64,000 nt of DNA from Iphinoe sp. HA4291-MV1 (GTDB taxonomy: Bacteria; Cyanobacteriota; Cyanobacteriia; Cyanobacteriales; Nostocaceae): NCBI GenBank assembly GCA_019359415.1, contig JAHHHH010000003.1:124001-188000 (forward strand). The letters run 5' to 3'. Shown in pieces: positions 1 through 64,000 of this stretch (position 1 is its first letter; each line of letters starts with the position of its first letter). A model generated the notes under the pieces. The model had not been told where the DNA came from. It ran no database searches and saw nothing but the letters and a program-made list of their open reading frames with translations. The translations under genes and the position numbers were made by a program.

Positions 1-3000
1 CTAGGTCAAATAAAGCAACCCGTACGAGTGGACCTGATGACAGATTTAATGTTGTTTGCAACTTTGTACCTGCTGCATCAATTGCCTGTTGTTGCAACTG
101 TTGTGACAGCATCGATAAATCAACTTGAGAGAAAGGCACAGATTCGTTGGGACTGGCATAAACTTGCTTGGTACCTGATTCTTCTGGCACAAAACGTAGA
201 CGAAGTGCATCGTGGTGTACAAGCAAATGTTGCACAACCTGCTCTAATAGTACCGGGTCAAGCACTTGTTGTGCCTCTAGCAGAATTGCCTGGTTCCAGT
301 GGTGCTCTTCAAGCAAATTTTGTTCAAAAAACCAGTGTTGGATAGGCACAAGCGGTAGTTCCCCTTGCACTAATCCCTGTTCAGTCAAGACGGTCTGAGT
401 CCTCTTTGCTACCTCTGCTAACTGTGCAATTGTCGGGTATTCAAACAGATGCTGATTGGTAATTCGCAAACCTGCTTTATTGGCTCTAGCAGTAATCTGA
501 ATACTGAGAAGAGAATCACCCCCTATCTCCAAAAAGTTGTCGTAAATGCCTACTTGCTCAATACCAAGGATTTCTTGCCAGATATTGGCAATGGTTTGCT
601 CAACCTCATTTCTGGGAGCAACATAGTTGTTCCGTAAATTTGGTCTTGAGTGGAGTGAGTGTGAATCTATTGGATGTGAATGTTCTCTATTTTGTAAGGA
701 TTCACGCTTAATCCATTGTTGGATTCTAGCTTGTAAATCAGTTGTTGAAATAACTATCTGAGTGATTGCATTTAGGGATAAAACACGTTGAAATACCTCT
801 ACCCCTTCTTGATTTGTCATGAACAATTCAGTTGATATTTCTGGTTTGGCAGCCAGTTCAACTGCTAATTGACTAGTTAACCAATTATCCCAGTTTACAC
901 TAATCCAAGGTGTAGAATTTGTCTGGTTATGCTTAGAAACGAAAGCATCAGCAAAAAAGTGTGCTGCTGGATAAGCCGCCATACCTAAGGCACCCACAAC
1001 AGATGATAAAGAGGATATCAACACACAGAAATCAAGCTCTATCCCTTGCAAAACTTTTTCTAATACAAACAATCCATGTCCATTTGCTTTGAGTTGCTTT
1101 TCACATTCGCTTTTACTAATCTCTTGAATAGTTCTAAATAACTTGATTCCGGCTGCATGGATAACTCCATTCATCTGACCAAAGTGTTTAATTGCCTGAG
1201 TCATTACAGCTTCCATTTGTGCTTCATTGGCAACATCAGCACTTGTCGTCAGAACTTCTGCACCGAGCTTTTCAAGTTCCTGCACTTTTAGTATCTTGCG
1301 GCTCACCTCATCCTGCTCGTCATGAGTCAAAAGCCATTCATTCCATTCGTCTTTTTTGGGAAAAGCTGAAGACCCCATTAGTATCAATTTTGCTTTCACT
1401 GTCTGGGCTAGGTATTCAGCAAGATCAAGACCTATGCCTCCTAGTCCACCAGTGATGAGGTAAACTCCTTCTTCTCTTAACCGAGTTTTGGCAGCAATAC
1501 TTAGTGGCTCATAAGATACGTGTGTAGAATTATTCCATCGGAATGGCTCAAAACTCTGTATCCAGCGATGATGCCCACGGTATGCAACAGCTGAGTCAGA
1601 TGGATTTGCTATTAGCTCTAAAAGAAGTTGGTTTATTAGCTGGTTTTCTTGAACAGTGCTTAAAGAGGAAATGATAACATCAATACTCCGGCAGGTGATG
1701 TTTGGATACTCTTGGGGAATGACCTTACACATTCCTAAGACGGTTGCTTTTTCTGGATTTAACCTTTCAATACCTGTGACGTCGTATGTATCGTTCGTCA
1801 CGATTAAAATATCTATAGGTTGAGTAATATCCTGTTTGCTAAGCGACTGAGCCAGGAATAGTAAACTATAAAAACCCAGAGTCTGACACTGTTCAAAGAA
1901 CTGATTCGGTGATTGTGTCTGCTCGTTTGGTATGAGACTCCATAGATGTGCTACTGCATCTGGAATTTGACCCAGTGCTTGCAATTCTGCAATCAAGGCA
2001 TCATAGTCTTCCGGCTGCTGAGGATTGATAGTATATCTGCGTTCGCTAACTTTGCTAAACTGCTCTCCCTGCAAGACAGTGATGACATCGTGACTTGTAC
2101 CTTCTAGTCGTTGTGCTATTTCCGCGCTCACTCTACCAGTATCAGCAAAGACTAACCAGCATGACTTTTTCTCTACTTGTTCTTCAGACTTGACAGGTTG
2201 GGGTAATATTGAGTGTTTCCAAACTGGAACATAAAACCAGTCTGCAATATTTGGCTTTTTGTGATTTGTTAAGACAGAATCGCTTGTTTGTTTGTTTTGT
2301 TCAATCCAGTAACGCTGGCGCTCAAACGGATACGTTGGTAAGGGGAGTCGGTGACGGCGTTCTGTCGTATAAAAGCCAGACCAATTTACTGCAACTCCGG
2401 ACATCCACAGGTGACCTAAAGTGTTTAGCAAGAACGCTACATCTGAGTGTTCTTCTTTCGGATGACGTAATGAAGAGAGTATGACTTGTTCAGTAACCTG
2501 ATTTGAATGCTGTTTGGCAAAGGTACACAAAGTACGTCCAGGTCCAACTTCCAGTAGGATGCGATTTGGCTCTTGCAGCAGCTGGGAAATTCCTGCACTG
2601 AAACGAACTGTTTGACGTAAATGCCTTGCCCAATAATTAGGATTAGTGGCTTCTTGTGCTGTTATCCAAGTTCCTGTGAGGTTGGAAATAAAAGGAATCT
2701 GGGGAGGATTCAGTTTGACTTTTTTAACTTCTTGGATGAATGACTCCACTATGGGTTCCATCATCACAGAATGAAAAGCACCTGAGGTATGCAGACGGCG
2801 ACACTCTACACCCAATGTAGTGAGTTGCTCATGAAGTGCATCTATGGCTTCATTGCTTCCGGAAACTACGCATACCTTTGGCGCATTGCTCGCAGCTAAA
2901 GATAAGTTTTCATTGAGCAGGGGTTTCACTTGGGCTTCTGCTAGAGAAACAGAGAGCATTGCACCTGTTGGAAGTTGCTGCATCAGTCGCCCACGCAGAG

Positions 3001-4954
3001 CAACCAAAGCTAAAGCGTCTTCCAGGGAAAATACACCAGCAAGGGTTGCTGCTACATATTCTCCGATACTGTGACCAATCATCGCACTAGGAGAAATGCC
3101 CCATGATATCCACAACTGAGCCAGAGCATATTCAATGACAAATAATGCTGGTTGAGTGATGTCTGTCTGTTTCAGTTTTTCTGCTGCTACTTCGACATCA
3201 GAATCACTCGGATAAATCAGCAATGCCAAATCAAACCCCAAGTATGGTCGTACCATAATGGCGCAACGATCTACCCATTCGCGAAATGTCGCCTCAGTTT
3301 GGTAAAGTTCTTTACTCATGTTCACGTACTGAGCACCTTGTCCGGGAAACATGAAGGCGATGGGGCGCTCAATGGGTTCTTGAATGTGAGTGAAAACTCG
3401 TTGAGGAAGTTGCTGGTTTAATGCACTGACTGCATCCTCGGTATTTTGGCAGACCAGTATCCGCCGATGATTGAACTCCCTACGCCCCACTTGCAGTGTA
3501 TAAGCTACATCCGCTAGATTCTCTTGGGGATGCAATGTTAGGTGTTGAGCCAAATTCTGCGTAGCAGTTTCAAGAGCAGACTCGGTTTTAGCAGAGATTA
3601 CTAACAACTGTGATGGACGAGAAGAGCTAGAAGGTGATAGTGTTGGGGCTTCTTCCAAAATGACATGGGCGTTGGTTCCCCCCATTCCTAAAGAACTGAC
3701 ACCAGCACGACGAGGGGTCAGTCCCGCTTTCCATTCGGTTAGTTTTGTATTGACATAAAAGGGACTATTGGCAAAATCTATTTGAGGATTGGGTTGCTCA
3801 AAATTCAAGCTGGGCGGTATTAACTGATGTTTGAGAGCGAGAACAGTTTTGATTAATCCTGCAACTCCAGCGGCTGCATCTAAATGACCGATATTTGTTT
3901 TGACTGAACCAATGGCACAGAAACCCTTTTTCTGTGTACTAGCACGAAAAACTTTGGAAAGCGCTGCAATTTCTATTGGATCGCCTAAAGCTGTCCCAGT
4001 ACCGTGAGCTTCTATATAGTTTATTGTTTCCGGTTCAACTCCTGCAAGCATCTGAGCCTCTGCGATCGCTTGTGCTTGACCATCTATGCTAGGCGCTGTA
4101 AAGCCAACTTTCACAGAACCATCATTATTGATTGCTGCACCTTTGATCACAGCATGAATGTAATCACCATCAGCTAGAGCATCCTCTAGCCGCTTGAGGA
4201 CAACAACTCCTACACCATTACCAATAGTTGTTCCCTGTGCTTTGGCATCAAACGCGTAGCAATGACCATCCGGAGATAATGTTCCTCCTTGTTCGTACAA
4301 ATAACCTGTTTTTTGTGGTACATGGATTGAAACCCCACCTGCTAGCGCCATATCACATTGGTAATTTAGTAAACTTTGGCAAGCGAGTGTGATGGCGACT
4401 AATGAGGTCGAACAAGCCGTTTGAACTGTAAGACTTGGTCCAGTGAGATTTAATTTATAAGAAACACGGGTAGTCAGAAAATCTTTATCGTTACCAATTA
4501 ATTTCTGGTAGCATTTCGCTGACCCCACGTGGTCATTATTTAAATCAAAAGGTAAATAGTTATTCAGACTAGCACCACCGTAAACTCCAATGCGACTTTC
4601 ACATTTAGTGGAGTCATAACCTGCACTTTCCAAGGCAACACACGCACATTCCAAGAAGAGACGCTGTTGTGGGTCTGTTGCTTCAGCTTCTTTAGGGTTA
4701 ATGTCAAAGAATGAAGCATCAAATAAATCAATATCTTCTAATACACCACCCGCTCCTACATAATTAGAATCCTTCAGTAAAGATGGATTTATGCCTGCTG
4801 ATATTAACTCTTCATCTGTGAAGACAGAAATTGATTCCACCCCGGAGCGCAAATTCTGCCAAAATTCTTCAAGATTTTTGGCTCCTGGAAAACGTCCTGC
4901 TATACCTATGATGGCTATTCCTTCTACTGATTCGTATCCTTCTGTACTACCCAT
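1..4954 (-). CDS. Type I polyketide synthase, KS-AT-KR-ACP plus start of a C/E-superfamily domain (3' end outside window)
   Basis: The reading frame is open for about 1651 codons from the ATG at 4954 and leaves the window at base 1, so the C-terminus is missing. Domains in order: ketosynthase with active Cys in TACSTSL (about residue 181), EAHGTGT and KTNIGHLDAAAG; acyltransferase with GHSIGE (Ser about 629) and GAFHS, which suggests malonyl-CoA; ketoreductase with GGLGGIG (about 1167) and Tyr about 1328 in AAYPAAHFF, where the usual Asn four residues on is His; carrier domain with GGDSL (Ser about 1481). After it begins a domain with PIQHWFFEQ and HHDALR, typical of epimerisation-like or condensation domains. 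No DH or ER is visible, so the product should be a beta-hydroxy extension. It is third in a co-directional set after the NRPS and the dioxygenase (164-bp gap) and probably extends the aminoacyl chain from the NRPS. A lipopeptide pathway is inferred. Confidence 0.93.
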   Translation of the reverse strand, partial: MGSTEGYESVEGIAIIGIAGRFPGAKNLEEFWQNLRSGVESISVFTDEELISAGINPSLLKDSNYVGAGGVLEDIDLFDASFFDINPKEAEATDPQQRLFLECACVALESAGYDSTKCESRIGVYGGASLNNYLPFDLNNDHVGSAKCYQKLIGNDKDFLTTRVSYKLNLTGPSLTVQTACSTSLVAITLACQSLLNYQCDMALAGGVSIHVPQKTGYLYEQGGTLSPDGHCYAFDAKAQGTTIGNGVGVVVLKRLEDALADGDYIHAVIKGAAINNDGSVKVGFTAPSIDGQAQAIAEAQMLAGVEPETINYIEAHGTGTALGDPIEIAALSKVFRASTQKKGFCAIGSVKTNIGHLDAAAGVAGLIKTVLALKHQLIPPSLNFEQPNPQIDFANSPFYVNTKLTEWKAGLTPRRAGVSSLGMGGTNAHVILEEAPTLSPSSSSRPSQLLVISAKTESALETATQNLAQHLTLHPQENLADVAYTLQVGRREFNHRRILVCQNTEDAVSALNQQLPQRVFTHIQEPIERPIAFMFPGQGAQYVNMSKELYQTEATFREWVDRCAIMVRPYLGFDLALLIYPSDSDVEVAAEKLKQTDITQPALFVIEYALAQLWISWGISPSAMIGHSIGEYVAATLAGVFSLEDALALVALRGRLMQQLPTGAMLSVSLAEAQVKPLLNENLSLAASNAPKVCVVSGSNEAIDALHEQLTTLGVECRRLHTSGAFHSVMMEPIVESFIQEVKKVKLNPPQIPFISNLTGTWITAQEATNPNYWARHLRQTVRFSAGISQLLQEPNRILLEVGPGRTLCTFAKQHSNQVTEQVILSSLRHPKEEHSDVAFLLNTLGHLWMSGVAVNWSGFYTTERRHRLPLPTYPFERQRYWIEQNKQTSDSVLTNHKKPNIADWFYVPVWKHSILPQPVKSEEQVEKKSCWLVFADTGRVSAEIAQRLEGTSHDVITVLQGEQFSKVSERRYTINPQQPEDYDALIAELQALGQIPDAVAHLWSLIPNEQTQSPNQFFEQCQTLGFYSLLFLAQSLSKQDITQPIDILIVTNDTYDVTGIERLNPEKATVLGMCKVIPQEYPNITCRSIDVIISSLSTVQENQLINQLLLELIANPSDSAVAYRGHHRWIQSFEPFRWNNSTHVSYEPLSIAAKTRLREEGVYLITGGLGGIGLDLAEYLAQTVKAKLILMGSSAFPKKDEWNEWLLTHDEQDEVSRKILKVQELEKLGAEVLTTSADVANEAQMEAVMTQAIKHFGQMNGVIHAAGIKLFRTIQEISKSECEKQLKANGHGLFVLEKVLQGIELDFCVLISSLSSVVGALGMAAYPAAHFFADAFVSKHNQTNSTPWISVNWDNWLTSQLAVELAAKPEISTELFMTNQEGVEVFQRVLSLNAITQIVISTTDLQARIQQWIKRESLQNREHSHPIDSHSLHSRPNLRNNYVAPRNEVEQTIANIWQEILGIEQVGIYDNFLEIGGDSLLSIQITARANKAGLRITNQHLFEYPTIAQLAEVAKRTQTVLTEQGLVQGELPLVPIQHWFFEQNLLEEHHWNQAILLEAQQVLDPVLLEQVVQHLLVHHDALRLRFVPEESGTKQVYASPNESVPFSQVDLSMLSQQLQQQAIDAAGTKLQTTLNLSSGPLVRVALFDL

Positions 4955-5118
4955 GGTTTTCTTTTGCGGGTTGTTAAAATTAATATTTTTTGGGGTTAAG
5001 TATATTTTTCTCTGTCTCTTTAATTTGGTTCTTTGTTAGCAAGCGATATCTATTCTGATAGAGTATTTTTGCTAGTCTAAATCCATTTATATCAAAGATT
5101 GCTTTGTCAATTATGATA

Positions 5119-5988
5119 TTAGTCCTTAAGATAACTGAGCAGAGAAAAAATTCGCCGTCGAGTATCAGTAAATGACCTGCGACCATGTAAAAACCTGGAA
5201 TTATCAATCATGACTAAATCACCTGGTTGCCACGTTATCACCTCAGTTAACCTGTTCATCACTTCCTGGATTTGGTTGATAACTGCTACAGGAATCGGTG
5301 AACCGTCTTCAAAAGTTACCATTCCTCTTGGATTTTTGTACTCTGAAATGAGGCTGTTGGCAAATGCGTCTTGATTACCATACTTGGTTTTGACCACAGC
5401 TGAGCAAACATATTCTAGAGAAACTGATTGATCTGAGTTTATTTGGTAATTGACACCTTTAAGATTGTCCAGCGTTCGCTTGACATCAGCTATAGTAGAA
5501 CCTGACCCTAAAAAGCGCTTCCAATCAGCTGCAGGAAATTTTTGAACAAATCTGATTTTCTGAGAAATAAATAGCTGTTTGAGATCTTCACTCAATTCTT
5601 CCCATACTCGCCCACCATCCCAGATTAAAGTTTCACCACCTTGGGAAGCTGGTACAGCACAGCAAAACCACACAACATCGGGACTAAAGGGAGAATTAGC
5701 ATTTTCACAGTGGGGACTCACATAATGCATTCCTGGATCTACTAAGGTGACAAACCTATTTTTCAAATTGACGATAGGTCTGTCTTTATCTAGAACAAAT
5801 CTAGAACTAAATTGTTCAGCAAACGCTTGCATTTGTTCATTGTTGACACTAAAACCTCGGAACAGAAGAAGTCCATATGACTTAAACAGTTCTATAGTAG
5901 TTGGAACTGGCAGTTGAAGAATATTTAGACAATTCTCACTTTGTATTATTTTAAGACTACCTAGTTTTATAGAGTCAGTTACTATCAT
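5119..5988 (-). CDS. TauD/TfdA-type Fe(II)/2-oxoglutarate-dependent dioxygenase (first copy)
   Basis: A 289-residue protein of the TauD/TfdA fold. The metal site is visible as H93-C-E95 in SPHCENA and a distal His268 in FLHGRR, followed by Arg residues in the 2-oxoglutarate site region. An acidic second ligand (HxE) fits a hydroxylase; halogenases of this fold have Ala or Gly there. It lies between the NRPS and PKS genes in the same direction, so it most likely hydroxylates a carrier-bound residue or the finished peptide. Stand-alone relatives in siderophore pathways hydroxylate Asp at the beta carbon; that substrate is inference here. The sequence upstream of the start (TTTTGGAGT then ATG about 12 nt later) closely resembles that of the second copy at 19892. 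The two proteins share long matching blocks such as WFCCAVPA and VWEELSE. Confidence 0.9.
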   Translation of the reverse strand: MIVTDSIKLGSLKIIQSENCLNILQLPVPTTIELFKSYGLLLFRGFSVNNEQMQAFAEQFSSRFVLDKDRPIVNLKNRFVTLVDPGMHYVSPHCENANSPFSPDVVWFCCAVPASQGGETLIWDGGRVWEELSEDLKQLFISQKIRFVQKFPAADWKRFLGSGSTIADVKRTLDNLKGVNYQINSDQSVSLEYVCSAVVKTKYGNQDAFANSLISEYKNPRGMVTFEDGSPIPVAVINQIQEVMNRLTEVITWQPGDLVMIDNSRFLHGRRSFTDTRRRIFSLLSYLKD

Positions 5989-6015
5989 TATAATTGCACT
6001 CCAAAAATTTCACTT

Positions 6016-9000
6016 TCAACGATCTGTTTTTCTAGATAACTTCATCAATTGTTTTTGTTGTTTCAATGCATCTATTTGCTTCTGAGTCCGATCTCGCGTC
6101 TCCTGAAAATAAGTCACATTCTCTGGTTTCTGACTTAAATATTTTCCCAAAGAATTTATAGTTGGATGTTGAAACAGTTCCACAATTGGTAAATTTAGGT
6201 TAAAAATTTCCCGTAGTTTGTTATTGACCTGAACCATCAACAATGAATGACCGCCGAGATCAAAGAAATTATCATTTACGCCCACCTTTTCTAGATGCAG
6301 CACTTCTTGCCAAATCTTCGCGATGCTTTGTTCCACCTCTGAGCGAGGAGGTTCGTAAGCTGCTGCTAACTCCGGACGCAAGCCCTCAGTTATAGGCAAT
6401 GCACGGCGATTCACTTTCCCGTTGGGCAAGAGCGGTAATGTATCGAGTAGTACGAAAGTAGATGGTATCATGTACTCAGGCAGTTGTTTTCTAAGACTGT
6501 CGCGTACATCATCAACCAATTGCTTCGGACTGTTCCAAGTTAGTTTTGGTTCACACTTTGTCGCTTCTAGATGTTGTTTATGATTGTTGAGTTGACGTAC
6601 TGCATAGACATTATAAAGCCCTGTTTCTGCCAACAAGTTGTCCTGTTCAACCGTCACACGATATCCTCGCTGTTCTAGCAAGTTTGTCAATTTTTGCAAT
6701 CGTCCCTGTGTATCGTGAACCTCGACCACAATCTGCCGAATTTTATGCCAGTCTTCTTCTTGAATTCCTGCTAAAACCTCTAATTCACTTTTTTCAACAT
6801 CTACCTTCAATAAATCAATCTGCTCAATCCGATTTTCCCGGATTGTCTCTGAGAGAGTTCTAAGTTGACAATTGACTCGTTCGCTAGTTAAGCGAGCATC
6901 TAGCAACTCATCAATCATTTCCTTTGATAAAGTGGTATCGCTGTGAGGATCTGATTGCTGATTTAGCAAAAACGATTTCACAACCGCGCGTTCTTCTTCT
7001 CCATCAACAAAGCGACCAGAAATAAGTGAGAGTTGGGGATAGTAGGTAAACGTTTCTGTCCTTGAATCGTTTGCAAGTCCACAATTAAATAGCTTGACGT
7101 TTAAGCCGTAGAGTGATGTGTTAATGCGTAAAGCCTCAAAAATTTGAGGAATTGGTTCAAAAGCGTAAATGATAGAATTTGGGTACTTTTGACCAATAAA
7201 AAGACTAAACAGACCGATGTTTGCGCCAACATCGAAGATGCAATCACCATCTGCAAGGGTGATACCGTGCCGCAAATATACCTGCTCTGCAAAAATTTCT
7301 TGGTATGAGAACTTTGTTTCCTGCTTGTTCAGGTATGCAACCGCCATGCCATTCGATAATTCATACCAAGACTGGTCACAGAGCAAACCTTCTCTTTCAA
7401 ATTTAAGAATTTGCCGCACAGCAAACGCTTGCTTTGAATCTGGTACTAAGTAGGTTATGAGACGCTGATCCCTAGATTCGTCTTCTTGCAGTATGGTAGT
7501 TGCTACTTGTACACCTGGGTGTTGATTTAGAACTGCCTCAATTTCTCCCAGTTCGATGCGCAAGCCCCGAATTTTGACTTGATGGTCAATTCTTCCTAAA
7601 AATTCGATGTTTCCATCGCCACGGTAACGTGCTAAATCTCCTGTCTTGTACAGGCGTTCTTCAGGCGCAAAAGGACTAGGAATAAACTTTTCGTTGGTTA
7701 GCTCAGGTCGATTTAAATAACCTCGCGCCAATCCTACACCGCCAATATGTAACTCGCCTGGAACTCCAATGGGAACAAGGTGCAGATGCCGATCCAGTAT
7801 ATATATTTGCGTATTAGCAATTGGACGACCAATAGGAACAATTTGCTGATTACTATAGCGCTGACAATTCCAAAAGGTGACATCAATAGCTGCTTCTGTT
7901 GGTCCATAAAGATTGTGCAGTTGTGCATTTAGACGAGTAAAGAATTTTTCTTGAAGCTCAAAAGAAAGTGCTTCACCACTACAGATAACTCGTTTGAGAC
8001 TACTGCACTTGGACAGTCCCGGCTCCTCTAGAAACACTTGCAGCATTGAGGGGACAAAGTGAAGTGTGGTAATTTGCTCTTTAGCAATCAGTTCGACAAG
8101 ATAGGCGCTATCTTGATGACCTCCTGGCTTAGCTAAAACTAGTTGTGCACCCGTAAACAAGGGCCAGAAGAATTCCCAAACTGAGACATCAAAACTGAAA
8201 GGAGTCTTTTGCAAAACTCGGTCTGATGCTGTTAATTGATAAGCATCTTGCATCCAAAGCAAGCGATTGCTTAAACCTTGGTGAGAGTTCATAACCCCCT
8301 TGGGTTTTCCTGTGGAACCAGAGGTATAAATAACGTAAGCAACGTTTTCTGGTTGAACTCTACTAACGGGATTTTCTTGGCTTTGATTAGCGATGAAAGC
8401 TTGACTATCAGAGTCTAAGCAGATAACTTGAGCTTTGTGTTGCGGTAGTTCCTTGACTAGACTTTGTTGTGTTAATAGCATTGACACTTGAGCATCTGCC
8501 AACATGAACGCTAAACGTTCTTCAGGATATGTATGATCCAATGGCAAATAAGCTCCACCAGCTTTCAGAATACCTAATATCCCGATTATCATCTCTGGTG
8601 AACGCTCCATGCAAATACCGACAAGCACTTCTGGTTTTACACCTAACTTTTGCAGGTAGTGAGCTAGTTGATTTGCCCATGCGTTTAGCTGCTGGTAGGT
8701 TAATTGCTGGTTTTCAAAAACCACTGCAATCGCATTTGGTGTTCGTTCTACCTGCGCCTCAAACAACTGATGGATGCACAAATCTCTGGGGTAATCAACT
8801 TGAGTGTCATTCCACTTCACAAGCATTATTTGACGTTCTAGCTCTGTCAACAACGGCAAGTCCAAGAGATTCTGCTCAGGATCGGTAACTATACCTTCAA
8901 GCATTGTCTGGAAATGTCCCAGCATCCGAGTTATTGTATCAGCATTAAACAAATCTGTGTTGTACTCAGCAGTTGCAACTAATCCTTGTTGGGAGTCTTC

Positions 9001-12000
9001 CATGAACAGAGTCAGGTCGAACTTAGCCGTACCAGTGTAACCTTCCTGAGCAGTTATCGATATATGTGATAAGTTTGGAGTTGGCAGTGGAACATTCTGG
9101 AGAACAAACGCGACTTGAAAGAGTGGGTTATAGCTGAGGTCACGCTCTGGTTGTAGTTCTTCGACTAACTTCTCAAAAGGTAAGTCTTGATGAACATAGG
9201 CACCTAAAGCTGTGGACTTTACCCGCAAGAGTAACTCTCTGAAACTGGGTTCACCATCAAGGTTAGTACGCAGTACCAAAACATTGACAAAGAATCCTAT
9301 TAATGCTTCTATTTCGGCTCGATTACGACTGGCTATGGGAGAACCCACTAGGATATCTGTCTGTCCTGTATAGCGGTAAAGTAAAGCTTTGAACGCCGCA
9401 AGCATTGTCATAAACAAGGTAACGCCTTCTTGATGACTTAGCTTTTTCAGTGCTTTTGTCAAAGTTTCAGATAGGACTAATTTAGCTTGAGCGCCTTTGA
9501 AGGTTTGAACTGGAGAGCGCGGACGGTCAGTAGGTAGGTTTAATACAGGTAAGGAGCCGCTTAACTGCTGCTTCCAATATGCAAGTTGAGATTGGATGCA
9601 CTCACTTTGTAACCACTGCTGCTGCCAATATGCAAAATCTATATACTGGACAGGTAATTCTGGAAGTGGCGACGGTTTTCCACCAGAGAATGCTTCATAT
9701 AGTGCTGCTAGTTCCTTGATGAGAACTCCTATAGACCAACCATCTGCAATAATATGATGCAGCGTCAGAAGTAGTCTGTACTCTTGTTGGGCTAAACGCA
9801 GAAGCTTTGCACACCAGAGCGGTTCGCTTGACAGGTCGAAGGACTGTTGAGCTAATTGAGTGGATAGACGTTGCACTTGTTTTGTGCGTTCGTTCTCTGA
9901 CAATTCTCGTAAATCTTCAACAGGTAAGCTTAGGGATGCAGCTGGCTTAATAACCTGAACGGGTTTACCTTCAGTGACTATAAAGTTTGTCCGTAAGGTG
10001 TCATGGCGTCTGATAATTTCGTTGAGACTTTGCTCTAATGCTGCTACATTTACATGCCCTGTTAAATTAATAATGATAGGAATGTTATATACACCCAACT
10101 TAGGAGCTAGTTGATTGATAAACCACAGTCGCTGCTGTGCAAAAGATAGAGGATGGACAGACGTTGTTTTCACAACTGGACTGAGAGACACTGACGATTG
10201 AGAAACCGCAATTGTCAGTTCAGCAATTATTTTGGTCACCAGTCCTTGCAAACTCAAGCCTTCAAAAAAATCAGCTATAGATACGGTAACTTCCAGGTCT
10301 ACCTCAATTTGGTTTTTTAACTCAAAAACTTTTATAGAATCAAGTCCCAAGGAGCTTAATGGCTGTTGAGGGTTGATTTCATCCGGCGGAATTGAAAGCA
10401 CCAGTGCTATCTTCTGTTGAAGATAAGACTCTAACAGCGGTTGACACTCTCGTGGAGTGAGCGCTAAAAGAGCTTCACGCTGCAACTTATTTTCGTTTCC
10501 TTCAATATCAGCAGTTTTCTGAATGCTACTACCTACGACTTCTAGCTTACCTGCCAGAAAATCGGCTTTCGTTGCACGGCGCTGAATTTTGCCACTGGAG
10601 GTTTTGGAAATTGTACCAGCTTTGATAAGAATCACTCCATAGACTTGCACCTCATGTTCTTCTGCAACCGCCTGACGAATTGCTGCTGTAACTTCATCAA
10701 TATTCGGTTTGGCACGAAACTCTAACTCTTGAACCACAACCAATCGTTCTTCATTCTCTACCTCAACCGAGAAAGCTGCACCACTACCAGAACGCAGTGA
10801 TGAATGGCTGCATTCTGCAGTTAATTCTATGTCTTGTGGATAAAGGTTGCGACCATGGATAATGATTAAATCTTTGGCTCGACCTGTGATAAAGAGTTCT
10901 CCGTTGTGTAAAAAGCCTAAGTCACCAGTGCGTAGAAATGGTCCCTCCCCTGTATCTTTAAGGTAGGTGTGAAATGTTTGCTCTGTTTCAAGAAGACGAT
11001 TCCAATAACCTTGACCTACACTTGGACCAGATACCCAGATTTCTCCAACTTCATCTGGTGAAGAGCGAGTTAATGTTTCGGGATTGACAATGACAGCCTT
11101 CTGTTGAGGAATGGTTTGACCGCAACTGACAAAGGTTTGGATATCTTTGCTTTGGGCACTTACTTCAACTATCTGGTTCTGTGAAAATGCAAATTTCTCT
11201 ACAGTTCTTACTTGCGGTAAGGCTGTCTTGATCCCACCAGAAACCATCAGTGTTGCTTCCGCCATGCCGTAACAGGGATAAAATGCTTCAGGGTGAAAGC
11301 CACATTCACCAAAGACTCTTGCAAACCGCTCTAAAGTATCGTGCCAGACTGGTTCAGCACCGTTAAATGCAACACTCCAACTACTTAAGTCGAGAGTTTC
11401 TTTTTGTTGTTGGGTAATTCTTTGAATACACTGTTCATAAGCAAAGTTGGGACCACCGCTCGTGGTGCCTTTATAATGAGAAATTGCCTGCAACCAGCGG
11501 TAAGGTCGTTGCAGAAAAGACTCTGGGGACATTAAGATGCAACCAAACCCGCCATACAAAGGTTGCAAAATGCCACCAATCAACCCCATATCATGGTAAA
11601 TAGGTAGCCAAGAGATAAATACACTGCTGGAAGAATGTTCCATGAGTTGGTAAGTCACGGCGGTGTTGTGCAGCAAGTTGCCATGACTAAGCATGACACC
11701 TTTGGGTGTCCCTGTAGAACCAGATGTGTATTGCAAGAACGCGAGGGTATCTGCATTGATTTCAGCTTGTTGCCAAGAATCTTCTAAACCCTGTGCCAGG
11801 TTGTCGGTAGTTAGCCAACGAATATTTCCCTCTGTTGTTTGTTGTGTGAGTATCGATTGTAATGTGGGGAGCATCGCCGTTGTGGTGAGAGCGACGCTTG
11901 CCTGTGCATCTGCGATAATGGCTTGGATTCTCGGTGTTTTGCGCCTATTGCGAGGTGGATAAGCTGGAACCGCCACAATAGACGCGTAAAGACAACCAAA

Positions 12001-12264
12001 AAAAGCACTCAAGTAATCTAGCCCTGGTGGATAAAGCAATATGGCACGTTCCCCGCTTAAACCTAAGCCTTGGAGTTGAGCCGCTATAGCTCGACTACGC
12101 CGATCCAACTCATGGTAAGTTAGTGTTGATTCCTGAGTTTCTCCATCTTCGAGGAAGGTGAACGCTTGTGTGTGCGGTTGTGTTGAACTGCGATAATGCA
12201 CAATATCAACCACAGTCGTACACTGATGGAGAATTTCTGGAAATTTATTGAGAATTGAAGTCAT
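6016..12264 (-). CDS. Nonribosomal peptide synthetase with FAAL loading module: FAAL-ACP-C-A(Ser, interrupted by FkbM-type methyltransferase)-PCP
   Basis: About 2082 residues from the ATG at 12264, chosen because GAGG lies about 7 nt before it; an ATG 30 nt upstream lacks such a site. Domains: fatty-acyl-AMP ligase (about 1-590, YTSGSTGTPKG near 178); acyl carrier (LGLDSIKV near 638); condensation domain (HPLSFAQQRLWF near 703, HHIIADGW near 837); adenylation domain (from about 1170, YTSGSTGKPKG near 1315). An S-adenosylmethionine-dependent methyltransferase of FkbM type (VGANIGLF near 1676) is inserted before the A10 motif NGKVNRRAL (near 1950). A peptidyl carrier with GGHSLL (near 2003) ends the protein. 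Specificity residues read DVWHISLIDK, a serine code. The FAAL start unit implies an N-acylated product. There is no thioesterase or docking domain I can name. First gene of the minus-strand biosynthetic set. Confidence 0.95.
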   Translation of the reverse strand: MTSILNKFPEILHQCTTVVDIVHYRSSTQPHTQAFTFLEDGETQESTLTYHELDRRSRAIAAQLQGLGLSGERAILLYPPGLDYLSAFFGCLYASIVAVPAYPPRNRRKTPRIQAIIADAQASVALTTTAMLPTLQSILTQQTTEGNIRWLTTDNLAQGLEDSWQQAEINADTLAFLQYTSGSTGTPKGVMLSHGNLLHNTAVTYQLMEHSSSSVFISWLPIYHDMGLIGGILQPLYGGFGCILMSPESFLQRPYRWLQAISHYKGTTSGGPNFAYEQCIQRITQQQKETLDLSSWSVAFNGAEPVWHDTLERFARVFGECGFHPEAFYPCYGMAEATLMVSGGIKTALPQVRTVEKFAFSQNQIVEVSAQSKDIQTFVSCGQTIPQQKAVIVNPETLTRSSPDEVGEIWVSGPSVGQGYWNRLLETEQTFHTYLKDTGEGPFLRTGDLGFLHNGELFITGRAKDLIIIHGRNLYPQDIELTAECSHSSLRSGSGAAFSVEVENEERLVVVQELEFRAKPNIDEVTAAIRQAVAEEHEVQVYGVILIKAGTISKTSSGKIQRRATKADFLAGKLEVVGSSIQKTADIEGNENKLQREALLALTPRECQPLLESYLQQKIALVLSIPPDEINPQQPLSSLGLDSIKVFELKNQIEVDLEVTVSIADFFEGLSLQGLVTKIIAELTIAVSQSSVSLSPVVKTTSVHPLSFAQQRLWFINQLAPKLGVYNIPIIINLTGHVNVAALEQSLNEIIRRHDTLRTNFIVTEGKPVQVIKPAASLSLPVEDLRELSENERTKQVQRLSTQLAQQSFDLSSEPLWCAKLLRLAQQEYRLLLTLHHIIADGWSIGVLIKELAALYEAFSGGKPSPLPELPVQYIDFAYWQQQWLQSECIQSQLAYWKQQLSGSLPVLNLPTDRPRSPVQTFKGAQAKLVLSETLTKALKKLSHQEGVTLFMTMLAAFKALLYRYTGQTDILVGSPIASRNRAEIEALIGFFVNVLVLRTNLDGEPSFRELLLRVKSTALGAYVHQDLPFEKLVEELQPERDLSYNPLFQVAFVLQNVPLPTPNLSHISITAQEGYTGTAKFDLTLFMEDSQQGLVATAEYNTDLFNADTITRMLGHFQTMLEGIVTDPEQNLLDLPLLTELERQIMLVKWNDTQVDYPRDLCIHQLFEAQVERTPNAIAVVFENQQLTYQQLNAWANQLAHYLQKLGVKPEVLVGICMERSPEMIIGILGILKAGGAYLPLDHTYPEERLAFMLADAQVSMLLTQQSLVKELPQHKAQVICLDSDSQAFIANQSQENPVSRVQPENVAYVIYTSGSTGKPKGVMNSHQGLSNRLLWMQDAYQLTASDRVLQKTPFSFDVSVWEFFWPLFTGAQLVLAKPGGHQDSAYLVELIAKEQITTLHFVPSMLQVFLEEPGLSKCSSLKRVICSGEALSFELQEKFFTRLNAQLHNLYGPTEAAIDVTFWNCQRYSNQQIVPIGRPIANTQIYILDRHLHLVPIGVPGELHIGGVGLARGYLNRPELTNEKFIPSPFAPEERLYKTGDLARYRGDGNIEFLGRIDHQVKIRGLRIELGEIEAVLNQHPGVQVATTILQEDESRDQRLITYLVPDSKQAFAVRQILKFEREGLLCDQSWYELSNGMAVAYLNKQETKFSYQEIFAEQVYLRHGITLADGDCIFDVGANIGLFSLFIGQKYPNSIIYAFEPIPQIFEALRINTSLYGLNVKLFNCGLANDSRTETFTYYPQLSLISGRFVDGEEERAVVKSFLLNQQSDPHSDTTLSKEMIDELLDARLTSERVNCQLRTLSETIRENRIEQIDLLKVDVEKSELEVLAGIQEEDWHKIRQIVVEVHDTQGRLQKLTNLLEQRGYRVTVEQDNLLAETGLYNVYAVRQLNNHKQHLEATKCEPKLTWNSPKQLVDDVRDSLRKQLPEYMIPSTFVLLDTLPLLPNGKVNRRALPITEGLRPELAAAYEPPRSEVEQSIAKIWQEVLHLEKVGVNDNFFDLGGHSLLMVQVNNKLREIFNLNLPIVELFQHPTINSLGKYLSQKPENVTYFQETRDRTQKQIDALKQQKQLMKLSRKTDR

Positions 12265-12544
12265 TTTCTGCCTCAGGCAATCAGATGCACGCAAACAATA
12301 GTGGAATCAGGCAAGCGCAATGGCAAATTTCACTCTATGTGAGTCAGAGTGATGCCTTTACGGCTCAACGTTATTCGATTAAGAGAATTCTTTTTGAAGA
12401 AACCTCAATTGTTGTTTTATGGAAGAAACTGCACAATTGCTTGGTCAGTCACGCAAATCTTGGTTCAGATGTGTTGAAAGTTATTTTTAATTAGTACCTT
12501 TTACTCTATAAGCAAATTATTGTGTTTAGCAACCCTTAATCAAT

Positions 12545-12559
12545 AGACAATACTTATCA
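12545..12559 (-). promoter_or_regulatory. Candidate Fur-type iron box upstream of the NRPS
   Basis: On the minus strand the 15-mer TGATAAGTATTGTCT matches 11 of 14 defined positions of the TGATAAT-N-ATTATCA Fur consensus. It lies about 280 bp before the NRPS start. The region is AT-rich, so chance matches are possible. The guess rests mainly on the iron-related context. Confidence 0.35.
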
Positions 12560-12767
12560 ATATTGTTTTTGAATATTAACTGCAACTATATTGACAAATC
12601 TATTACTTTTGGTAGATGCTAAAGATTACCTCTAAAAAAACTTGTCTTTCATTGAAGAAGGCAGGAGGCAGAAGGCGTTCAGATGGGGATTGGTGACCCC
12701 ACCTGAACGTAGACCGCCAACAGTGGCGGGGGTCTTAAACCCAGTTTGGGCGTTGCATTTGGGCAAA

Positions 12768-12845
12768 AAAGATGAGCCAGCCTTCATAACAACTCTAATA
12801 GCCGTCCGAGTTGACTAGTTAACGAAACAAGGCTGGCTCATCTTT
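12768..12845. repeat. Perfect 17-bp inverted repeat
   Basis: AAAGATGAGCCAGCCTT at 12768-12784 is repeated in reverse complement at 12829-12845 with a 44-nt spacer. It could fold as a stable hairpin or be the tips of a small MITE-like element. No coding capacity inside. Confidence 0.75.
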
Positions 12846-13012
12846 CCAGTCGGAACCCCGTAAAGGCATAAGGGCATACCTTGAAACTTTTTCTTCACTT
12901 ATCACCTCTGCCCTCTGCCTTGCCCGAAGGGCGATAACAGAACGGTTAATCGTGGGGTCTCGACGAATATCACAATAAGTCTGCCCTTCTCCTAGAGCAT
13001 CGGTCCAGTAAT

Positions 13013-13087
13013 CCCAAAAACCCGGTTTCTGGACGATAAACCAAGGGTTACAGATTGTACATTTTGTAAGAAACCGGGTTTTTTTGG
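13013..13087. repeat. Inverted repeat with AAACCCGGTTTCT arms
   Basis: Arms CCCAAAAACCCGGTTTCT (13013-13030) and its near-perfect reverse complement (13069-13087) flank about 38 nt. The same AGAAACCCGGTTTCT core occurs inside the MITE at 62411-62502, so this is a dispersed repeat family. The right arm ends in a T-run in the plus direction. Confidence 0.7.
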
Positions 13088-13093
13088 TCTTGT

Positions 13094-13108
13094 TGAGAAT
13101 AATATTAA
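13094..13108 (+). promoter_or_regulatory. Candidate Fur-type iron box upstream of the TonB receptor
   Basis: TGAGAATAATATTAA matches 10 of 14 positions of the 7-1-7 Fur consensus and lies about 190 bp before the receptor start. It is weak on its own; the divergent siderophore-type genes make it worth recording. Confidence 0.3.
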
Positions 13109-13296
13109 GATATCAGATGAAGAAATTAGTGTTAATTAGTAGCAATAGTGTTATTGAGATTTACCAACTATATGTAAATTTTTATTTGTTATAGCTTCAT
13201 TTGGCTTGCTTCGAGAGTGCAAATATATTTCAATAATCTTCTATGCTGGTGTCATCAACTAAAGATGGAGTGGCGTGACGGAGTCAAAGAGAAACT

Positions 13297-15990
13297 ATGA
13301 AATTAGAGCAATGTGTTCCCAGTCTATTACTGACAAGCGCGATAGTGGTGTTGGTCACAACTCCTACTAGAAGTGAGGAAATATTATCAATTGAAGTCCG
13401 CAAGAGTACAGCATCCGCCGACACGACTCAACGAACACCTGTGCTTACCAAAGCACGGCTGGTTGAACCAATCCAACAGATTCGGCGAGTAAGTGAGATA
13501 GAGCATCCAGCCAAGAGCGCCCAAATGTTACTGGTGCAGTCACCAACACCTTCTTCTGAAGTTGTACAAGTGACGTCCGTTAAGGCAAATCCTACAAACA
13601 TTGGTGTGGAGATTATTTTACAGACATCCAAAGGACAACAGTTGCAACTAGTGAATCGCAGTTCGGGTAATAGCTTTATCGCTGACATTCCCAATGCTCA
13701 ACTACGTTTACCATCGGGTGATGCATTCACATTCCGCTCAGATAAGCCAATTGCGGGTGTGACTGAGATAACGGTAACTAACTTTGATGCGAACACAATC
13801 CGAGTAACTGTAAGGGGTGAGGCGGGTTTACCCACTGTCGAGTTGTTTGACAGTCCGAACGAGGGTCTTATCTTCTCTGTTGCAAGTGCTGCATCCAGAG
13901 CGCAACAACCTCAAACGCAACCAACTCCTGAACAAGAGCAGCCAGGAAATCAAACACAACCAATTCAACCATCAGCATCTGGTGATGAACCGATTGAGTT
14001 GGTAGTAACTGGTCAGCAAGAAGGATACAGCGCACCAGATGCTACAACTGCAACGAAAACTGACACCCCAAGCCGTGACATTCCCCAATCCATTCAAGTC
14101 ATCCCTCGCCAGGTGATTCAAGATCAGCAAGTTACCCGAATTTCTGATGCGCTTCGGAATGTCAGTGGTGTTACCAAACAGGGAGGCTATGGAGACAGTC
14201 AAGATAACTACAACATTCGAGGGTTTTCAACCCAAATCAATTTGATGAATGGGTTCAGGGTTCGAGCACCCATTACCACTCCCGCTAACATTGAGCGAAT
14301 CGAGGTGCTAAAAGGTCCGGCTTCGGTGCTATATGGTCAACTTGAGCCGGGTGGGATTGTCAACTATGTAACCAAACAACCACTCGATTACCCCTACTAC
14401 TCCGGTGAATTCACCGTTGGGAGTTATGACTACTATCGCCCTTCCATTGATTTTTCGGGACCACTCACGGCGGATGGAAAATTACTGTACCGCCTGAATG
14501 CTGCCTACGAAACTGCGGGCGATTTTGTTGATTTTGTCGATTCTAAGACGTTCGCGATCGCTCCCGTGTTGACTTACAAGTTCAGCGATGCCACTACGTT
14601 GACGCTGGTATATGAGTACATCAACACTGATCGCGTTTATAACGATGGACTTCCGCCTGATCCAATTGTTTTTAAGCTTCCCATCAGTCGGTTTCTGGGA
14701 GAGCCGGATATCAACCGTTTTCGCCAGGAAGCAAACAATCTCTATGTAACGCTTAACCATCAGTTTAGCGACAACTTACAACTCCGCACTGGATTTGCCG
14801 CTGCCTTTTCCGACACAAAGGTGCGATCGCTCCGACCACTCTCAATAGATGCAGATGGTCGGACTGCACTTCGCTCCTTTGTCCCCAGCGATAACATCAT
14901 CTACTCCGGTTACACTGTGCAAACCGATCTGATCGGCAAGTTCAATACCGGCTCGATTAAACATCAGGTGCTCCTAGGATTTGCCTGGGATCAGTACACT
15001 TTTGATGATCCTGGCTATTTTTCTGTAACGGGTACACCCCTTGATATTTTTAATCCAGTATATGGTTCTCCTCAGCCTACTGATATTCCGGGTTCCCTCT
15101 ACAAAGAAGGTTTCGACCAGTTTGGCGTTTACCTGCAAGACCAAGTTACCCTACTGCCGAATCTTAAGTTGCTGCTGGGTGGCAGGGTCGATTTCATTCA
15201 TAGCAGGAGCTTCAGCCAGGATCTGGATAGCGCAGGGAATCGAATCGGCGAGCCAAGTGAAAGCCGTTCTTATGACAATCCTTTTAGCCCTCGTGCTGGC
15301 ATTGTCTATCAACCAATCGAGCCGATTTCGCTCTACTTTAGCTACAGCCAATCATTTATTCCCAACTCATCCCGCACAGTCGATGGCAGCTTGTTACCAC
15401 CAGAGCGCGGCACTCAGTATGAAGTGGGAATTAAAGCGGAACTGATTAAAGACAGGCTATCTGCCACCTTTGCCGCGTATGATATTACCAAGGAAAATGT
15501 CGCTACAACCGATCCCAATCCAGATAACTCTGAGTTTTCCATTGCGGCTGGAGAGGTGAAGAGTCGCGGTCTGGAATTTGATATTTCCGGGCAGATTCTA
15601 CCAGGCTGGAATGTGATTGCTTCCTACTTTGTCAACGATGCTTTTGTCAGCAAAGATAATAGACTACCAGTGGGCAACTCGCTGGTAAATGCTCCTAATG
15701 CTGGGGGTAGTTTGTGGACGACCTATGAAATTCAAAGCGGTGGTATGAAAGGATTAGGGTTTGGTGGGGGAGTATTTTATACGGGCGAGCGTGAAGCTCA
15801 ACTCCGCAACACTTTCAAAATTCCCTCTTATGTCCGGGCTGATGCCTCTATTTCCTACAAACGGGATAACTGGAAGGTAGGGCTGAACTTTAAGAATCTT
15901 TTTGGTACTAAGTATTACGATTCTCAAGGCTTTTTTCTTCGTCCTGGTGCGCCATTTACTGTATTGGGGACATTTTCTGTGGAGTTTTGA
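13297..15990 (+). CDS. TonB-dependent siderophore receptor with N-terminal AMIN domain
   Basis: An 897-residue outer-membrane receptor. A hydrophobic signal segment (about 7-22) is followed by an AMIN domain (about 85-200, VVQVTSVKANPTNIG to LIFSV) and a Pro/Gln linker (about 200-225). The plug domain spans about 255-360 (DIPQSIQVIPRQVI, LRNVSGV, YNIRGFS, IERIEVLKGPASVLYGQ), and a long beta-barrel ends in the terminal Phe of TFSVEF, the usual outer-membrane signature. AMIN-TonB fusions are typical of cyanobacterial ferric-siderophore receptors. It starts a plus-strand run with PepSY (24-bp gap), MFS and Suc_Fer genes, divergent from the NRPS. Import of the ferric form of the locus product is the natural inference; it could also take up a foreign siderophore. 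Confidence 0.95.
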   Translation: MKLEQCVPSLLLTSAIVVLVTTPTRSEEILSIEVRKSTASADTTQRTPVLTKARLVEPIQQIRRVSEIEHPAKSAQMLLVQSPTPSSEVVQVTSVKANPTNIGVEIILQTSKGQQLQLVNRSSGNSFIADIPNAQLRLPSGDAFTFRSDKPIAGVTEITVTNFDANTIRVTVRGEAGLPTVELFDSPNEGLIFSVASAASRAQQPQTQPTPEQEQPGNQTQPIQPSASGDEPIELVVTGQQEGYSAPDATTATKTDTPSRDIPQSIQVIPRQVIQDQQVTRISDALRNVSGVTKQGGYGDSQDNYNIRGFSTQINLMNGFRVRAPITTPANIERIEVLKGPASVLYGQLEPGGIVNYVTKQPLDYPYYSGEFTVGSYDYYRPSIDFSGPLTADGKLLYRLNAAYETAGDFVDFVDSKTFAIAPVLTYKFSDATTLTLVYEYINTDRVYNDGLPPDPIVFKLPISRFLGEPDINRFRQEANNLYVTLNHQFSDNLQLRTGFAAAFSDTKVRSLRPLSIDADGRTALRSFVPSDNIIYSGYTVQTDLIGKFNTGSIKHQVLLGFAWDQYTFDDPGYFSVTGTPLDIFNPVYGSPQPTDIPGSLYKEGFDQFGVYLQDQVTLLPNLKLLLGGRVDFIHSRSFSQDLDSAGNRIGEPSESRSYDNPFSPRAGIVYQPIEPISLYFSYSQSFIPNSSRTVDGSLLPPERGTQYEVGIKAELIKDRLSATFAAYDITKENVATTDPNPDNSEFSIAAGEVKSRGLEFDISGQILPGWNVIASYFVNDAFVSKDNRLPVGNSLVNAPNAGGSLWTTYEIQSGGMKGLGFGGGVFYTGEREAQLRNTFKIPSYVRADASISYKRDNWKVGLNFKNLFGTKYYDSQGFFLRPGAPFTVLGTFSVEF

Positions 15991-16014
15991 CCTTTCTTTT
16001 TAGGAATATCTACC

Positions 16015-17166
16015 ATGACCTCCAAAACCCTGCGTAATTTCGTATTTGCTTTACACCGCTACATTGGGTTAGGTGTTGGACTCTTTGCAATTATTATTGG
16101 TTTAACCGGTAGTCTACTGGTCTTTCACACGGAAATTACTGACTTTCAGCGACACCGCCAAATGGGGACGATTACTCCTCAAGGTGAACCTTTGCCGATT
16201 GAGATGCTTCTAAATACGGTAAAATCCACCTATGCCAATCAACCGGATGCCTTGCTCCAGATGCTTTATCTGCCAGCAAAACCCTCGGAGCCAGCCAATG
16301 TTGTTTATGGAACTAAAGAAAACGATTGGATCGAGAACTATGTAAATCCCTATACGGGAGCTATTCTCGGCAATACGCTTGAACCAGACCCTGTGCAGCG
16401 TTTTTTCAAAATTGTTTATAAACTGCATTACGCTCTGTTAGCCGGCAACATCGGACTCAAGGTTGTTGGCATCGTTGGCTTGCTAATATGCATTCTCACC
16501 ATTACCGGAGTTGTTCTCTGGCCCGGTTGGAGAAAGCTGATTGCAGGCTTCAAAATCAAATGGAATGCTCATCCCAAGCGTGTCAATTTTGATATTCACA
16601 AAGTGGTGGGCATTGTTGCAGTCGTGTTTCTTCTGTTCACATTCTTCACAGGCTTCTGTTGGAATTTCTACGAGTTTACCAAACCTCTCATCTATGCGGT
16701 CACGTTTAGTTCCAAGCAAGCTGCTCAACCAGTTTCTCAAGTGATTTCCAATCAGTCTCGGTTGAAGCTAAAAGACCAATTGAATACGGTTCAGGCAGTA
16801 TTACCTGGTGCAATGCTAAGAAGCATTTATTTTCCCGTAAAACCCGAAGACGCTTTGAGATTTCGCATGAAACTACCGCAGGAAGATGTAGAGTACGGCA
16901 ATAGTAATGTCTATCTCGACCAGTACACAGGTAAGGTTTTGCGAGTTGATAACGGTTTGAAGTTATCATTGGGTGATCGCGTCCTTAACTCTTTTGTTCC
17001 CCTACACTACGGTACATTTGGCGGCTTACCCACCCGCATTCTTTACGTGTTCGTGGGACTTGCACCACTGATTCTATTTGTCACTGGCTTTGTAATGTAC
17101 TGGTATCGAGATTGGACAAAACCTAGTAGACGCGATCATGTTATAGAACTATCACATAAGCTTTGA
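16015..17166 (+). CDS. PepSY-associated transmembrane protein (iron-uptake linked)
   Basis: 383 residues with four clear membrane segments: about 10-36, 142-168, 193-218 and 340-365, the last ending in YWYRDW. The PepSY_TM fold is shown by ALHRYIGLGVGLFAIIIGLTGSLL at the start and GIVGLLICILTITGVVLWPGW. Periplasmic loops carry PepSY-like stretches (VYLDQYTGKVLRVD). Conserved His residues in the helices suggest heme or metal binding. Proteins of this family next to TonB receptors are thought to act as inner-membrane reductases or helpers of siderophore iron release; the exact role is not proven. It probably shares a transcript with the receptor 24 bp upstream. Confidence 0.88.
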   Translation: MTSKTLRNFVFALHRYIGLGVGLFAIIIGLTGSLLVFHTEITDFQRHRQMGTITPQGEPLPIEMLLNTVKSTYANQPDALLQMLYLPAKPSEPANVVYGTKENDWIENYVNPYTGAILGNTLEPDPVQRFFKIVYKLHYALLAGNIGLKVVGIVGLLICILTITGVVLWPGWRKLIAGFKIKWNAHPKRVNFDIHKVVGIVAVVFLLFTFFTGFCWNFYEFTKPLIYAVTFSSKQAAQPVSQVISNQSRLKLKDQLNTVQAVLPGAMLRSIYFPVKPEDALRFRMKLPQEDVEYGNSNVYLDQYTGKVLRVDNGLKLSLGDRVLNSFVPLHYGTFGGLPTRILYVFVGLAPLILFVTGFVMYWYRDWTKPSRRDHVIELSHKL

Positions 17167-17219
17167 ACTTAACTGATAACTAACCACTGCAAATTTTTCA
17201 TCTAAATTTATTTATATAA

Positions 17220-18518
17220 GTGCGTACTTTCATTATCGTCTGGCTCGGTCAAACTGTTTCTATCATTGGCAGTAACATGACCGCATTTGCTTTCACTATC
17301 TGGGTATGGCAACTCACGGATCAGGTTACAGCGTTAGCATTGTTTGGTTTCTTTAAACAAGTGCCGCAAGTCTTAATTACTTCCATCGCTGGGGTGATTG
17401 TGGATCGCTGGAACCGTAAATACTTAATAATGCTTAGCGACACGGTCAGCGGGCTGTTGACGATTATAGTCTTACTGCTTTACATAACTCATAATTTGCA
17501 ATTATGGCATCTCTACGTGGCTGTAGGTGTCAAAGGGACTTTTGAGCAAATTCAAGAACTTGCATTCTCGGCATCAATATCCATGATGGTACCTAAGCCG
17601 CAGTATAGTCGCGCTAGCAGCATTGGCTTCCTGGCAAATTCCAGTTCTGTTATCATCGCACCAGCATTGGCAGGTGTTCTGTACACAGTCATTGGTCTTG
17701 TTGGTATTTTAATTATCGATATCACGACTTTTGTGATTGCAGTCAGCACACTGCTACTAGTACGTATCCCACAACCTAGTCTTGTACAAGCAGAAACGCA
17801 AAGTCACACAGACCTGAAGCAGGAACTTTACTTTGGCTGGCACTATATTACCGCACGCCCCAGTCTGCTTGCTATGTTAGCATTGATGTCGCTGTTCTGG
17901 TTTGCCTATAATCTTAGCAATTCACTTTCCTCTCCCCTGATTTTGGCACGCAGTGGTAATGATACCAAAGTATTAGGTATTGTATCTTCGGCAGCAGGAA
18001 TAGGCGGCATTATTGGGGCATTACTCATGAGCGCTTGGGGTGGTCCCAAGCCCCGGATACATGGAGTGTTGTTGGGTATGGTGGGTGCTGGCTTGAGCCG
18101 AACAGTGTTTGGTCTGGGGGTAATGCCGTTGATTTGGATTCCTGCCCAATTTTGTTCATCTCTCAATTTTCCAATACTTGGCAGCGCCAGTGACACTATC
18201 TGGCTAACCAAGGTTAAACCAGAGGTACAAGGGCGTGTTTTCGCCACGCACTCTCTAGTTGTGCTGGTTGCTTCGGCAGTAGGTACTTTAATTGCTGGGC
18301 CATTAGCCGACTACGTTTTTGAACCTGCGATGATGCCGAATGGTAGTCTCGCCCCCATATTGGGTTGGATATTTGGCACCGGAGGTGGTGCAGGTATTGC
18401 ACCTCTATATGTCATTTGTTCGCTAGGTATGTTGCTTGTTGGCTTAGGTGGATATGCCTTCCGCACGCTGCGTGATGTAGAAATCATCCTGCCAGACCAT
18501 GATGCCAGTGCTGGGTAG
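17220..18518 (+). CDS. MFS transporter, EntS-like siderophore exporter candidate
   Basis: 432 residues with about 12 hydrophobic segments. The start is GTG at 17220 because the protein then begins RTFIIVWLGQTVSIIGS, the usual beginning of EntS/macrolide-efflux type MFS proteins, and no ATG gives that. The signature loop IAGVIVDRWNRKYLIMLSD after helix 2 is present. It sits between PepSY and the Suc_Fer gene (6 to 51 bp before the next start), in the receptor run. EntS-like MFS proteins in such loci export the newly made siderophore. The substrate is inferred from context only. Confidence 0.9.
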   Translation: MRTFIIVWLGQTVSIIGSNMTAFAFTIWVWQLTDQVTALALFGFFKQVPQVLITSIAGVIVDRWNRKYLIMLSDTVSGLLTIIVLLLYITHNLQLWHLYVAVGVKGTFEQIQELAFSASISMMVPKPQYSRASSIGFLANSSSVIIAPALAGVLYTVIGLVGILIIDITTFVIAVSTLLLVRIPQPSLVQAETQSHTDLKQELYFGWHYITARPSLLAMLALMSLFWFAYNLSNSLSSPLILARSGNDTKVLGIVSSAAGIGGIIGALLMSAWGGPKPRIHGVLLGMVGAGLSRTVFGLGVMPLIWIPAQFCSSLNFPILGSASDTIWLTKVKPEVQGRVFATHSLVVLVASAVGTLIAGPLADYVFEPAMMPNGSLAPILGWIFGTGGGAGIAPLYVICSLGMLLVGLGGYAFRTLRDVEIILPDHDASAG

Positions 18519-18569
18519 TCGATTATGAGGTGTTTAAGGAGTTTTGAATCGTTTCATTCGGAAGTGAAC

Positions 18570-19574
18570 ATGATTGCCCAAGATTCTGTAAATAATTGCC
18601 GTTTCTGTTGTGTTGTCTCTAAAGCTAATGGTGAAGATCCCATCGGCTCAGCACCCACTTATGAACACTGGTTGGCTCTGGAGATGGAACTTCCTTGGAC
18701 TGAAAAACGTTGGCAGGAACATCCTGTGCTCAGGAGCGCGATCGCTCTCATCGAAAAGCTAATTTTTGAGCATGGGATCAAGATTCGAGGTCAGCTACTC
18801 GTTCCAGATAGCGAATACTCTCGTCCTGGTTACACTCGCGTACTATATTACCGCCGACCTGCAAAGCTCTTTGCGAAGTTTGAACAGCATGAGTTTATCA
18901 TCCCTGATTCTGAAGTTGGCTCTTTCGTGATGGCGTTATTGGAAACATTGCTTCACTCGCCAAAAAAGGTGCTTGATTGGGAGCAGTATCGTCAACAATC
19001 CAGTCAGATTCGTGAGTTAATGGTGTGTACTGATGGTAATGTTGACGTAGCCTGTGCCCGGTTTGGTTATCCCATCTATCGCAAGTTGCGCTCTGAATTT
19101 GCTACTGCTTCCAATGGACAACTGCGTGTATGGCGATGCAGCCATTTCGGGGGACACCAGTTCGCACCCACACTGATTGACTTACCTTATGGACACTACT
19201 GGGGTCATTTGCAGCCCGAAATATTGGAACTCCTGGTTCGGCATAATGGCTCCGTCACAGGGCTATACCCGTTCTACCGAGGTTGGGCTGGTTTATCTAA
19301 GTTTGAGCAAATCGTGGAACGAGAGATATGGATGCAAGAAGGTTGGGACTGGCTCAATTATCACAAATCGGGTCAAGTGCTAGCGAGCGATGAAGTTAAC
19401 CAGAACTGGGCTAATATTCGCATTGATTTCACCACGACAGATGGAAGTATGAGGAGCGCCTATGAAGCCAGAGTGGAAGTCAACGGCTCTGTAATGACTG
19501 CTTGGAATTCAGCAGATGAGCAACCATTAGAAGAAGTGAAGCAGTATCGCCTCAGTCGTCTGGTCAAAAACTAG
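18570..19574 (+). CDS. Sucraseferredoxin-like (Suc_Fer) family protein
   Basis: About 334 residues from the ATG at 18570, which has GGAAG a few bases upstream and yields the usual N-terminus before CRFCCVVSKANGEDPIGSA. An in-frame ATG at 18525 would add 15 residues but lacks a ribosome site. The family is a thioredoxin-like ferredoxin. Visible hallmarks are VCTDGNVDVACARFGYP, with Cys ligand candidates, and RVWRCSHFGGHQFAPT with Cys/His. In cyanobacteria these genes often sit beside siderophore exporters and TonB receptors; a role in electron transfer to ferric siderophore is plausible but unproven. It is the last of four closely spaced genes. Confidence 0.85.
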   Translation: MIAQDSVNNCRFCCVVSKANGEDPIGSAPTYEHWLALEMELPWTEKRWQEHPVLRSAIALIEKLIFEHGIKIRGQLLVPDSEYSRPGYTRVLYYRRPAKLFAKFEQHEFIIPDSEVGSFVMALLETLLHSPKKVLDWEQYRQQSSQIRELMVCTDGNVDVACARFGYPIYRKLRSEFATASNGQLRVWRCSHFGGHQFAPTLIDLPYGHYWGHLQPEILELLVRHNGSVTGLYPFYRGWAGLSKFEQIVEREIWMQEGWDWLNYHKSGQVLASDEVNQNWANIRIDFTTTDGSMRSAYEARVEVNGSVMTAWNSADEQPLEEVKQYRLSRLVKN

Positions 19575-19589
19575 GGGTGGGGGTTCCCT

Positions 19590-19712
19590 GACAAGTGTAG
19601 GTTTTTTACAACAATGCTTGAAATAGAACAAGGAGGATAAGGGAGAAAAAGCTTATTCTTACGTTCACATAAGAGTCCTGACTCACCCTTTTATGAAAAA
19701 CCTACACCTGTC
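19590..19712. repeat. Small element with 17-bp imperfect terminal inverted repeats
   Basis: GACAAGTGTAGGTTTTT (19590-19606) pairs with AAAAACCTACACCTGTC (19696-19712), one mismatch. Total length is 123 bp with no ORF. It fits a MITE-like cyanobacterial repeat or a long hairpin after the Suc_Fer gene. The rest of 19575-19891 shows nothing else I recognise beyond the leader of the next gene. Confidence 0.6.
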
Positions 19713-19891
19713 ACCCCCTGCCCATAGGGCATTAACTACCAACAAATTAGCTGCTTAATAATTCTTTGGAAACAGGCTCTCAACAGGACATCATATAAAA
19801 GCGAGGACGGGACAATTTCTTCTATAAGTTGAATAGTGATTAACTCGCTCAAAACTCATCAAATTCCTCCCAAAACTTTTGGAGTACAGTT

Positions 19892-20764
19892 ATGAAGAAT
19901 AAAATCGAGTCACTAGGAATGAGCACTGGAAAAATTATCTATAGTTGTGATGATTGTCAAGATATTCATTGCCTCAAAGTGGCGAAAACTATGGAGATCT
20001 TCAAATCATCAGGGGTTCTTCTTTTTCGAGGATTTGGAGTCACTCACGAACAAATGAAGACATTCGCAGAACGATTCAGTTCTAAATTCATTCAAGATTA
20101 TAGTAGACCTCAAGTTGATTCAGATAAGTTTGTCCATTTTGTAAACCCAGGAATGGATGCTTGTGTTTTTCATAGCGAACACGCATATTCTCCTTTTCGT
20201 CCTGATGTTATCTGGTTTTGCTGTGCTGTACCAGCTGTACAGGGAGGTGAAACTACTTTCTGTGATGGGGTCCGAGTGTGGGAGGAACTGAGTGAAGAAA
20301 CAAGACAGTTGTTTATTTCCAAGAAACTAAAGGTTTGTTATGAAATCCCAGTTGATATATTAAAGAGAGTTGCTGGATTGGACGCTACCATAGCTGATAT
20401 TAAGCAAGTACTAGATGGTCTGGAAGGTGTGAATTACCAGGTCAAGGAAAATGAATCCATCTCGATAGAATATATTTTTTCAGCTGTCGTTAAAACAAAA
20501 TATGGTAATTACGATGCGTTTGCCAACAGTGTCTTGGCATTGCATGATGGAGAAATGAAAAAAGCAACTTTTGAAAACGATTCAATTGTTCCTGGTGAAA
20601 TTATCGATGAAATAGAGCAAGTCACAGACGAGTTGATGGAAAAGATACCATGGCAAGCTGGCGATTTGGTAATGATTGATAATTCAAGATTCATGCATAG
20701 TCGCGAAGAATTTAACGATAATCAACGGCAGATTTTCAGTACCCTAAGTAACTTGAACTCTTAG
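19892..20764 (+). CDS. TauD/TfdA-type Fe(II)/2-oxoglutarate-dependent dioxygenase (second copy)
   Basis: 290 residues, a clear paralogue of the protein at 5119-5988: shared blocks include LLFRGF, WFCCAVPA, VWEELSE, FSAVVKTKYGN and GDLVMIDNSRF. Metal ligands are H94-S-E96 (VFHSEHA) and a distal His269 (FMHSRE), with an Arg following, so the active site looks intact. It lies on the uptake side of the locus, transcribed away from the first copy. The leader TTTTGGAGTACAGTT before the ATG resembles that of copy one. Two divergent hydroxylases suggest two different residues or stereochemistries in the product. It could instead act in unrelated 2-oxoglutarate chemistry, but the pairing argues for the pathway. 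Confidence 0.9.
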   Translation: MKNKIESLGMSTGKIIYSCDDCQDIHCLKVAKTMEIFKSSGVLLFRGFGVTHEQMKTFAERFSSKFIQDYSRPQVDSDKFVHFVNPGMDACVFHSEHAYSPFRPDVIWFCCAVPAVQGGETTFCDGVRVWEELSEETRQLFISKKLKVCYEIPVDILKRVAGLDATIADIKQVLDGLEGVNYQVKENESISIEYIFSAVVKTKYGNYDAFANSVLALHDGEMKKATFENDSIVPGEIIDEIEQVTDELMEKIPWQAGDLVMIDNSRFMHSREEFNDNQRQIFSTLSNLNS

Positions 20765-21171
20765 AGGTTGTTTGAAAAGTGTGCGGATAGCTGGTCGCTC
20801 AAAAATCTGGTTCAAGAAATGAGTGATTAGCCTGGGAGCAACAACGCAACACTGAAAAAGCAAGTGTCAATTGGCGCTTTCAAACCACAGAGGCACGGAG
20901 GAAGATGGAGCGCTTATACCCAACTATCTGACCCAGCAAAGTTGTCTTGGTGGACTACTAGGACTATCTAGACTACTAGCGACAAGTCTTAGTGCCCGTA
21001 CCTGGCAGATCTGAATCTAGCACAGCGTTCCCCCAGTTGCGTCAATGCTCCCAGCCCTGGTTTTTTGTTAACGATTGCGCTCCAGCACAGTGCCCCTTCT
21101 CCTAAGGGAGACGCTGCGCGAAGGGCAATCGCTTGACTTTTAATTAAGACAGTCGCTACAAATTAAGATTT
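20765..21171. other. Gene-free stretch with repeat remnants
   Basis: No ORF of merit. It begins with GAGGTTGTTTGAAAAGTG, which resembles an insertion-sequence end often seen in cyanobacteria. Near 21092-21126 it contains CCTTCTCCTAAGGGAGACG followed by CTGCGCGAAGGGC, a palindromic dispersed repeat. Plus and minus genes converge here, so terminators are expected, but I see no clean one. Confidence 0.5.
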
Positions 21172-22683
21172 TCAGTTTGCGCTTTTCTCTAAATCCTTTA
21201 CAGACGGTCCGTGAATCACCTTGCCATCATAGCTAAAGCGGGAACCGTGGCAGGGACAATCCCAACTCTTCTCAGCACTGTTCCAGTTCACAATGCAACC
21301 CAGGTGAGGACACACCGCAGAAACGACGTGTAGGGTTCCTTGTTCGTCCCGATAAGCCGCAATTTGCTTACTGTCAACGGTAACTAGCTTTCCTTGTCCG
21401 TTGGCAACTTGAGAAACAGAGGTTCCCAAACCCTTGAGGCGATCGCCCACCCAGTGAACTCCCACATCCACGTTTTCTTTAAGCGAGGTTGGGGTGACAA
21501 ACGGTGTCGCACGGGTAGCATCATACAGTTCAGCCCAAGGATTCTCAATGCCTAAAATCAGGTCTTTTAGCAGCATTCCAGATATCGTTCCCTTTGTCAT
21601 ACCCCAGAGGCTAAATCCTGTTGCCACATAGATGTGATGGTTGAACGGAGTCAGTTTGCCGATGTAAGGCAGCTTGTCAAACGAGTACATATCTTGTGTT
21701 GACCAGCGGTACTCAAACGAGTCAACGCCAAAGCGATCGCGTGCATATGCTTCTAATCGCAGATATCGCTCCTCTGTATCGGAAACTGTACCTACTTTGT
21801 GACCCTCACCGCCAATCAGCAGCAGAAGACCATCTTGATAGGGCGTGGTGCGAATGGATTGGTAATTCTGCCCAATGCCGATAAACATGCCCTCTGGTGC
21901 TTTCGCCGGATCAATGCGTGCAGCAATGATGTAGGAACGCTTAGGATAAGCTTTGGCAAAGAAGAGTCCCTGATCGAGAATCGGCAGATTTGTAGCAACA
22001 ATGACATCCCGCGCTCTGACAGTCTCTCTATCGGTAATGACTTGGCAAGGTTCGCCCTCTTCAATTTTCTGCACCCTTGTGTTTTCAAACACATAGCTAC
22101 CATTATCAGGAATGCGCTTGGCGAGATGCAGCAAGTACTTGCGGACGTGAAACTGTGCCTGATTGTCAAACTTAACCGCTCCCGCGATCGCAAACGGTAG
22201 AGTTGTTTTTTGCACAAAGGAGGCAGGAAGTCCCAGTTTGACAGCCGCTTCCACTTCATCTTTAATTTGTTGCAAGTCGTCAAAAGACTCAGTAAAGCTA
22301 TAGGCACTCTTGCGGCTGAAATCGCAATCTATTTGCTCTTCTTCGACAAACTTGGCAACGCGCTCAATTGCTGCTTGATTTGACTCGGCGTAGAGCTGTG
22401 CTTTCTTTTCACCCACCTGCTTGATTAAATCAGCATAGATCAACTGGTGAAGAGATGTGACTTTTGCTGTTGTGTGACCACTTACACCTGTGATGACACG
22501 GTTAGACTCAATCACGGCAACAGTTTTGCCAGCACGTTTGAGCAGCGTAGCAGCAGTCAATCCGGCTATGCCTCCGCCGATAATCGCCACATCCACTGCT
22601 ACGCTATTCGTCAACGATGAGAAATTTGTCGTTGAAGTTGAGTCAATCCAGAAAGATATGGGTTTTCCTGATAAGTCGCTCAT
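21172..22683 (-). CDS. FAD-dependent oxidoreductase with C-terminal Rieske [2Fe-2S] domain
   Basis: 503 residues. The N-terminal part is a DAO-type FAD fold with the dinucleotide motif VAIIGGGIAGLTAA (about 30-43) and VSGHTTAKVTSLHQ. The C-terminal ~70 residues are a Rieske domain with CPHLGC and CPCHG, giving two Cys and two His ligands for the cluster. The length matches the family of fused DAO-Rieske proteins. It is convergent with the second dioxygenase and divergent from the quinone reductase at 22908. Its substrate is unknown. A redox role in the neighbouring siderophore pathway is possible but nothing in the sequence proves it. Confidence 0.9.
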   Translation of the reverse strand: MSDLSGKPISFWIDSTSTTNFSSLTNSVAVDVAIIGGGIAGLTAATLLKRAGKTVAVIESNRVITGVSGHTTAKVTSLHQLIYADLIKQVGEKKAQLYAESNQAAIERVAKFVEEEQIDCDFSRKSAYSFTESFDDLQQIKDEVEAAVKLGLPASFVQKTTLPFAIAGAVKFDNQAQFHVRKYLLHLAKRIPDNGSYVFENTRVQKIEEGEPCQVITDRETVRARDVIVATNLPILDQGLFFAKAYPKRSYIIAARIDPAKAPEGMFIGIGQNYQSIRTTPYQDGLLLLIGGEGHKVGTVSDTEERYLRLEAYARDRFGVDSFEYRWSTQDMYSFDKLPYIGKLTPFNHHIYVATGFSLWGMTKGTISGMLLKDLILGIENPWAELYDATRATPFVTPTSLKENVDVGVHWVGDRLKGLGTSVSQVANGQGKLVTVDSKQIAAYRDEQGTLHVVSAVCPHLGCIVNWNSAEKSWDCPCHGSRFSYDGKVIHGPSVKDLEKSAN

Positions 22684-22907
22684 ACAGATTTCTAATCAAT
22701 TACTGAACCATGAAATCAAATGTCAAGCCGGAAGACATCTTTCTATAGTTATGTATAGTTATGACTGGAGATTTACGATTGGAGATTGATGTTGCCGTTG
22801 ATTAATTCTGATTGTGTTGATTTCAGAACACCTTTGCGCTGCTCTAAGTTTGGTATGTGTATCATAAGCAGCATATTAGACTCAGATAAGTGTTTAGGGA
22901 TGTCAAG

Positions 22908-23609
22908 ATGAAATTCTTTATTGTTCACGCCCACCCAGAGCCTAACAGTTTCAATGGTGCCCTGACTCGCCATGCTGAAGAAGTATTATACAGTATTGGA
23001 CATGAGGTCATCATTTCTGACCTTTATGCCATGCAGTTCAACCCAGTTTCTGACCGCCGCAACTTCACGAATCAAAAAGAACTAAACTACTATAATCAGC
23101 AAACTGAAGAAATGTATGCCACTGAAGTTGATGGCTTTGCCCCAGACATCAAAGCGGAAATGGAGAAACTCGACTGGTGCGATGTGCTGGTTTTTCAGTT
23201 TCCTCTTTGGTGGTTTGGACTTCCTGCTATCCTCAAAGGTTGGGTTGATAGAGTCTTTGCAATGGGGCGAATTTATGGCGGCGGGAGGTTTTATGACAAT
23301 GGAGTTTTCAAGGGCAAAAAAGCTATGTTGTCTCTTACCACAGGCGGTCCATTAACCATGTACACTGAAATAGGGATCAATGGTGATATTCATACCATCC
23401 TCTATCCAATTAATCACGGGATTTTTCACTTTGTGGGTTTCGATGTTTTGCCACCTTTCATCGTGTGGGGTGCAAGTCGCATCGGGGACAAGCGTCGCCA
23501 AGCTTATCTGGAAGAGTACAAGCAGCGGTTGTTAATGATTCATGCAACGCCTGCGATTGTCTATCCCTCGCTGAAAGATTTTGATGAAGATTTCCAACTG
23601 AGGCAGTAA
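22908..23609 (+). CDS. Flavodoxin-fold NAD(P)H:quinone oxidoreductase (NQO1/MdaB-like)
   Basis: 233 residues from the ATG at 22908, where the typical start MKFFIVHAHPEPNSFNG aligns with the family; a GTG 18 nt upstream would add MFRDVK and is less likely. The signature FPLWWFGLPAILKGWVDRVF and the flavin-binding LTTGGP loop are present. The enzyme is a soluble FMN/FAD protein doing two-electron reduction of quinones. It is divergently arranged with the FAD/Rieske gene (about 220 bp apart). It may be a general redox-stress gene; a link to iron release is speculative. Confidence 0.9.
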   Translation: MKFFIVHAHPEPNSFNGALTRHAEEVLYSIGHEVIISDLYAMQFNPVSDRRNFTNQKELNYYNQQTEEMYATEVDGFAPDIKAEMEKLDWCDVLVFQFPLWWFGLPAILKGWVDRVFAMGRIYGGGRFYDNGVFKGKKAMLSLTTGGPLTMYTEIGINGDIHTILYPINHGIFHFVGFDVLPPFIVWGASRIGDKRRQAYLEEYKQRLLMIHATPAIVYPSLKDFDEDFQLRQ

Positions 23610-24234
23610 TGAGAGTTGATTAAAGACTAAAGTAGACCTAGATTTTGCTAGTTCAGGCAGAAGCCTATGCTTAGTCCATAAGAACGAGTATTAGAAAAAA
23701 TGACTGGATACTGAGTCTTTTTGGAACAAAGCCAGCCTAAGTCCTTAGGAAACAGGCTTTGCCAAACATGGTTGACTCTACTAATGAGAATGCATCACAA
23801 AAAAGCAAAAGAATAGCTAGACTTTGTCAAGCACCAAATTTTACTTCCGGTATAGTGTTTTCTACCAATTTAAATTTTTATAGAAGTCTAGTATACTACA
23901 AAAACATTTTGCACTGACTTAACACCAAAGTTTCCTATAAGATTTAGGAAATTAGGAATTCTCAAAAGGGGTTTTCAAAAAAATTGTTATTTTTTTTCTC
24001 AAGAAATAACAATTAAGTCTAACCAGTCATGAAAAATTGATTAAATTTACTATCATGAATAAAAGAGGATGATAAATAAAGTATAAAGAATGAAAAAATA
24101 TTTATGGTTCTTTAGTATCTAGTATGCTAAAGGAAACCACCCTAACAGCAAGACGCTTGTATGCTTAGATTATGTCTATCCTTGCCATGATCTGTCACGT
24201 CTACAGTTGACCTTTATTTTATCAAATCTCTATT
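23610..24234. other. AT-rich gene-free stretch with one hairpin
   Basis: No credible ORF. A hairpin at 23728-23760 (AAAGCC...CCTAAG / TTAGG...GGCTTT) could end the quinone reductase transcript, though no T-run follows. The rest is very AT-rich and presumably holds the promoter of the CHAT gene; I see no defined motif. Confidence 0.45.
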
Positions 24235-26829
24235 ATGAGTAGGCTCGTTGTTTTAAGCTTAGGTCAGGGAAACCTGCAAGAGGGCTATGCCACGGTAACG
24301 GCACAGCTTGGAGAAGCAGACAACCCCCCCTACTGGATGAAATTTACTGCCAGCTTAAGTGCTGCACCAAAAATTTCTGAACTCTACCAAAATTGGCAGT
24401 TAATTTATTATGCTTTTTATCAACGTTTGAGTTGGCGTCTCGGTAACGAAATAGATGATAATTTTGAAATTGAGGAAGGTTATATAACTAATATTTCAGA
24501 AGCTGATATTAATAGCTTGAGTCATCTGTTGTCAAAAAAGATGAATGCATGGCTCAACTCAACAAAATTTCGCAAAATAGACCAGCAATTACGCACACAA
24601 TTAAAACCCTCTGAAGAGATTCGCTTTATTATTGAAACCAACGACAATTTACTGCGACGACTCCCTTGGCATTTGTGGGATTTCTTTGAGGATTACCCAT
24701 ATGCAGAAGTGGCGTTGAGTGCGGCAGAGTACCAAAACCCAAAGAAATTGATTGTAAATAATTACAGAGGTCAAGTTAGAATTTTAGCAGTTTTTGGAAA
24801 TAGTCAAGGAATTGATATTAGTTATGATAAAACTCTTTTAGAGAAATTATCAAATCAAGCAGAAATTAAATTTTTATTAGAGCCAAATCTGGGTCATTTA
24901 AACGAGCAGCTATGGCAACAAAGTTGGGATATTCTCTTTTTTGCTGGTCACAGTTGCAGTAAAGAAAAAGGTTTTTTACAAATCAATCAAACAGACACAA
25001 TTACCCTTGAGCAATTAAAATATGCTCTTAGGCAAGCTATTAGTCGTGGGTTAAAGCTAGCGATTTTCAACTCCTGCGATGGTTTAGGGTTGGTACAGCA
25101 ACTCCAGGATTTGCACATTCCACAAGTGATTGTTATGCGTGAGCCTGTGCCGGATGTAGTAGCTCAAGAATTTTTAAAGTATTTTCTGGCTGAATTTTCG
25201 CGTGGAAAGTCTTTATATACTGCAGTACGTTCTGCACGCGAAAGATTGCAAGGATTAGAGGGGGAATATCCTTGTGCTACATGGCTACCAGTCATTTTCC
25301 AGAATCCTGCTGAACCACCAATGGTTTGGTCACAGCAAAATGTATGGACAAAATGGAAAGAAAAGACAGACTCCTCAATACTGACTTTCACTGGAAACGT
25401 CAAAGGTGTGCAAACAAACATCCGATTGCCAGTAGCAACTTCAGTGCACTGCAAAACAACGGCTCTCGATTCACTTATTGAGATAGTAAATGGCAGGCTG
25501 CTGGAATTCCAGAATCAACCTCTCAATCACACAGAAATTATACTTTTACGAGGTATTTGGCAAAGTCAGACTTACAATCAAATTGCTCAACAGGGAGGTT
25601 ATAGTTCAAGCTACTTTACTAACGTCGTTGCCCCAGGATTGTCCCAAAAATTGTCTCATCTCATCGGCAGACGTGTGACTAAAAAAAACTGTCGAACGTT
25701 ACTAGAGTCGTATATGACTGCACAAGCTTCTCCAAAAACAATACAACTAGGACAAAATTCTCCTGTAAGCTATTTTCCCAATTCCCAGCAGGAAATGTCA
25801 CCTCGCTTTCCTAGTGGTTTAGTTCCGCTTGGCTCCCCTTATTACATTGAACAACCAGAAATTGCAACACAGGTTTATGAAGAAATTATTAACCCAGGAG
25901 CCTTAATTCGCATTAAAGCTCCTCAGGAAATGGGTAAAACCTCACTGCTGTTGAGGATTCTGGAGTATGTTAACCGCATGGGTTATCATACAGTGAGCTT
26001 GAACTTGCAGGAGCAAGTTGATCGAGCCATTTTGAGCGATTTAAATCGTTTTTTGCGTTGGTTGTGCGCTAACGTCTCTCGTCAGCTTGAACTTGAACCA
26101 AAATTAGACGAGTATTGGGATGAAGATATTGGTAGCAAAGTCAGCTGCTCCCTTTATTTACGTAATTATGTGTTAGAGCAGATTGATTCTCCTTTAGTTT
26201 TGGCGTTGGACGAAGTGAACCAGATTTTTGAGCATCCGCAAGTGGCAAAAGAATTCTTACCCTTGTTGCGTTCCTGGTACGAAGATGCCAAAAGACAACC
26301 TATTTGGCAAAAGCTGCGCCTCATTGTGGCTCACTCAACTGAAGTTTATGTTCCTCTCCAGCTTCATCAGTCCCCATTTAATGTAGGACTGCCAATTCAG
26401 TTGACTTGTTTTAGTTTAGATCAGATGCAGCAATTAGCCCAGCGTTTTGGACTCAATTGGACCGATGGTGAGGAAGCAAGGCTGCTAATGGATATGGTTG
26501 GAGGACATCCTGCATTAGTACACCTCGCACTTTATCACCTCAGTCGTGGAGAGATCACTTTAGTGCAACTGCTGCAAAATGCTTCTACACCTAAAGGCAT
26601 TTATTACCATCATATGCAGCGTCATTGGGCAACTTTGCAGGCGCAGCCAGAATTAGCATCTGCTGTTTTTATGGTGATGAACACTACCGAACCTGTAAGG
26701 TTAGAACCTATTATTGCTTATAAGTTAAGCAGTATGGGGCTGATTAAGTTAGATAACAATCTTGCTACTCCCAGTTGTCAGTTGTATCGGCAGTATTTTC
26801 AACCAAAATTCCTCACTGCGGCAAGCTAA
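24235..26829 (+). CDS. CHAT caspase-like protease fused to HTH and AAA_35 ATPase domain
   Basis: 864 residues. Residues about 170-365 form a CHAT domain with the catalytic pair His239 (FAGHS) and Cys281 (NSCDG). Residues about 415-500 (ILLRGIWQSQTYNQIA to VTKKNCRTLLE) resemble the winged/HTH domain found at the start of cyanobacterial vWA/AAA_35 proteins. Residues about 530-860 are an AAA_35-type NTPase, with P-loop APQEMGKTSLL (Lys568) and LVLALDEVNQIF as Walker B. The first ~165 residues are not recognised. CHAT proteases act in bacterial conflict or cell-death systems; here the ATPase would sense or switch. A hydrolase-like gene follows 46 bp later, probably in the same transcript. Function is inferred from domain types. 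Confidence 0.88.
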   Translation: MSRLVVLSLGQGNLQEGYATVTAQLGEADNPPYWMKFTASLSAAPKISELYQNWQLIYYAFYQRLSWRLGNEIDDNFEIEEGYITNISEADINSLSHLLSKKMNAWLNSTKFRKIDQQLRTQLKPSEEIRFIIETNDNLLRRLPWHLWDFFEDYPYAEVALSAAEYQNPKKLIVNNYRGQVRILAVFGNSQGIDISYDKTLLEKLSNQAEIKFLLEPNLGHLNEQLWQQSWDILFFAGHSCSKEKGFLQINQTDTITLEQLKYALRQAISRGLKLAIFNSCDGLGLVQQLQDLHIPQVIVMREPVPDVVAQEFLKYFLAEFSRGKSLYTAVRSARERLQGLEGEYPCATWLPVIFQNPAEPPMVWSQQNVWTKWKEKTDSSILTFTGNVKGVQTNIRLPVATSVHCKTTALDSLIEIVNGRLLEFQNQPLNHTEIILLRGIWQSQTYNQIAQQGGYSSSYFTNVVAPGLSQKLSHLIGRRVTKKNCRTLLESYMTAQASPKTIQLGQNSPVSYFPNSQQEMSPRFPSGLVPLGSPYYIEQPEIATQVYEEIINPGALIRIKAPQEMGKTSLLLRILEYVNRMGYHTVSLNLQEQVDRAILSDLNRFLRWLCANVSRQLELEPKLDEYWDEDIGSKVSCSLYLRNYVLEQIDSPLVLALDEVNQIFEHPQVAKEFLPLLRSWYEDAKRQPIWQKLRLIVAHSTEVYVPLQLHQSPFNVGLPIQLTCFSLDQMQQLAQRFGLNWTDGEEARLLMDMVGGHPALVHLALYHLSRGEITLVQLLQNASTPKGIYYHHMQRHWATLQAQPELASAVFMVMNTTEPVRLEPIIAYKLSSMGLIKLDNNLATPSCQLYRQYFQPKFLTAAS

Positions 26830-26875
26830 ATATTGGATTGCACAAGTTCGTAGCGAAGAAAAATTTGAATTGAAG

Positions 26876-27691
26876 ATGAGTCAACAAAAGCCAATCAAAA
26901 TTAAAAGAGGTTTTGTCGAGCTAGAATGCGGCCAGGTACATTACCGAACGGTAGGAAATGGTTCTACACTAGTGCTACTCCACAAAACTTACTTCTCGTC
27001 GCGTAGTTTTATTAGGTTAATGCCGCTACTAGCTGGTGAATTTCGGGTGATTGCACTAGATATTCCAGGACAAGGAGAATCTGACAATCCACCCATGCAG
27101 TGGAATATTCCGCAGTATGCTGTAGCTGTATTGAACGTACTAGACACATTAGATATTGACAAGTTTAATCTAGTGGGAAACAGCACTGGGGCAGCAATTG
27201 CTTGTGAAGCAGCAGTAATCTCTGCGTCCCGGATCAAAAAGTTGGTACTGTTTGGAATGCCACGTTGGAAAGACAAAGCAGCACGTGATACTTTACGACA
27301 ATCGAAATTTTTTTACGGACCCCCAGATGTCAAAGAAGATGGCAGCCATTACACTACTAACTGGCAGCGGATTAAACAACAGTGGTCAGGCTATCCTCCT
27401 GAATGTTTTGAAATATATTTCCAAGAAGTAATGTCTCGTAAACATCGTACTTATGAGGGAATAGAAGCAGTTTTAAGGTACGACGAAGCCAGCCGCCTAC
27501 CACTGATATCGGTTCCTACTTTATTGATGTGGGCTAAGGACGATACCATGTTTACGCCTTTTATTGAGGATACAGCCCGGTTAGTTCCGCACGCTATCAC
27601 AAAGGTTCTCAATAGCAACGCTTTGATGTACCTACGTGATCCAGAACTTTACGCTGCAACTTTACTTGAATACTTGCAGTCTCAAGATTGA
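26876..27691 (+). CDS. Alpha/beta-hydrolase fold protein, catalytic His apparently missing
   Basis: About 271 residues from the ATG at 26876; upstream in-frame starts lie inside the CHAT gene. The fold is shown by TLVLLHKTYFSSRSF, VIALDIPGQGESD, nucleophile elbow GNSTGA (Ser) and LMWAKDDTMF (acid). The usual C-terminal GHxxxxExP box reads LNSNALMYLRDPELYA, with Ala where the catalytic His belongs. The HG oxyanion motif is HK. It may therefore be an inactive or altered hydrolase, perhaps a binding partner or protease target of the CHAT protein directly upstream; that link is speculation from the 46-bp spacing. Confidence 0.82.
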   Translation: MSQQKPIKIKRGFVELECGQVHYRTVGNGSTLVLLHKTYFSSRSFIRLMPLLAGEFRVIALDIPGQGESDNPPMQWNIPQYAVAVLNVLDTLDIDKFNLVGNSTGAAIACEAAVISASRIKKLVLFGMPRWKDKAARDTLRQSKFFYGPPDVKEDGSHYTTNWQRIKQQWSGYPPECFEIYFQEVMSRKHRTYEGIEAVLRYDEASRLPLISVPTLLMWAKDDTMFTPFIEDTARLVPHAITKVLNSNALMYLRDPELYAATLLEYLQSQD

Positions 27692-27825
27692 AATCAGCAA
27701 CGCCCGATTTTCTGGCGATCGCCTCAGACTGCATCAGTCAGATTAAACCACATCTAGTACAGATTAGGTAGTGAGAATTAGGCTAACCTAACTCTCGAAC
27801 AAAGATGGCAAGAAAAGTCAGACTC

Positions 27826-28070
27826 ATATCATGTCCGGTTGATTAGCTGTGATACGCATCCCCTCCTCCGCAGTCGCCAAGGGCGGGGGGAACCCTCCGA
27901 AGCTTTGAGCGGAGGTTTCCTCCGCTCAAACTTCTCTCCGCACGGCGCTGCTCTCCGCTCGCGGGGAACTCGGGGTCCTCTCTGGGGATTAGGGGCAGGG
28001 CGGTTTTGGCGCAAGACAAAACCGGGGTGGGGTTCTTCGGGATTTATAAGCAATTAGCCGGACATGATAT
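27826..28070. mobile_element. 245-bp MITE-like element with terminal inverted repeats
   Basis: Ends are ATATCATGTCCGG (27826) and CCGGACATGATAT (to 28070); inside them TTGATTAGCT and AGCAATTAG pair imperfectly. The interior (27860-28040) is much richer in G and C than the neighbourhood and contains the local palindrome GAGCGGAGGTTTCCTCCGCTC. Open frames inside on both strands are Arg/Pro-rich and look non-coding. It lies directly before the double carotenoid oxygenase gene and may affect its expression. The rest of 27692-28125 shows nothing else. Confidence 0.7.
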
Positions 28071-28125
28071 CACTTCAGCCATCCGATGTTATACATGAGG
28101 TCAAATAAGTAAACGGTAAGCTGAT

Positions 28126-31100
28126 ATGACTAACATAATTCCAAAGTCCATTCTGACTGTTCGTCAAGAAGAGCTATCAAATACTCAGATGATTGTTGAT
28201 GGAACACTACCAGATGATTTGTCTGGTCATGTTTTTATCCTGGCTCCAGTCGGACATGTAGATTCTGAACGCGATGACACTCTTGTCTACCCATCCAGAA
28301 ATGGTACTCCACTGTTTAATGGCAATGGGATGATTTATCGGCTTGACTTTGATAAAGCTGGGACAGTGGGGTTACAATGCAAAATCGCCAAAACGCCATG
28401 CTACTATGCCGATGAAGCAACAAAACCAGGAACCAAAGACCAAGAGTATGGATTCCGCAATTTTGGCTTGGCGCGTCTGTCGATCTCATTAGGTGTTCGC
28501 AGTGTCGCAAATACAGCATTAGTGCCGATGAAATTTGGGGACGAAAATGAACGTATGCTAGTAACTTGTGATGTCGGTCGTCCCTACGAAATCGATACAC
28601 ATTCTCTTGAGGTTGTCACGCCTGTTGGATGGAACAAAGAGTGGAGAGAACAGTTACCACTCAATCTTCCTTTTGAAATGGTGATGAATACCGCGCATCC
28701 TTACTTTGATGCTCACACCAATGAGCTATTTACAGTGAATTACGGTAAGTCATTACCTACTTTTTTGTCCATTATCTTTAAATCAGATGTAGAAAAATTG
28801 CCACGAATCTTCAAAGCAACCATTGAAAGGTTTGCGAAGTTACTCGAAGGTAAGCAGAATATAAAAAGCTTAGAAATCGAAAAAGAAATTCCTGAAGAAA
28901 TTTTCAATAAAGAAACTGATGAGAGTCCGGAACGTCTCAACAGTTTTTGGCAAAGATTGCGAGAACTCCTCACAAAAGAGAAAGAAGAACTAAAACAACA
29001 AGAAACTGAAGAAAAAAAAGAAAATGCTCGCGAACTGTTAAATGAACTCAAGCAACTGATGGAAATCGTCAAGCAAATGCTGCAAGGATTGGATGAATTT
29101 GACGATTTTGTCTATTTGATTCGTTGGGACGGTAAAAATGAATTCACCAGATGGCAGGTAAAACTTCCTGATGGTTCGCCGATTAAAATTAGGCAAACAA
29201 TACATCAAATTGGGGTAACGCAGGATTATGTGGTGTTAATGGACACAGGTTTCAAAGTTGGTCCAGAGCAACTCATTACCAAACCAGTTATCAAGAATAA
29301 GAAGCTACAAAAACTGCTTAGAGATGTTCTAGATGAGCCAGTATCATCCGACGCCTACTTATATATTGTACGTCGTGCTGATCTACAAGCCGGAGAGCGC
29401 CCAGCATTGAGTCAGAATAACGTTGATATAATAGCACAACGGGTGGTGATACCTGGGGGAATCATTCATTTTCAGGTTGACTATGAAAATCCTCAAAACC
29501 AAATTACACTTCACGTTGCTCATAGTTCTGCTTGGGATGTGTCTGAATGGCTGCGGGAGTATGACATAACCTCTCTTTTCACTTCAAACTCAAACCGTCC
29601 GGTAGGAATGATGTCCGGTCCAGCAGATATCCACTCCTTAGGACGATATGTGATTGATGGCCAGAAAGGAGAACTGGATAATACACAGTCTAAGCTTATT
29701 TGCGATCGCGATTTGACTTGGGCTATTGCTATCAACGCTTACAATGAGCACGCCGCCTCGAAAAAATTCGACACTATCTACTGGAACTCTTGGGGATGTT
29801 CACCGGATCTGCTACCCGATTTCATTGCTAAGTTGTACGAAAATTCTCCTAATAGGAATTTACCGTTGGAGGAAGTTAAGAAAATTACACAAGAGAGCAG
29901 ACCTGCAAACATCTGTCGGCTAGTGACAGACTCTAAAGAATCAATGGCGATCGCTGACAATTACAAGTTCCAGCCAGGTTACTTTGGTAATTCAATTCAG
30001 TTTGTACCACGAACTCACAGTGACGGTAGCTCAACTGATGGTTATATCGCATGTACGGTTCTCTCTGATAACCCGCAAAAGAGCGAAATCTGGATTTTTG
30101 ACGCCAAGAATCTGAATCGAGGTCCACTTTGCAAGCTCAGCCATCCTCAACTCAAATTTGGATTTACCACCCATACCACTTGGTTACCCAAAATTGCACC
30201 CCGCACAACTGGCTACTACATTCCTGTGCGTGAAGACTATGAAGATCTGGTCAAACAACAGCATCCTGAAATCCAGAAACTGTTTGAGGAAGCCGTTTAT
30301 CCCAAATTTCCTCGAACAACCTGGACATCTGTTCCTGATTCCGTTATCAACGCTAGTCGGGAGGAACTCGACATCAAGCTGAATATTCTGGAGTCAAAAT
30401 TGCCCAGTGGAAAACTACCAGATGGACTACACGGTCACGTTTTCATCATGGGTCCAGTGGGTTCTGTCAATTCTGGTGGTCTTCCTTACCGCAATGGCGA
30501 TCCAATCTTCAATAGTGATGGCATGATTTACCGACTCGACTTTAATTATAAGGGAGAAGTTGGTTTGAAGACACGGATTACCAAACCGCCATGTTACTAC
30601 GCCGACATGGCAACTCAACCTGGAACGAAATATGCTAAGTATGGATTTCACAATTTTGGCATCTCGCGATTCTCCACTAAGCTCGGCTCTCGCAACCAGT
30701 TAAATACTGCTTTTGTACCTATTTATGGTGGAGAAGAACGCGTTGATCGCATGCTCATCACCTGTGATGCTGGTCGTCCCTATGAAATTGATACCGATAC
30801 CCTTGAAGTTATCACGCCTGTTGGAACAAACAAAGAGTGGCGTCCAGAAATTAAGTTGAATTTTCCGTTTCCACCTGTCTTAACCACAGCCCATCCCGCC
30901 TTTGATGCTCACACTCGTCAGGTATTCACCGTCAATTATGGTCGCTCATTATCTAATTTTCTCGAAACTATACCTTCCATTGAGGAGCTAGATAAATTTC
31001 TTGATGAAGTTGATGATTTTTTGGAAAAAGGCATTTTCAAAACCTTTTCTCAGGTTTCTGACAAACTTCGTCAATTTTTTGGCAGATTTGTTTCACCAGT

Positions 31101-32364
31101 TACCAACCTAGTACCTCAAGATTTTATTTATCTCATCCGTTGGGATGGTGTTGGTCATTTTGAGCGATGGAAGTTAGTGCTTCCGGATGGAACTCCGGTT
31201 CAAATTGAGCAATCTCTGCATCAGATTGGGATCACTAGAGACTATGTTGTCCTCATGGACACAAATTTCAAAGTTGGAATCGCTCAAGCATTCAACAATC
31301 TTTTTCCCAGGAATAAGAGAGTAGAGAGACTCACAAGAAAGTTACTCACACTGCCAGTATTACCTGATACTAAACTTTATATTGTCCGCCGTGCAGATCT
31401 GAAAGTCGGACAACGCCCAGAAGTGAGTCAGCAGGAAGTTAAAGTTGTAGCGCAGAAGTTGGTCATCCCAGAGGGTACAATTCACTTTGTATCAGATTAC
31501 GAGAATCCTCAAAACCAAATTACGTTTTACGCAACCCATAACAGTGCAGATGTTGCTGAATGGGTGCGCCAGAATGACAATTTAGCCTCTAACCCCGAAA
31601 CTCCTGTATCATCGAACCTAGTCGGTATGCTGACGAGTGTGACGGACGTTAGCCGTCTAGGTCGCTACGTTATAGATGGTGAACGCGGAGAGATTCTTGA
31701 GTCGAAGGTGTTGTATAATTCTAAATACACTTGGGGTGTTGGACTTTATACTTACTCTGACAGGTTACCAACAAGTCAACCTTCAGGGCAGCTAGAAAAT
31801 ATTTACTGGCAGTCCTCGGGATTTTGGCAAGAGCTATTTACAAAATTTATCTTCGACCTGTACAAAGATTATGAAGACCGGGTAGTGCTACCAGAGGAAC
31901 TTCTTCAAATAGGTTATGGACAAAGCAGACCCTCTTGTTTATTCCGTTTAGATACAAAATATATGGAGATTGCTGACGCCTATGAGTTTCCTGTCGTTTC
32001 TAAGGACGACAAACACTGGAACAGCTACATGGTTTTGTCTCCGCAGTTTGTACCCCGCGCTGACGGTGATGGTAGTTCAACTGATGGTTACGTTGTTTGT
32101 ACCGTTGCTTCAGAAGACCGCGATGAAATCTGGATTTTTGATGCCAAGAATCTTGCTCAAGGACCCCTTTGCAAACTTGGTCATCCCTTACTGAATTTTG
32201 GTTATACAATACACACAACCTGGTTACCAAAAATAGCACCGCGTACAGCTCATTATAACTGTCCCGTGCGCGAAGATTATCAAGACCAAGTCAAGAAAAA
32301 TTCTCAAGATATTCAGGATTTGTTTGAGACGGAAGTTTACCCATATTTTGGGAAACTCAGCTAG
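28126..32364 (+). CDS. Tandem (double) carotenoid oxygenase/RPE65-family protein
   Basis: A single 1412-codon frame holding two carotenoid-cleavage-oxygenase units: about 1-733 and 734-1412. Each has the entry motif (PDDLSGHVFILAP / PDGLHGHVFIMGP), NGMIYRLDF or DGMIYRLDF, and four iron-ligand His. These are 191, 360, 448 and 683 in unit one, and 923, 1032, 1120 and 1363 in unit two. Both end alike (HTTWLPKIAPRT ... VREDY). Each unit also has a charged helical insertion between the first and second His, about 110 residues (Glu/Lys-rich coiled coil) in unit one and about 55 in unit two. The family cleaves carotenoid or stilbene double bonds using non-heme Fe(II); ordinary members have one unit of about 450-550 residues. 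Substrate unknown. No stop or frameshift separates the units. Confidence 0.9.
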   Translation: MTNIIPKSILTVRQEELSNTQMIVDGTLPDDLSGHVFILAPVGHVDSERDDTLVYPSRNGTPLFNGNGMIYRLDFDKAGTVGLQCKIAKTPCYYADEATKPGTKDQEYGFRNFGLARLSISLGVRSVANTALVPMKFGDENERMLVTCDVGRPYEIDTHSLEVVTPVGWNKEWREQLPLNLPFEMVMNTAHPYFDAHTNELFTVNYGKSLPTFLSIIFKSDVEKLPRIFKATIERFAKLLEGKQNIKSLEIEKEIPEEIFNKETDESPERLNSFWQRLRELLTKEKEELKQQETEEKKENARELLNELKQLMEIVKQMLQGLDEFDDFVYLIRWDGKNEFTRWQVKLPDGSPIKIRQTIHQIGVTQDYVVLMDTGFKVGPEQLITKPVIKNKKLQKLLRDVLDEPVSSDAYLYIVRRADLQAGERPALSQNNVDIIAQRVVIPGGIIHFQVDYENPQNQITLHVAHSSAWDVSEWLREYDITSLFTSNSNRPVGMMSGPADIHSLGRYVIDGQKGELDNTQSKLICDRDLTWAIAINAYNEHAASKKFDTIYWNSWGCSPDLLPDFIAKLYENSPNRNLPLEEVKKITQESRPANICRLVTDSKESMAIADNYKFQPGYFGNSIQFVPRTHSDGSSTDGYIACTVLSDNPQKSEIWIFDAKNLNRGPLCKLSHPQLKFGFTTHTTWLPKIAPRTTGYYIPVREDYEDLVKQQHPEIQKLFEEAVYPKFPRTTWTSVPDSVINASREELDIKLNILESKLPSGKLPDGLHGHVFIMGPVGSVNSGGLPYRNGDPIFNSDGMIYRLDFNYKGEVGLKTRITKPPCYYADMATQPGTKYAKYGFHNFGISRFSTKLGSRNQLNTAFVPIYGGEERVDRMLITCDAGRPYEIDTDTLEVITPVGTNKEWRPEIKLNFPFPPVLTTAHPAFDAHTRQVFTVNYGRSLSNFLETIPSIEELDKFLDEVDDFLEKGIFKTFSQVSDKLRQFFGRFVSPVTNLVPQDFIYLIRWDGVGHFERWKLVLPDGTPVQIEQSLHQIGITRDYVVLMDTNFKVGIAQAFNNLFPRNKRVERLTRKLLTLPVLPDTKLYIVRRADLKVGQRPEVSQQEVKVVAQKLVIPEGTIHFVSDYENPQNQITFYATHNSADVAEWVRQNDNLASNPETPVSSNLVGMLTSVTDVSRLGRYVIDGERGEILESKVLYNSKYTWGVGLYTYSDRLPTSQPSGQLENIYWQSSGFWQELFTKFIFDLYKDYEDRVVLPEELLQIGYGQSRPSCLFRLDTKYMEIADAYEFPVVSKDDKHWNSYMVLSPQFVPRADGDGSSTDGYVVCTVASEDRDEIWIFDAKNLAQGPLCKLGHPLLNFGYTIHTTWLPKIAPRTAHYNCPVREDYQDQVKKNSQDIQDLFETEVYPYFGKLS

Positions 32365-32431
32365 GTGAACTGTTGAAATCGTTGGGTAGTAATTGTTGAC
32401 AATATCCTTTCAGCAAATATTTGCTTCATCT

Positions 32432-32470
32432 CATTCCCCTAGACTCTTTTTATAGAGGGTTAGGGGAATG
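32432..32470 (+). terminator. Hairpin after the double oxygenase gene
   Basis: CATTCCCCTAGACTC and GAGGGTTAGGGGAATG pair around an AT-rich loop, 68 nt after the stop codon. No long T-run follows, so it may be a weak terminator or an mRNA-stabilising hairpin. Confidence 0.45.
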
Positions 32471-32527
32471 TAGTTTGTTGCAAAGATACAATAAACTCAC
32501 ACAGTCAAATTAGCATCATCCTAGACT

Positions 32528-35500
32528 ATGATTACAATTCCTGGCATTGAAGTCACCGCTCACATCTACGAAAGTGCCAGTACTCTAGTTTATCGAGGTA
32601 TCCGAGATCAGGATAAAAAACCTGTTATTCTCAAGGTTTTGAACAAGGAATATCCCACTCCGGAAGAACTGACTAGGTACAAGCAGGAATTTGAAATAAT
32701 GAGCTTGTTAGATATATCTGGAGTAGTAAAGGCATACGCCTTAGTCAAATATCAGAGAACTTTAGTCATTATCTTGGAGGATTTTGGTGGCGAATCTTTA
32801 AGAATATTAAGAGATACCAGAAAGTTAACACTGGCAGAATTTATCTTAATCGCCATACAAACTATTGATAGTTTAGCAAGAGTACACTCTGCTAAAATTA
32901 TCCACAAAGATATTAACCCTTCCAATATCGTTTGCAATTCAGAAAACAGGGAAATCAAGCTTATTGATTTTGGTCTTTCTACAGTTTTTTTCCAAGAAAA
33001 TTTCAGTCTTAAAAGTGTTGATACTTTAATTGGTACTCCAGCCTATGTTTCGCCAGAATTAACTGGTAGAATGAATTGCTCATTCGATTATCGTACTGAT
33101 TTCTACTCTCTGGGAGTCACTTTTTATGAACTACTAACCAATCAACTGCCTTTTGCAACAACTGATTTGATGGAGTTAGTACATTGTCATATTGCTAAAC
33201 AACCTGTACCTCCTCATGAAGTCAAACCAGAAATTCCTCTGGCGATTTCCAATATTGTTATGAAACTATTAGCGAAAAATGCTGATGATAGATATCAAAA
33301 TGCTTGGGCAATTAAAGCAGATTTAGAAGAAAGTTTACTCCAACTCCGGGCTAACGGTAAAATTTCAAATTTACCTATCGCTCGCCAAGATATTTCTAGT
33401 AAGTTTCAAATTTTTCAAAAACTATATCACAGGGAGCGAGAAATTGAAACTTTACTGACGGCATTTAAGAGAGTCAGTGATGGAAACCATCATACGGCTC
33501 CTAGAAGTGAAATGATGCTGATATCTGGATATTCGGGCGTTGGGAAATCAACGTTGGTTCAAGAAGTTTATAAATTCCTGACTCAGCAGCAAAGTTATTT
33601 CATTTCTGGTAAGTTTGACGAATTTTCTCGCAATATTCCTTATTCAGGATTGATTCAAGCTTTTCGTGAATTAATCAAGCAACTGTTAACCGAAAGTGAA
33701 TCACAGATTCACCTATGGAGAGAAAAATTGTTAGAAGCATTTGGACCTAATGGTCAAATGCTTATTGATGTCATCCCTGAAGTAGAATTAATTGTTGGCA
33801 AACAATCGTCAATTCCTGTATTGCCGTCGAAAGAATTTCAAAATCGCTTTCATCTAATATTTCAAAACTTTATTCAAGTTTTCACTCAACCAGAACATCC
33901 GCTGGTTCTATTTCTGGATGATTTACAGTGGGTAGATAGTGCTTCACTGCAATTGATACAACTGCTGATGACAGCGGTGAATAATCAATATTTGCTTTTC
34001 ATTGGTGCGTACCGCGATAATGAAGTGAATGCAAATCATCCATTGATACTGACGTTAGATAAAATCCAAAAATCAGGAACTATTGTAAATTTTCTTCACC
34101 TTTATCCCTTAGATTTGCAAAATGTTAATCAGTTAATTGCAGATACCTTCAATTGCTCTTTAGAGAGAGGAAAACCCTTGACAGAATTAATTCTTTGTAA
34201 AACGAATGGTAATCCTTTCTTTATCAACCAGTTTTTGCAATCCCTTTATCAAGAAAAATTATTATACTTTGATTCCTCTTCTCTTACTTATAAGGGGGAA
34301 TGGCAATGGAATTTAGAGCAAATTCAAGCGTGCAGCTTTACCGATAATGTTGTTGAACTCATGGTTAGCAAGATTCAAAAATTATCCCCTGATACGCAAG
34401 AGGTATTGAAGCTGGCAGCTTGCATCGGTCATCAATTTGATATTCAGACTATAGCAAATGTCAATAAGAAATTACCAGGAGAAATATTGATATTGCTGCA
34501 TGAAGTAGTTGCAGAAGGTTTCGTTTTGCCCTTGAAAGATGCCTACAAGTTGATTGATCCAAATTTGTCACAACAAACAGAGCATAATATCAAGGATGAA
34601 TACAAGTTTGCCCATGACAGAATTCAGCAAGCAGCATATTCTTTGATTTCGCCAGAGTACAGAAGCGTCATCCACCGAGAAGTGGGTAAACTGCTGCTGC
34701 AAAATACTCCACCAGATAAGCGGGAACGGAATATCCTTGATATCGTCAACCAATTGAATTTGAGCATTGAATTAATTAATAGTCAGTCAGAGCGAGATGA
34801 ATTGGCTGTGCTTAATTTAACGGCTGCTCAAAGAGCGAAAGGGTCAGTTGCTTATGAACCAGCATTGAGATACCTGCAAATTGGTATAGAATTGTTGGCA
34901 GAAAATAGCTGGCAGAGGCAGTATGATTTAATGTTGGCGTTGTCTGTGGAAGCAACAGAAGCAGCATATCTCAGCACTAATTTTGAGGAAATGGAGAGAT
35001 TAGCTGAGGTGGTACTGTGTAACGCTAAAACTTTGCTGGACACAGTAAAAGTCTATGAAATTAAAATCCAAGCTTATATGGCACAGAATCAGCCACTGCA
35101 AGCTTTAAAGATTGTGCTACCAGTAGTGAAATCTTTGGGAGTGAGATTCCCGGAAAAACCGAATCAATGGAATATTTTGCTTGGTTTACTAAGGACAAAG
35201 ATATCTTTAGCAGGACACCAAATTGAAGACTTAATTGACTTACCGGAAATGAGCGATTTCTACAAACTCGCAGTAATAGACTTACTAGCTAGAGTCAGAG
35301 TTGCGGCATATCTGGCTTCTCCTCAACTATACTCACTCATTGTATTTAAAGAAATTAATTTAGTAGTCAAATATGGAAATACTTTTGACTCTGCTTTTGT
35401 CTATGCTGCTTACGGTATGATTCTCTGTGGAGTCGTGGGAGATATTGATTCTGGGTATCAATTTGGTCAACTTGCTTTAAAATATTTAGAAAAATTAAAG

Positions 35501-38005
35501 ATGAAACGTAAAGAAAACAGGGAATTGCATCTTATTAATGGCTTTATCAGACACTGGAAAGAGCATGGAAACCAAACATTACGACCGCTGGCAGAAGCCT
35601 ATAAAATAGGAATAGAAAGTGGAGATTTTGAATTTTGCAGTTACTCTGCATTTATGCATTGTTTCAATGCATATTGTGTTAGTGAAAAATTGAGAGAAAT
35701 AGAACAACAAATATGCTCATACAATGATGCTATTGAGAAGCTAAAACAACGAACTATATTGAATTATTTGAAAATCTTACATCAAGCGATTTCACAATTA
35801 ATGGATAAATCTGAGGGTGAGTCTTCTGGCAAATTAATGGGTGAATTTTACAACGAAGAAAGAATGCTTCCGATTCATCTTGAAGTTAACGATCAAACCG
35901 CAATTTGCAATGTGTATTTACACAAAATGATCCTCTGTTATTTATTTCAGGATTACCCTCAAGCTATTGAAAATGCAACTATACTTCAAAAGTATTTAGC
36001 GAGTGTTACAGCGTCACTCCTTGTTCCTCTATTCTATCTCTATGATTCTTTGGCGCGACTTGCCGTTTTTGGTGATGTTCCTGAATCAGAACAAAAACGC
36101 CTCTTGAAGCAAGTTACTAATAACCAGAAGAAAATGAGGAAATGGGCACATCATGCTCCGATGAATTATCTACACAAATTTTATCTAGTGGAGGCTGAAC
36201 GCGATCGCGTGTTGGGCAAAGATCAAGAGGCTAGGGAATATTACGATCGCGCTATTGCTTTAGCACACGAAAATGAATATGTCAACGAAGAAGCCCTCGC
36301 CTACGAACTAGCAGCCAGGTTTTATTTAGACAGAAACCAAGATCATGTTGCTCGCCACTATCTGCAAGATGCTCACTATGCTTATCAACTCTGGGGGGCT
36401 ACAGCCAAAGTCAAAGACTTGGAAGCGCAATACCCACAATTTCTAAGTCAAGCCAATAAAGATCATCTTAAGACGACTTTATCCACTTCGACTACGGGGC
36501 AAAATACATCCCATGTCTTAGATTTTTCCAGTGTACTAAAAGGATCACAAACGATTTCTGGCGAAATCATTCTAGACAAGTTGTTAGCAAAGTTGATGAA
36601 AATCGTGATTGAGAATGCAGGAGCACAAAAAGGCTTCCTGATTCTGCATTCCCAGACAGAGTCAGGGAACGAGGAGGATAACTGGGTTATCGAAGCAGCA
36701 GGAACTGTAGATTCTGATGAAGTTACCATCCTGCAATCAATACCAGTAGACTCAGTAGATACCGACACTTCATATCCTCTCTTATCAGCCGCCATCATCA
36801 ACTATGTCGCCCGCACTCAGGAAAATGTGGTCTTAAATGATGCTGTCCATGAAGGACAATTTACCCGCAACTCCTACATTGTCACCACTCAGCCCAGATC
36901 CATTCTCTGCACTCCTCTATTGTATAAAGCCAAACTCAGCGGCATTTTATATTTGGAAAATAATCTTACAACAAGCGCGTTTACTCCAGAACGTGTCGAA
37001 GTCTTAAGAATCCTTTCTGCTCAAGCCGCCATCTCAATTGAAAATTCCCGTCTCTACGAGCAGTTAGAGGGTTATAGCCGAACTCTAGAACAAAAAGTGA
37101 AGGAAAGAACTCAAGAATTAGAACAGAAGAATCAGGAGTTAGCAAATCTCCTGCAAAAGCTCAAGGCTACTCAAGCTCAGATTATCGCACAAGAGAAATT
37201 AGCTTCTCTTGGAGCTTTGACAGCAGGCATTGCTCATGAAATCAAAAATCCCTTAAACTTTGTTAACAACTTTGCTGAACTTTCTGTAGAATTAACCCAG
37301 GAACTGCTCGAAGAGATTGAAAATCAAAAAGACCGACTAGAACCAGAATCTAGAGAATACATAGAAGAAATATTAAATGATCTTAAACAAAACACTAAAA
37401 AAATCAATGAGCATGGTACAAGAGCAGATAATATAGTGCGTGGGATGCTCATGCACTCACGGGGGCAAACTGGCGCTCGACAATTGATTGACATCAATGC
37501 TTTGCTAGCAGAGGCTATTAGTTTAACATATCACGGAATGCGTGCCAAAGACGCTTCCTTCAACATCATCATAGAAACTGAATATGATGATGATCTTGGT
37601 CAAACGAGTGTTGTGCCGCAGAGTATGAGTCGTGCTTTTATAAATATCATTAATAACGCCTGTTATGCAGCGTTTAAAAAGAAAATGCGTTTTCATGCTG
37701 AACCTGGGCATGAAGATGAGGGATTTTCGCCTACGCTTTTTGTGAGGACTAAAAATTTGGTTGAGCAGGTAGAGATACACATCCGAGATAACGGTGAAGG
37801 CATTTCTCAGGAAGTGCTAGATAAGATTTTTAATCCTTTTTTCACCACTAAGCCACCTGGCGAAGGAACTGGTTTGGGTTTATCTATTACTTATGATATT
37901 ATTGTCCAGCAGCATCAAGGAGATATCAGGGTGGAAACAGAAACAAGTAATTATACAGAGTTTATCATGACTCTACCAAAGTTGTTCCCTAAAAAAGAGA
38001 TTTAA
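32528..38005 (+). CDS. Giant Ser/Thr kinase - AAA ATPase - GAF - sensor histidine kinase
   Basis: 1825 residues. The Hanks-type kinase (1-275) has H126-K-D128 in HKDINPSN and D147-F-G. The AAA_16-like ATPase (about 300-560) has GYSGVGKSTL (Lys340) and LVLFLDDLQWVD. A long helical TPR-like region (about 650-1300) is followed by a GAF domain (about 1340-1500). A coiled coil leads to HisKA with His1570 in GIAHEIKNPLN and HATPase_c with RDNGEGIS and GTGLGLS. All catalytic motifs of both kinases are intact. This architecture is common in filamentous cyanobacteria but its signal is unknown. The receiver gene starts 2 nt after its stop, so the two are almost certainly co-expressed partners. Confidence 0.95.
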   Translation: MITIPGIEVTAHIYESASTLVYRGIRDQDKKPVILKVLNKEYPTPEELTRYKQEFEIMSLLDISGVVKAYALVKYQRTLVIILEDFGGESLRILRDTRKLTLAEFILIAIQTIDSLARVHSAKIIHKDINPSNIVCNSENREIKLIDFGLSTVFFQENFSLKSVDTLIGTPAYVSPELTGRMNCSFDYRTDFYSLGVTFYELLTNQLPFATTDLMELVHCHIAKQPVPPHEVKPEIPLAISNIVMKLLAKNADDRYQNAWAIKADLEESLLQLRANGKISNLPIARQDISSKFQIFQKLYHREREIETLLTAFKRVSDGNHHTAPRSEMMLISGYSGVGKSTLVQEVYKFLTQQQSYFISGKFDEFSRNIPYSGLIQAFRELIKQLLTESESQIHLWREKLLEAFGPNGQMLIDVIPEVELIVGKQSSIPVLPSKEFQNRFHLIFQNFIQVFTQPEHPLVLFLDDLQWVDSASLQLIQLLMTAVNNQYLLFIGAYRDNEVNANHPLILTLDKIQKSGTIVNFLHLYPLDLQNVNQLIADTFNCSLERGKPLTELILCKTNGNPFFINQFLQSLYQEKLLYFDSSSLTYKGEWQWNLEQIQACSFTDNVVELMVSKIQKLSPDTQEVLKLAACIGHQFDIQTIANVNKKLPGEILILLHEVVAEGFVLPLKDAYKLIDPNLSQQTEHNIKDEYKFAHDRIQQAAYSLISPEYRSVIHREVGKLLLQNTPPDKRERNILDIVNQLNLSIELINSQSERDELAVLNLTAAQRAKGSVAYEPALRYLQIGIELLAENSWQRQYDLMLALSVEATEAAYLSTNFEEMERLAEVVLCNAKTLLDTVKVYEIKIQAYMAQNQPLQALKIVLPVVKSLGVRFPEKPNQWNILLGLLRTKISLAGHQIEDLIDLPEMSDFYKLAVIDLLARVRVAAYLASPQLYSLIVFKEINLVVKYGNTFDSAFVYAAYGMILCGVVGDIDSGYQFGQLALKYLEKLKMKRKENRELHLINGFIRHWKEHGNQTLRPLAEAYKIGIESGDFEFCSYSAFMHCFNAYCVSEKLREIEQQICSYNDAIEKLKQRTILNYLKILHQAISQLMDKSEGESSGKLMGEFYNEERMLPIHLEVNDQTAICNVYLHKMILCYLFQDYPQAIENATILQKYLASVTASLLVPLFYLYDSLARLAVFGDVPESEQKRLLKQVTNNQKKMRKWAHHAPMNYLHKFYLVEAERDRVLGKDQEAREYYDRAIALAHENEYVNEEALAYELAARFYLDRNQDHVARHYLQDAHYAYQLWGATAKVKDLEAQYPQFLSQANKDHLKTTLSTSTTGQNTSHVLDFSSVLKGSQTISGEIILDKLLAKLMKIVIENAGAQKGFLILHSQTESGNEEDNWVIEAAGTVDSDEVTILQSIPVDSVDTDTSYPLLSAAIINYVARTQENVVLNDAVHEGQFTRNSYIVTTQPRSILCTPLLYKAKLSGILYLENNLTTSAFTPERVEVLRILSAQAAISIENSRLYEQLEGYSRTLEQKVKERTQELEQKNQELANLLQKLKATQAQIIAQEKLASLGALTAGIAHEIKNPLNFVNNFAELSVELTQELLEEIENQKDRLEPESREYIEEILNDLKQNTKKINEHGTRADNIVRGMLMHSRGQTGARQLIDINALLAEAISLTYHGMRAKDASFNIIIETEYDDDLGQTSVVPQSMSRAFINIINNACYAAFKKKMRFHAEPGHEDEGFSPTLFVRTKNLVEQVEIHIRDNGEGISQEVLDKIFNPFFTTKPPGEGTGLGLSITYDIIVQQHQGDIRVETETSNYTEFIMTLPKLFPKKEI

Positions 38006-38007
38006 AC

Positions 38008-38382
38008 ATGAAAGTAATGGTTGTAGATGATGAACAAGACGTTCAGTTTTTATTTGAGCAAAAATTTAGAAGAGAACTAAAACAAAATCAAATTAGCTTG
38101 TTTTTTATCTTATCAGCAGAGGAAGCGCTGGAAAAAATACAAAGTCAAAGTCAGCTAATCAAATGCTTATCCCTGATATTGGCAGATATCAATATGCCTG
38201 GGATGAACGGGTTAGAGCTACTCAAAATTATCAAAGAAAATTTTCCTCATTTGAAAGTCTTTATCATTACTGCTTATGACGATGAATATAATTTCTCAAT
38301 AGCTAAAAAATATGGGGCTGATGAGTATATTACAAAGCCAATTGAATTTGACAAACTTAAGAAAAAAATCTTAAATTTGTGA
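38008..38382 (+). CDS. Single-domain response regulator
   Basis: 124 residues forming one receiver domain: acidic VVDDEQD near the start, phospho-acceptor Asp in LADINMPGMNG, ITAYDDEYN and the Lys of YITKPIEFD. No output domain. It follows the histidine kinase stop by 2 nt, so it is the likely direct acceptor of its phosphate. It could act as a phosphate shuttle or bind a target protein. Confidence 0.93.
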   Translation: MKVMVVDDEQDVQFLFEQKFRRELKQNQISLFFILSAEEALEKIQSQSQLIKCLSLILADINMPGMNGLELLKIIKENFPHLKVFIITAYDDEYNFSIAKKYGADEYITKPIEFDKLKKKILNL

Positions 38383-38540
38383 AGAATCACCGAACAAGGC
38401 AAAAGTAAAAAGTGATCCAACGCGAATGGACGGCTTTCCCAGCACTCATAAAGAAAAAAGATGAAAGAAGAAATGGCTGTGAGCCGCCTAAATTTATTTA
38501 TAGAGATTCTCTTTTTACTTTTTAAAATTAGGAAAAAGTT

Positions 38541-40721
38541 ATGCCAGCTAAAATACTGGTTGTGGATGATGAGCCGGATTTAGAACCGCTACTTTGTCAG
38601 GCATTTAGAAAAAAAATTCGGCAAAAGCAATTTGAATTAATTTTTGCCCAAAATGGTTTAGAAGCTCTAGAAAAACTACAAGCAGAACCGGATATAGATA
38701 TCGTTTTAACCGATATCTATATGCCAGAAATGGATGGGCTAACTTTGCTCACTAAACTAAATGATTTATATCCTATCATCAAATCAGTTATTATTTCTGC
38801 CTATGGCGATATAGAAAATATCAGAACGGCAATGAATCGGGGTGCTTTTGACTTCCTGACTAAGCCGATTAATTTTCAGGATTTAGAAATTACGACTAAC
38901 AAAACTCTGCACCATGTGCAGCGAATGAAAGTAGCACACGAACAAGAGCGTTTAGCACAGCAGGCTCAAGCAGAATTATTAACTCGTTTACAACAAGAGG
39001 TGACTGAACGCCAGCGAGCAGAGGAAGCACTGCGCGAAAGTGAGGGAAGGTTGGCTCAATTTCTGGAAGCTGTGCCAGTGGGGGTATTTGTCATTGATGC
39101 CAATGGTCAATCCTACTATACCAATCAAAGGGCACAGCAGATACTTGGTAAGGAAATTGTCACCGAAGTGACAGCCACTCAATTTCCTGAGATTTATCAA
39201 GCTTATCTAGCAGGGACAAAGGAGTTATACCCCTTTGAACAGCAACCCATTTTGCGAGCACTGAACGGTGAAAGTGTAACCATCGATGATATAGTGCTCC
39301 ACCAAGCTGACAAAATTATTCCTCTAGAGGTGTCAGCTACCCCAATTTATGATGAGAAGGGCGAGATTATCTATGCCATAGCTGTCTTTTCTAATATCAC
39401 CCAACGCAAACAGGCGGAAGCTGAACGGATTCAGTTTACTCAAGAACTAGCAGGCAAAAATGCAGCCTTACAACAGGCAAAAGACGCATTAGCCGAGTCC
39501 AACCGCACTTTGGAACAAAAAGTCGAGGAGCGGACTTGCGAACTCTCTCAAACACTAGAAATTTTGAAAGCGACTCAAGCTGAACTGGTTTTTGAAAACG
39601 CTTTGCTCAGGAGTGCAGAACAATCCTCAACTTTTGATTATCAAGTTGGGGGTAGTTTGCCGATGAATGCTCCTACATATGTGGTGCGCTCTGCAGATCG
39701 TCTCTTCTATCAAGCACTGAAGCGTGGAGAGTTTTGTTACATTATGAATGCACGGCAGATGGGTAAGTCAAGCCTCATGGTACATATCATGCACCGTCTT
39801 CAGCAAGAAGGGTTTAGCTGTGCAGCGATTGATATCACTCGCCTTGGCACTGAAAACGTCACTCCTGCTCAATGGTACAAGGGATTTGCCGTGGAGTTAT
39901 GGCAAAATTTTAATTTATTTACAAAGGTGAATCTCAAAGCTTGGTGGAATGAGCAAAAAGATTTATCGTCTATTCAGTGCTTGAGTCAATTTATAGAGGA
40001 TATCATACTAGATCAGGTTAAGAGTGAAAAGATATTTATCTTTGTAGATGAAATTGATACTGTTTTGAGCCTGAATTTTCCTGTGAATGACTTTTTTGCT
40101 TTGATTCGCTTCTGCTTCAATCAGCGCAGTATTAATCCAGAGTATCAACGTTTAACTTTTGCTTTGTTTGGAGTAGCAACACCTTCAGATTTAATAACTG
40201 ATCACCAGAGAACGCCCTTCAATATTGGTCAAGCAATTCAACTCAATAGCTTTCAAATCCATGAAGCTCAACCTTTACTTTATGGATTGACAGAGAAAGT
40301 GAGCAATCCACAAGTTGTGCTGAAAGAAGTGTTAGCCTGGACAAGTGGTCAACCCTTTCTCACTCAAAAGCTTTGTAAACTCATACGTCGTTGTTCATCC
40401 CCTATTCCCACAAACCGTGAAGCCGAATGGGTTGAAAATTTGGTGCGAACTTGTGTTATAGACAATTGGGAATCTCAGGATGAGCCAGAGCATTTGAGAA
40501 CTATACGCGATCGCATTCTTAATAGTAAGCTAAAATCAGATCAGCTACTAGAAATATATCGACAAATTTTGTATCAAGGAGAAGTTGTCTCTGTTGATAA
40601 TCCAGAAGAAAAAGAGTTGCTGTTGTCAGGGTTAGTCGTCAAGCAACAAGATTTTTTAAAAGTGCATAACCGTATTTATCAATCAATATTTAATAATAAT
40701 TGGATTAATCTGCACTTATAA
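38541..40721 (+). CDS. Response regulator receiver - PAS - AAA_35 protein
   Basis: 726 residues. The receiver domain (about 1-125) has VVDDEPD, phospho-Asp in LTDIYMPEMDG and FLTKPINFQ. A coiled linker follows, then a PAS domain (about 165-290: FLEAVPVGVFVIDANG to AVFSNITQRKQAE) and a coiled coil (about 295-345). The last part is an AAA_35-type domain (about 365-720) with P-loop NARQMGKSSLM (Lys about 408) and IFIFVDEID as Walker B. No DNA-binding or cyclase output is seen, so the ATPase is the output. The same AAA_35 type occurs in the CHAT protein at 24235. It lies 158 bp after the lone receiver and is probably part of the same signalling set. Confidence 0.92.
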   Translation: MPAKILVVDDEPDLEPLLCQAFRKKIRQKQFELIFAQNGLEALEKLQAEPDIDIVLTDIYMPEMDGLTLLTKLNDLYPIIKSVIISAYGDIENIRTAMNRGAFDFLTKPINFQDLEITTNKTLHHVQRMKVAHEQERLAQQAQAELLTRLQQEVTERQRAEEALRESEGRLAQFLEAVPVGVFVIDANGQSYYTNQRAQQILGKEIVTEVTATQFPEIYQAYLAGTKELYPFEQQPILRALNGESVTIDDIVLHQADKIIPLEVSATPIYDEKGEIIYAIAVFSNITQRKQAEAERIQFTQELAGKNAALQQAKDALAESNRTLEQKVEERTCELSQTLEILKATQAELVFENALLRSAEQSSTFDYQVGGSLPMNAPTYVVRSADRLFYQALKRGEFCYIMNARQMGKSSLMVHIMHRLQQEGFSCAAIDITRLGTENVTPAQWYKGFAVELWQNFNLFTKVNLKAWWNEQKDLSSIQCLSQFIEDIILDQVKSEKIFIFVDEIDTVLSLNFPVNDFFALIRFCFNQRSINPEYQRLTFALFGVATPSDLITDHQRTPFNIGQAIQLNSFQIHEAQPLLYGLTEKVSNPQVVLKEVLAWTSGQPFLTQKLCKLIRRCSSPIPTNREAEWVENLVRTCVIDNWESQDEPEHLRTIRDRILNSKLKSDQLLEIYRQILYQGEVVSVDNPEEKELLLSGLVVKQQDFLKVHNRIYQSIFNNNWINLHL

Positions 40722-41394
40722 CGCTCTTCCATCACTTTGCAGAGAGAAAAATCAAAGGCAAAATTACCAAAACCAGACACTGTTAGGGATTTGGATTTTA
40801 ATTCCTCACACAAAGCCCGAAACATTGATTCTTGCGTAAAGCCTTTTGTTGCAAGGGTTTCAGAATATTCTCTGGAGAGAGTGATGAAAGAGCGATAAAG
40901 TGTGCTCGGCGAGAGCATCCCAAATAATGTGTAAGTTATATCAAAGTCAAATGATTAGTTGTCACTGCATTACGCTCGCAATGACAAACACGTTTTTGCA
41001 AAATTGGGATGCTCCCTGCTCGGTTGACATTTCAGATTAAATTTTCTCAAAGAGGCGTTGATCCCCATTTTTTAACTTACCATTCATGTGCCTTTATTTT
41101 CAACATGTACATGTGTACAGGTATATGAAGTATAAATGCATGGATTGATTGTACAGCAAAGTGCATGAGATTTTATAGTACATTTGCACAGGTAACTTTA
41201 GCTTAGAAAATTTGAAAAATATATCACCTCATAAATTGTAAATATCCGTATAAAACCGTATACTTTAAAAAGATGCAAGAGTAAGTTACACGATTTTTCT
41301 TGGCTTTTCTCGCTAAATAAAGGATTTTTGGTTGAATACTGAGTAACAAAAGACCATCAATTTTTCTTAATGTAAGGTGTGAGTCACAAAGTTT
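40722..41394. other. Gene-free stretch with one small inverted-repeat element
   Basis: Contains the element at 40913-41014. A near-palindrome TGTACATGTGTACA (41106-41119) has the GTAC-N4-GTAC core of cyanobacterial LexA boxes but lacks the flanking consensus bases. A 79-codon minus-strand frame near its left end (40679-40918) has no support as a gene. Confidence 0.5.
40913..41014. mobile_element. About 102-bp MITE-like element
   Basis: Terminal inverted repeats GAGCATCCCAA (40913) and TTGGGATGCTC (to 41014) are perfect over 11 bp. TGCTCGG occurs just outside both ends, which may be a target duplication with small offsets. The interior contains the widespread TTACGCTCGCAATGAC motif. Confidence 0.6.
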
Positions 41395-42459
41395 ATGAGA
41401 GTTACCTGTATTAATGATCTCAATCATCTTGATCAACTAAAGTCGAACTGGGATGCTGTCTACACCCATGATCCTCATAGCCTGGTTTTTTCGTCTTGGG
41501 CTTGGATACGTGGATGGTTTGAAGTGAAATCCGATCCATGGATGATACTGGCAGCCCAACCTGATGATAGTTCCTCGTATGTTGCTTTTCTACCACTAGG
41601 AATTAAAGTTATTAAAAAGTATGGATTGAATCTGTCCCGTAATATCTATATGGGTGGCAACTATTATGCAGATCACACAGGATTCATTTGTCAACAGGAA
41701 TATGAATTCAAAGCGATTCAAGCTTTTAGCACCTATATACAGCACTATTTAAAGTGGGATAAATTTCACCTAGAAGATGTCTTAGATGCACGATTAGATT
41801 TATTCCTCAAATATTTTGAGCAAAAACAATTTAATATTCAAAGAAATACTGGAACAGGCTGTCCTTATATTCCTCTACCTAATAACTGGGAGACTTATTT
41901 ACAAGATTATCTAGGTCAATGGCTGCGACGAGATATACGTCGTGGTTTCAAAAAAGTCGAAAGTCGTGAACAATTCCACGTAACTTATCTTGGAATAGAT
42001 AATTTAGAGGAACAAATAGAGGCCTTACTAGTCCTTAATCAGTTACAATGGGGAGCAATTTCTGAGGAAACTCAAAAAATTTTCCGCAGTATTTTCCACC
42101 ATTGCTTTAAAAATAATCTTCTTTGGTCGTGTGTACTGTGGGATGAGAAGGCTCCAGTTGCAGCACTCATTGCTTTTGTTGAGCATCAGAAAAAAATTTT
42201 TATGGCTTATCTCATCGGTCATGATTCCAAATACGAGAAACTAAAGCCGGGGAAAATAGTCTATGGATATAGCATAAAATATGCAATTGAAAATGGATTT
42301 AGCGTCTACGATCTTGGGCGAGGAGATTATGAATATAAATACCAATTCGGTGGGAAAAAATGTTTTAACATCAATGTCTTGATTGCACGTAAAAATCCAA
42401 AATTTAAATTTCTCAGCCTTGCAAAGTATCTAAAGTCAATAGTTGCTGGTAAGACTTGA
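41395..42459 (+). CDS. FemAB/BioF2-like GNAT-fold acyltransferase
   Basis: 354 residues. The start LNHLDQLKSNWDAVY, then FSSWAWIRGWFEV and FLPLGIK, and the C-terminal IGHDSKYEKLKPGKIVYGYSIKYAIENGFSVYDLGRGDYEYKYQFGG, are hallmarks of the PF13480-type acetyltransferases (CelD/BioF2-like). Members acylate sugars or amino groups in envelope and exopolysaccharide pathways. The final GRGDYEYKYQF-type motif is fully conserved. No neighbour gives a pathway; it stands alone between two gene-free stretches. Confidence 0.8.
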   Translation: MRVTCINDLNHLDQLKSNWDAVYTHDPHSLVFSSWAWIRGWFEVKSDPWMILAAQPDDSSSYVAFLPLGIKVIKKYGLNLSRNIYMGGNYYADHTGFICQQEYEFKAIQAFSTYIQHYLKWDKFHLEDVLDARLDLFLKYFEQKQFNIQRNTGTGCPYIPLPNNWETYLQDYLGQWLRRDIRRGFKKVESREQFHVTYLGIDNLEEQIEALLVLNQLQWGAISEETQKIFRSIFHHCFKNNLLWSCVLWDEKAPVAALIAFVEHQKKIFMAYLIGHDSKYEKLKPGKIVYGYSIKYAIENGFSVYDLGRGDYEYKYQFGGKKCFNINVLIARKNPKFKFLSLAKYLKSIVAGKT

Positions 42460-42958
42460 AGAGCGTTTACTCCCGAACCACCAGAAGAATACCTATTTTT
42501 TAACCGCACCAGGCGCAGAGAGTCAGAGTTTGAGATTTTGGCGTTGCTGAATTGAAGTATGAAATTCAGCAACGCCAAAAATGCCTTTGGGGGAAATACA
42601 TCTGCTCTTCTTTGCGTATAGCCTAATATCAGAGATGTCTATTGTACTAATCTGGTTGCGGACTAACGACAGGCAGCGCTCCAACTGAGCTTGTCAAACG
42701 ACACAAGTTATGAAAATTCCCAACTTTTAGCACGCCAAGCAGAAAGTTAAGTTATAACGAAAGGTAGGCTGAAAATAAGAATCTCCTCCCTGCGGGACGC
42801 TACGCGAACGCATGACGTCAGGAGAGTGTCAAGCAAGTGTATATTAAGAACAATTAATACCGCTAACACATCTTAAAAGTGAGCCAAAGAAGGTTGACAT
42901 CCTTAAGCGTTATAAAGAATCATCTTAGGAACACTGGATAGTCGCTTGTGAGGAAAAC
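42460..42958. other. Gene-free stretch with palindrome and dispersed repeat
   Basis: Holds the perfect palindrome at 42536-42580 and the dispersed motif CCCTGCGGGACGCTACGCG near 42788-42812. No ORF of merit; the promoter of the antiporter should be near its right end. Confidence 0.5.
42536..42580. repeat. Perfect 18-bp stem palindrome
   Basis: TTTTGGCGTTGCTGAATT (42536-42553) and its exact reverse complement (42563-42580) flank a 9-nt loop. GGCGTTGCTGAATT is typical of insertion-sequence tips in cyanobacteria, so it may be two tips joined. It would also serve as a terminator for the acyltransferase gene. Confidence 0.75.
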
Positions 42959-45142
42959 ATGCACACAGTTGTTTTCGTTCTTGTTGAGGTGCTAATAGTC
43001 ATTGGACTATCACGGCTAGTAGGACTTGCTTTCCGGTGGATTAACCAACCATTAGTTATTGGAGAGATTGTCGCTGGGATTATGCTAGGTCCCTCTCTTT
43101 TTGGTTGGGTTGCTCCAGGGTTAGCAGTGACTTTGTTTCCACCTGAAACAATTCCCTTCCTCAATGTGCTGTCTCAGGTAGGGTTAATATTCTTCATGTT
43201 TTTGATTGGGCTAGAGTTAAACCCTAAATACCTCAGCGGCAATTTAGAAATAGCAGTCTTAACATCTCACGTTAGTATTCTAGTACCCTTTTCATTAGGA
43301 ACGCTCTTAGCAGTACTGCTTTATCCCCTAGTTTCCAATGCTAGTGTATCGTTTACTGCCTTTGCCTTATTTCTGGGAGCGGCAATGTCGATTACTGCTT
43401 TTCCGGTACTGGCACGTATTATTACTGAGAACAACTTGCAAGGAACGCGTTTGGGGACTTTGGCGCTAACTTGTGCAGCAGTGGATGATGTCACTGCATG
43501 GTGCTTATTGGCAGTCGCGATCGCTGTTGCACATACTGGTAGTATTGTTAAGGCTATCCCCACCATTCTGTATTCCCTCATCTACATCGGCTTAATGCTG
43601 ACGGTGGGGCGAACTTTATTACAACACCTAGCTACGCACTACCGTCGCACTGGACGCCTCAGCCAATTTGTTCTAGCCTTAATTTACGTGGGGGTGGTTG
43701 CTTCTGCCCTCATTACTGAACTGATCGGCATTCACCTGATCTTTGGAGCGTTTTTACTAGGAGCAGCCATGCCCAAGGATGTTGGTTTAGTGCGGGAATT
43801 AGCAATCAAAACGGAAGATTTTGTGCTGATATTTCTGCTACCAGTGTTCTTTGCTTATAGTGGTTTGCGGACGCAAATTGGTTTGCTGAATAGTCCTGAA
43901 TTATGGGGACTGTGCTTAGCTGTGCTAGCAGTCGCCATCATAGGTAAATACGTTGGCACCTATGTAGCCGCTCGTGTCAGTGGTATAAGTAACCGAGAAG
44001 CCTCAGCACTAGGTTGGTTAATGAATACTCGTGGCTTAACTGAACTTATAGTGCTAAATATTGGTTTGAGTCTTGGAGTCATTTCGCCGCTACTGTTTAC
44101 CATGCTGGTGATTATGGCATTGGTAACAACATTTATGACCTCGCCCCTATTAGAGCAAACCTATCCGAAAAAGCTCATCAAGTTGGATGTCGTTGAGCAA
44201 GAACCAGAAGAAACAGGAGCAGACACATCTACTGGTGAAGATTTTCACAGTCGTCCTTACCGAATTTTGGTTCCAGTAGCAAATCCCAGTACCCAAAAAG
44301 GTTTGGTACAGTTGGCTGTCGCGATCGCGCTCAACTATCGACAAAGCGCCGTTGTTTATCCGCTTAGTTTGATTGAACTCCAAGAAGACTATGCCTTTGA
44401 AAGTACTCCACAAGAAGCAGATAGAGTCATTGCACAGCGCCGCGAACAGCTAGAAGAACTGATTTCACGTCTAGAACCATCAGAAGCACGTTCTTATATG
44501 CATCCTATTGTCAGCATATCGAACAATGTTGCACGGGAAACAGCACGGATTGCCTTACTTGAACAAGTTAATTTAATTTTAGTGGGATGGCATCGTCCAG
44601 CTTTTAGTAAGAATCGCTTGGGTGGACGAGTTGGTCAAATTCTCACCAATGCACCAGTGGATGTAGCGGTGTTCATAGATAAGGGAGAAGAGCGGTTAGA
44701 GAGCTTGTTGGTTCCTTATTCAGCAAACATTCATGATGATTTAGCAATGATACTTGCTCTGAGAATTTTAGTAAATTATGATACCTGTCGATTACTGATT
44801 TTACAAGTAGTGGTAGATAATCAAGTCAAAAATGAACTCAGTTATGAGCTTCACACCGTAATGGAGCAATTGCCTCAAAGTGTACGCGATCGCATTGATA
44901 TTCAAATAGTCGAAGCTACAGAGCCAATTCAAGCCGTAGTCGCAGCCTCAGAAGACGTTGATCTCACCATTGCTGGTACTTGTCGTGCTTGGGGTATTGA
45001 ACGTCAAACCTTGGGAAGGTACACAGACGAACTAGCTATTGAGTGTCGCTCTTCGCTGCTCATTACTCGTCGCTACAGTCAACTCAAATCTCACATTGCT
45101 TCCGTTCTTTATAACGACAGCAAATCAGAAGTGAAAAGTTAG
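42959..45142 (+). CDS. CPA2-family cation:proton antiporter with C-terminal USP domains
   Basis: 727 residues. About 12 membrane segments (1-400) carry the CPA2 pattern: QPLVIGEIVAGIMLGPSLFG, FFMFLIGLELNP, the ion-site Asp pair in AAVDDVTAW, and LIFGAFLLGAAMP. After a linker (about 405-430) come two universal-stress-protein-like units (about 435-570 and 580-720). GAGGAAA lies 3-9 nt before the ATG. The protein should exchange Na+ or K+ for H+ in the plasma or thylakoid membrane, with the USP part as a regulatory sensor. It stands as a single gene. Confidence 0.92.
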   Translation: MHTVVFVLVEVLIVIGLSRLVGLAFRWINQPLVIGEIVAGIMLGPSLFGWVAPGLAVTLFPPETIPFLNVLSQVGLIFFMFLIGLELNPKYLSGNLEIAVLTSHVSILVPFSLGTLLAVLLYPLVSNASVSFTAFALFLGAAMSITAFPVLARIITENNLQGTRLGTLALTCAAVDDVTAWCLLAVAIAVAHTGSIVKAIPTILYSLIYIGLMLTVGRTLLQHLATHYRRTGRLSQFVLALIYVGVVASALITELIGIHLIFGAFLLGAAMPKDVGLVRELAIKTEDFVLIFLLPVFFAYSGLRTQIGLLNSPELWGLCLAVLAVAIIGKYVGTYVAARVSGISNREASALGWLMNTRGLTELIVLNIGLSLGVISPLLFTMLVIMALVTTFMTSPLLEQTYPKKLIKLDVVEQEPEETGADTSTGEDFHSRPYRILVPVANPSTQKGLVQLAVAIALNYRQSAVVYPLSLIELQEDYAFESTPQEADRVIAQRREQLEELISRLEPSEARSYMHPIVSISNNVARETARIALLEQVNLILVGWHRPAFSKNRLGGRVGQILTNAPVDVAVFIDKGEERLESLLVPYSANIHDDLAMILALRILVNYDTCRLLILQVVVDNQVKNELSYELHTVMEQLPQSVRDRIDIQIVEATEPIQAVVAASEDVDLTIAGTCRAWGIERQTLGRYTDELAIECRSSLLITRRYSQLKSHIASVLYNDSKSEVKS

Positions 45143-45247
45143 ATGAATAGTGAATGATGAATTCTCAAATTAGAAAATCTCCCTTGACATTATTCAGTAT
45201 TTAGAATTCATCATTTCTCTCTTTGTTCCCTCTCACTCCTTATCCTC

Positions 45248-45772
45248 ATGACCAGATCTCATTTCAACTTAAAGTCCTTAATCTTTTATGGTGTGACAAT
45301 AGGTTCAGTGCTGCTTTTGTTTAAAGTTGTAACTGCATATGGAGAAAACAACCTGAAAGCATCTCCTACAATGAAAAGTCACTATCGTCTTGTCTTGAGT
45401 GAAAATTTGCCCATATGCGAAAAATCTAATGTCCTACTATTAAATATTCAACAATCAGGAGTTTACTTGAATGGGTTTTTACTACCAGCTAACTCTACCA
45501 AAACTTCCAAACTATCTGAAACTTTTTCTCTGGGTGGGAAACTTCAGAATCGACAATTGGTTTTATCTGGAAAAGTTTCCAGGTATATCCTATGTAATAT
45601 TCTAGATTCTCAAACACAAGCAAATATTATCCCAGTTAAAATACAAATTCAACTAGCGGATCAAGGAGATTTCATAGGCAAAATAAATGTGAGTGGCACT
45701 TCCAAAGCTATTGGATTGACAGCAATACCACAAAAAACCAATGAACAATCTGAGCAGTCAAACAATCATTGA
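45248..45772 (+). CDS. Hypothetical secreted or membrane-anchored small protein
   Basis: 174 residues. A single hydrophobic segment (about 12-30, IFYGVTIGSVLLLFKVVTA) suggests a signal peptide or anchor. The rest is beta-rich with two Cys (PICEKS and YILCNI) that could pair outside the cytoplasm. It has no motif I recognise. Small proteins of this look sit near ExbD/TonB-type genes in cyanobacteria, but none is adjacent. It follows the antiporter by 105 bp. Confidence 0.6.
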   Translation: MTRSHFNLKSLIFYGVTIGSVLLLFKVVTAYGENNLKASPTMKSHYRLVLSENLPICEKSNVLLLNIQQSGVYLNGFLLPANSTKTSKLSETFSLGGKLQNRQLVLSGKVSRYILCNILDSQTQANIIPVKIQIQLADQGDFIGKINVSGTSKAIGLTAIPQKTNEQSEQSNNH

Positions 45773-45796
45773 ACAGCAAATTAAAACAGTGAACAG

Positions 45797-45843
45797 TGAT
45801 AACTGATAACTGATAACTGATAACTGTTCACTGATAACTGTTG
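45797..45843. repeat. Heptanucleotide tandem repeat (CTGATAA family)
   Basis: Five copies of TGATAAC-type heptamers, one interrupted by TTCAC. Such short tandemly repeated repetitive sequences are typical of filamentous cyanobacteria. The same unit recurs at 47949-47989. Confidence 0.85.
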
Positions 45844-45987
45844 AGAATTAGCTATCAAGATAATTGCCTCGTAGTCTGTCGCCATAAGTTTGAGCGTACT
45901 AGCATTCAACATCTTTGGTGGAAGCGGAAAGCAAAAAACCAGTTGTCATGAATAATTGTGGATAAATTTTGTGGAGCAGTGAGGAGT

Positions 45988-47145
45988 ATGAACAAGCAAT
46001 TTTTCCGATTTTGCAAGTATCTGTTTCAAGTTAGCTTGTTTGGTGTGTATGCAGCAATACTTTACAGCAAGTCACCAAGTGTCTATGCCTTTGATGCTGG
46101 CAATAAGAATAGTAGTGCAGCGCCAGTGGCAAGGCTTGAGGATTGGCGCTTTTACCCAGAAGCGTCACAACTAGAAATTTCCCTCTCAGTAGCCTCACAA
46201 CCTCGATACTTTTACCTTGCCCAACCGCCGCGCATTGTTATAGATTTGCCAGGTACTAAGTTAGGCAACATTCCCACCCAACAAAGTTTCTCTGGAGCGA
46301 TCCAAAGTATTCGCGTTTCCCAACTCAACGCAAATGTCACTCGTATTGTTATGGATTTAGCACCAGGAATTCTCATCGCTCCAAACCAAGTACAACTGCA
46401 ACCTGTTTCTAGAGAAAATCCCAATCGTTGGGTATTACGTCCTCTGATTGCTAGTAACGGTAACTCTTTACCACAAGGAAACTTGTCACCTCTACCTAGC
46501 AATTTTTCACCTACAACTATGACTCCACCGCTACCAAGCAACACACCACCTAATATCTACAATCCGCCACAACCACCTGGTAATTTACCACCTGGTATGT
46601 ACAACAATCCGCCACAACCACCTGGTAACTATAATCCACCACAACCCCCAAACAGTTCACCACCTAGGATGTACAATAATTCTTCAGAATCTCTAGGCAA
46701 CTTACCATCAGCTACTTATAATCCACCACAACCGCCTGGTAACTTACCATCTGGTGTGTACAATAATCCACCACAACCGCCTGGTAACTCACCATCTGGT
46801 GTGTACAATAATCCGCCACAACCGCCTGGTAACTTACCATCAGCTACCTACAATCAGCCACAAGCTCCGGATTTCAGTATACCGCCACCATTAACAACTC
46901 TACCCGCAACAACGAATAACTTTCCACAAGCACCATCTGTCCAAGTACCGCCTTTGGTACCCAATAACTCCTCTCAACTTCCTGGTTCAACTTTTCCCGC
47001 ACCTTCTTTTCCGTATCAGCGCAGTAATACTAACAACAGTGCCCCTCCTGTCGGTACACCGAATTTTCCAGTCCCAAGTGTCCCCAGTTCTCCTAATTCT
47101 AGAGTGATTGAGTTTGGTCAACCCTTTCCCAACTCTGCAAGGTAA
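45988..47145 (+). CDS. AMIN-domain protein with proline-rich repeats
   Basis: About 385 residues from the ATG at 45988, which gives a normal signal peptide (FRFCKYLFQVSLFGVYAAILY); a GTG 30 nt upstream is less likely. The AMIN domain spans about 35-150 (LEDWRFYPEASQLEISL to RWVLRPL) and should target the envelope or peptidoglycan. The remainder is low-complexity, with imperfect repeats of about 20 residues built on YNNPPQPPGNLPSG; four to six copies are visible near 46550-46860. No enzymatic domain follows, so it may be a structural or adaptor protein of the cell envelope. Confidence 0.82.
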   Translation: MNKQFFRFCKYLFQVSLFGVYAAILYSKSPSVYAFDAGNKNSSAAPVARLEDWRFYPEASQLEISLSVASQPRYFYLAQPPRIVIDLPGTKLGNIPTQQSFSGAIQSIRVSQLNANVTRIVMDLAPGILIAPNQVQLQPVSRENPNRWVLRPLIASNGNSLPQGNLSPLPSNFSPTTMTPPLPSNTPPNIYNPPQPPGNLPPGMYNNPPQPPGNYNPPQPPNSSPPRMYNNSSESLGNLPSATYNPPQPPGNLPSGVYNNPPQPPGNSPSGVYNNPPQPPGNLPSATYNQPQAPDFSIPPPLTTLPATTNNFPQAPSVQVPPLVPNNSSQLPGSTFPAPSFPYQRSNTNNSAPPVGTPNFPVPSVPSSPNSRVIEFGQPFPNSAR

Positions 47146-47155
47146 ACACAAGAGC

Positions 47156-47204
47156 AAAGAAAGAAGAACGAAAAACTAATCATACAGGGTGATTCTTCTT
47201 TCTT
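47156..47204. terminator. Candidate bidirectional terminator between convergent genes
   Basis: AAAGAAAGAAGAA (47156-47168) pairs with TTCTTCTTTCTT (47193-47204), giving A-rich and T-rich arms on both strands between the AMIN gene and the DUF3172 gene. Confidence 0.4.
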
Positions 47205-47227
47205 CCTTCTTCTGTCTTCGTTCTTTT

Positions 47228-47767
47228 CTAGAATCTTTCTGTTTCCAGGGTTGGAGCAGTTGCTCCTGGTTGGTTGAGGAAGAAGTTTTTCGCATCGTTG
47301 TTCTCGTAGGTGCAGCTAATGTCGGGTTTGTCGCTGTTCAAGTCACCGGCATAGGCAAAGTAGTTTAGACGATTTTTGCATTCTCTCACCTGATTAGATG
47401 TTACAAGCTTTCGTTGCTCTAAAATAGCCCAGTTACTGGAACGCAAAACACAGCCAGGACGCATACTGGGCTGACCGACGTAGACTTTAAAGGGGTTTAG
47501 AGTCACAAACAGTCTGGTGTCCATCACCATTGCGCTGGCTCCATACTGCACGCAAATATCAGCATTCGGTGCTTTGGTATCAATAAATTCTCGGGTAGCT
47601 ACGTTGTTTGGAGTAAACGTAGCCGTGGAGCTAAAAGCAATACCAATCCCAATGCCCAAAACAAGCACCCCTCCCAAGATTGCTATGGTAGTGAAATTAA
47701 ACATAGGGGATTGGAAGATAGAGGGTTTAGGAGTAGTGGCTGTTCTACCAGTAGGTTTTCGTCTCAT
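47228..47767 (-). CDS. DUF3172 family membrane-anchored protein
   Basis: 179 residues with one N-terminal membrane helix (about 25-47, TTIAILGGVLVLGIGIGIAF). The conserved outer part contains NVATREFID, ICVQYGASAMVMDTRLFVTLNPF and GCVLRSSNWAILEQRKLV, which I recognise as DUF3172, a cyanobacteria-specific family of unknown function. Four Cys residues are spaced as in the family. It is convergent with the AMIN gene and separate from cpcE. Confidence 0.82.
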   Translation of the reverse strand: MRRKPTGRTATTPKPSIFQSPMFNFTTIAILGGVLVLGIGIGIAFSSTATFTPNNVATREFIDTKAPNADICVQYGASAMVMDTRLFVTLNPFKVYVGQPSMRPGCVLRSSNWAILEQRKLVTSNQVRECKNRLNYFAYAGDLNSDKPDISCTYENNDAKNFFLNQPGATAPTLETERF

Positions 47768-47948
47768 TTTCGCTTAATCAACTTTACGCTTTGGACAGCA
47801 GGGAGTGGATTCAATTGCTCCCCCTCTTTCAGTATGCCGATTCTTGAGTGTCATTGTCTGCAACTTTTTCTCTGATGTTCCTAGCAACTGACAAATTCAG
47901 CAAAACGGTTACTAGTGTCAAAATCAATGAACAATGAACAGTTAACAG

Positions 47949-47989
47949 TTGATAACTGATAACTGATAACTGATAATTGATAACTGATT
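47949..47989. repeat. Heptanucleotide tandem repeat (CTGATAA family)
   Basis: Five to six TGATAAC-type units, one changed to TGATAAT. The array ends right at the cpcE stop codon (47992). Same family as 45797-45843. Confidence 0.85.
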
Positions 47990-47991
47990 GG

Positions 47992-48819
47992 TTAAAGCAG
48001 CCCATCCATTAACGTCATAACCTCAATAGCACCCTCAGATAATTCATTGAAAGGTGACATATAAATCTGGTGTTCCAGCAGTCCTTTGAGCGCAATCAGT
48101 TTGAGACTATTTTCCGCGAGAGTTTGAGCGATCGCCTCTGCTGCTGGCAAGTAGCCGATCGCACCCAAGTCTGCAAGCGCGGCTCGACGCAGTTGCAGAT
48201 CCTCACCCGCCAACGCTTGTACCAGGCGTTCTCCATACATCACATCTTGAGTTAACTGATACATGGCTCGTGCGGCAGCATACTGAATCCGCTCGATTGG
48301 ATGCTCCAAAAACGGCTGAATCAGAGGAACAGCGACGGTTGCTCCTATGGTTCCTAAGGCTTCTAAGATGGCATCGTAGGGTTGAGAGAAGTCTGGTTGA
48401 TCGCTTACAAGTTGCTCCCCTTGCAAGCCTGCTTTCAGTAACTCAATTAGATTGGGGATACAAACTGGATCACCCAGCATCTCTAGCGATTGGGCTGCAG
48501 CTTCCCGGACATAGAAATCCGGGCAGTCCAAACACCGAATCAGCGGTGGTACTGCTTGGCGATCGCCTAACTTTCCCAATGCTCTGGCTGCATTCCGCCG
48601 CAATGGGTATCCGCCTTCCTCCGTGCGATCGGCTTCGTCCTCTAATGCTTGAATCAGGGCATAAACCACTGCGGCTTCCCGTACCCGAAATCTGCCCAAC
48701 CACCAAGCAGCATACATCCGCAAGCCCAAGTCTTCTCCCTGGAGGTTAGCAAGCGCCTGCTCAATGGTTAAAGACTCACTACTAAGCGATTCATCCGGTT
48801 CAAATGCGTCAAAATCCAT
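47992..48819 (-). CDS. cpcE: Phycocyanin alpha-subunit phycocyanobilin lyase subunit E (HEAT repeats)
   Basis: 275 residues of HEAT/E-Z repeats (RRNAARALGKLGD, VREAAAQSLEMLGD, ILEALGTIGA, IQYAAARAMYQL, RRAALADLGAIG), matching CpcE in length and pattern. CpcE with CpcF attaches phycocyanobilin to Cys84 of the phycocyanin alpha chain. It is the last gene of the phycocyanin set, 316 bp after the second linker. No cpcF is found next to it or elsewhere in the window, so the partner must be encoded elsewhere. PecE or CpeY-type relatives are alternatives but the phycocyanin context favours CpcE. Confidence 0.85.
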   Translation of the reverse strand: MDFDAFEPDESLSSESLTIEQALANLQGEDLGLRMYAAWWLGRFRVREAAVVYALIQALEDEADRTEEGGYPLRRNAARALGKLGDRQAVPPLIRCLDCPDFYVREAAAQSLEMLGDPVCIPNLIELLKAGLQGEQLVSDQPDFSQPYDAILEALGTIGATVAVPLIQPFLEHPIERIQYAAARAMYQLTQDVMYGERLVQALAGEDLQLRRAALADLGAIGYLPAAEAIAQTLAENSLKLIALKGLLEHQIYMSPFNELSEGAIEVMTLMDGLL

Positions 48820-49041
48820 AAGACTCGGTCATTTAGTTATTGAGTATGATTCTGCTCACTCTAATATCGCCCAAAGACAAAACCAACTCAACCCCAAACA
48901 TCTGATTGGAAATCTCGAAATACCGCTTCAACCGACAATGTAAGTAGTATAAACCTCGAACACCCAACAAATAACTCTCAGGCAGTCGGGTGCAGCAATT
49001 TGTTATGCCGCTGGCTAGCCTTGTCCGTCCGCTTATAAGAG

Positions 49042-49093
49042 AATCGACAATCAGCTATTGACGGTTTTAGCTGCCAACAGCCGATTGTCGATT
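49042..49093 (-). terminator. Inverted repeat between second rod linker and cpcE
   Basis: AATCGACAATC (49042-49052) and GATTGTCGATT (49083-49093) form an 11-bp stem, extended by AGCT/AGCC pairing, just after the linker stop. CTCTTAT follows on the minus strand. It may attenuate transcription into cpcE. Nothing else is seen in 48820-49135. Confidence 0.5.
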
Positions 49094-49135
49094 GTTGTTT
49101 TTCCTACCAAAGGATAACTGAATCAATGAGAATAA

Positions 49136-49987
49136 TTACAACGGTGTGATGCTGGCAATCTTGCCTCCTTCACGTTGCACCCGTTGCATGTAATCTGATA
49201 GCTGGTCGTAAGGAATGACAACAGCTGTGTTGCTGCGACGTACACGCGGATACTTGGGAATTAGGAGGGCAGACACTTCCACACGGTACAAGCGACGTTC
49301 TCCATAAATGGTTGAGCCACCGAAGGTGGAGGTGGGAGTGACTCCTTTACCAGAGGGGCGATAGCCATAGCCGGGGCTACCTGGTGCTACAACTGCCGAA
49401 GCACCATTCCGCCCCAACTCTGTGGCTAGGTGTGGAGCACTTCCAGCAAACTGGGCGCGATCGCTGTTGGCATATCCGCGATATAACTGAAACATACGGC
49501 TAAACCCAACGGTCTTCTGCCCGGTTTGAGTAGCGAAGCCCCGATAATAAGGCACTATATTTTCGCCAAAGCTCACCTGATACTCAGGTGAATCAATGTA
49601 GGAATCAATGTCGGCGTCGTAGCCCTTGTTTTGATACAAGTCCAAGTGATGGATGATTTCAGCTTCGTCATAAGGTGCCCGACCCAACAAGTGCTTATAA
49701 TTCAGTTCAATGGTTCGGGTTTGGAAACTGTTGTAGAAAAACTTGGATTTATACAGCTCCGATTTAGCGACTTGCCGTACAAATTCTTGCACTGTAATCC
49801 TGCCATTTGCCAGGAGCGATTCAATACTGGTGAGGCGTTGTGATGCCATTAAATAATCATTGCCTAACAATTGACGATAGACAGCCGCAATGACATTCGG
49901 AGTATCTGCCGGACTACGCAGTTCCACAGGGGAAGAATCACTAAAGGCAGAGGTTCCAAGGCGTGATGCTTCTGTTGTAATAGCCAT
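49136..49987 (-). CDS. Phycobilisome rod linker polypeptide (CpcC/CpcI type), second copy
   Basis: 283 residues. The N-terminal PBS linker domain (about 20-180) has [45 protein letters not shown] and [22 protein letters not shown]. The C-terminal CpcD-like domain (about 225-283) has YRVEVSALL and [22 protein letters not shown]. This is the form of 30-35 kDa rod linkers that connect phycocyanin hexamers. It follows the first linker by 55 bp. The CpcD-like tail explains how rods may be capped even though no separate cpcD is present. Confidence 0.92.
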
Positions 49988-50042
49988 TTAAAAAATCTCC
50001 ATGTTAACAACACCAGTCACAGCGAAGCGACGGAAGGACACC

Positions 50043-50858
50043 TTAAGAAAGTGTGATGCTCATGACCTTGAAGCCCTTGCGGTTCAGTTGTTGCAACTTA
50101 CTGGAAAGCTGCTCATAGGGCACAACAACTTCTGTCGTAGCACGCCGGAGCACAGCTGATGCAGAAGACGGCGGTTGCATAACTCGCAGTCGGTAGGTAC
50201 TTCCGCCACGACTACCCGTAGAGACACCAGTCAACGAGCCACTAGAGGCTGCGTAGATGGGTGAGGCAGTATTCTGAGCCACTTCGCGAGTCAGCCGTCC
50301 TTGATTTTGTTTTTGGGCGCGATCGCTATTGGAATAGCCCCGGAACAGTTGGAACATCCGGCTAAAGCCGATGTTTTTCTGACCGACTTGAGTCGTAAAG
50401 CCTCGATGGTAGGGTACCACATTTTCACCAAAATTCTCTTGATATTCCAGTGAATCAATGTAGGAATCAATATCCGCTTCAAAGCCGCTCTCGTCCAATA
50501 TCTGGCTATGAGAGACCATTTCACTGTAGTCGTTTGGAGCCCGACCAAGCAAATGCTTGAAGTTCAGTTCAATAGTGCGGTAACGGTAGCAATTGTCAAA
50601 GAACCGCGAGCGATACAAATCCGATTTAGCAACCTGCCGCACAAACTCGCGAACAGAGATATCGCCGCGCTTGAATTGGGATTCTGGGACAGTGAGTCGC
50701 TCACTTTCCATGACATAAGAATTGCCCAATACCTGCCGATAGACAGCGCGGATGACTAACTCCACATCTTCTGGACTGTCATCAGAGCGCAGTTCTATCC
50801 ATGCTGAAGTTTCGCTCGGTGTAATACCTAGTCGTTCCGATCCAGCAAAAACCGCCAT
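50043..50858 (-). CDS. Phycobilisome rod linker polypeptide (CpcC/CpcH type), first copy
   Basis: 271 residues with the same architecture as the next gene: PBS linker domain ([57 protein letters not shown]) and CpcD-like tail ([29 protein letters not shown]). The two linkers are clearly paralogous. It lies 155 bp after cpcA, separated from it by an inverted repeat. A cpcBA plus two-linker order resembles inducible phycocyanin operons (cpcB2A2H2I2 type) of chromatically acclimating strains, though those also carry a cpcD. Confidence 0.92.
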
Positions 50859-50930
50859 ATTTGCCTCCTTATTTCAACTGCCAACTTGACAATTTTTCCA
50901 AGGCATTGTATGTGCCTATCGTAATAAAGC

Positions 50931-51001
50931 AGCCCGGTAAAGTGAACAACTCAATCATCAATCATCATGATTGGTGGCAAAGCTGTTTACCCTACCGGGC
51001 T
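50931..51001 (-). terminator. Attenuator-like inverted repeat between cpcA and the rod linkers
   Basis: AGCCCGGTA at the cpcA side and TACCGGGCT at the linker side are exact complements; further AACA/TGTT pairing extends the stem. On the minus strand GCTTTATTA follows. cpc operons commonly place such a structure here, so that phycocyanin subunit mRNA exceeds linker mRNA. Confidence 0.6.
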
Positions 51002-51012
51002 AAGTGTGTTTA

Positions 51013-51501
51013 CTAGCTTAGAGCGTTAATCGCGTAGTCGATGTAAGAGTTAGCTTCTACAGCTGGATCTCCGCTGAGACCGTGGTTTGCCTTAATGTGC
51101 TTGAGTGCTTCAACGTACCAGCTGGGAGACAGGTCGAAGGTCTTGTTAATTTCAGCTATTCCAGAAATTAAGTAATCATCCAATGGACCTGTGCCACCAA
51201 CAACCAAGCAGTAGGTGACCATCCGTAGGTAGTAACCGATGTCACGAGCGCACTTTGCCTTACCAGTGGAGGTGGAGGCGAAGTTAGGGCCTTGCATTTG
51301 CGTGGTGTAGGGGAATTTTTGGTATACCGCGTTTGCTGCACTATCAGCTAGAGATGGACCCTTAGCGGTCAAGGCTTTGGCAGCTTCCAAGCTAGCGCTA
51401 GCTTGACGGAAGCGACCAAAGGCAACTTGGATTTCTGTGCTGCTCAGAAAACGTCCTTGGGAATCAGCAGCTGCAACGGCTTCAGTGATTGGGGTTTTCA
51501 T
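51013..51501 (-). CDS. cpcA: Phycocyanin alpha subunit
   Basis: 162 residues, the usual CpcA length. It starts [19 protein letters not shown], has the chromophore Cys in [16 protein letters not shown] (Cys84 equivalent) and ends [11 protein letters not shown]. It forms the alpha-beta monomer with CpcB and is the target of CpcE/F lyase. It follows cpcB by 117 bp. A TTTGTCA-type heptamer repeat (51552-51576) lies between the two genes. Confidence 0.97.
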
Positions 51502-51551
51502 TGCTTTTGTATCTCTTTTGTTGTTTTACAAAGTTTTGGTTGAAAGCGATT

Positions 51552-51576
51552 TTGTCATTTGTCATTTGTCATTTGT
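51552..51576. repeat. TTTGTCA heptamer repeat between cpcB and cpcA
   Basis: Three and a half units of TTTGTCA. Its presence inside a highly expressed operon leader shows these repeats insert in untranslated gaps. Confidence 0.75.
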
Positions 51577-51618
51577 TTCTAGTTAATGACCAATGACTAA
51601 CGACGTAATGACTATTGA

Positions 51619-52137
51619 TTAGCCAACTGCAGAAGCTGCACGATCAAAGTAGCCAGACACTTCCGACATCAGCGCGCTGCAATCTCCTCTGGTGATTCCG
51701 TTGGTGTCATTCGCAATTGCGAGTGCTGCTTCTTTCATTTTTTGAACACCCGTTGCTACGGAAGCACCAGGGGTTCCGAGTGCCAAATAGGTTTCTCTCA
51801 GACCGTTCAGACAGCGATCATCCAATACACTGCCATCTCCAGAAAAAATCGCGTAGGTGATATAGCGCAAGATAATTTCCATATCGCGCAAGCAAGCTGC
51901 CATCCGACGGCTGGTATAAGCGTTGCCACCAGGAGCGATGAGCTGGGGTTGTTCTGCAAACAGACTGCGAGCTGCATCAGCAACGATTGTGGAAGAACTG
52001 CTGGTAATGCGGTTGACGGTATCCATCCGCTTGTTGCCATCTGCAACCATTGCGCTCAGAGCATCTAGTTGACCACTGCTCAGGTATTCACCTCGGGCAT
52101 CGGCTTGGGAAACAACTTTTGCAAATGCGTCTAGCAT
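51619..52137 (-). CDS. cpcB: Phycocyanin beta subunit
   Basis: 172 residues, the standard CpcB length. Both bilin-binding Cys are present: [18 protein letters not shown] (Cys82/84 equivalent) and [11 protein letters not shown] (Cys153/155 equivalent). [12 protein letters not shown] carries the Asn normally methylated. The start is well supported by AGGAGACC shortly before the ATG. It is the first gene of the cpc operon. The N-terminus [19 protein letters not shown] is closer to phycocyanin than to phycoerythrocyanin beta chains. Confidence 0.97.
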
Positions 52138-52564
52138 AAATTTGGTCTCCTAATTCCTTCGTTTGAGTTACGATGTCGTTTCACAACTGAATGGTTCAGC
52201 AAGTGTGAATTTGACCTACGTGGGCAGCTTAGAAAGGCTATAGAGTAAATGGAGAGCTTCAGGGTTCTCAGGAATTATCAGATTTCCCTGTTTCCAGGTG
52301 TTAATAACATTGTTAAGTTATTTAACGAATCTGAGAAAAACTCTTCACCTTGTGATTATAGAGGTTAATGAGTCTGAGAAAACAATCACTGAGCCTTTAG
52401 TTGCTTCTCATTTTTGCCTTCCTAAATCTTTATACAATGTAAAGGGGAACCTTGTGTGTTAAAAATTGTTAGAACTTACAATTTTTTTACAAACGGTAAC
52501 AATCCAGATGCAGTCTAGCTTTTAAGCTTGACAATACGTACCATAGTTACACCACTTTTGCGCC
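52138..52564. other. cpc promoter/leader region
   Basis: No gene. It must hold the promoter and 5' leader of cpcB (leftward) and the start region of the small ribbon-helix-helix gene (rightward). I see AT-rich sequence (CTTTATACAATG near 52429) but no element I can name with confidence. Confidence 0.5.
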
Positions 52565-52720
52565 GTGGGAACGAAGAAAAGTAGACTAAACGTTACATTG
52601 AGTGACATCGAACGGGAGAAGTTGGAAAAGCTTGCCGAAGAGTCTGGACTCTCCCTGTCTCGTACGATTGCCCAATTGATTCGCAAAGCAAAGGTTAAAC
52701 CAAATGATAAGGAAAGTTAA
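52565..52720 (+). CDS. Small ribbon-helix-helix (CopG/Arc-like) protein
   Basis: 51 residues from a GTG at 52565; the in-frame ATG upstream (52508) is followed by a stop after four codons. The sequence reads [38 protein letters not shown], a classic ribbon-helix-helix: a short strand (LNVTLS), helix 1, the turn GLS, and helix 2. Such proteins bind DNA as dimers and act as repressors or antitoxins. No toxin partner is adjacent. It is convergent with pebB and their ends overlap by 4 bp. It lies upstream of, and divergent from, cpcB, so it could act on that promoter; this is inference. No strong ribosome site is visible. Confidence 0.65.
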
Positions 52721-53466
52721 GCGCTGCATCCCGCCAGTTTTCTCTCTAGGTCAAAGAGGAAGCCATGAATGTATTCCTCCGTCCACTCTTCGCCGTAGAA
52801 ACGCCTGAACATTCCCCGTGCTGGGTCTTTTTCTGCCCGATACCGCAGATAGCGCAACTGTGCCTGCTCAATATCAGCTAGGGCTTGAGCATCTATCACG
52901 GGTTCTGCCTGTTCGACAAAATCTAGGTACGCTTTGAGGTAATCCTTAAACGCTGCAAACACATGGGTTTCTACAACAGTAGTCTCTTTGGGGCGAGTCC
53001 AAAGAAATGCTGGCGAGAAGAAAGGACGAGCTTCTTCGGGAAAGTCTCCACCCCACGGTAAGTATTGCTGATAGGCACCAAAGATGGGCAGAATTGGTGT
53101 GGTGTACTTTGCCTGATAGTCCGGCTCATCCCGGAACAACGGTTGCATATCCAGGGCAATCAGGTGTCCTCCCGGCAACGTTACCAAGTCCGCTCCAAAA
53201 AATGGCAGATCGTAGTTCAAATGGGGAAAAATGACGAAATTGAGAACTTGGAGCGATTGACCACCCTGTACATGCGCTGCCCGAATCTGTCGAAGTTTCG
53301 GTGCACAAAAGGCATGACTTGTGGTAACAACTTCCTCCTGATTCTTGCCTTTGCCCGTAATCGCACTTTTATATTCAAACCCTTCGGGGATGGGATAGGG
53401 CATAAGTTCTAATCGCGATCGCAAATCGGCGATCGCATAGTCCAGAAAAGGTTGATAAAGAGTCAT
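52717..53466 (-). CDS. pebB: Phycoerythrobilin:ferredoxin oxidoreductase
   Basis: 249 residues from the ATG at 53466 ([20 protein letters not shown]). A longer reading starts inside the heptamer repeats and is rejected. Ferredoxin-dependent bilin reductase features: [37 protein letters not shown] and LIALDMQPL. The tail [22 protein letters not shown] is shared with PebA. PebB reduces 15,16-dihydrobiliverdin to phycoerythrobilin. It follows pebA by 117 bp, giving the usual pebAB order. The organism therefore makes phycoerythrobilin although no phycoerythrin gene lies in this window. Confidence 0.93.
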
Positions 53467-53547
53467 TGGGAATTGGGAATTGGGAATTGGGAATTGGGAA
53501 TTGGGCAATGGGCAATGGGCAATGGGCAATGGGCAATGGGAATTGGG
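53467..53547. repeat. Heptamer arrays (GGGAATT and GGGCAAT) in the pebB leader
   Basis: About five GGGAATT units run into about five GGGCAAT units, directly against the pebB start codon. On the minus strand this forms the entire leader between pebA and pebB. An open frame across it encodes only a periodic peptide ([20 protein letters not shown] type). Confidence 0.88.
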
Positions 53548-53583
53548 CATTAAATTTTTTTAACAAAGGACAAACAACAAAAA

Positions 53584-54318
53584 CTACTTTTTGGCTGCAC
53601 TAGCTGCTAATGGTACCGCATCTTCAAACAAAAACTCGTAGAGGAAGCGTTCTGCCCATTCATGACCGAAGTAACTGCTGAATAGACCCGATGCTGGATC
53701 GCGATCAGCACTGTACTGATCGTAGTCTTTTTGAGCTTTCACGATTCGCGCAATGTCTTTTGAGTCTTTTAGAGGTTTCGCCTCCTCTAGCATTTGCCAG
53801 TACAGATTCAAGTAGTCCTTAAACGCTGCAAATAAACGTGTTGCGACTGTTTCGGCATCTGTCTTGGCAAACAGCAAGTATTTAGAGAAATACTGATTGG
53901 CGTCATAAAACTTCATCTCTAAATTTTGTGCCAAATCTGGATATTCAGCGTGTAGCGATTTCAGTGGCTCAATGTACTTGCGCTGATACGCTTCATCCTG
54001 AAACAAAGGCTGAAAGTCTAGCACGACCAGGTTTTTGACTTTGCCAAAGGAGAGAAAGTCTACTCCCAACAAGGGTAAGTCGTAGTGATGGCTGGGATAA
54101 ATGACGCTGTTGAGAATTTGGGCGCTTTCGCCCGCATCAATGTAGGTATAACGAATTTTCCGTAATTCTGGGCATTGATAGCACCAGCTTTGAATGGTTG
54201 CTGGGTTTCTGCCGCGATCGCTGACCTTCAACTCTAACCCAGCAGGGATTGCCCGATTTTGTAAATTAAATCTGTTTAACAGTTCATTTTCTAGATGTTT
54301 TACAAAGGGCTTGTACAT
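53584..54318 (-). CDS. pebA: 15,16-dihydrobiliverdin:ferredoxin oxidoreductase
   Basis: 244 residues from the ATG at 54318 ([17 protein letters not shown]), the usual PebA start; an upstream ATG at 54441 would add 41 residues unlike the family. Ferredoxin-dependent bilin reductase features: [49 protein letters not shown] and [19 protein letters not shown]. It reduces biliverdin IXa at the C15 bridge, and PebB finishes the conversion to phycoerythrobilin. First gene of the pebAB pair. Confidence 0.92.
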
Positions 54319-54773
54319 TGAGATTAATCCATATTTATAAGACTTTCTCGACAATAGAGGATTCTGAGAACCTCTGTCCCGTTTATTAAGAAGGACGCAA
54401 TAATTCGTAAAAATAGAGGATTGGGATGCTGCTCTCCTCAAAAAAGATCAATTGTTTCCCCTGCACAAAAGAACAATAAGGCTTTGACTAAGGCGAAGAC
54501 TAAGCACACTGTAAATGTCATTAGTCATTAGTCATTAGTAAGAGTTTCACGCGTTTTGATATTTCTTACAGCAGTTTTCATTTATTTAGACCACAACGAG
54601 TGCGTTCTTCTTTGCGACGCCAGATACCTCTGTCGGGAAACGTCGGTGCAGTACTGGCTAGCCTTTGCGCCTACTCTGCGAGAACGGCTCCGCCGAATGC
54701 GTAAGGCAAAAAAATGTGGTTCATTTACCTGAAAATAGCTGTAACGTAGTTCTGTTTATTTCTACTTACCTAC
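54319..54773. other. Gene-free stretch with heptamer and dispersed repeats
   Basis: Contains GTCATTA repeats (54517-54540, related to 57980-58009) and, near 54625-54710, a GC-rich dispersed motif (CTACTCTGCGAGAACGGC and CGCCGAATGCG). No ORF. The pebA promoter should be in its left part. Confidence 0.5.
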
Positions 54774-55502
54774 CTACTTACTCAACCTAGCACCATTAAG
54801 GTTAGCTTTGCTCAAGTTGAGCCTTCTATCATTTAAATAACTGAGATCATACATTCCTAACTTTCCAAAATTTGGCGATCCCACCAACTTAGCTCCTCTA
54901 AGGTTTGCACATGTGAGATTAGCATCGCTGAAATCTGCCCCTCTCAAATCTGCTTTGCCCAGATCTGCACCAAAGAGGTTCGCTCCTCTCAAATCTGCTG
55001 CACAAAGATCTGCTCCAAAGAGATTTGCCCCACATAAGTTTGCTCCGTTAAGGTCTGCAAATCGTAAACTAGCCTCACTCAGATTTGCATGAGTGAGATT
55101 CACTCCACTGAGACTAGCCCGAAAAAAAAGACCGTGAGTGATAACACACATACCTAAGTCTGCCCTCGTCAGGTTCACTCCACTCAAGTTGGCTCCACAA
55201 AACTCGACTGAAGCTAAAAAGAGTCCATCACTGAGGTCTGCATGAGTGAGGTCTGCTCCACTCAAATCAACGATGGTAAAATCTGCTCCTCTCAAGTCTG
55301 CATTGACGAGATTTGCATCTTGCAGTTCTGCAAAGTGAATTTTTGCATATCTGAGGTCTGTATGACTGAGGTTTATATCATCTAAAGTCGCAGATAATTC
55401 TGCATAACTTAGGTTCGGCTTGATTTGCGGGTTGTTTTGCCTCCAATGATTCCAAGCTTCAACTCCTAACTCAAGTAGCGTCAAGTAATCGACATCTACC
55501 AT
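54774..55502 (-). CDS. Pentapeptide-repeat protein
   Basis: About 242 residues from the ATG at 55502, which gives the family start MVDVDYLTLLELGVEAWNHWR followed by KPNLSYAEL. A frame-extending ATG at 55574 is also possible. About 30 A(D/N)LxX pentapeptides follow (ANLVNADLRGADFTIVDL, GANLCGANLFGADLCAADL). They should fold as a right-handed quadrilateral beta-helix. No other domain. The family is abundant in cyanobacteria; roles range from scaffolding to DNA-mimicry, and none can be assigned here. Confidence 0.92.
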   Translation of the reverse strand: MVDVDYLTLLELGVEAWNHWRQNNPQIKPNLSYAELSATLDDINLSHTDLRYAKIHFAELQDANLVNADLRGADFTIVDLSGADLTHADLSDGLFLASVEFCGANLSGVNLTRADLGMCVITHGLFFRASLSGVNLTHANLSEASLRFADLNGANLCGANLFGADLCAADLRGANLFGADLGKADLRGADFSDANLTCANLRGAKLVGSPNFGKLGMYDLSYLNDRRLNLSKANLNGARLSK

Positions 55503-55737
55503 AACAGTACTATTATGGGCATTTGGTGAAGGTAGGTTGTAATTGTAATTAGTATAATTAGCTATTATATGCAACTATCTGCAACCTCAATCTTACATAG
55601 AAGTTCTGCAAGAGAAACTTTACAATGACTTTTTGATTCCTTTAATCTCTATAGATTTCTTGCCAATATCCGGTTTTGCGATTTATTGCGCGAGAGCGTA
55701 TCCATCTTACCTTAATGAAACTTAGTGGGATTACATG

Positions 55738-56259
55738 CTAATTTTCCTTGCTACCAACGGGTTCAGCTTTTTCAACTGAGTTGTTATCCAACCCCAAAGT
55801 TAATTGCAAAGGAGTCCGTGACGGGTACGCTTTAACTACCTGTCGATAGACCTGATAGTTAGTGGGTAGTGTCCTCTGTTCCTCTCCCACTCTATACTTC
55901 AATTCGTACTTCACAGATTTCAACAATTCGGGATTGCTTGCTTCTTGGGATTTTTTGCGTTGTTCTACTTCATCCACTGAAGGTCGTGGTGGTAAACTGG
56001 ACCACCATAAACCCCTATCATCAGGACCAGTGACTGCTCCTTCTGGTTTCAAGCCATTGCGATTAAGTAAGGAAGTGGTTGCAAAAGTTTCAAAGCGTGG
56101 TACTTGTTCATTAGTTAGGTCATCGGCATACTTAACTTGCCAAGTATATCTGGTAAGCGCTGTGGCTTCATACTGGTCAGTGGTTAAGGTGTTGCAACTA
56201 GTGAGTGTGAGCGTGGTCAGCACAGCCACTGTTGTGAGTAAAAAAATTGGCTTTTGCAT
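55738..56259 (-). CDS. Hypothetical lipoprotein
   Basis: About 173 residues from the ATG at 56259, preferred because AAGG precedes it by about 3 nt; an ATG 18 nt further up lacks such a site. A hydrophobic leader ends in the lipobox LTLTSC, so the mature protein should be lipid-anchored at Cys. The rest is polar with no motif I recognise (RYTWQVKYADD, GLWWSSLPPRPSV). Not obviously linked to its neighbours. Confidence 0.7.
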   Translation of the reverse strand: MQKPIFLLTTVAVLTTLTLTSCNTLTTDQYEATALTRYTWQVKYADDLTNEQVPRFETFATTSLLNRNGLKPEGAVTGPDDRGLWWSSLPPRPSVDEVEQRKKSQEASNPELLKSVKYELKYRVGEEQRTLPTNYQVYRQVVKAYPSRTPLQLTLGLDNNSVEKAEPVGSKEN

Positions 56260-56360
56260 TATCCTTGGAAAATGCATAGTCTGCTCGATTTGGATTTTAT
56301 AAGTCTGAATTAACGTGAGGCATTATGTACTACTTTGTATAAGACATTAGCGCGATCGCT

Positions 56361-57446
56361 CTATATTTTGCGCTTTTGATTTGTAGAAGTTTCTTTTGGT
56401 GCAGATCTGGCTTCAGTAGGTTTTTGGGCATGAGTTGCAGAAGAATCTTTCATTTGATCAGCTATTTTTTTATTCTTGCTCTCATTCACATTGTTTCTTG
56501 TTTCTTTTGATTGAGGAGAATCTTTTGGAGGTTTTCCTTTGTTCTGAGTTAACTTTTCCTCATTTTTTTCACTTGTATTCTTATCTGGACTAGGAGAATC
56601 TTTTGGAGGTTTTCCTTTGTTCTGAGTTAACTTTTCCTCATTTTTTTCACTTGTATTCTTATCTGGACTAGGAGAATTCTTTGGAGGTTCTCCTTTGTTC
56701 TGAGTTAATTTTCCCTCGCTTTTTTCATTTGTCTTCTTACCTTGGATAAATGTTTCTTTTAATTTAGATTTAATTTCACTAGGTTTTGCAGAATAGGTTG
56801 CGCAAGGTTCTCTAATTTGTTGAGCCAAGTGGCGATTCTTTCCTGCATTGTTCTCTTTCCTTTGACGAGGCTGTTCTTTGGGTTTTTGTGATAGTTCCTT
56901 TAATTTTTGATAGTTAGATTTGCTAATTTTTTCAGATTTGTTTATTTTTGTATATTCTTGTTTTTTCAGATTATCTGTCAGTTTTTTAGCCAATTTTAAT
57001 TTATCTACATTATTTTTTGTTTTTTCTAATTCATGATGATTGTTTATTTCCTTCGTTTGAAACACATCTGGTTTGGTTTTACCATTTTTTTCAATTTTAT
57101 CTACATATTTTAAAGCCTGTTTTATTGCCTGATCATATTTGTTTCCAAATTTAGAACAGATATCATTAATATCCATCTTCAGAGCTTCGCGGAACTTATT
57201 TTGGCTAATGAGTTCTTTTTGTATTGCTCGATAGACTCTTGCTTCTTTACTGTTTCCCCAGCTAGCAGTTTTGCGATGGTCAGCTTTTTCCATCCAGATA
57301 GCAGAACCCTTACTTTCATTCAAGGGAATAATACCCTTATAAGCACTTTTAGGAGGTATATGATTAACTTCCCCTCCTCGTCTTTGATTTGCTTTTTTTA
57401 TCGCTCTATAGTATCCTCCAAGGAGTCTTTTGTCATGTTCATCCAT
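56361..57446 (-). CDS. Candidate nuclease toxin (HNH-like, polymorphic-toxin type) with repetitive basic tail
   Basis: About 361 residues from the ATG at 57446 (AGAGAG before it); the longer frame needs a TTG start. The first ~110 residues contain GGEVNHIPPKSAY, IWMEKADHRKTASWG and a helical region ending FGNKYDQAIKQALKYVD. The E-x-N-H and D-H-R motifs look like the His-metal finger nuclease domains found at the C-terminus of polymorphic toxins. Here the domain is N-terminal. The remaining ~250 residues are Lys/Asn/Ser-rich and probably disordered, with three copies of a 26-residue unit (EEKLTQNKGKPPKDSPSPDK type, 78-bp DNA period). The gene 39 bp upstream encodes an immunity-like protein. 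Toxicity is inferred. Confidence 0.68.
   Translation of the reverse strand: MDEHDKRLLGGYYRAIKKANQRRGGEVNHIPPKSAYKGIIPLNESKGSAIWMEKADHRKTASWGNSKEARVYRAIQKELISQNKFREALKMDINDICSKFGNKYDQAIKQALKYVDKIEKNGKTKPDVFQTKEINNHHELEKTKNNVDKLKLAKKLTDNLKKQEYTKINKSEKISKSNYQKLKELSQKPKEQPRQRKENNAGKNRHLAQQIREPCATYSAKPSEIKSKLKETFIQGKKTNEKSEGKLTQNKGEPPKNSPSPDKNTSEKNEEKLTQNKGKPPKDSPSPDKNTSEKNEEKLTQNKGKPPKDSPQSKETRNNVNESKNKKIADQMKDSSATHAQKPTEARSAPKETSTNQKRKI
56500..56730. repeat. 78-bp direct repeats inside the toxin-like gene
   Basis: Three near-identical 78-bp units (for example ATCTGGACTAGGAGAAT at 56583 and 56661), in frame, encode the 26-residue tail repeats. The two left units are almost identical and the third has diverged, suggesting recent expansion. 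Confidence 0.85.
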
Positions 57447-57485
57447 AAATTTATACTCTCTCTTCTTTTTCAAAATTTAATAAAT

Positions 57486-57917
57486 TTAATCGTAGTATCC
57501 ATACTCAAAAACAATAACCGCTTCTACAGATTCTTCTGGATCTTCGCTAGCATAAGGAGAATACAAACCAATGCCAAATTTATAAGATATCAAGCCAGTA
57601 TCATCAATTTCAACTTCATCATCAATTTCTTGAAACCATTGTTCCAACTCACTGAATTTTATTTCCAGCAAAGTTTTCCCCATGAACACTGGTTCTGCAG
57701 GCTCAAAAAGCTCCACTGCCTCACAAATACCAGGTTTTTTATAAGATACATGAATGCCTAAGTTATCAAAGCAATCTGTAGGCATTTCAGAAGTAGGTGT
57801 TTTCATAAAGGTTTCTAGTTTCCCACCAGAACTGACTAGAATATCACGCACTTCTTCTGTTGTCATTCCTAGTTTTATCGCGCCAATTCCTTTATATGGT
57901 TCAATTATTAAATTCAT
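57486..57917 (-). CDS. Candidate immunity protein
   Basis: 143 residues, acidic. The start IIEPYKGIGAIKLGMTTEEVRDIL matches a pattern common in small proteins encoded beside polymorphic toxins. The remainder is rich in Glu/Asp and aromatic residues (FSELEQWFQEIDDEVEIDD, VIVFEYGYYD), fitting a protein that binds a basic nuclease. It precedes the toxin-like gene by 39 bp in the same direction, so both are probably co-transcribed, with the immunity gene first. No family name can be given with certainty. Confidence 0.65.
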   Translation of the reverse strand: MNLIIEPYKGIGAIKLGMTTEEVRDILVSSGGKLETFMKTPTSEMPTDCFDNLGIHVSYKKPGICEAVELFEPAEPVFMGKTLLEIKFSELEQWFQEIDDEVEIDDTGLISYKFGIGLYSPYASEDPEESVEAVIVFEYGYYD

Positions 57918-57979
57918 TCTTGATTACTTACAATTGATATTAAGTAAGTCGGTACAAATAAAGTTAACTCGTTAAGGCA

Positions 57980-58009
57980 GTCATTAGTCATTGGTCATTA
58001 GTCATTAGT
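57980..58009. repeat. GTCATTA heptamer repeat
   Basis: Four units of GTCATTA/GTCATTG followed by GTAAGGGTTTTAGGCGTTTTTACATTTCTTA, which resembles the sequence after the GTCATTA array at 54517-54540. The two loci are thus related beyond the heptamer. Confidence 0.75.
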
Positions 58010-58146
58010 AAGGGTTTTAGGCGTTTTTACATTTCTTAACTAGCTGGTGTTTATTTCCACCTATCTACTTAAATTTGTTTGAACGCTTATGAAAGAGGTG
58101 AAGTTGGAATAATAAATAAATTACTAGACATAATATAACATTTGAT

Positions 58147-61100
58147 TTACGCTAGAAAAGATTCGATTAAGTCAGGTGACTTATCCTCTGTTAATTGAAT
58201 AGCAAAACAAGTTTTCATCGATACTTGTAATTTTGCATCAAGCAACTCAAATAAATATGGAATTGCTTGATTGAGCCATTCTTCAAGAGCTTGTGCAGGA
58301 CTCACAGAATCTGGAGATTCTTCTAAAAATTCTAAAAAATCTTCTTTGCGATTATCTAGTAATGTCTCATTTTCATATCTAAACACTCCAGGTGCTTCGC
58401 AGTTACCATATTTTGGATGAGGCAATCCCAACTTTAATAAATGTTCTGGAATACGACAAATTCCAATCCAGTAATTTTTATCTTGTTGAGTAGGTTCAAA
58501 AATCGCCTTCACTAGTAAAGTATGGGCGTGCTGAATTTGACTTCCTAGCCAGCCGTGGACTTTGGCTTTTTCTTTCACGGCTTCCAAAGCTAATAAGGAA
58601 ATGGCACTATTGAGAATTCCTTGAACTTGCTCAATAGTCAGATGATTTGCACCCCGTTCTATCAAAATACGTCCCAAAATTTGACGTGCAGCATTAGCAG
58701 CATCAGCACCAAAAGGAGCAGCTAATAATTGTAAAATTAGGTCTGTTTTAAAGCTCTGGTATCGGGGGTTTTCTAGTAAAGCTTGCACTAAGTCCGCCCC
58801 TTGTTCAATACAGGCGGCTAAATTGGGTTCGGTGGGACAGCCGATTGGTGGCGCATAGATAGAGTAGTATTTTGAAAGAAATGTTTGAAAAGAAACATGA
58901 ATCTCTTCATCCGTCAAGCGAGGATTGAATCGATTTGCAGTATCGTCTTTGAAATTGGGTGCATTGGTCAGACTTGGTTCTGGACTACCACCAATGTAAT
59001 ACAGCATTTGTCCAACACCCAAGGAAGCTAAGGATTTTTCTTGTTGGGGAGTGAGTAGCATGGAACGCGCTAAGGCTTCGCGGTTTTTTGCTTCTACGAC
59101 GCGATGGGCAAGTTTAATATTAGTATTGACCATAATATCTGGAACTAAACCATCAGGATTTTGTTCGGCTATGGCTATCCCTTGTCCAAACCCCCGCACC
59201 TCTGCTAACATATTGGCAAAGTTTTTCACTGCTTTTCCTTTGGGGTTCGCCTGTTCCTTGTTGCTAGACTCAGGTGCATTCCCCAATAAGTTATGTGCTT
59301 CTTCTATCAGTAGTAGGTGTTTCAATTCCCCTGTTGCTTGGTGACGGCGGGCTGTCCAATACTGATAGCAGCGATTGAGAATTAACCCCATGACAAAAGC
59401 ACGGTCATCAGTATTCGTAATCTGACTCATCTCTAAAATGACAGGGCGCTGCATCAACAAATCAAAAGGAACTGATTCTGTTGTATCCAGCATTTTACCA
59501 AGAGGTCCGCGCCGAAATTTGTTAATCCGCACCGATACAGCTGCCAAAATTTCATCGGTACTTTCTTGAGAATAACCTAGCTTCGGTACAATTTCAGAAA
59601 TCAATACAGCTAAATCAGAAAAGCAAGGAGGTTTTAATTTACTGTTGTCCCCCAAGTTCGTAAAACCTTTGCGTTTGTAAGCCTCTATGATTAATTGTTC
59701 CACCACATTGGGAAGTGGTCCCCACATACTCATAGAAACTGAGAACAAATCCACCAACGCACCCAAATGGCTATTGAGATTAATTGTCAGGGGTACCTCG
59801 AAGGGGTTGAAGCGCAACGGCGCAACTCGTTCATCTCCCAAAGAGAAAATCAGCAAATCATCTTTGAGGGAATCAACCGCTTTCAGTCCTCGATACTCAG
59901 TTTTCGCTGGTTCTAACACCATCCAAGGAATGCGATGCGATCGCCAAAGAGTTTCTAATAAATAGAGAGAAGTGTTGGTTTTACCACTACCGGGAACGCC
60001 ACTAATCAAGAGGTGCTGAGTGAGTTGTTTTTTACTCAAATGTAGTGTGCCAATGGCAATTTCAGCAGTGATTTCACTGGTTTTTGAGGGACGACGGGCA
60101 TCATTAGCACCTGGGGCAGAGGGTAATCCCCAAACACCTGTGCGATCGGCAATAGGTAGGCGAAAAACGCTATGGACTTCTTCTGGACTAAATAACCAGG
60201 GGAGGCGATCTAAATTGTAAGTGTTTGCCCAGCGGTGGAGGGTGAGATCTACCCAGTTCTGGCGTACTGCCATTTTTTGGGCTTCTGTTTGGGTGATTTG
60301 TACTTCTCCACCTCCAGCAGTCTGACTCCCAGCAGTCTGATTTTCTGTGGGTGGTTTACCATTGATAGCAGATTGCAATGCTGCAGTTATTGACTGTGGC
60401 AAGGCACTTTCAGCTATGATACTGATAGTCATTTCAAAAGGCGATCGCCAACTATTTTGCAATCGCGTCCAAGCTTGGGACGCTTGTTCTGCTTCTACTA
60501 GTTTTTCTTGATATTGCACGTTGCTGGACATTGACCGCACTTGGAAACTTTCCCCACGGCTAACGTTGGCAATATTGGCATATAAACGCGCTTGCTCTGC
60601 TAAATAGGTTGCTTCTTCTCGTGTTAATTGAGTAGGTTGGAGATTGAGAGCTACTGCTGCTGGGGTAGGATGGCACAAAAGGGTGCGAAACAGGTCTTGA
60701 AAGTTGGAAGCATGGGGAATCCAAGGATTAACTTGCATCCCTACTGCATCAGGAATATCGGCGCTGGTGATAGTTTGCAGTTGGGTTATGCTGCGGCGGA
60801 ATTCTACAAGAGTACCTGTATCGGAAGGTAAAAAAGGTAATCGCAGCAGAGCTAATTCTTCGGGATGATAGCACGGTTCTAGGGGATAGCCATTAGGAAA
60901 GGTATCGCGGATTTTGTTGAAGAAATTGCGAGCAGCAATGATAGTTTCAGCTTCTGTTTGTCCCTCGGTTTTGCCGACTAAACCAAAGATTAAATCTTCT
61001 TCTGAATTTCCAGTCGTGATAATACGAAGTCCGAGAGTAAATCTGCTTTCGCCGTGTAACTGTTGTATCCAGCGTTGTTGTGCTTGCAGGAGTTGATTTA

Positions 61101-61266
61101 GGGCAGTTTCATAAGTCATCCCAGTGCGAAACTGCTCTTTAGAAATTAAATCAGGAATTGCGGGAATAATGGCTCCCCAAAAAACGGCAATTGTTCGCGT
61201 CTCGGTAGGTTCGATCGCAACCGCTGGAGCCGTGCTGGTTTCCCATTTTGTGAGTTCCGCAAACAT
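58147..61266 (-). CDS. HerA/VirB4-like (DUF87-type) ATPase
   Basis: 1039 residues. A P-loop ATPase core begins near 415 with HLLISGVPGSGKTNTSLYLLETL (Walker A) and WMVLEPAKTEYRGL; Walker B is HLLLIEEAHNLLG, and a sensor-like segment reads FANMLAEVRGFGQGIAIAEQNP. This is the pattern of HerA/FtsK-superfamily DNA-translocating or DUF87 ATPases. The N-terminal 400 residues and the C-terminal 300 are not recognised. In other bacteria HerA-type ATPases pair with a nuclease or sirtuin gene in phage defence; no such partner is adjacent here. It sits next to the toxin/immunity-like pair, in the same direction, about 230 bp upstream of it. Confidence 0.85.
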   Translation of the reverse strand: MFAELTKWETSTAPAVAIEPTETRTIAVFWGAIIPAIPDLISKEQFRTGMTYETALNQLLQAQQRWIQQLHGESRFTLGLRIITTGNSEEDLIFGLVGKTEGQTEAETIIAARNFFNKIRDTFPNGYPLEPCYHPEELALLRLPFLPSDTGTLVEFRRSITQLQTITSADIPDAVGMQVNPWIPHASNFQDLFRTLLCHPTPAAVALNLQPTQLTREEATYLAEQARLYANIANVSRGESFQVRSMSSNVQYQEKLVEAEQASQAWTRLQNSWRSPFEMTISIIAESALPQSITAALQSAINGKPPTENQTAGSQTAGGGEVQITQTEAQKMAVRQNWVDLTLHRWANTYNLDRLPWLFSPEEVHSVFRLPIADRTGVWGLPSAPGANDARRPSKTSEITAEIAIGTLHLSKKQLTQHLLISGVPGSGKTNTSLYLLETLWRSHRIPWMVLEPAKTEYRGLKAVDSLKDDLLIFSLGDERVAPLRFNPFEVPLTINLNSHLGALVDLFSVSMSMWGPLPNVVEQLIIEAYKRKGFTNLGDNSKLKPPCFSDLAVLISEIVPKLGYSQESTDEILAAVSVRINKFRRGPLGKMLDTTESVPFDLLMQRPVILEMSQITNTDDRAFVMGLILNRCYQYWTARRHQATGELKHLLLIEEAHNLLGNAPESSNKEQANPKGKAVKNFANMLAEVRGFGQGIAIAEQNPDGLVPDIMVNTNIKLAHRVVEAKNREALARSMLLTPQQEKSLASLGVGQMLYYIGGSPEPSLTNAPNFKDDTANRFNPRLTDEEIHVSFQTFLSKYYSIYAPPIGCPTEPNLAACIEQGADLVQALLENPRYQSFKTDLILQLLAAPFGADAANAARQILGRILIERGANHLTIEQVQGILNSAISLLALEAVKEKAKVHGWLGSQIQHAHTLLVKAIFEPTQQDKNYWIGICRIPEHLLKLGLPHPKYGNCEAPGVFRYENETLLDNRKEDFLEFLEESPDSVSPAQALEEWLNQAIPYLFELLDAKLQVSMKTCFAIQLTEDKSPDLIESFLA

Positions 61267-61872
61267 GAAATAACCTCATTCAAATATGGTGTTTCTTCTA
61301 GCAAGCAATTTCGCCCTACTTGTTACTAATCTTTACACTTTTTTGTTTTAGACTTGTCACACCCGAAACCCTTAACAAGACTTTAGCAAGAGTTTTATAA
61401 TCCAAAATTTAAAATCTAATTTAGGGTATTATCTCCTAATTTTACTATCATCAGTAGTAGTAAATCTATCTTTGTGTTCTAACTTGTGGGAAGCTGCTGC
61501 GCGTCATGTGGTTCGTTCAAAAAAATCTCACAACTCAAATTAGGATTGCTACATTCGTGACAAGTTAAAGCAATATTGCTTTTGTCAATTAGAAACTATG
61601 CTGAAAATTAAAGAAAAATCAAGTATCAAAATAAGCTTTGTACTGAGATTTGAGTGCACATGTGAATGATGAGTGCAAAGATTAGGCGATCGCTAACCTA
61701 AAAATGATCTTTTTTCTCACGGTTTTTTGTATTATTTTCAGCCTATGGATATATTGACAAATCAATCACAATTTTAACTTGTTACCAATGGGATTGCTAT
61801 AGCTTATAAACAGAGTTTTCTGAGATAATCTCAGCAAGGCACTTTGACGTGTTGTGGGAGAAAAGTTGAGCG
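61267..61872. other. Gene-free divergent region
   Basis: AT-rich, about 600 bp between the HerA-like gene (leftward) and the WG-repeat gene (rightward). It should hold both promoters. No repeat or ORF stands out. Confidence 0.5.
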
Positions 61873-62553
61873 ATGCAAAATCCAAGGAAACCCCAACTTG
61901 CACTCTGGCAATGGTTCCTGATTGGCTTTGGAGCCACGCTCATCATCCCGCTAGCGGGTTATGGGTTATGGAATTTGATATCTCCCAATTCGTCTCCGGT
62001 TTTCTCGATCTCCTCAATATTTAATCGCTCCACTGAAGACAAGAAAGACTTATTCATTATTGCCCAGGATGGGAAACTAGGAAAATTTGTGATCAGTCCA
62101 CGATTTGATGGAGTTGCCAATTTTTCTGAGGGATTGGCAGCGGTAAACATAGGTAATAAGGTGGGCTACATTAACAAAATTGGGGAAATAGTGATTAGTC
62201 TTCAGTTTGATGGGGAGCTTCATCCTCCCGATCACCCTGCTTTCATTCATTTTGCAAGCTTTTCCGAAGGATTAGCAGTAGTGGTAGTCAACGGTAAAGG
62301 GGACTATATTGATAAAACTGGAAAATTTGCAATCGTTCCTCAATACGATTCAGCCACTCCATTCTCTGGTGGACTGGCACATGTGTCTATCGGAGAGAAA
62401 GGACACTACACAATACTGCTCGGATAAGCAAAAATTAGAAACCCGGTTTCTTTAAGAAACCGGGTTTCTGGCACCTCAACTATTCTTAACCGAGCAGTAT
62501 TGGGACACTACATCGATAGAACAGGAAAGCTTGTTCGGGAGTTCGGATTTTAA
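61873..62553 (+). pseudogene. WG-repeat membrane protein, 3' end disrupted by a MITE
   Basis: The gene reads from the ATG at 61873 to a stop at 62427 (184 residues). A membrane helix (LWQWFLIGFGATLIIPLAGYGLW) precedes WG-type repeats (GKFVISPRFDGVANFSEGLAAV, GKVGYINKIGEIV, GKGDYIDKTGKFAIVPQYD). After GEKGHY the frame runs into a 92-bp element and ends with TILLG. Skipping the element and one copy of the 10-bp duplication restores GHYIDRTGKLVREFGF and a stop at 62551-62553, an original length of about 192 residues. Loss is only the last ~13 residues, so the protein may still work. The membrane segment resembles that of the pseudokinase at 62592 (LWAWVIIGAGVTGMIGLAGFG). Confidence 0.85.
62411..62502. 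mobile_element. 92-bp MITE with 13-bp terminal inverted repeats and 10-bp target duplication
   Basis: Ends are CAATACTGCTCGG (62411-62423) and CCGAGCAGTATTG (62490-62502), exact reverse complements. GGACACTACA is repeated on both sides (62401-62410 and 62503-62512). Inside is a perfect hairpin AGAAACCCGGTTTCT / AGAAACCGGGTTTCT (62437-62469). It has no coding capacity and must rely on a transposase elsewhere. Confidence 0.93.
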
Positions 62554-62591
62554 AAACTAGCAAGAAATATCGCCCAAGTTATTATCAATCC

Positions 62592-64000
62592 TCACTTCCG
62601 TTGAACCTGAGCAATACGCCAGCTACCCGTTGTTGCGTCCCGTGCTAGGAAGTAGCGCAAAGACTCAGAAGATACATTCCCCTTTTTCAGAACGTACGTC
62701 AAATCAGCATCGACTACAGCTTCTTGAGTATTTTGGAACACTGGGGTAACTTGCTGCATCTCGACTCGCTCAACCGTTGTCCACCATTCCACAAATGACT
62801 GGTAACCTTTTTCGTGAACGACTTTATTACTTTGAAATTGAGTAGACAGATGATTCCACCCCGCTGGATATTGACGGTTATTCAGACTTGAGTAGTAATC
62901 TTGCACGACTTGTGCTGGTGATAGTCCAGAAACAATAGACTGCGATCGCCTTTGACGCTGGGCTTCGAGCAATTGCTTTTGACGCTGGACTTCGAGCAAT
63001 TCTCTTTGACGTTGAGCTTCGAGCAATTGCCTTTGACGCTGGATTTCGAGCAATTGCCTTTGACGCTGGATTTCGAGCAATTCTCTTTGACGCTGAGCTT
63101 CGAGCGATCGCGCTATATCTTGATTGGAGGAATCAGAACTGGCTGTAGGTGACACATTTGGAACTTGAGGACTAGAAACAATATTGTTTTCAGGAGTCGC
63201 AGATGCAGAACTGGCTGTAGGTGACATATTTGGAACTTGAGGACTAGAAACTGCACTATTTCCTGGAGTTGCAGATGCAGGACTAGTTGTCGGTGAGGCA
63301 GTCGCAACTTGAGGACTAGAAACTGCACTATTTCCTGGAGTCGCAGATGCAGGACTTGCTGTAGTTTGTAAATCAGCCTCGGAATTGAGCAACTTTACCA
63401 CCCCAAAACCTGCTAACCCTATCATGCCAGTTACTCCTGCACCAATTATCACCCACGCCCAAAGAGGTAAGTCACGACTCCTTTGAGGGGATACAGGAGA
63501 AGATACAGGAGGAGGGGATATAACATAAGTTTGTTGATAGCTCAGCCCAGTGCTGGGTTGAGAAGGAAAAGTGTTTGCGACTGGAGGAGTAACAATTGTG
63601 GGTGTAACACTAATCCTTTGCAACATTTCCATTGCATTAGCATAGCGATCGCTCTGCTGGAGTGCTATACTTCGTTGCAGAACTGCTGCTAATTGGTCGC
63701 TAACGACACAATAGTCTTGCCAATTCCAAGTCCCGTCATAGTTCCGCAAAGTTTCAGGATTTTGTCCACTTAGCAGTACAAGCATTGTCACACCCAGAGC
63801 ATAGATATCCCCAGCAGCACTCATCTGTCCTGTTTGCAGTTGCTCCGGTGCTACATAACCAGGTGCGACAAATCCGTGATTCTCAACTAAAACTGGCTGT
63901 AAGCTAGTTTGGTCTTGCCAGAGAGTGTCAACAGAAATGCCTCCATGTACTAATCCCTGAGCATGAATATGAGCTAATTGTGGTAGCACTTGGCGCAAAA
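62592..64000 (-). CDS. Membrane pseudokinase with coiled-coil repeats and C-terminal NTF2/IMS-like domain (5' end outside window)
   Basis: The frame is open to the right edge; a Met at 63998 is probably internal. The visible part begins inside a protein-kinase C-lobe: HGGISVDTL stands where HRDxKxxN is expected, and ENHGF where DFG is, so catalytic residues are absent; APEQ and DIYALGVTMLVLLSG are kept. A membrane helix (LWAWVIIGAGVTGMIGLAGFG, about 185-206 of the visible part) follows. Then come Ala/Ser/Thr/Pro repeats (ASATPGNSAVSSPQV type, three copies) and a heptad-like array (RQRELLE/QRQRQLLE, seven copies). The C-terminal ~115 residues (LSPAQVVQDYYSSLNNRQYPAGW to WRIAQVQRK) resemble an ARC6 IMS/NTF2-like domain. 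Probably a signalling scaffold. Confidence 0.88.
   Translation of the reverse strand, partial: LRQVLPQLAHIHAQGLVHGGISVDTLWQDQTSLQPVLVENHGFVAPGYVAPEQLQTGQMSAAGDIYALGVTMLVLLSGQNPETLRNYDGTWNWQDYCVVSDQLAAVLQRSIALQQSDRYANAMEMLQRISVTPTIVTPPVANTFPSQPSTGLSYQQTYVISPPPVSSPVSPQRSRDLPLWAWVIIGAGVTGMIGLAGFGVVKLLNSEADLQTTASPASATPGNSAVSSPQVATASPTTSPASATPGNSAVSSPQVPNMSPTASSASATPENNIVSSPQVPNVSPTASSDSSNQDIARSLEAQRQRELLEIQRQRQLLEIQRQRQLLEAQRQRELLEVQRQKQLLEAQRQRRSQSIVSGLSPAQVVQDYYSSLNNRQYPAGWNHLSTQFQSNKVVHEKGYQSFVEWWTTVERVEMQQVTPVFQNTQEAVVDADLTYVLKKGNVSSESLRYFLARDATTGSWRIAQVQRK

Follow-up and report, generated by a model that had tools for sequence, protein, structure and literature searches.

Within the window, the 64,000-nucleotide stretch of DNA that was analysed, positions 28126..32364 of the + strand, on which the kinase, response-regulator and CHAT-AAA_35 genes described below also lie, carry an intact frame that starts with ATG, contains no inner stops and encodes a protein of 1412 aa. 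Profile matches, spanning residues 2-729 and 734-1409, together with alignment of the two halves to each other delimit unit 1 (28126..30312, residues 1-729) and unit 2 (30325..32352, residues 734-1409), separated by a short linker between the profile matches (30313..30324, residues 730-733). The units are 46% identical over 750 alignment columns. Pfam RPE65 scored 241 bits on the 1412-aa protein (cut-off 27, 3 stretches), and profile alignment to 14 ordinary cyanobacterial carotenoid cleavage dioxygenases (CCDs) gave a probability of 99.9% and an E value of 3e-31. Judged by sequence, the product of 28126-32364 consists of two long-form carotenoid oxygenases joined in one chain, which bears out the sequence-only reading of this frame as a single protein of two fused units. 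In the DNA, the first in-frame ATG, GTG or TTG past position 30250 is a TTG at 30400, approximately 25 codons inside unit 2.

That reading had also claimed all eight iron ligands, and profile alignment to ordinary CCDs together with an alignment of 77 long-form units indeed placed all eight histidines: H191 (28696..28698), H360 (29203..29205), H448 (29467..29469) and H683 (30172..30174) in unit 1, and H923 (30892..30894), H1032 (31219..31221), H1120 (31483..31485) and H1363 (32212..32214) in unit 2. The alignment comprises units covering more than 550 profile positions, leaving aside fragments in L076, L079, L087 and L136, and the four ligand histidines were present in 77/77 units, one row ending before His 4. 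Within the motif IHFxxDYENP, the His is the third ligand; a second well conserved His follows 18 residues further on. The occluding position is T in 72 of the 77 units and I or V in the other 5.

The surroundings of the iron site differ from those of ordinary CCDs. According to excerpts of two published accounts, three second-sphere carboxylates are bound to three of the four histidines in CCDs (PMC12051055, PMC5133782), and all 14 ordinary CCDs examined have an acid at each of these places. In the long form, the first position is D in 77/77 units (D149, 28570..28572, in unit 1; D881, 30766-30768, in unit 2) and the third is S in 77/77 (S623, 29992..29994; S1305, 32038-32040), while the second is occupied by T, H, S, N, L or P and was acidic in 0/77 (T531, 29716..29718; T1202, 31729-31731), its placement by profile alignment being less certain since the region is weakly conserved. 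Both units of the window protein lack the three-carboxylate second sphere typical of CCDs, with an acid at the first position only, as Asp. With acids missing from two of these three places in all 77 units, catalytic activity may be low or lost.

A further peculiarity is the distance between His 1 and His 2, which amounts to 169 residues in unit 1 and 109 in unit 2, and to 98-210 across the long-form subfamily, compared to 48-55 in the 14 ordinary CCDs. The insertions previously noted between these ligands are consequently real, at 28759..29103 in unit 1 (residues 212-326, net charge -6) and 30955..31119 in unit 2 (residues 944-998, net charge -4), both amphipathic; a helix is seen in them only in low-confidence models. 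Correspondence to the membrane loop of RPE65 is a guess, the amphipathic helix of that protein being placed at residues 107-125, a different location, in the excerpted account (PMC9585964). The predicted models of the two units, built from 6 rows that comprised window, L036 and L037 sequences only, were poor (pLDDT 45 and 46). In a Foldseek search with the pLDDT 46 model, 41/41 matches at E<=0.001 were carotenoid oxygenase-family structures, with TM-scores of 0.22-0.38, and 23/23 sequences of solved structures matched by the long-CCD profile at E<=0.01 are named as members of the CCD family or its dioxygenases. A seven-bladed propeller with bound iron is presumed for the fused protein. At the sequence level, the units constitute a distinct, little-known long subfamily of carotenoid-cleaving enzymes.

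A search for such fusions in other genomes, proposed with the original reading, found the fused frame among cyanobacteria in nine genomes belonging to different families, the window's own included (G000, G002, G005, G006, G007, G012, G727, G067 and G369). Similar pairs occur elsewhere among relatives as adjacent separate genes. In G035 and G105 both genes of the pair lie in the same frame with stops between them; G035, first listed as an open frame of 1518, was for this reason not counted. Of 60 loci that hold full-length long-form units, 43 have just one, and many of these keep the kinase neighbour described below. In a quick tree with SH-aLRT support only, rooted on 5 of the 14 ordinary CCDs and omitting seven rows (both units of L075, L069 and L036, which are copies or near-copies, and L079), the fused units 1 formed one branch with support 100 and the fused units 2 one branch with support 70. 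A single fusion event is the simplest reading of this tree, in which a pair of adjacent genes presumably became one frame in the fusion lineage. The whole fused protein shows dN/dS values of 0.17-0.24, indicating purifying selection on both halves, and the junction (residues 722-745) is likewise conserved, with dN/dS of 0.08-0.25 in the five pairs compared.

Directly downstream of the fused gene lies a gene for a kinase of 1825 aa (32528..38005) comprising Ser/Thr kinase, AAA_16, GAF, HisKA and HATPase_c domains. It is followed by a single-domain response regulator of 124 aa (38008..38382), relatives of which stand behind the kinase in L085, L086, L087 and L160, and by a response regulator-PAS-AAA_35 protein of 726 aa (38541..40721). 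Upstream lies a CHAT-AAA_35 protein of 864 aa (24235..26829), and some of the other loci have a relative of it on their upstream side. Among 22 kinases scanned, all contained Pkinase, AAA_16 and GAF, while AAA_35 was detected in 11, HATPase_c in 4 and HisKA in 3. With Ser/Thr kinase, GAF and HisKA in one chain, the window kinase has the make-up that defines cbSTKIII kinases.

Long CCDs and these kinases are genetically linked. A Ser/Thr-kinase-AAA_16-GAF gene lies directly downstream of the long CCD, whether single, paired or fused, and on the same strand in 42/61 loci, and at its other end in 4 more; such a kinase accompanied 0/20 ordinary CCD loci. It was not found nearby in 13/61 long-CCD loci, including the fusion locus L037, nor within the stretch examined in Bacteroidota and Nostoc plasmid relatives; L075, being the same contig as L037, stands outside this count. 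In a set of 40 long-CCD loci the kinase was downstream in 29, on the other side in 3, cut off by a contig end in 2 and absent in 6. The window's genome encodes 4 such full-length kinases, 2 of which follow its 2 long-CCD loci. Over 43 loci, CCD and kinase distances correlated with r 0.64 (largest of 2000 permutations, 0.236) and the nearest relative was identical for both proteins in 30, figures to be read in the light of relatedness among the loci, which makes counts non-independent and inflates the correlation through shared ancestry. A flavin amine-oxidase-like gene lies directly downstream of the CCD in three loci, and a cyclase-AAA_16 protein upstream in L153 and L157, with broken frames in L152 and a matching edge fragment in L070. 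Immediately before the fused gene, 26762-27691 encodes an alpha/beta hydrolase. It was discarded as a partner, since a scan of neighbour genes for a few reference families gave this label at two loci, L143 and L188, in both at a distance of more than 4 kb from the CCD gene. Promoter- and terminator-like sites within the window were no commoner than in shuffled sequence and gave no operon signal.

Both the altered second sphere, common to the whole set, and the neighbouring kinase gene escaped the sequence-only reading; they favour a role in signalling over a metabolic double cut, and the arrangement of a long-form CCD beside a giant signalling kinase suggests a carotenoid-linked signalling system. 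In our best reading, the long-form CCD is a carotenoid- or apocarotenoid-related partner of the kinase, either signal maker or sensor, two such heads having been joined in the fusion lineage. Adjacency says nothing about direction, and both direction and chemistry are what we infer: the long form would make or remove an apocarotenoid-type ligand, or report on the state of carotenoids, oxygen or iron; the Ser/Thr kinase-AAA_16-GAF protein and the response regulators that go with it would then relay the signal. We give this relay roughly even odds (about 0.5). As a guess, the insertions, which sit in the loop that follows His 1, may serve to attach the protein to the membrane or to its partner. 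More tentative is the extended proposal that a receptor or signal maker with two RPE65-fold heads forms, with the kinase, a dedicated bacterial signalling system for carotenoids or apocarotenoids, the CCD with remodelled iron second sphere serving as input and the fusion providing two non-equivalent sites.

A somewhat unlikely alternative is that the fold was kept and its chemistry lost, so that the four-His site of a non-catalytic sensor binds oxygen, NO, iron or carotenoid and its occupancy is passed to the kinase by contact. The subfamily-wide replacement of second-sphere acids, the adjacency of the kinase in most loci and the upstream cyclase-AAA_16 genes agree with this, whereas retention of all four ligands and of the occluding position is as expected if iron chemistry persists. 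The original reading had suggested an obligate pseudo-dimer that makes two cuts in a single long substrate or hands an intermediate between units. Two complete ligand sets, selection on both halves, the separate adjacent genes in relatives and the amine-oxidase-like gene, a possible sign of metabolic function, are consistent with a pseudo-dimer; however, loci with a single unit are the majority, many with the same kinase neighbour, and this metabolic explanation appears improbable. A pair that is adjacent in other genomes and fused here is compatible with units working together; channelling and the two-site cut found no support; the latter is possible and is favoured by nothing in the analysis. 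Control of an ordinary CCD enzyme through phosphorylation by the neighbour kinase would account for adjacency and co-inheritance of the two genes but leaves the second-sphere change unexplained, and we regard it as very improbable. That two genes were joined by an error of assembly or frame is extremely unlikely: in an arrangement like that of G035 and G105 a stop codon read wrongly might look like a fusion, but the same error would be needed in all nine genomes with the fused frame, and the junction is conserved.

Carotenoid oxygenases are metabolic enzymes whose products lead to plant hormones and the animal visual chromophore. A CCD subfamily whose iron surroundings have changed and which is co-inherited with a giant signalling kinase would mean a carotenoid-linked signalling pathway in bacteria, testable gene by gene; of the three second-sphere acids that activity reportedly requires, its members would be natural proteins lacking two. 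Among open-licence papers found by literature search, no title or abstract opening described a CCD-CCD fusion or a CCD beside such a kinase, which is weak evidence of absence.

Among known systems, the CCDs (RPE65, PF03055), such as Synechocystis ACO (2biw), Neurospora CAO1 and the stilbene dioxygenase NOV1, share with the long form four identically ordered histidines, the occluding Thr position and motifs of similar kind at the N and C termini. The long form departs from them in its single-unit open frames of mostly about 670-800 residues, its H1-H2 spacing, the change of the second-sphere acids to Asp, mostly Thr, and Ser, and its kinase neighbour; the window protein differs further in having two units per chain. 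The Synechocystis ACO mutant Glu150Asp (5kjb) scored 43.1 bits with the long-CCD profile compared to 40.0 for wild type 2biw, as expected if a natural Asp occupies the Glu150 position; unlike the long form, this is a laboratory mutant of a single-unit enzyme and covers the first of the three positions only. HstK of Anabaena and other cbSTKIII kinases, which combine Ser/Thr kinase, GAF and HisKA, resemble the window kinase in domain make-up, and the excerpted account of them does not mention a carotenoid oxygenase (PMC2176072); the kinases scanned here differ from them, HisKA having matched in 3 of 22. A 1252-aa protein (L077, G400) joins a long CCD to an ordinary one behind it within a single frame and has two RPE65 domains like the window protein, but the ordinary type of the second makes it a different fusion.

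The double long CCD, a carotenoid cleavage oxygenase made of two units of a distinct long subfamily, is encoded at 28126-32364 (+) as a single frame that starts with ATG and runs for 1412 codons without a stop. RPE65 was the sole Pfam domain detected (241 bits, in three stretches), which upholds the sequence-only reading of one protein with two carotenoid-oxygenase units. Unit 1 covers residues 2-729, unit 2 residues 734-1409, and their mutual identity is 46%. Past position 30250 in the junction DNA the first in-frame ATG, GTG or TTG is a TTG at 30400, about 25 codons inside unit 2, so there is no sign of unit 2 starting as a protein of its own.

The search for this fusion in other genomes, suggested along with that reading, was positive. 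A fused frame 81-84% identical is present in four genomes of the same genus (G002, G005, G006, G007) and one of the same family (G012), and further fused frames occur in G727, congeneric with G012, and in G067 and G369, which belong to other families of the same order. The fused frame is more than a chance occurrence. G035, where an open frame of 1518 was first indicated, was rejected as a carrier since its two units form separate frames divided by stops. Of the 218 genomes in the family census, 7 carried the fusion and 40 the subfamily (E<=1e-100). The subfamily was found in 93 of 388 genomes of the order sample (E<=1e-30), with a fused frame, among the matches listed, in the window's genome (G000), G067 and G369, and in 18 of 386 genomes of the phylum sample (E<=1e-100), where G000 alone carried the fusion. 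Congeneric G001 and G003 gave no subfamily match at E<=1e-100. These searches covered mainly cyanobacteria, together with plasmids (four records matched, one from Bacteroidota); when all bacterial and archaeal species were scanned with short exact patterns from the fused protein, two close relatives came up. In G004, of the same genus, a broken, decayed CCD remnant (L087, 8385-9476 (+)) adjoins a full-length kinase gene. The Bacteroidota relative, a long CCD on a Bernardetia plasmid (L191, 9010-11217 (+); 34% identical), is flanked by glutamine synthetase III and enoyl-CoA hydratase-related genes, without an adjoining kinase.

Selection was estimated as dN/dS over five pairs, the window against four relatives and two of those relatives against each other. 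The whole fused protein gave 0.17-0.24, with 0.12-0.19 in both core segments of unit 1, 0.19-0.31 in unit 2 and 0.08-0.25 across the junction; estimates for the inserts were scattered (0.14-0.43 in unit 1, 0.12-0.74 in unit 2) and exceeded the cores in most pairs. The low values in both units indicate that both halves are kept.

Two adjacent genes are present where the fusion would be in ten loci (L068, L069, L070, L071, L072, L073, L078, L161, L162, L168), and L079 holds such a pair with a truncated second gene. The open frames of L068 and of L069 are 60 bases from each other and share one reading frame, interrupted by two stops in L068 and three in L069. In the tree, the fused first units form one branch (support 100) and the fused second units another (support 70), and within each of them L037 (from G067) and L074 are grouped. 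Fused unit 1 branches near the base of the long CCDs, as do the first genes of L068, L071, L168, L161 and L162; the second genes of these loci share a large branch with fused unit 2. In the pairs of L072, L073 and L078 the first and second gene are mutual nearest relatives, and these look like later duplications of their own. The simplest reading of these sequences would be an old gene pair followed by one fusion, with between-family transfer or repeated fusion events as conceivable alternatives. A second, different CCD-CCD fusion, a 1252-residue protein composed of a long unit and an ordinary CCD domain, was seen in G400 (L077, 2505-6260 (-)).

The spacing between the first two iron-ligand His (H1-H2) is 48-55 in ordinary CCDs (n=14), 160-176 in fused first units (n=7) and 109-121 in fused second units (n=7). 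Among the 10 pairs, first genes have 183-210 in seven (L068, L069, L071, L078, L161, L162, L168) and 101-133 in L070, L072 and L073; second genes have 102-125, and single units 98-148 except L158 (185). In most pairs and fusions, but not in every one, it is thus the first unit that has the longer insert. The two inserts of the fused protein are amphipathic and charged, with no strongly hydrophobic stretch. Of the helical insertion proposed for each unit, the extra length held; the helices are predicted in low-confidence models, AlphaFold2 of the units from six alignment rows giving pLDDT 45 and 46. All 41 PDB matches of the low-pLDDT unit-1 model at E<=0.001 were carotenoid oxygenase-family structures; at TM-scores of 0.22-0.38, these matches support the family, not the details.

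Alignment of a profile of 15 long units with 14 ordinary cyanobacterial CCDs (hhalign, 99.9% probability) placed the iron ligands at H191, H360, H448 and H683 in unit 1 and at H923, H1032, H1120 and H1363 in unit 2. All eight ligands claimed from the sequence were thereby recovered, and conservation was evident across 77 full-length units, drawn from the window and 59 other loci (fragments excluded, some rows near-copies): the ligand columns are His in every row, bar one that ends before His 4 at a contig end. A fifth His near ligand 3 is conserved in 71 of the 77. In CCDs, three residues of the 4-His cluster bind second-sphere carboxylates (in the part of PMC12051055 used here), the need for which was shown by mutagenesis (likewise part of PMC5133782). 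All 14 ordinary CCDs have Glu or Asp at each of these three positions. Long units carry D at the first (77/77), mostly T at the second (T 68, H 3, S 2, N 2, L 1, P 1) and S at the third (77/77). Placement of the first and third positions is well supported by hhalign, that of the third also by HMMER against solved structures, and that of the first by a higher score of the long-CCD profile for the ACO Glu150Asp mutant than for the wild type (43.1 vs 40.0 bits); that of the second, in a weakly conserved region, is less certain. On the reading of the NT motif adopted here, T127 of unit 2 (numbered as in the alignment) matches the occluding Thr described in CCDs (same part of PMC12051055); the position is T in 72 of 77 units. 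With ligands kept and second sphere altered, iron binding looks preserved and the surroundings of the iron changed in the whole set.

Downstream of the fused CCD lies an 1825-residue protein (32528-38005 (+)) with Ser/Thr kinase, AAA_16, GAF, HisKA and HATPase_c domains, followed by two response-regulator genes. Among 61 long-CCD loci, the window excluded (groups of 2, 19 from a set of 20, and 40; L087 has a CCD remnant only), 42 have such a kinase downstream in the same orientation, no more than 600 bases away, and 4 have it equally close to the other end of the CCD, in two cases divergently oriented; 2 are cut short by a contig end, and 13 lack it. In the 19-locus group the kinase of several was known beforehand. 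The 40-locus group was drawn from match lists blind to neighbours, except L151 (neighbours partly known, without kinase), and had the kinase downstream in 29, on the other side in 3, a contig end in 2 and none in 6. As a control, 20 ordinary CCD loci were taken, one from the window's genome itself and 19 from part of the weak matches listed; none had this kinase within 600 bases (0/20). In L185 one lies 3 kb downstream, L186 has a weaker kinase-like match 96 bases upstream, and the CCD frame of L173 has just 229 residues. These counts establish a genetic link between long CCD and kinase. In agreement with it, a hypothetical protein of the subfamily in Fischerella sp. NIES-4106 is followed 137 bases on by a serine/threonine protein kinase; the Bernardetia and Nostoc ATCC 53789 plasmid relatives, with no adjoining kinase within the stretches shown, count against it.

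The window genome has four full-length kinase matches, one directly downstream of each of its two long-CCD loci, one in a YcaO cluster and one without evident partner. The trees of kinases and CCDs are similar: in both, the genome's single-unit module L080 groups with L148, L081, L155 and L078, separately from the fused module. Across 43 loci the pairwise distances of CCDs and of kinases show a correlation of 0.64 (largest of 2000 permutations, 0.236), a figure inflated by species kinship, and both proteins share the same nearest relative in 30 of 43. Of the three unlinked kinases in the kinase tree, L185 and L190 branch beside linked L158, implying that partners can change. All 22 kinases scanned have Pkinase, AAA_16 and GAF; AAA_35 occurs in 11, HATPase_c in 4 and a cyclase domain in 3.

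Other neighbours were also seen. In the YcaO cluster (L189, window genome contig C140) the kinase accompanies an AAA_35 protein, a YcaO protein and an amidohydrolase, and two short open frames in between give the impression of putative RiPP precursors. Upstream of the CCD, L153 and L157 encode an adenylate/guanylate cyclase-AAA_16 protein; L152 has it as a broken frame, and L070 shows a short match to it at the contig edge. A flavin-containing amine oxidase-like gene directly follows the long CCD in L163 (9122-10468 (+)), L082 (10443-11885 (+)) and L159 (5896-7008 (-)), whose CCDs form one branch; the kinase is upstream in L082 and L159. A few kb upstream of the fused CCD, NRPS-like, TonB receptor, PepSY, MFS and sucrase/ferredoxin-like genes at 6016-19574 look like a siderophore locus.

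We favour, at a probability of about 0.5, a signalling role for the long CCD, as a partner that produces, eliminates or reports on a carotenoid-type ligand: it would bind iron, its ligand or product would be a carotenoid or apocarotenoid, and the signal would pass to the kinase. Signal maker and sensor in their boldest form, taken jointly, are doubtful. With the altered second sphere on one side and the retained ligands on the other, a purely non-catalytic sensor is somewhat unlikely. The two kept halves notwithstanding, so is, to a greater degree, the pseudo-dimer of the sequence-only reading, cutting one long substrate at two sites or channelling an intermediate; long units also occur singly. 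An enzyme merely targeted by the adjacent kinase is very improbable.

The open-licence literature searched yielded no description of a long CCD subfamily with an altered second sphere that combines tandem fusion with linkage to a kinase. Kinases with these domains go by the name cbSTKIII, and the part of the account of them used here (PMC2176072) makes no mention of a carotenoid oxygenase. It reports nitrogen source-dependent expression of HstK and induction of Pkn40 and Pkn41 by iron, the latter in a passage that breaks off at the word iron. Protein family and kinase type are both already known.
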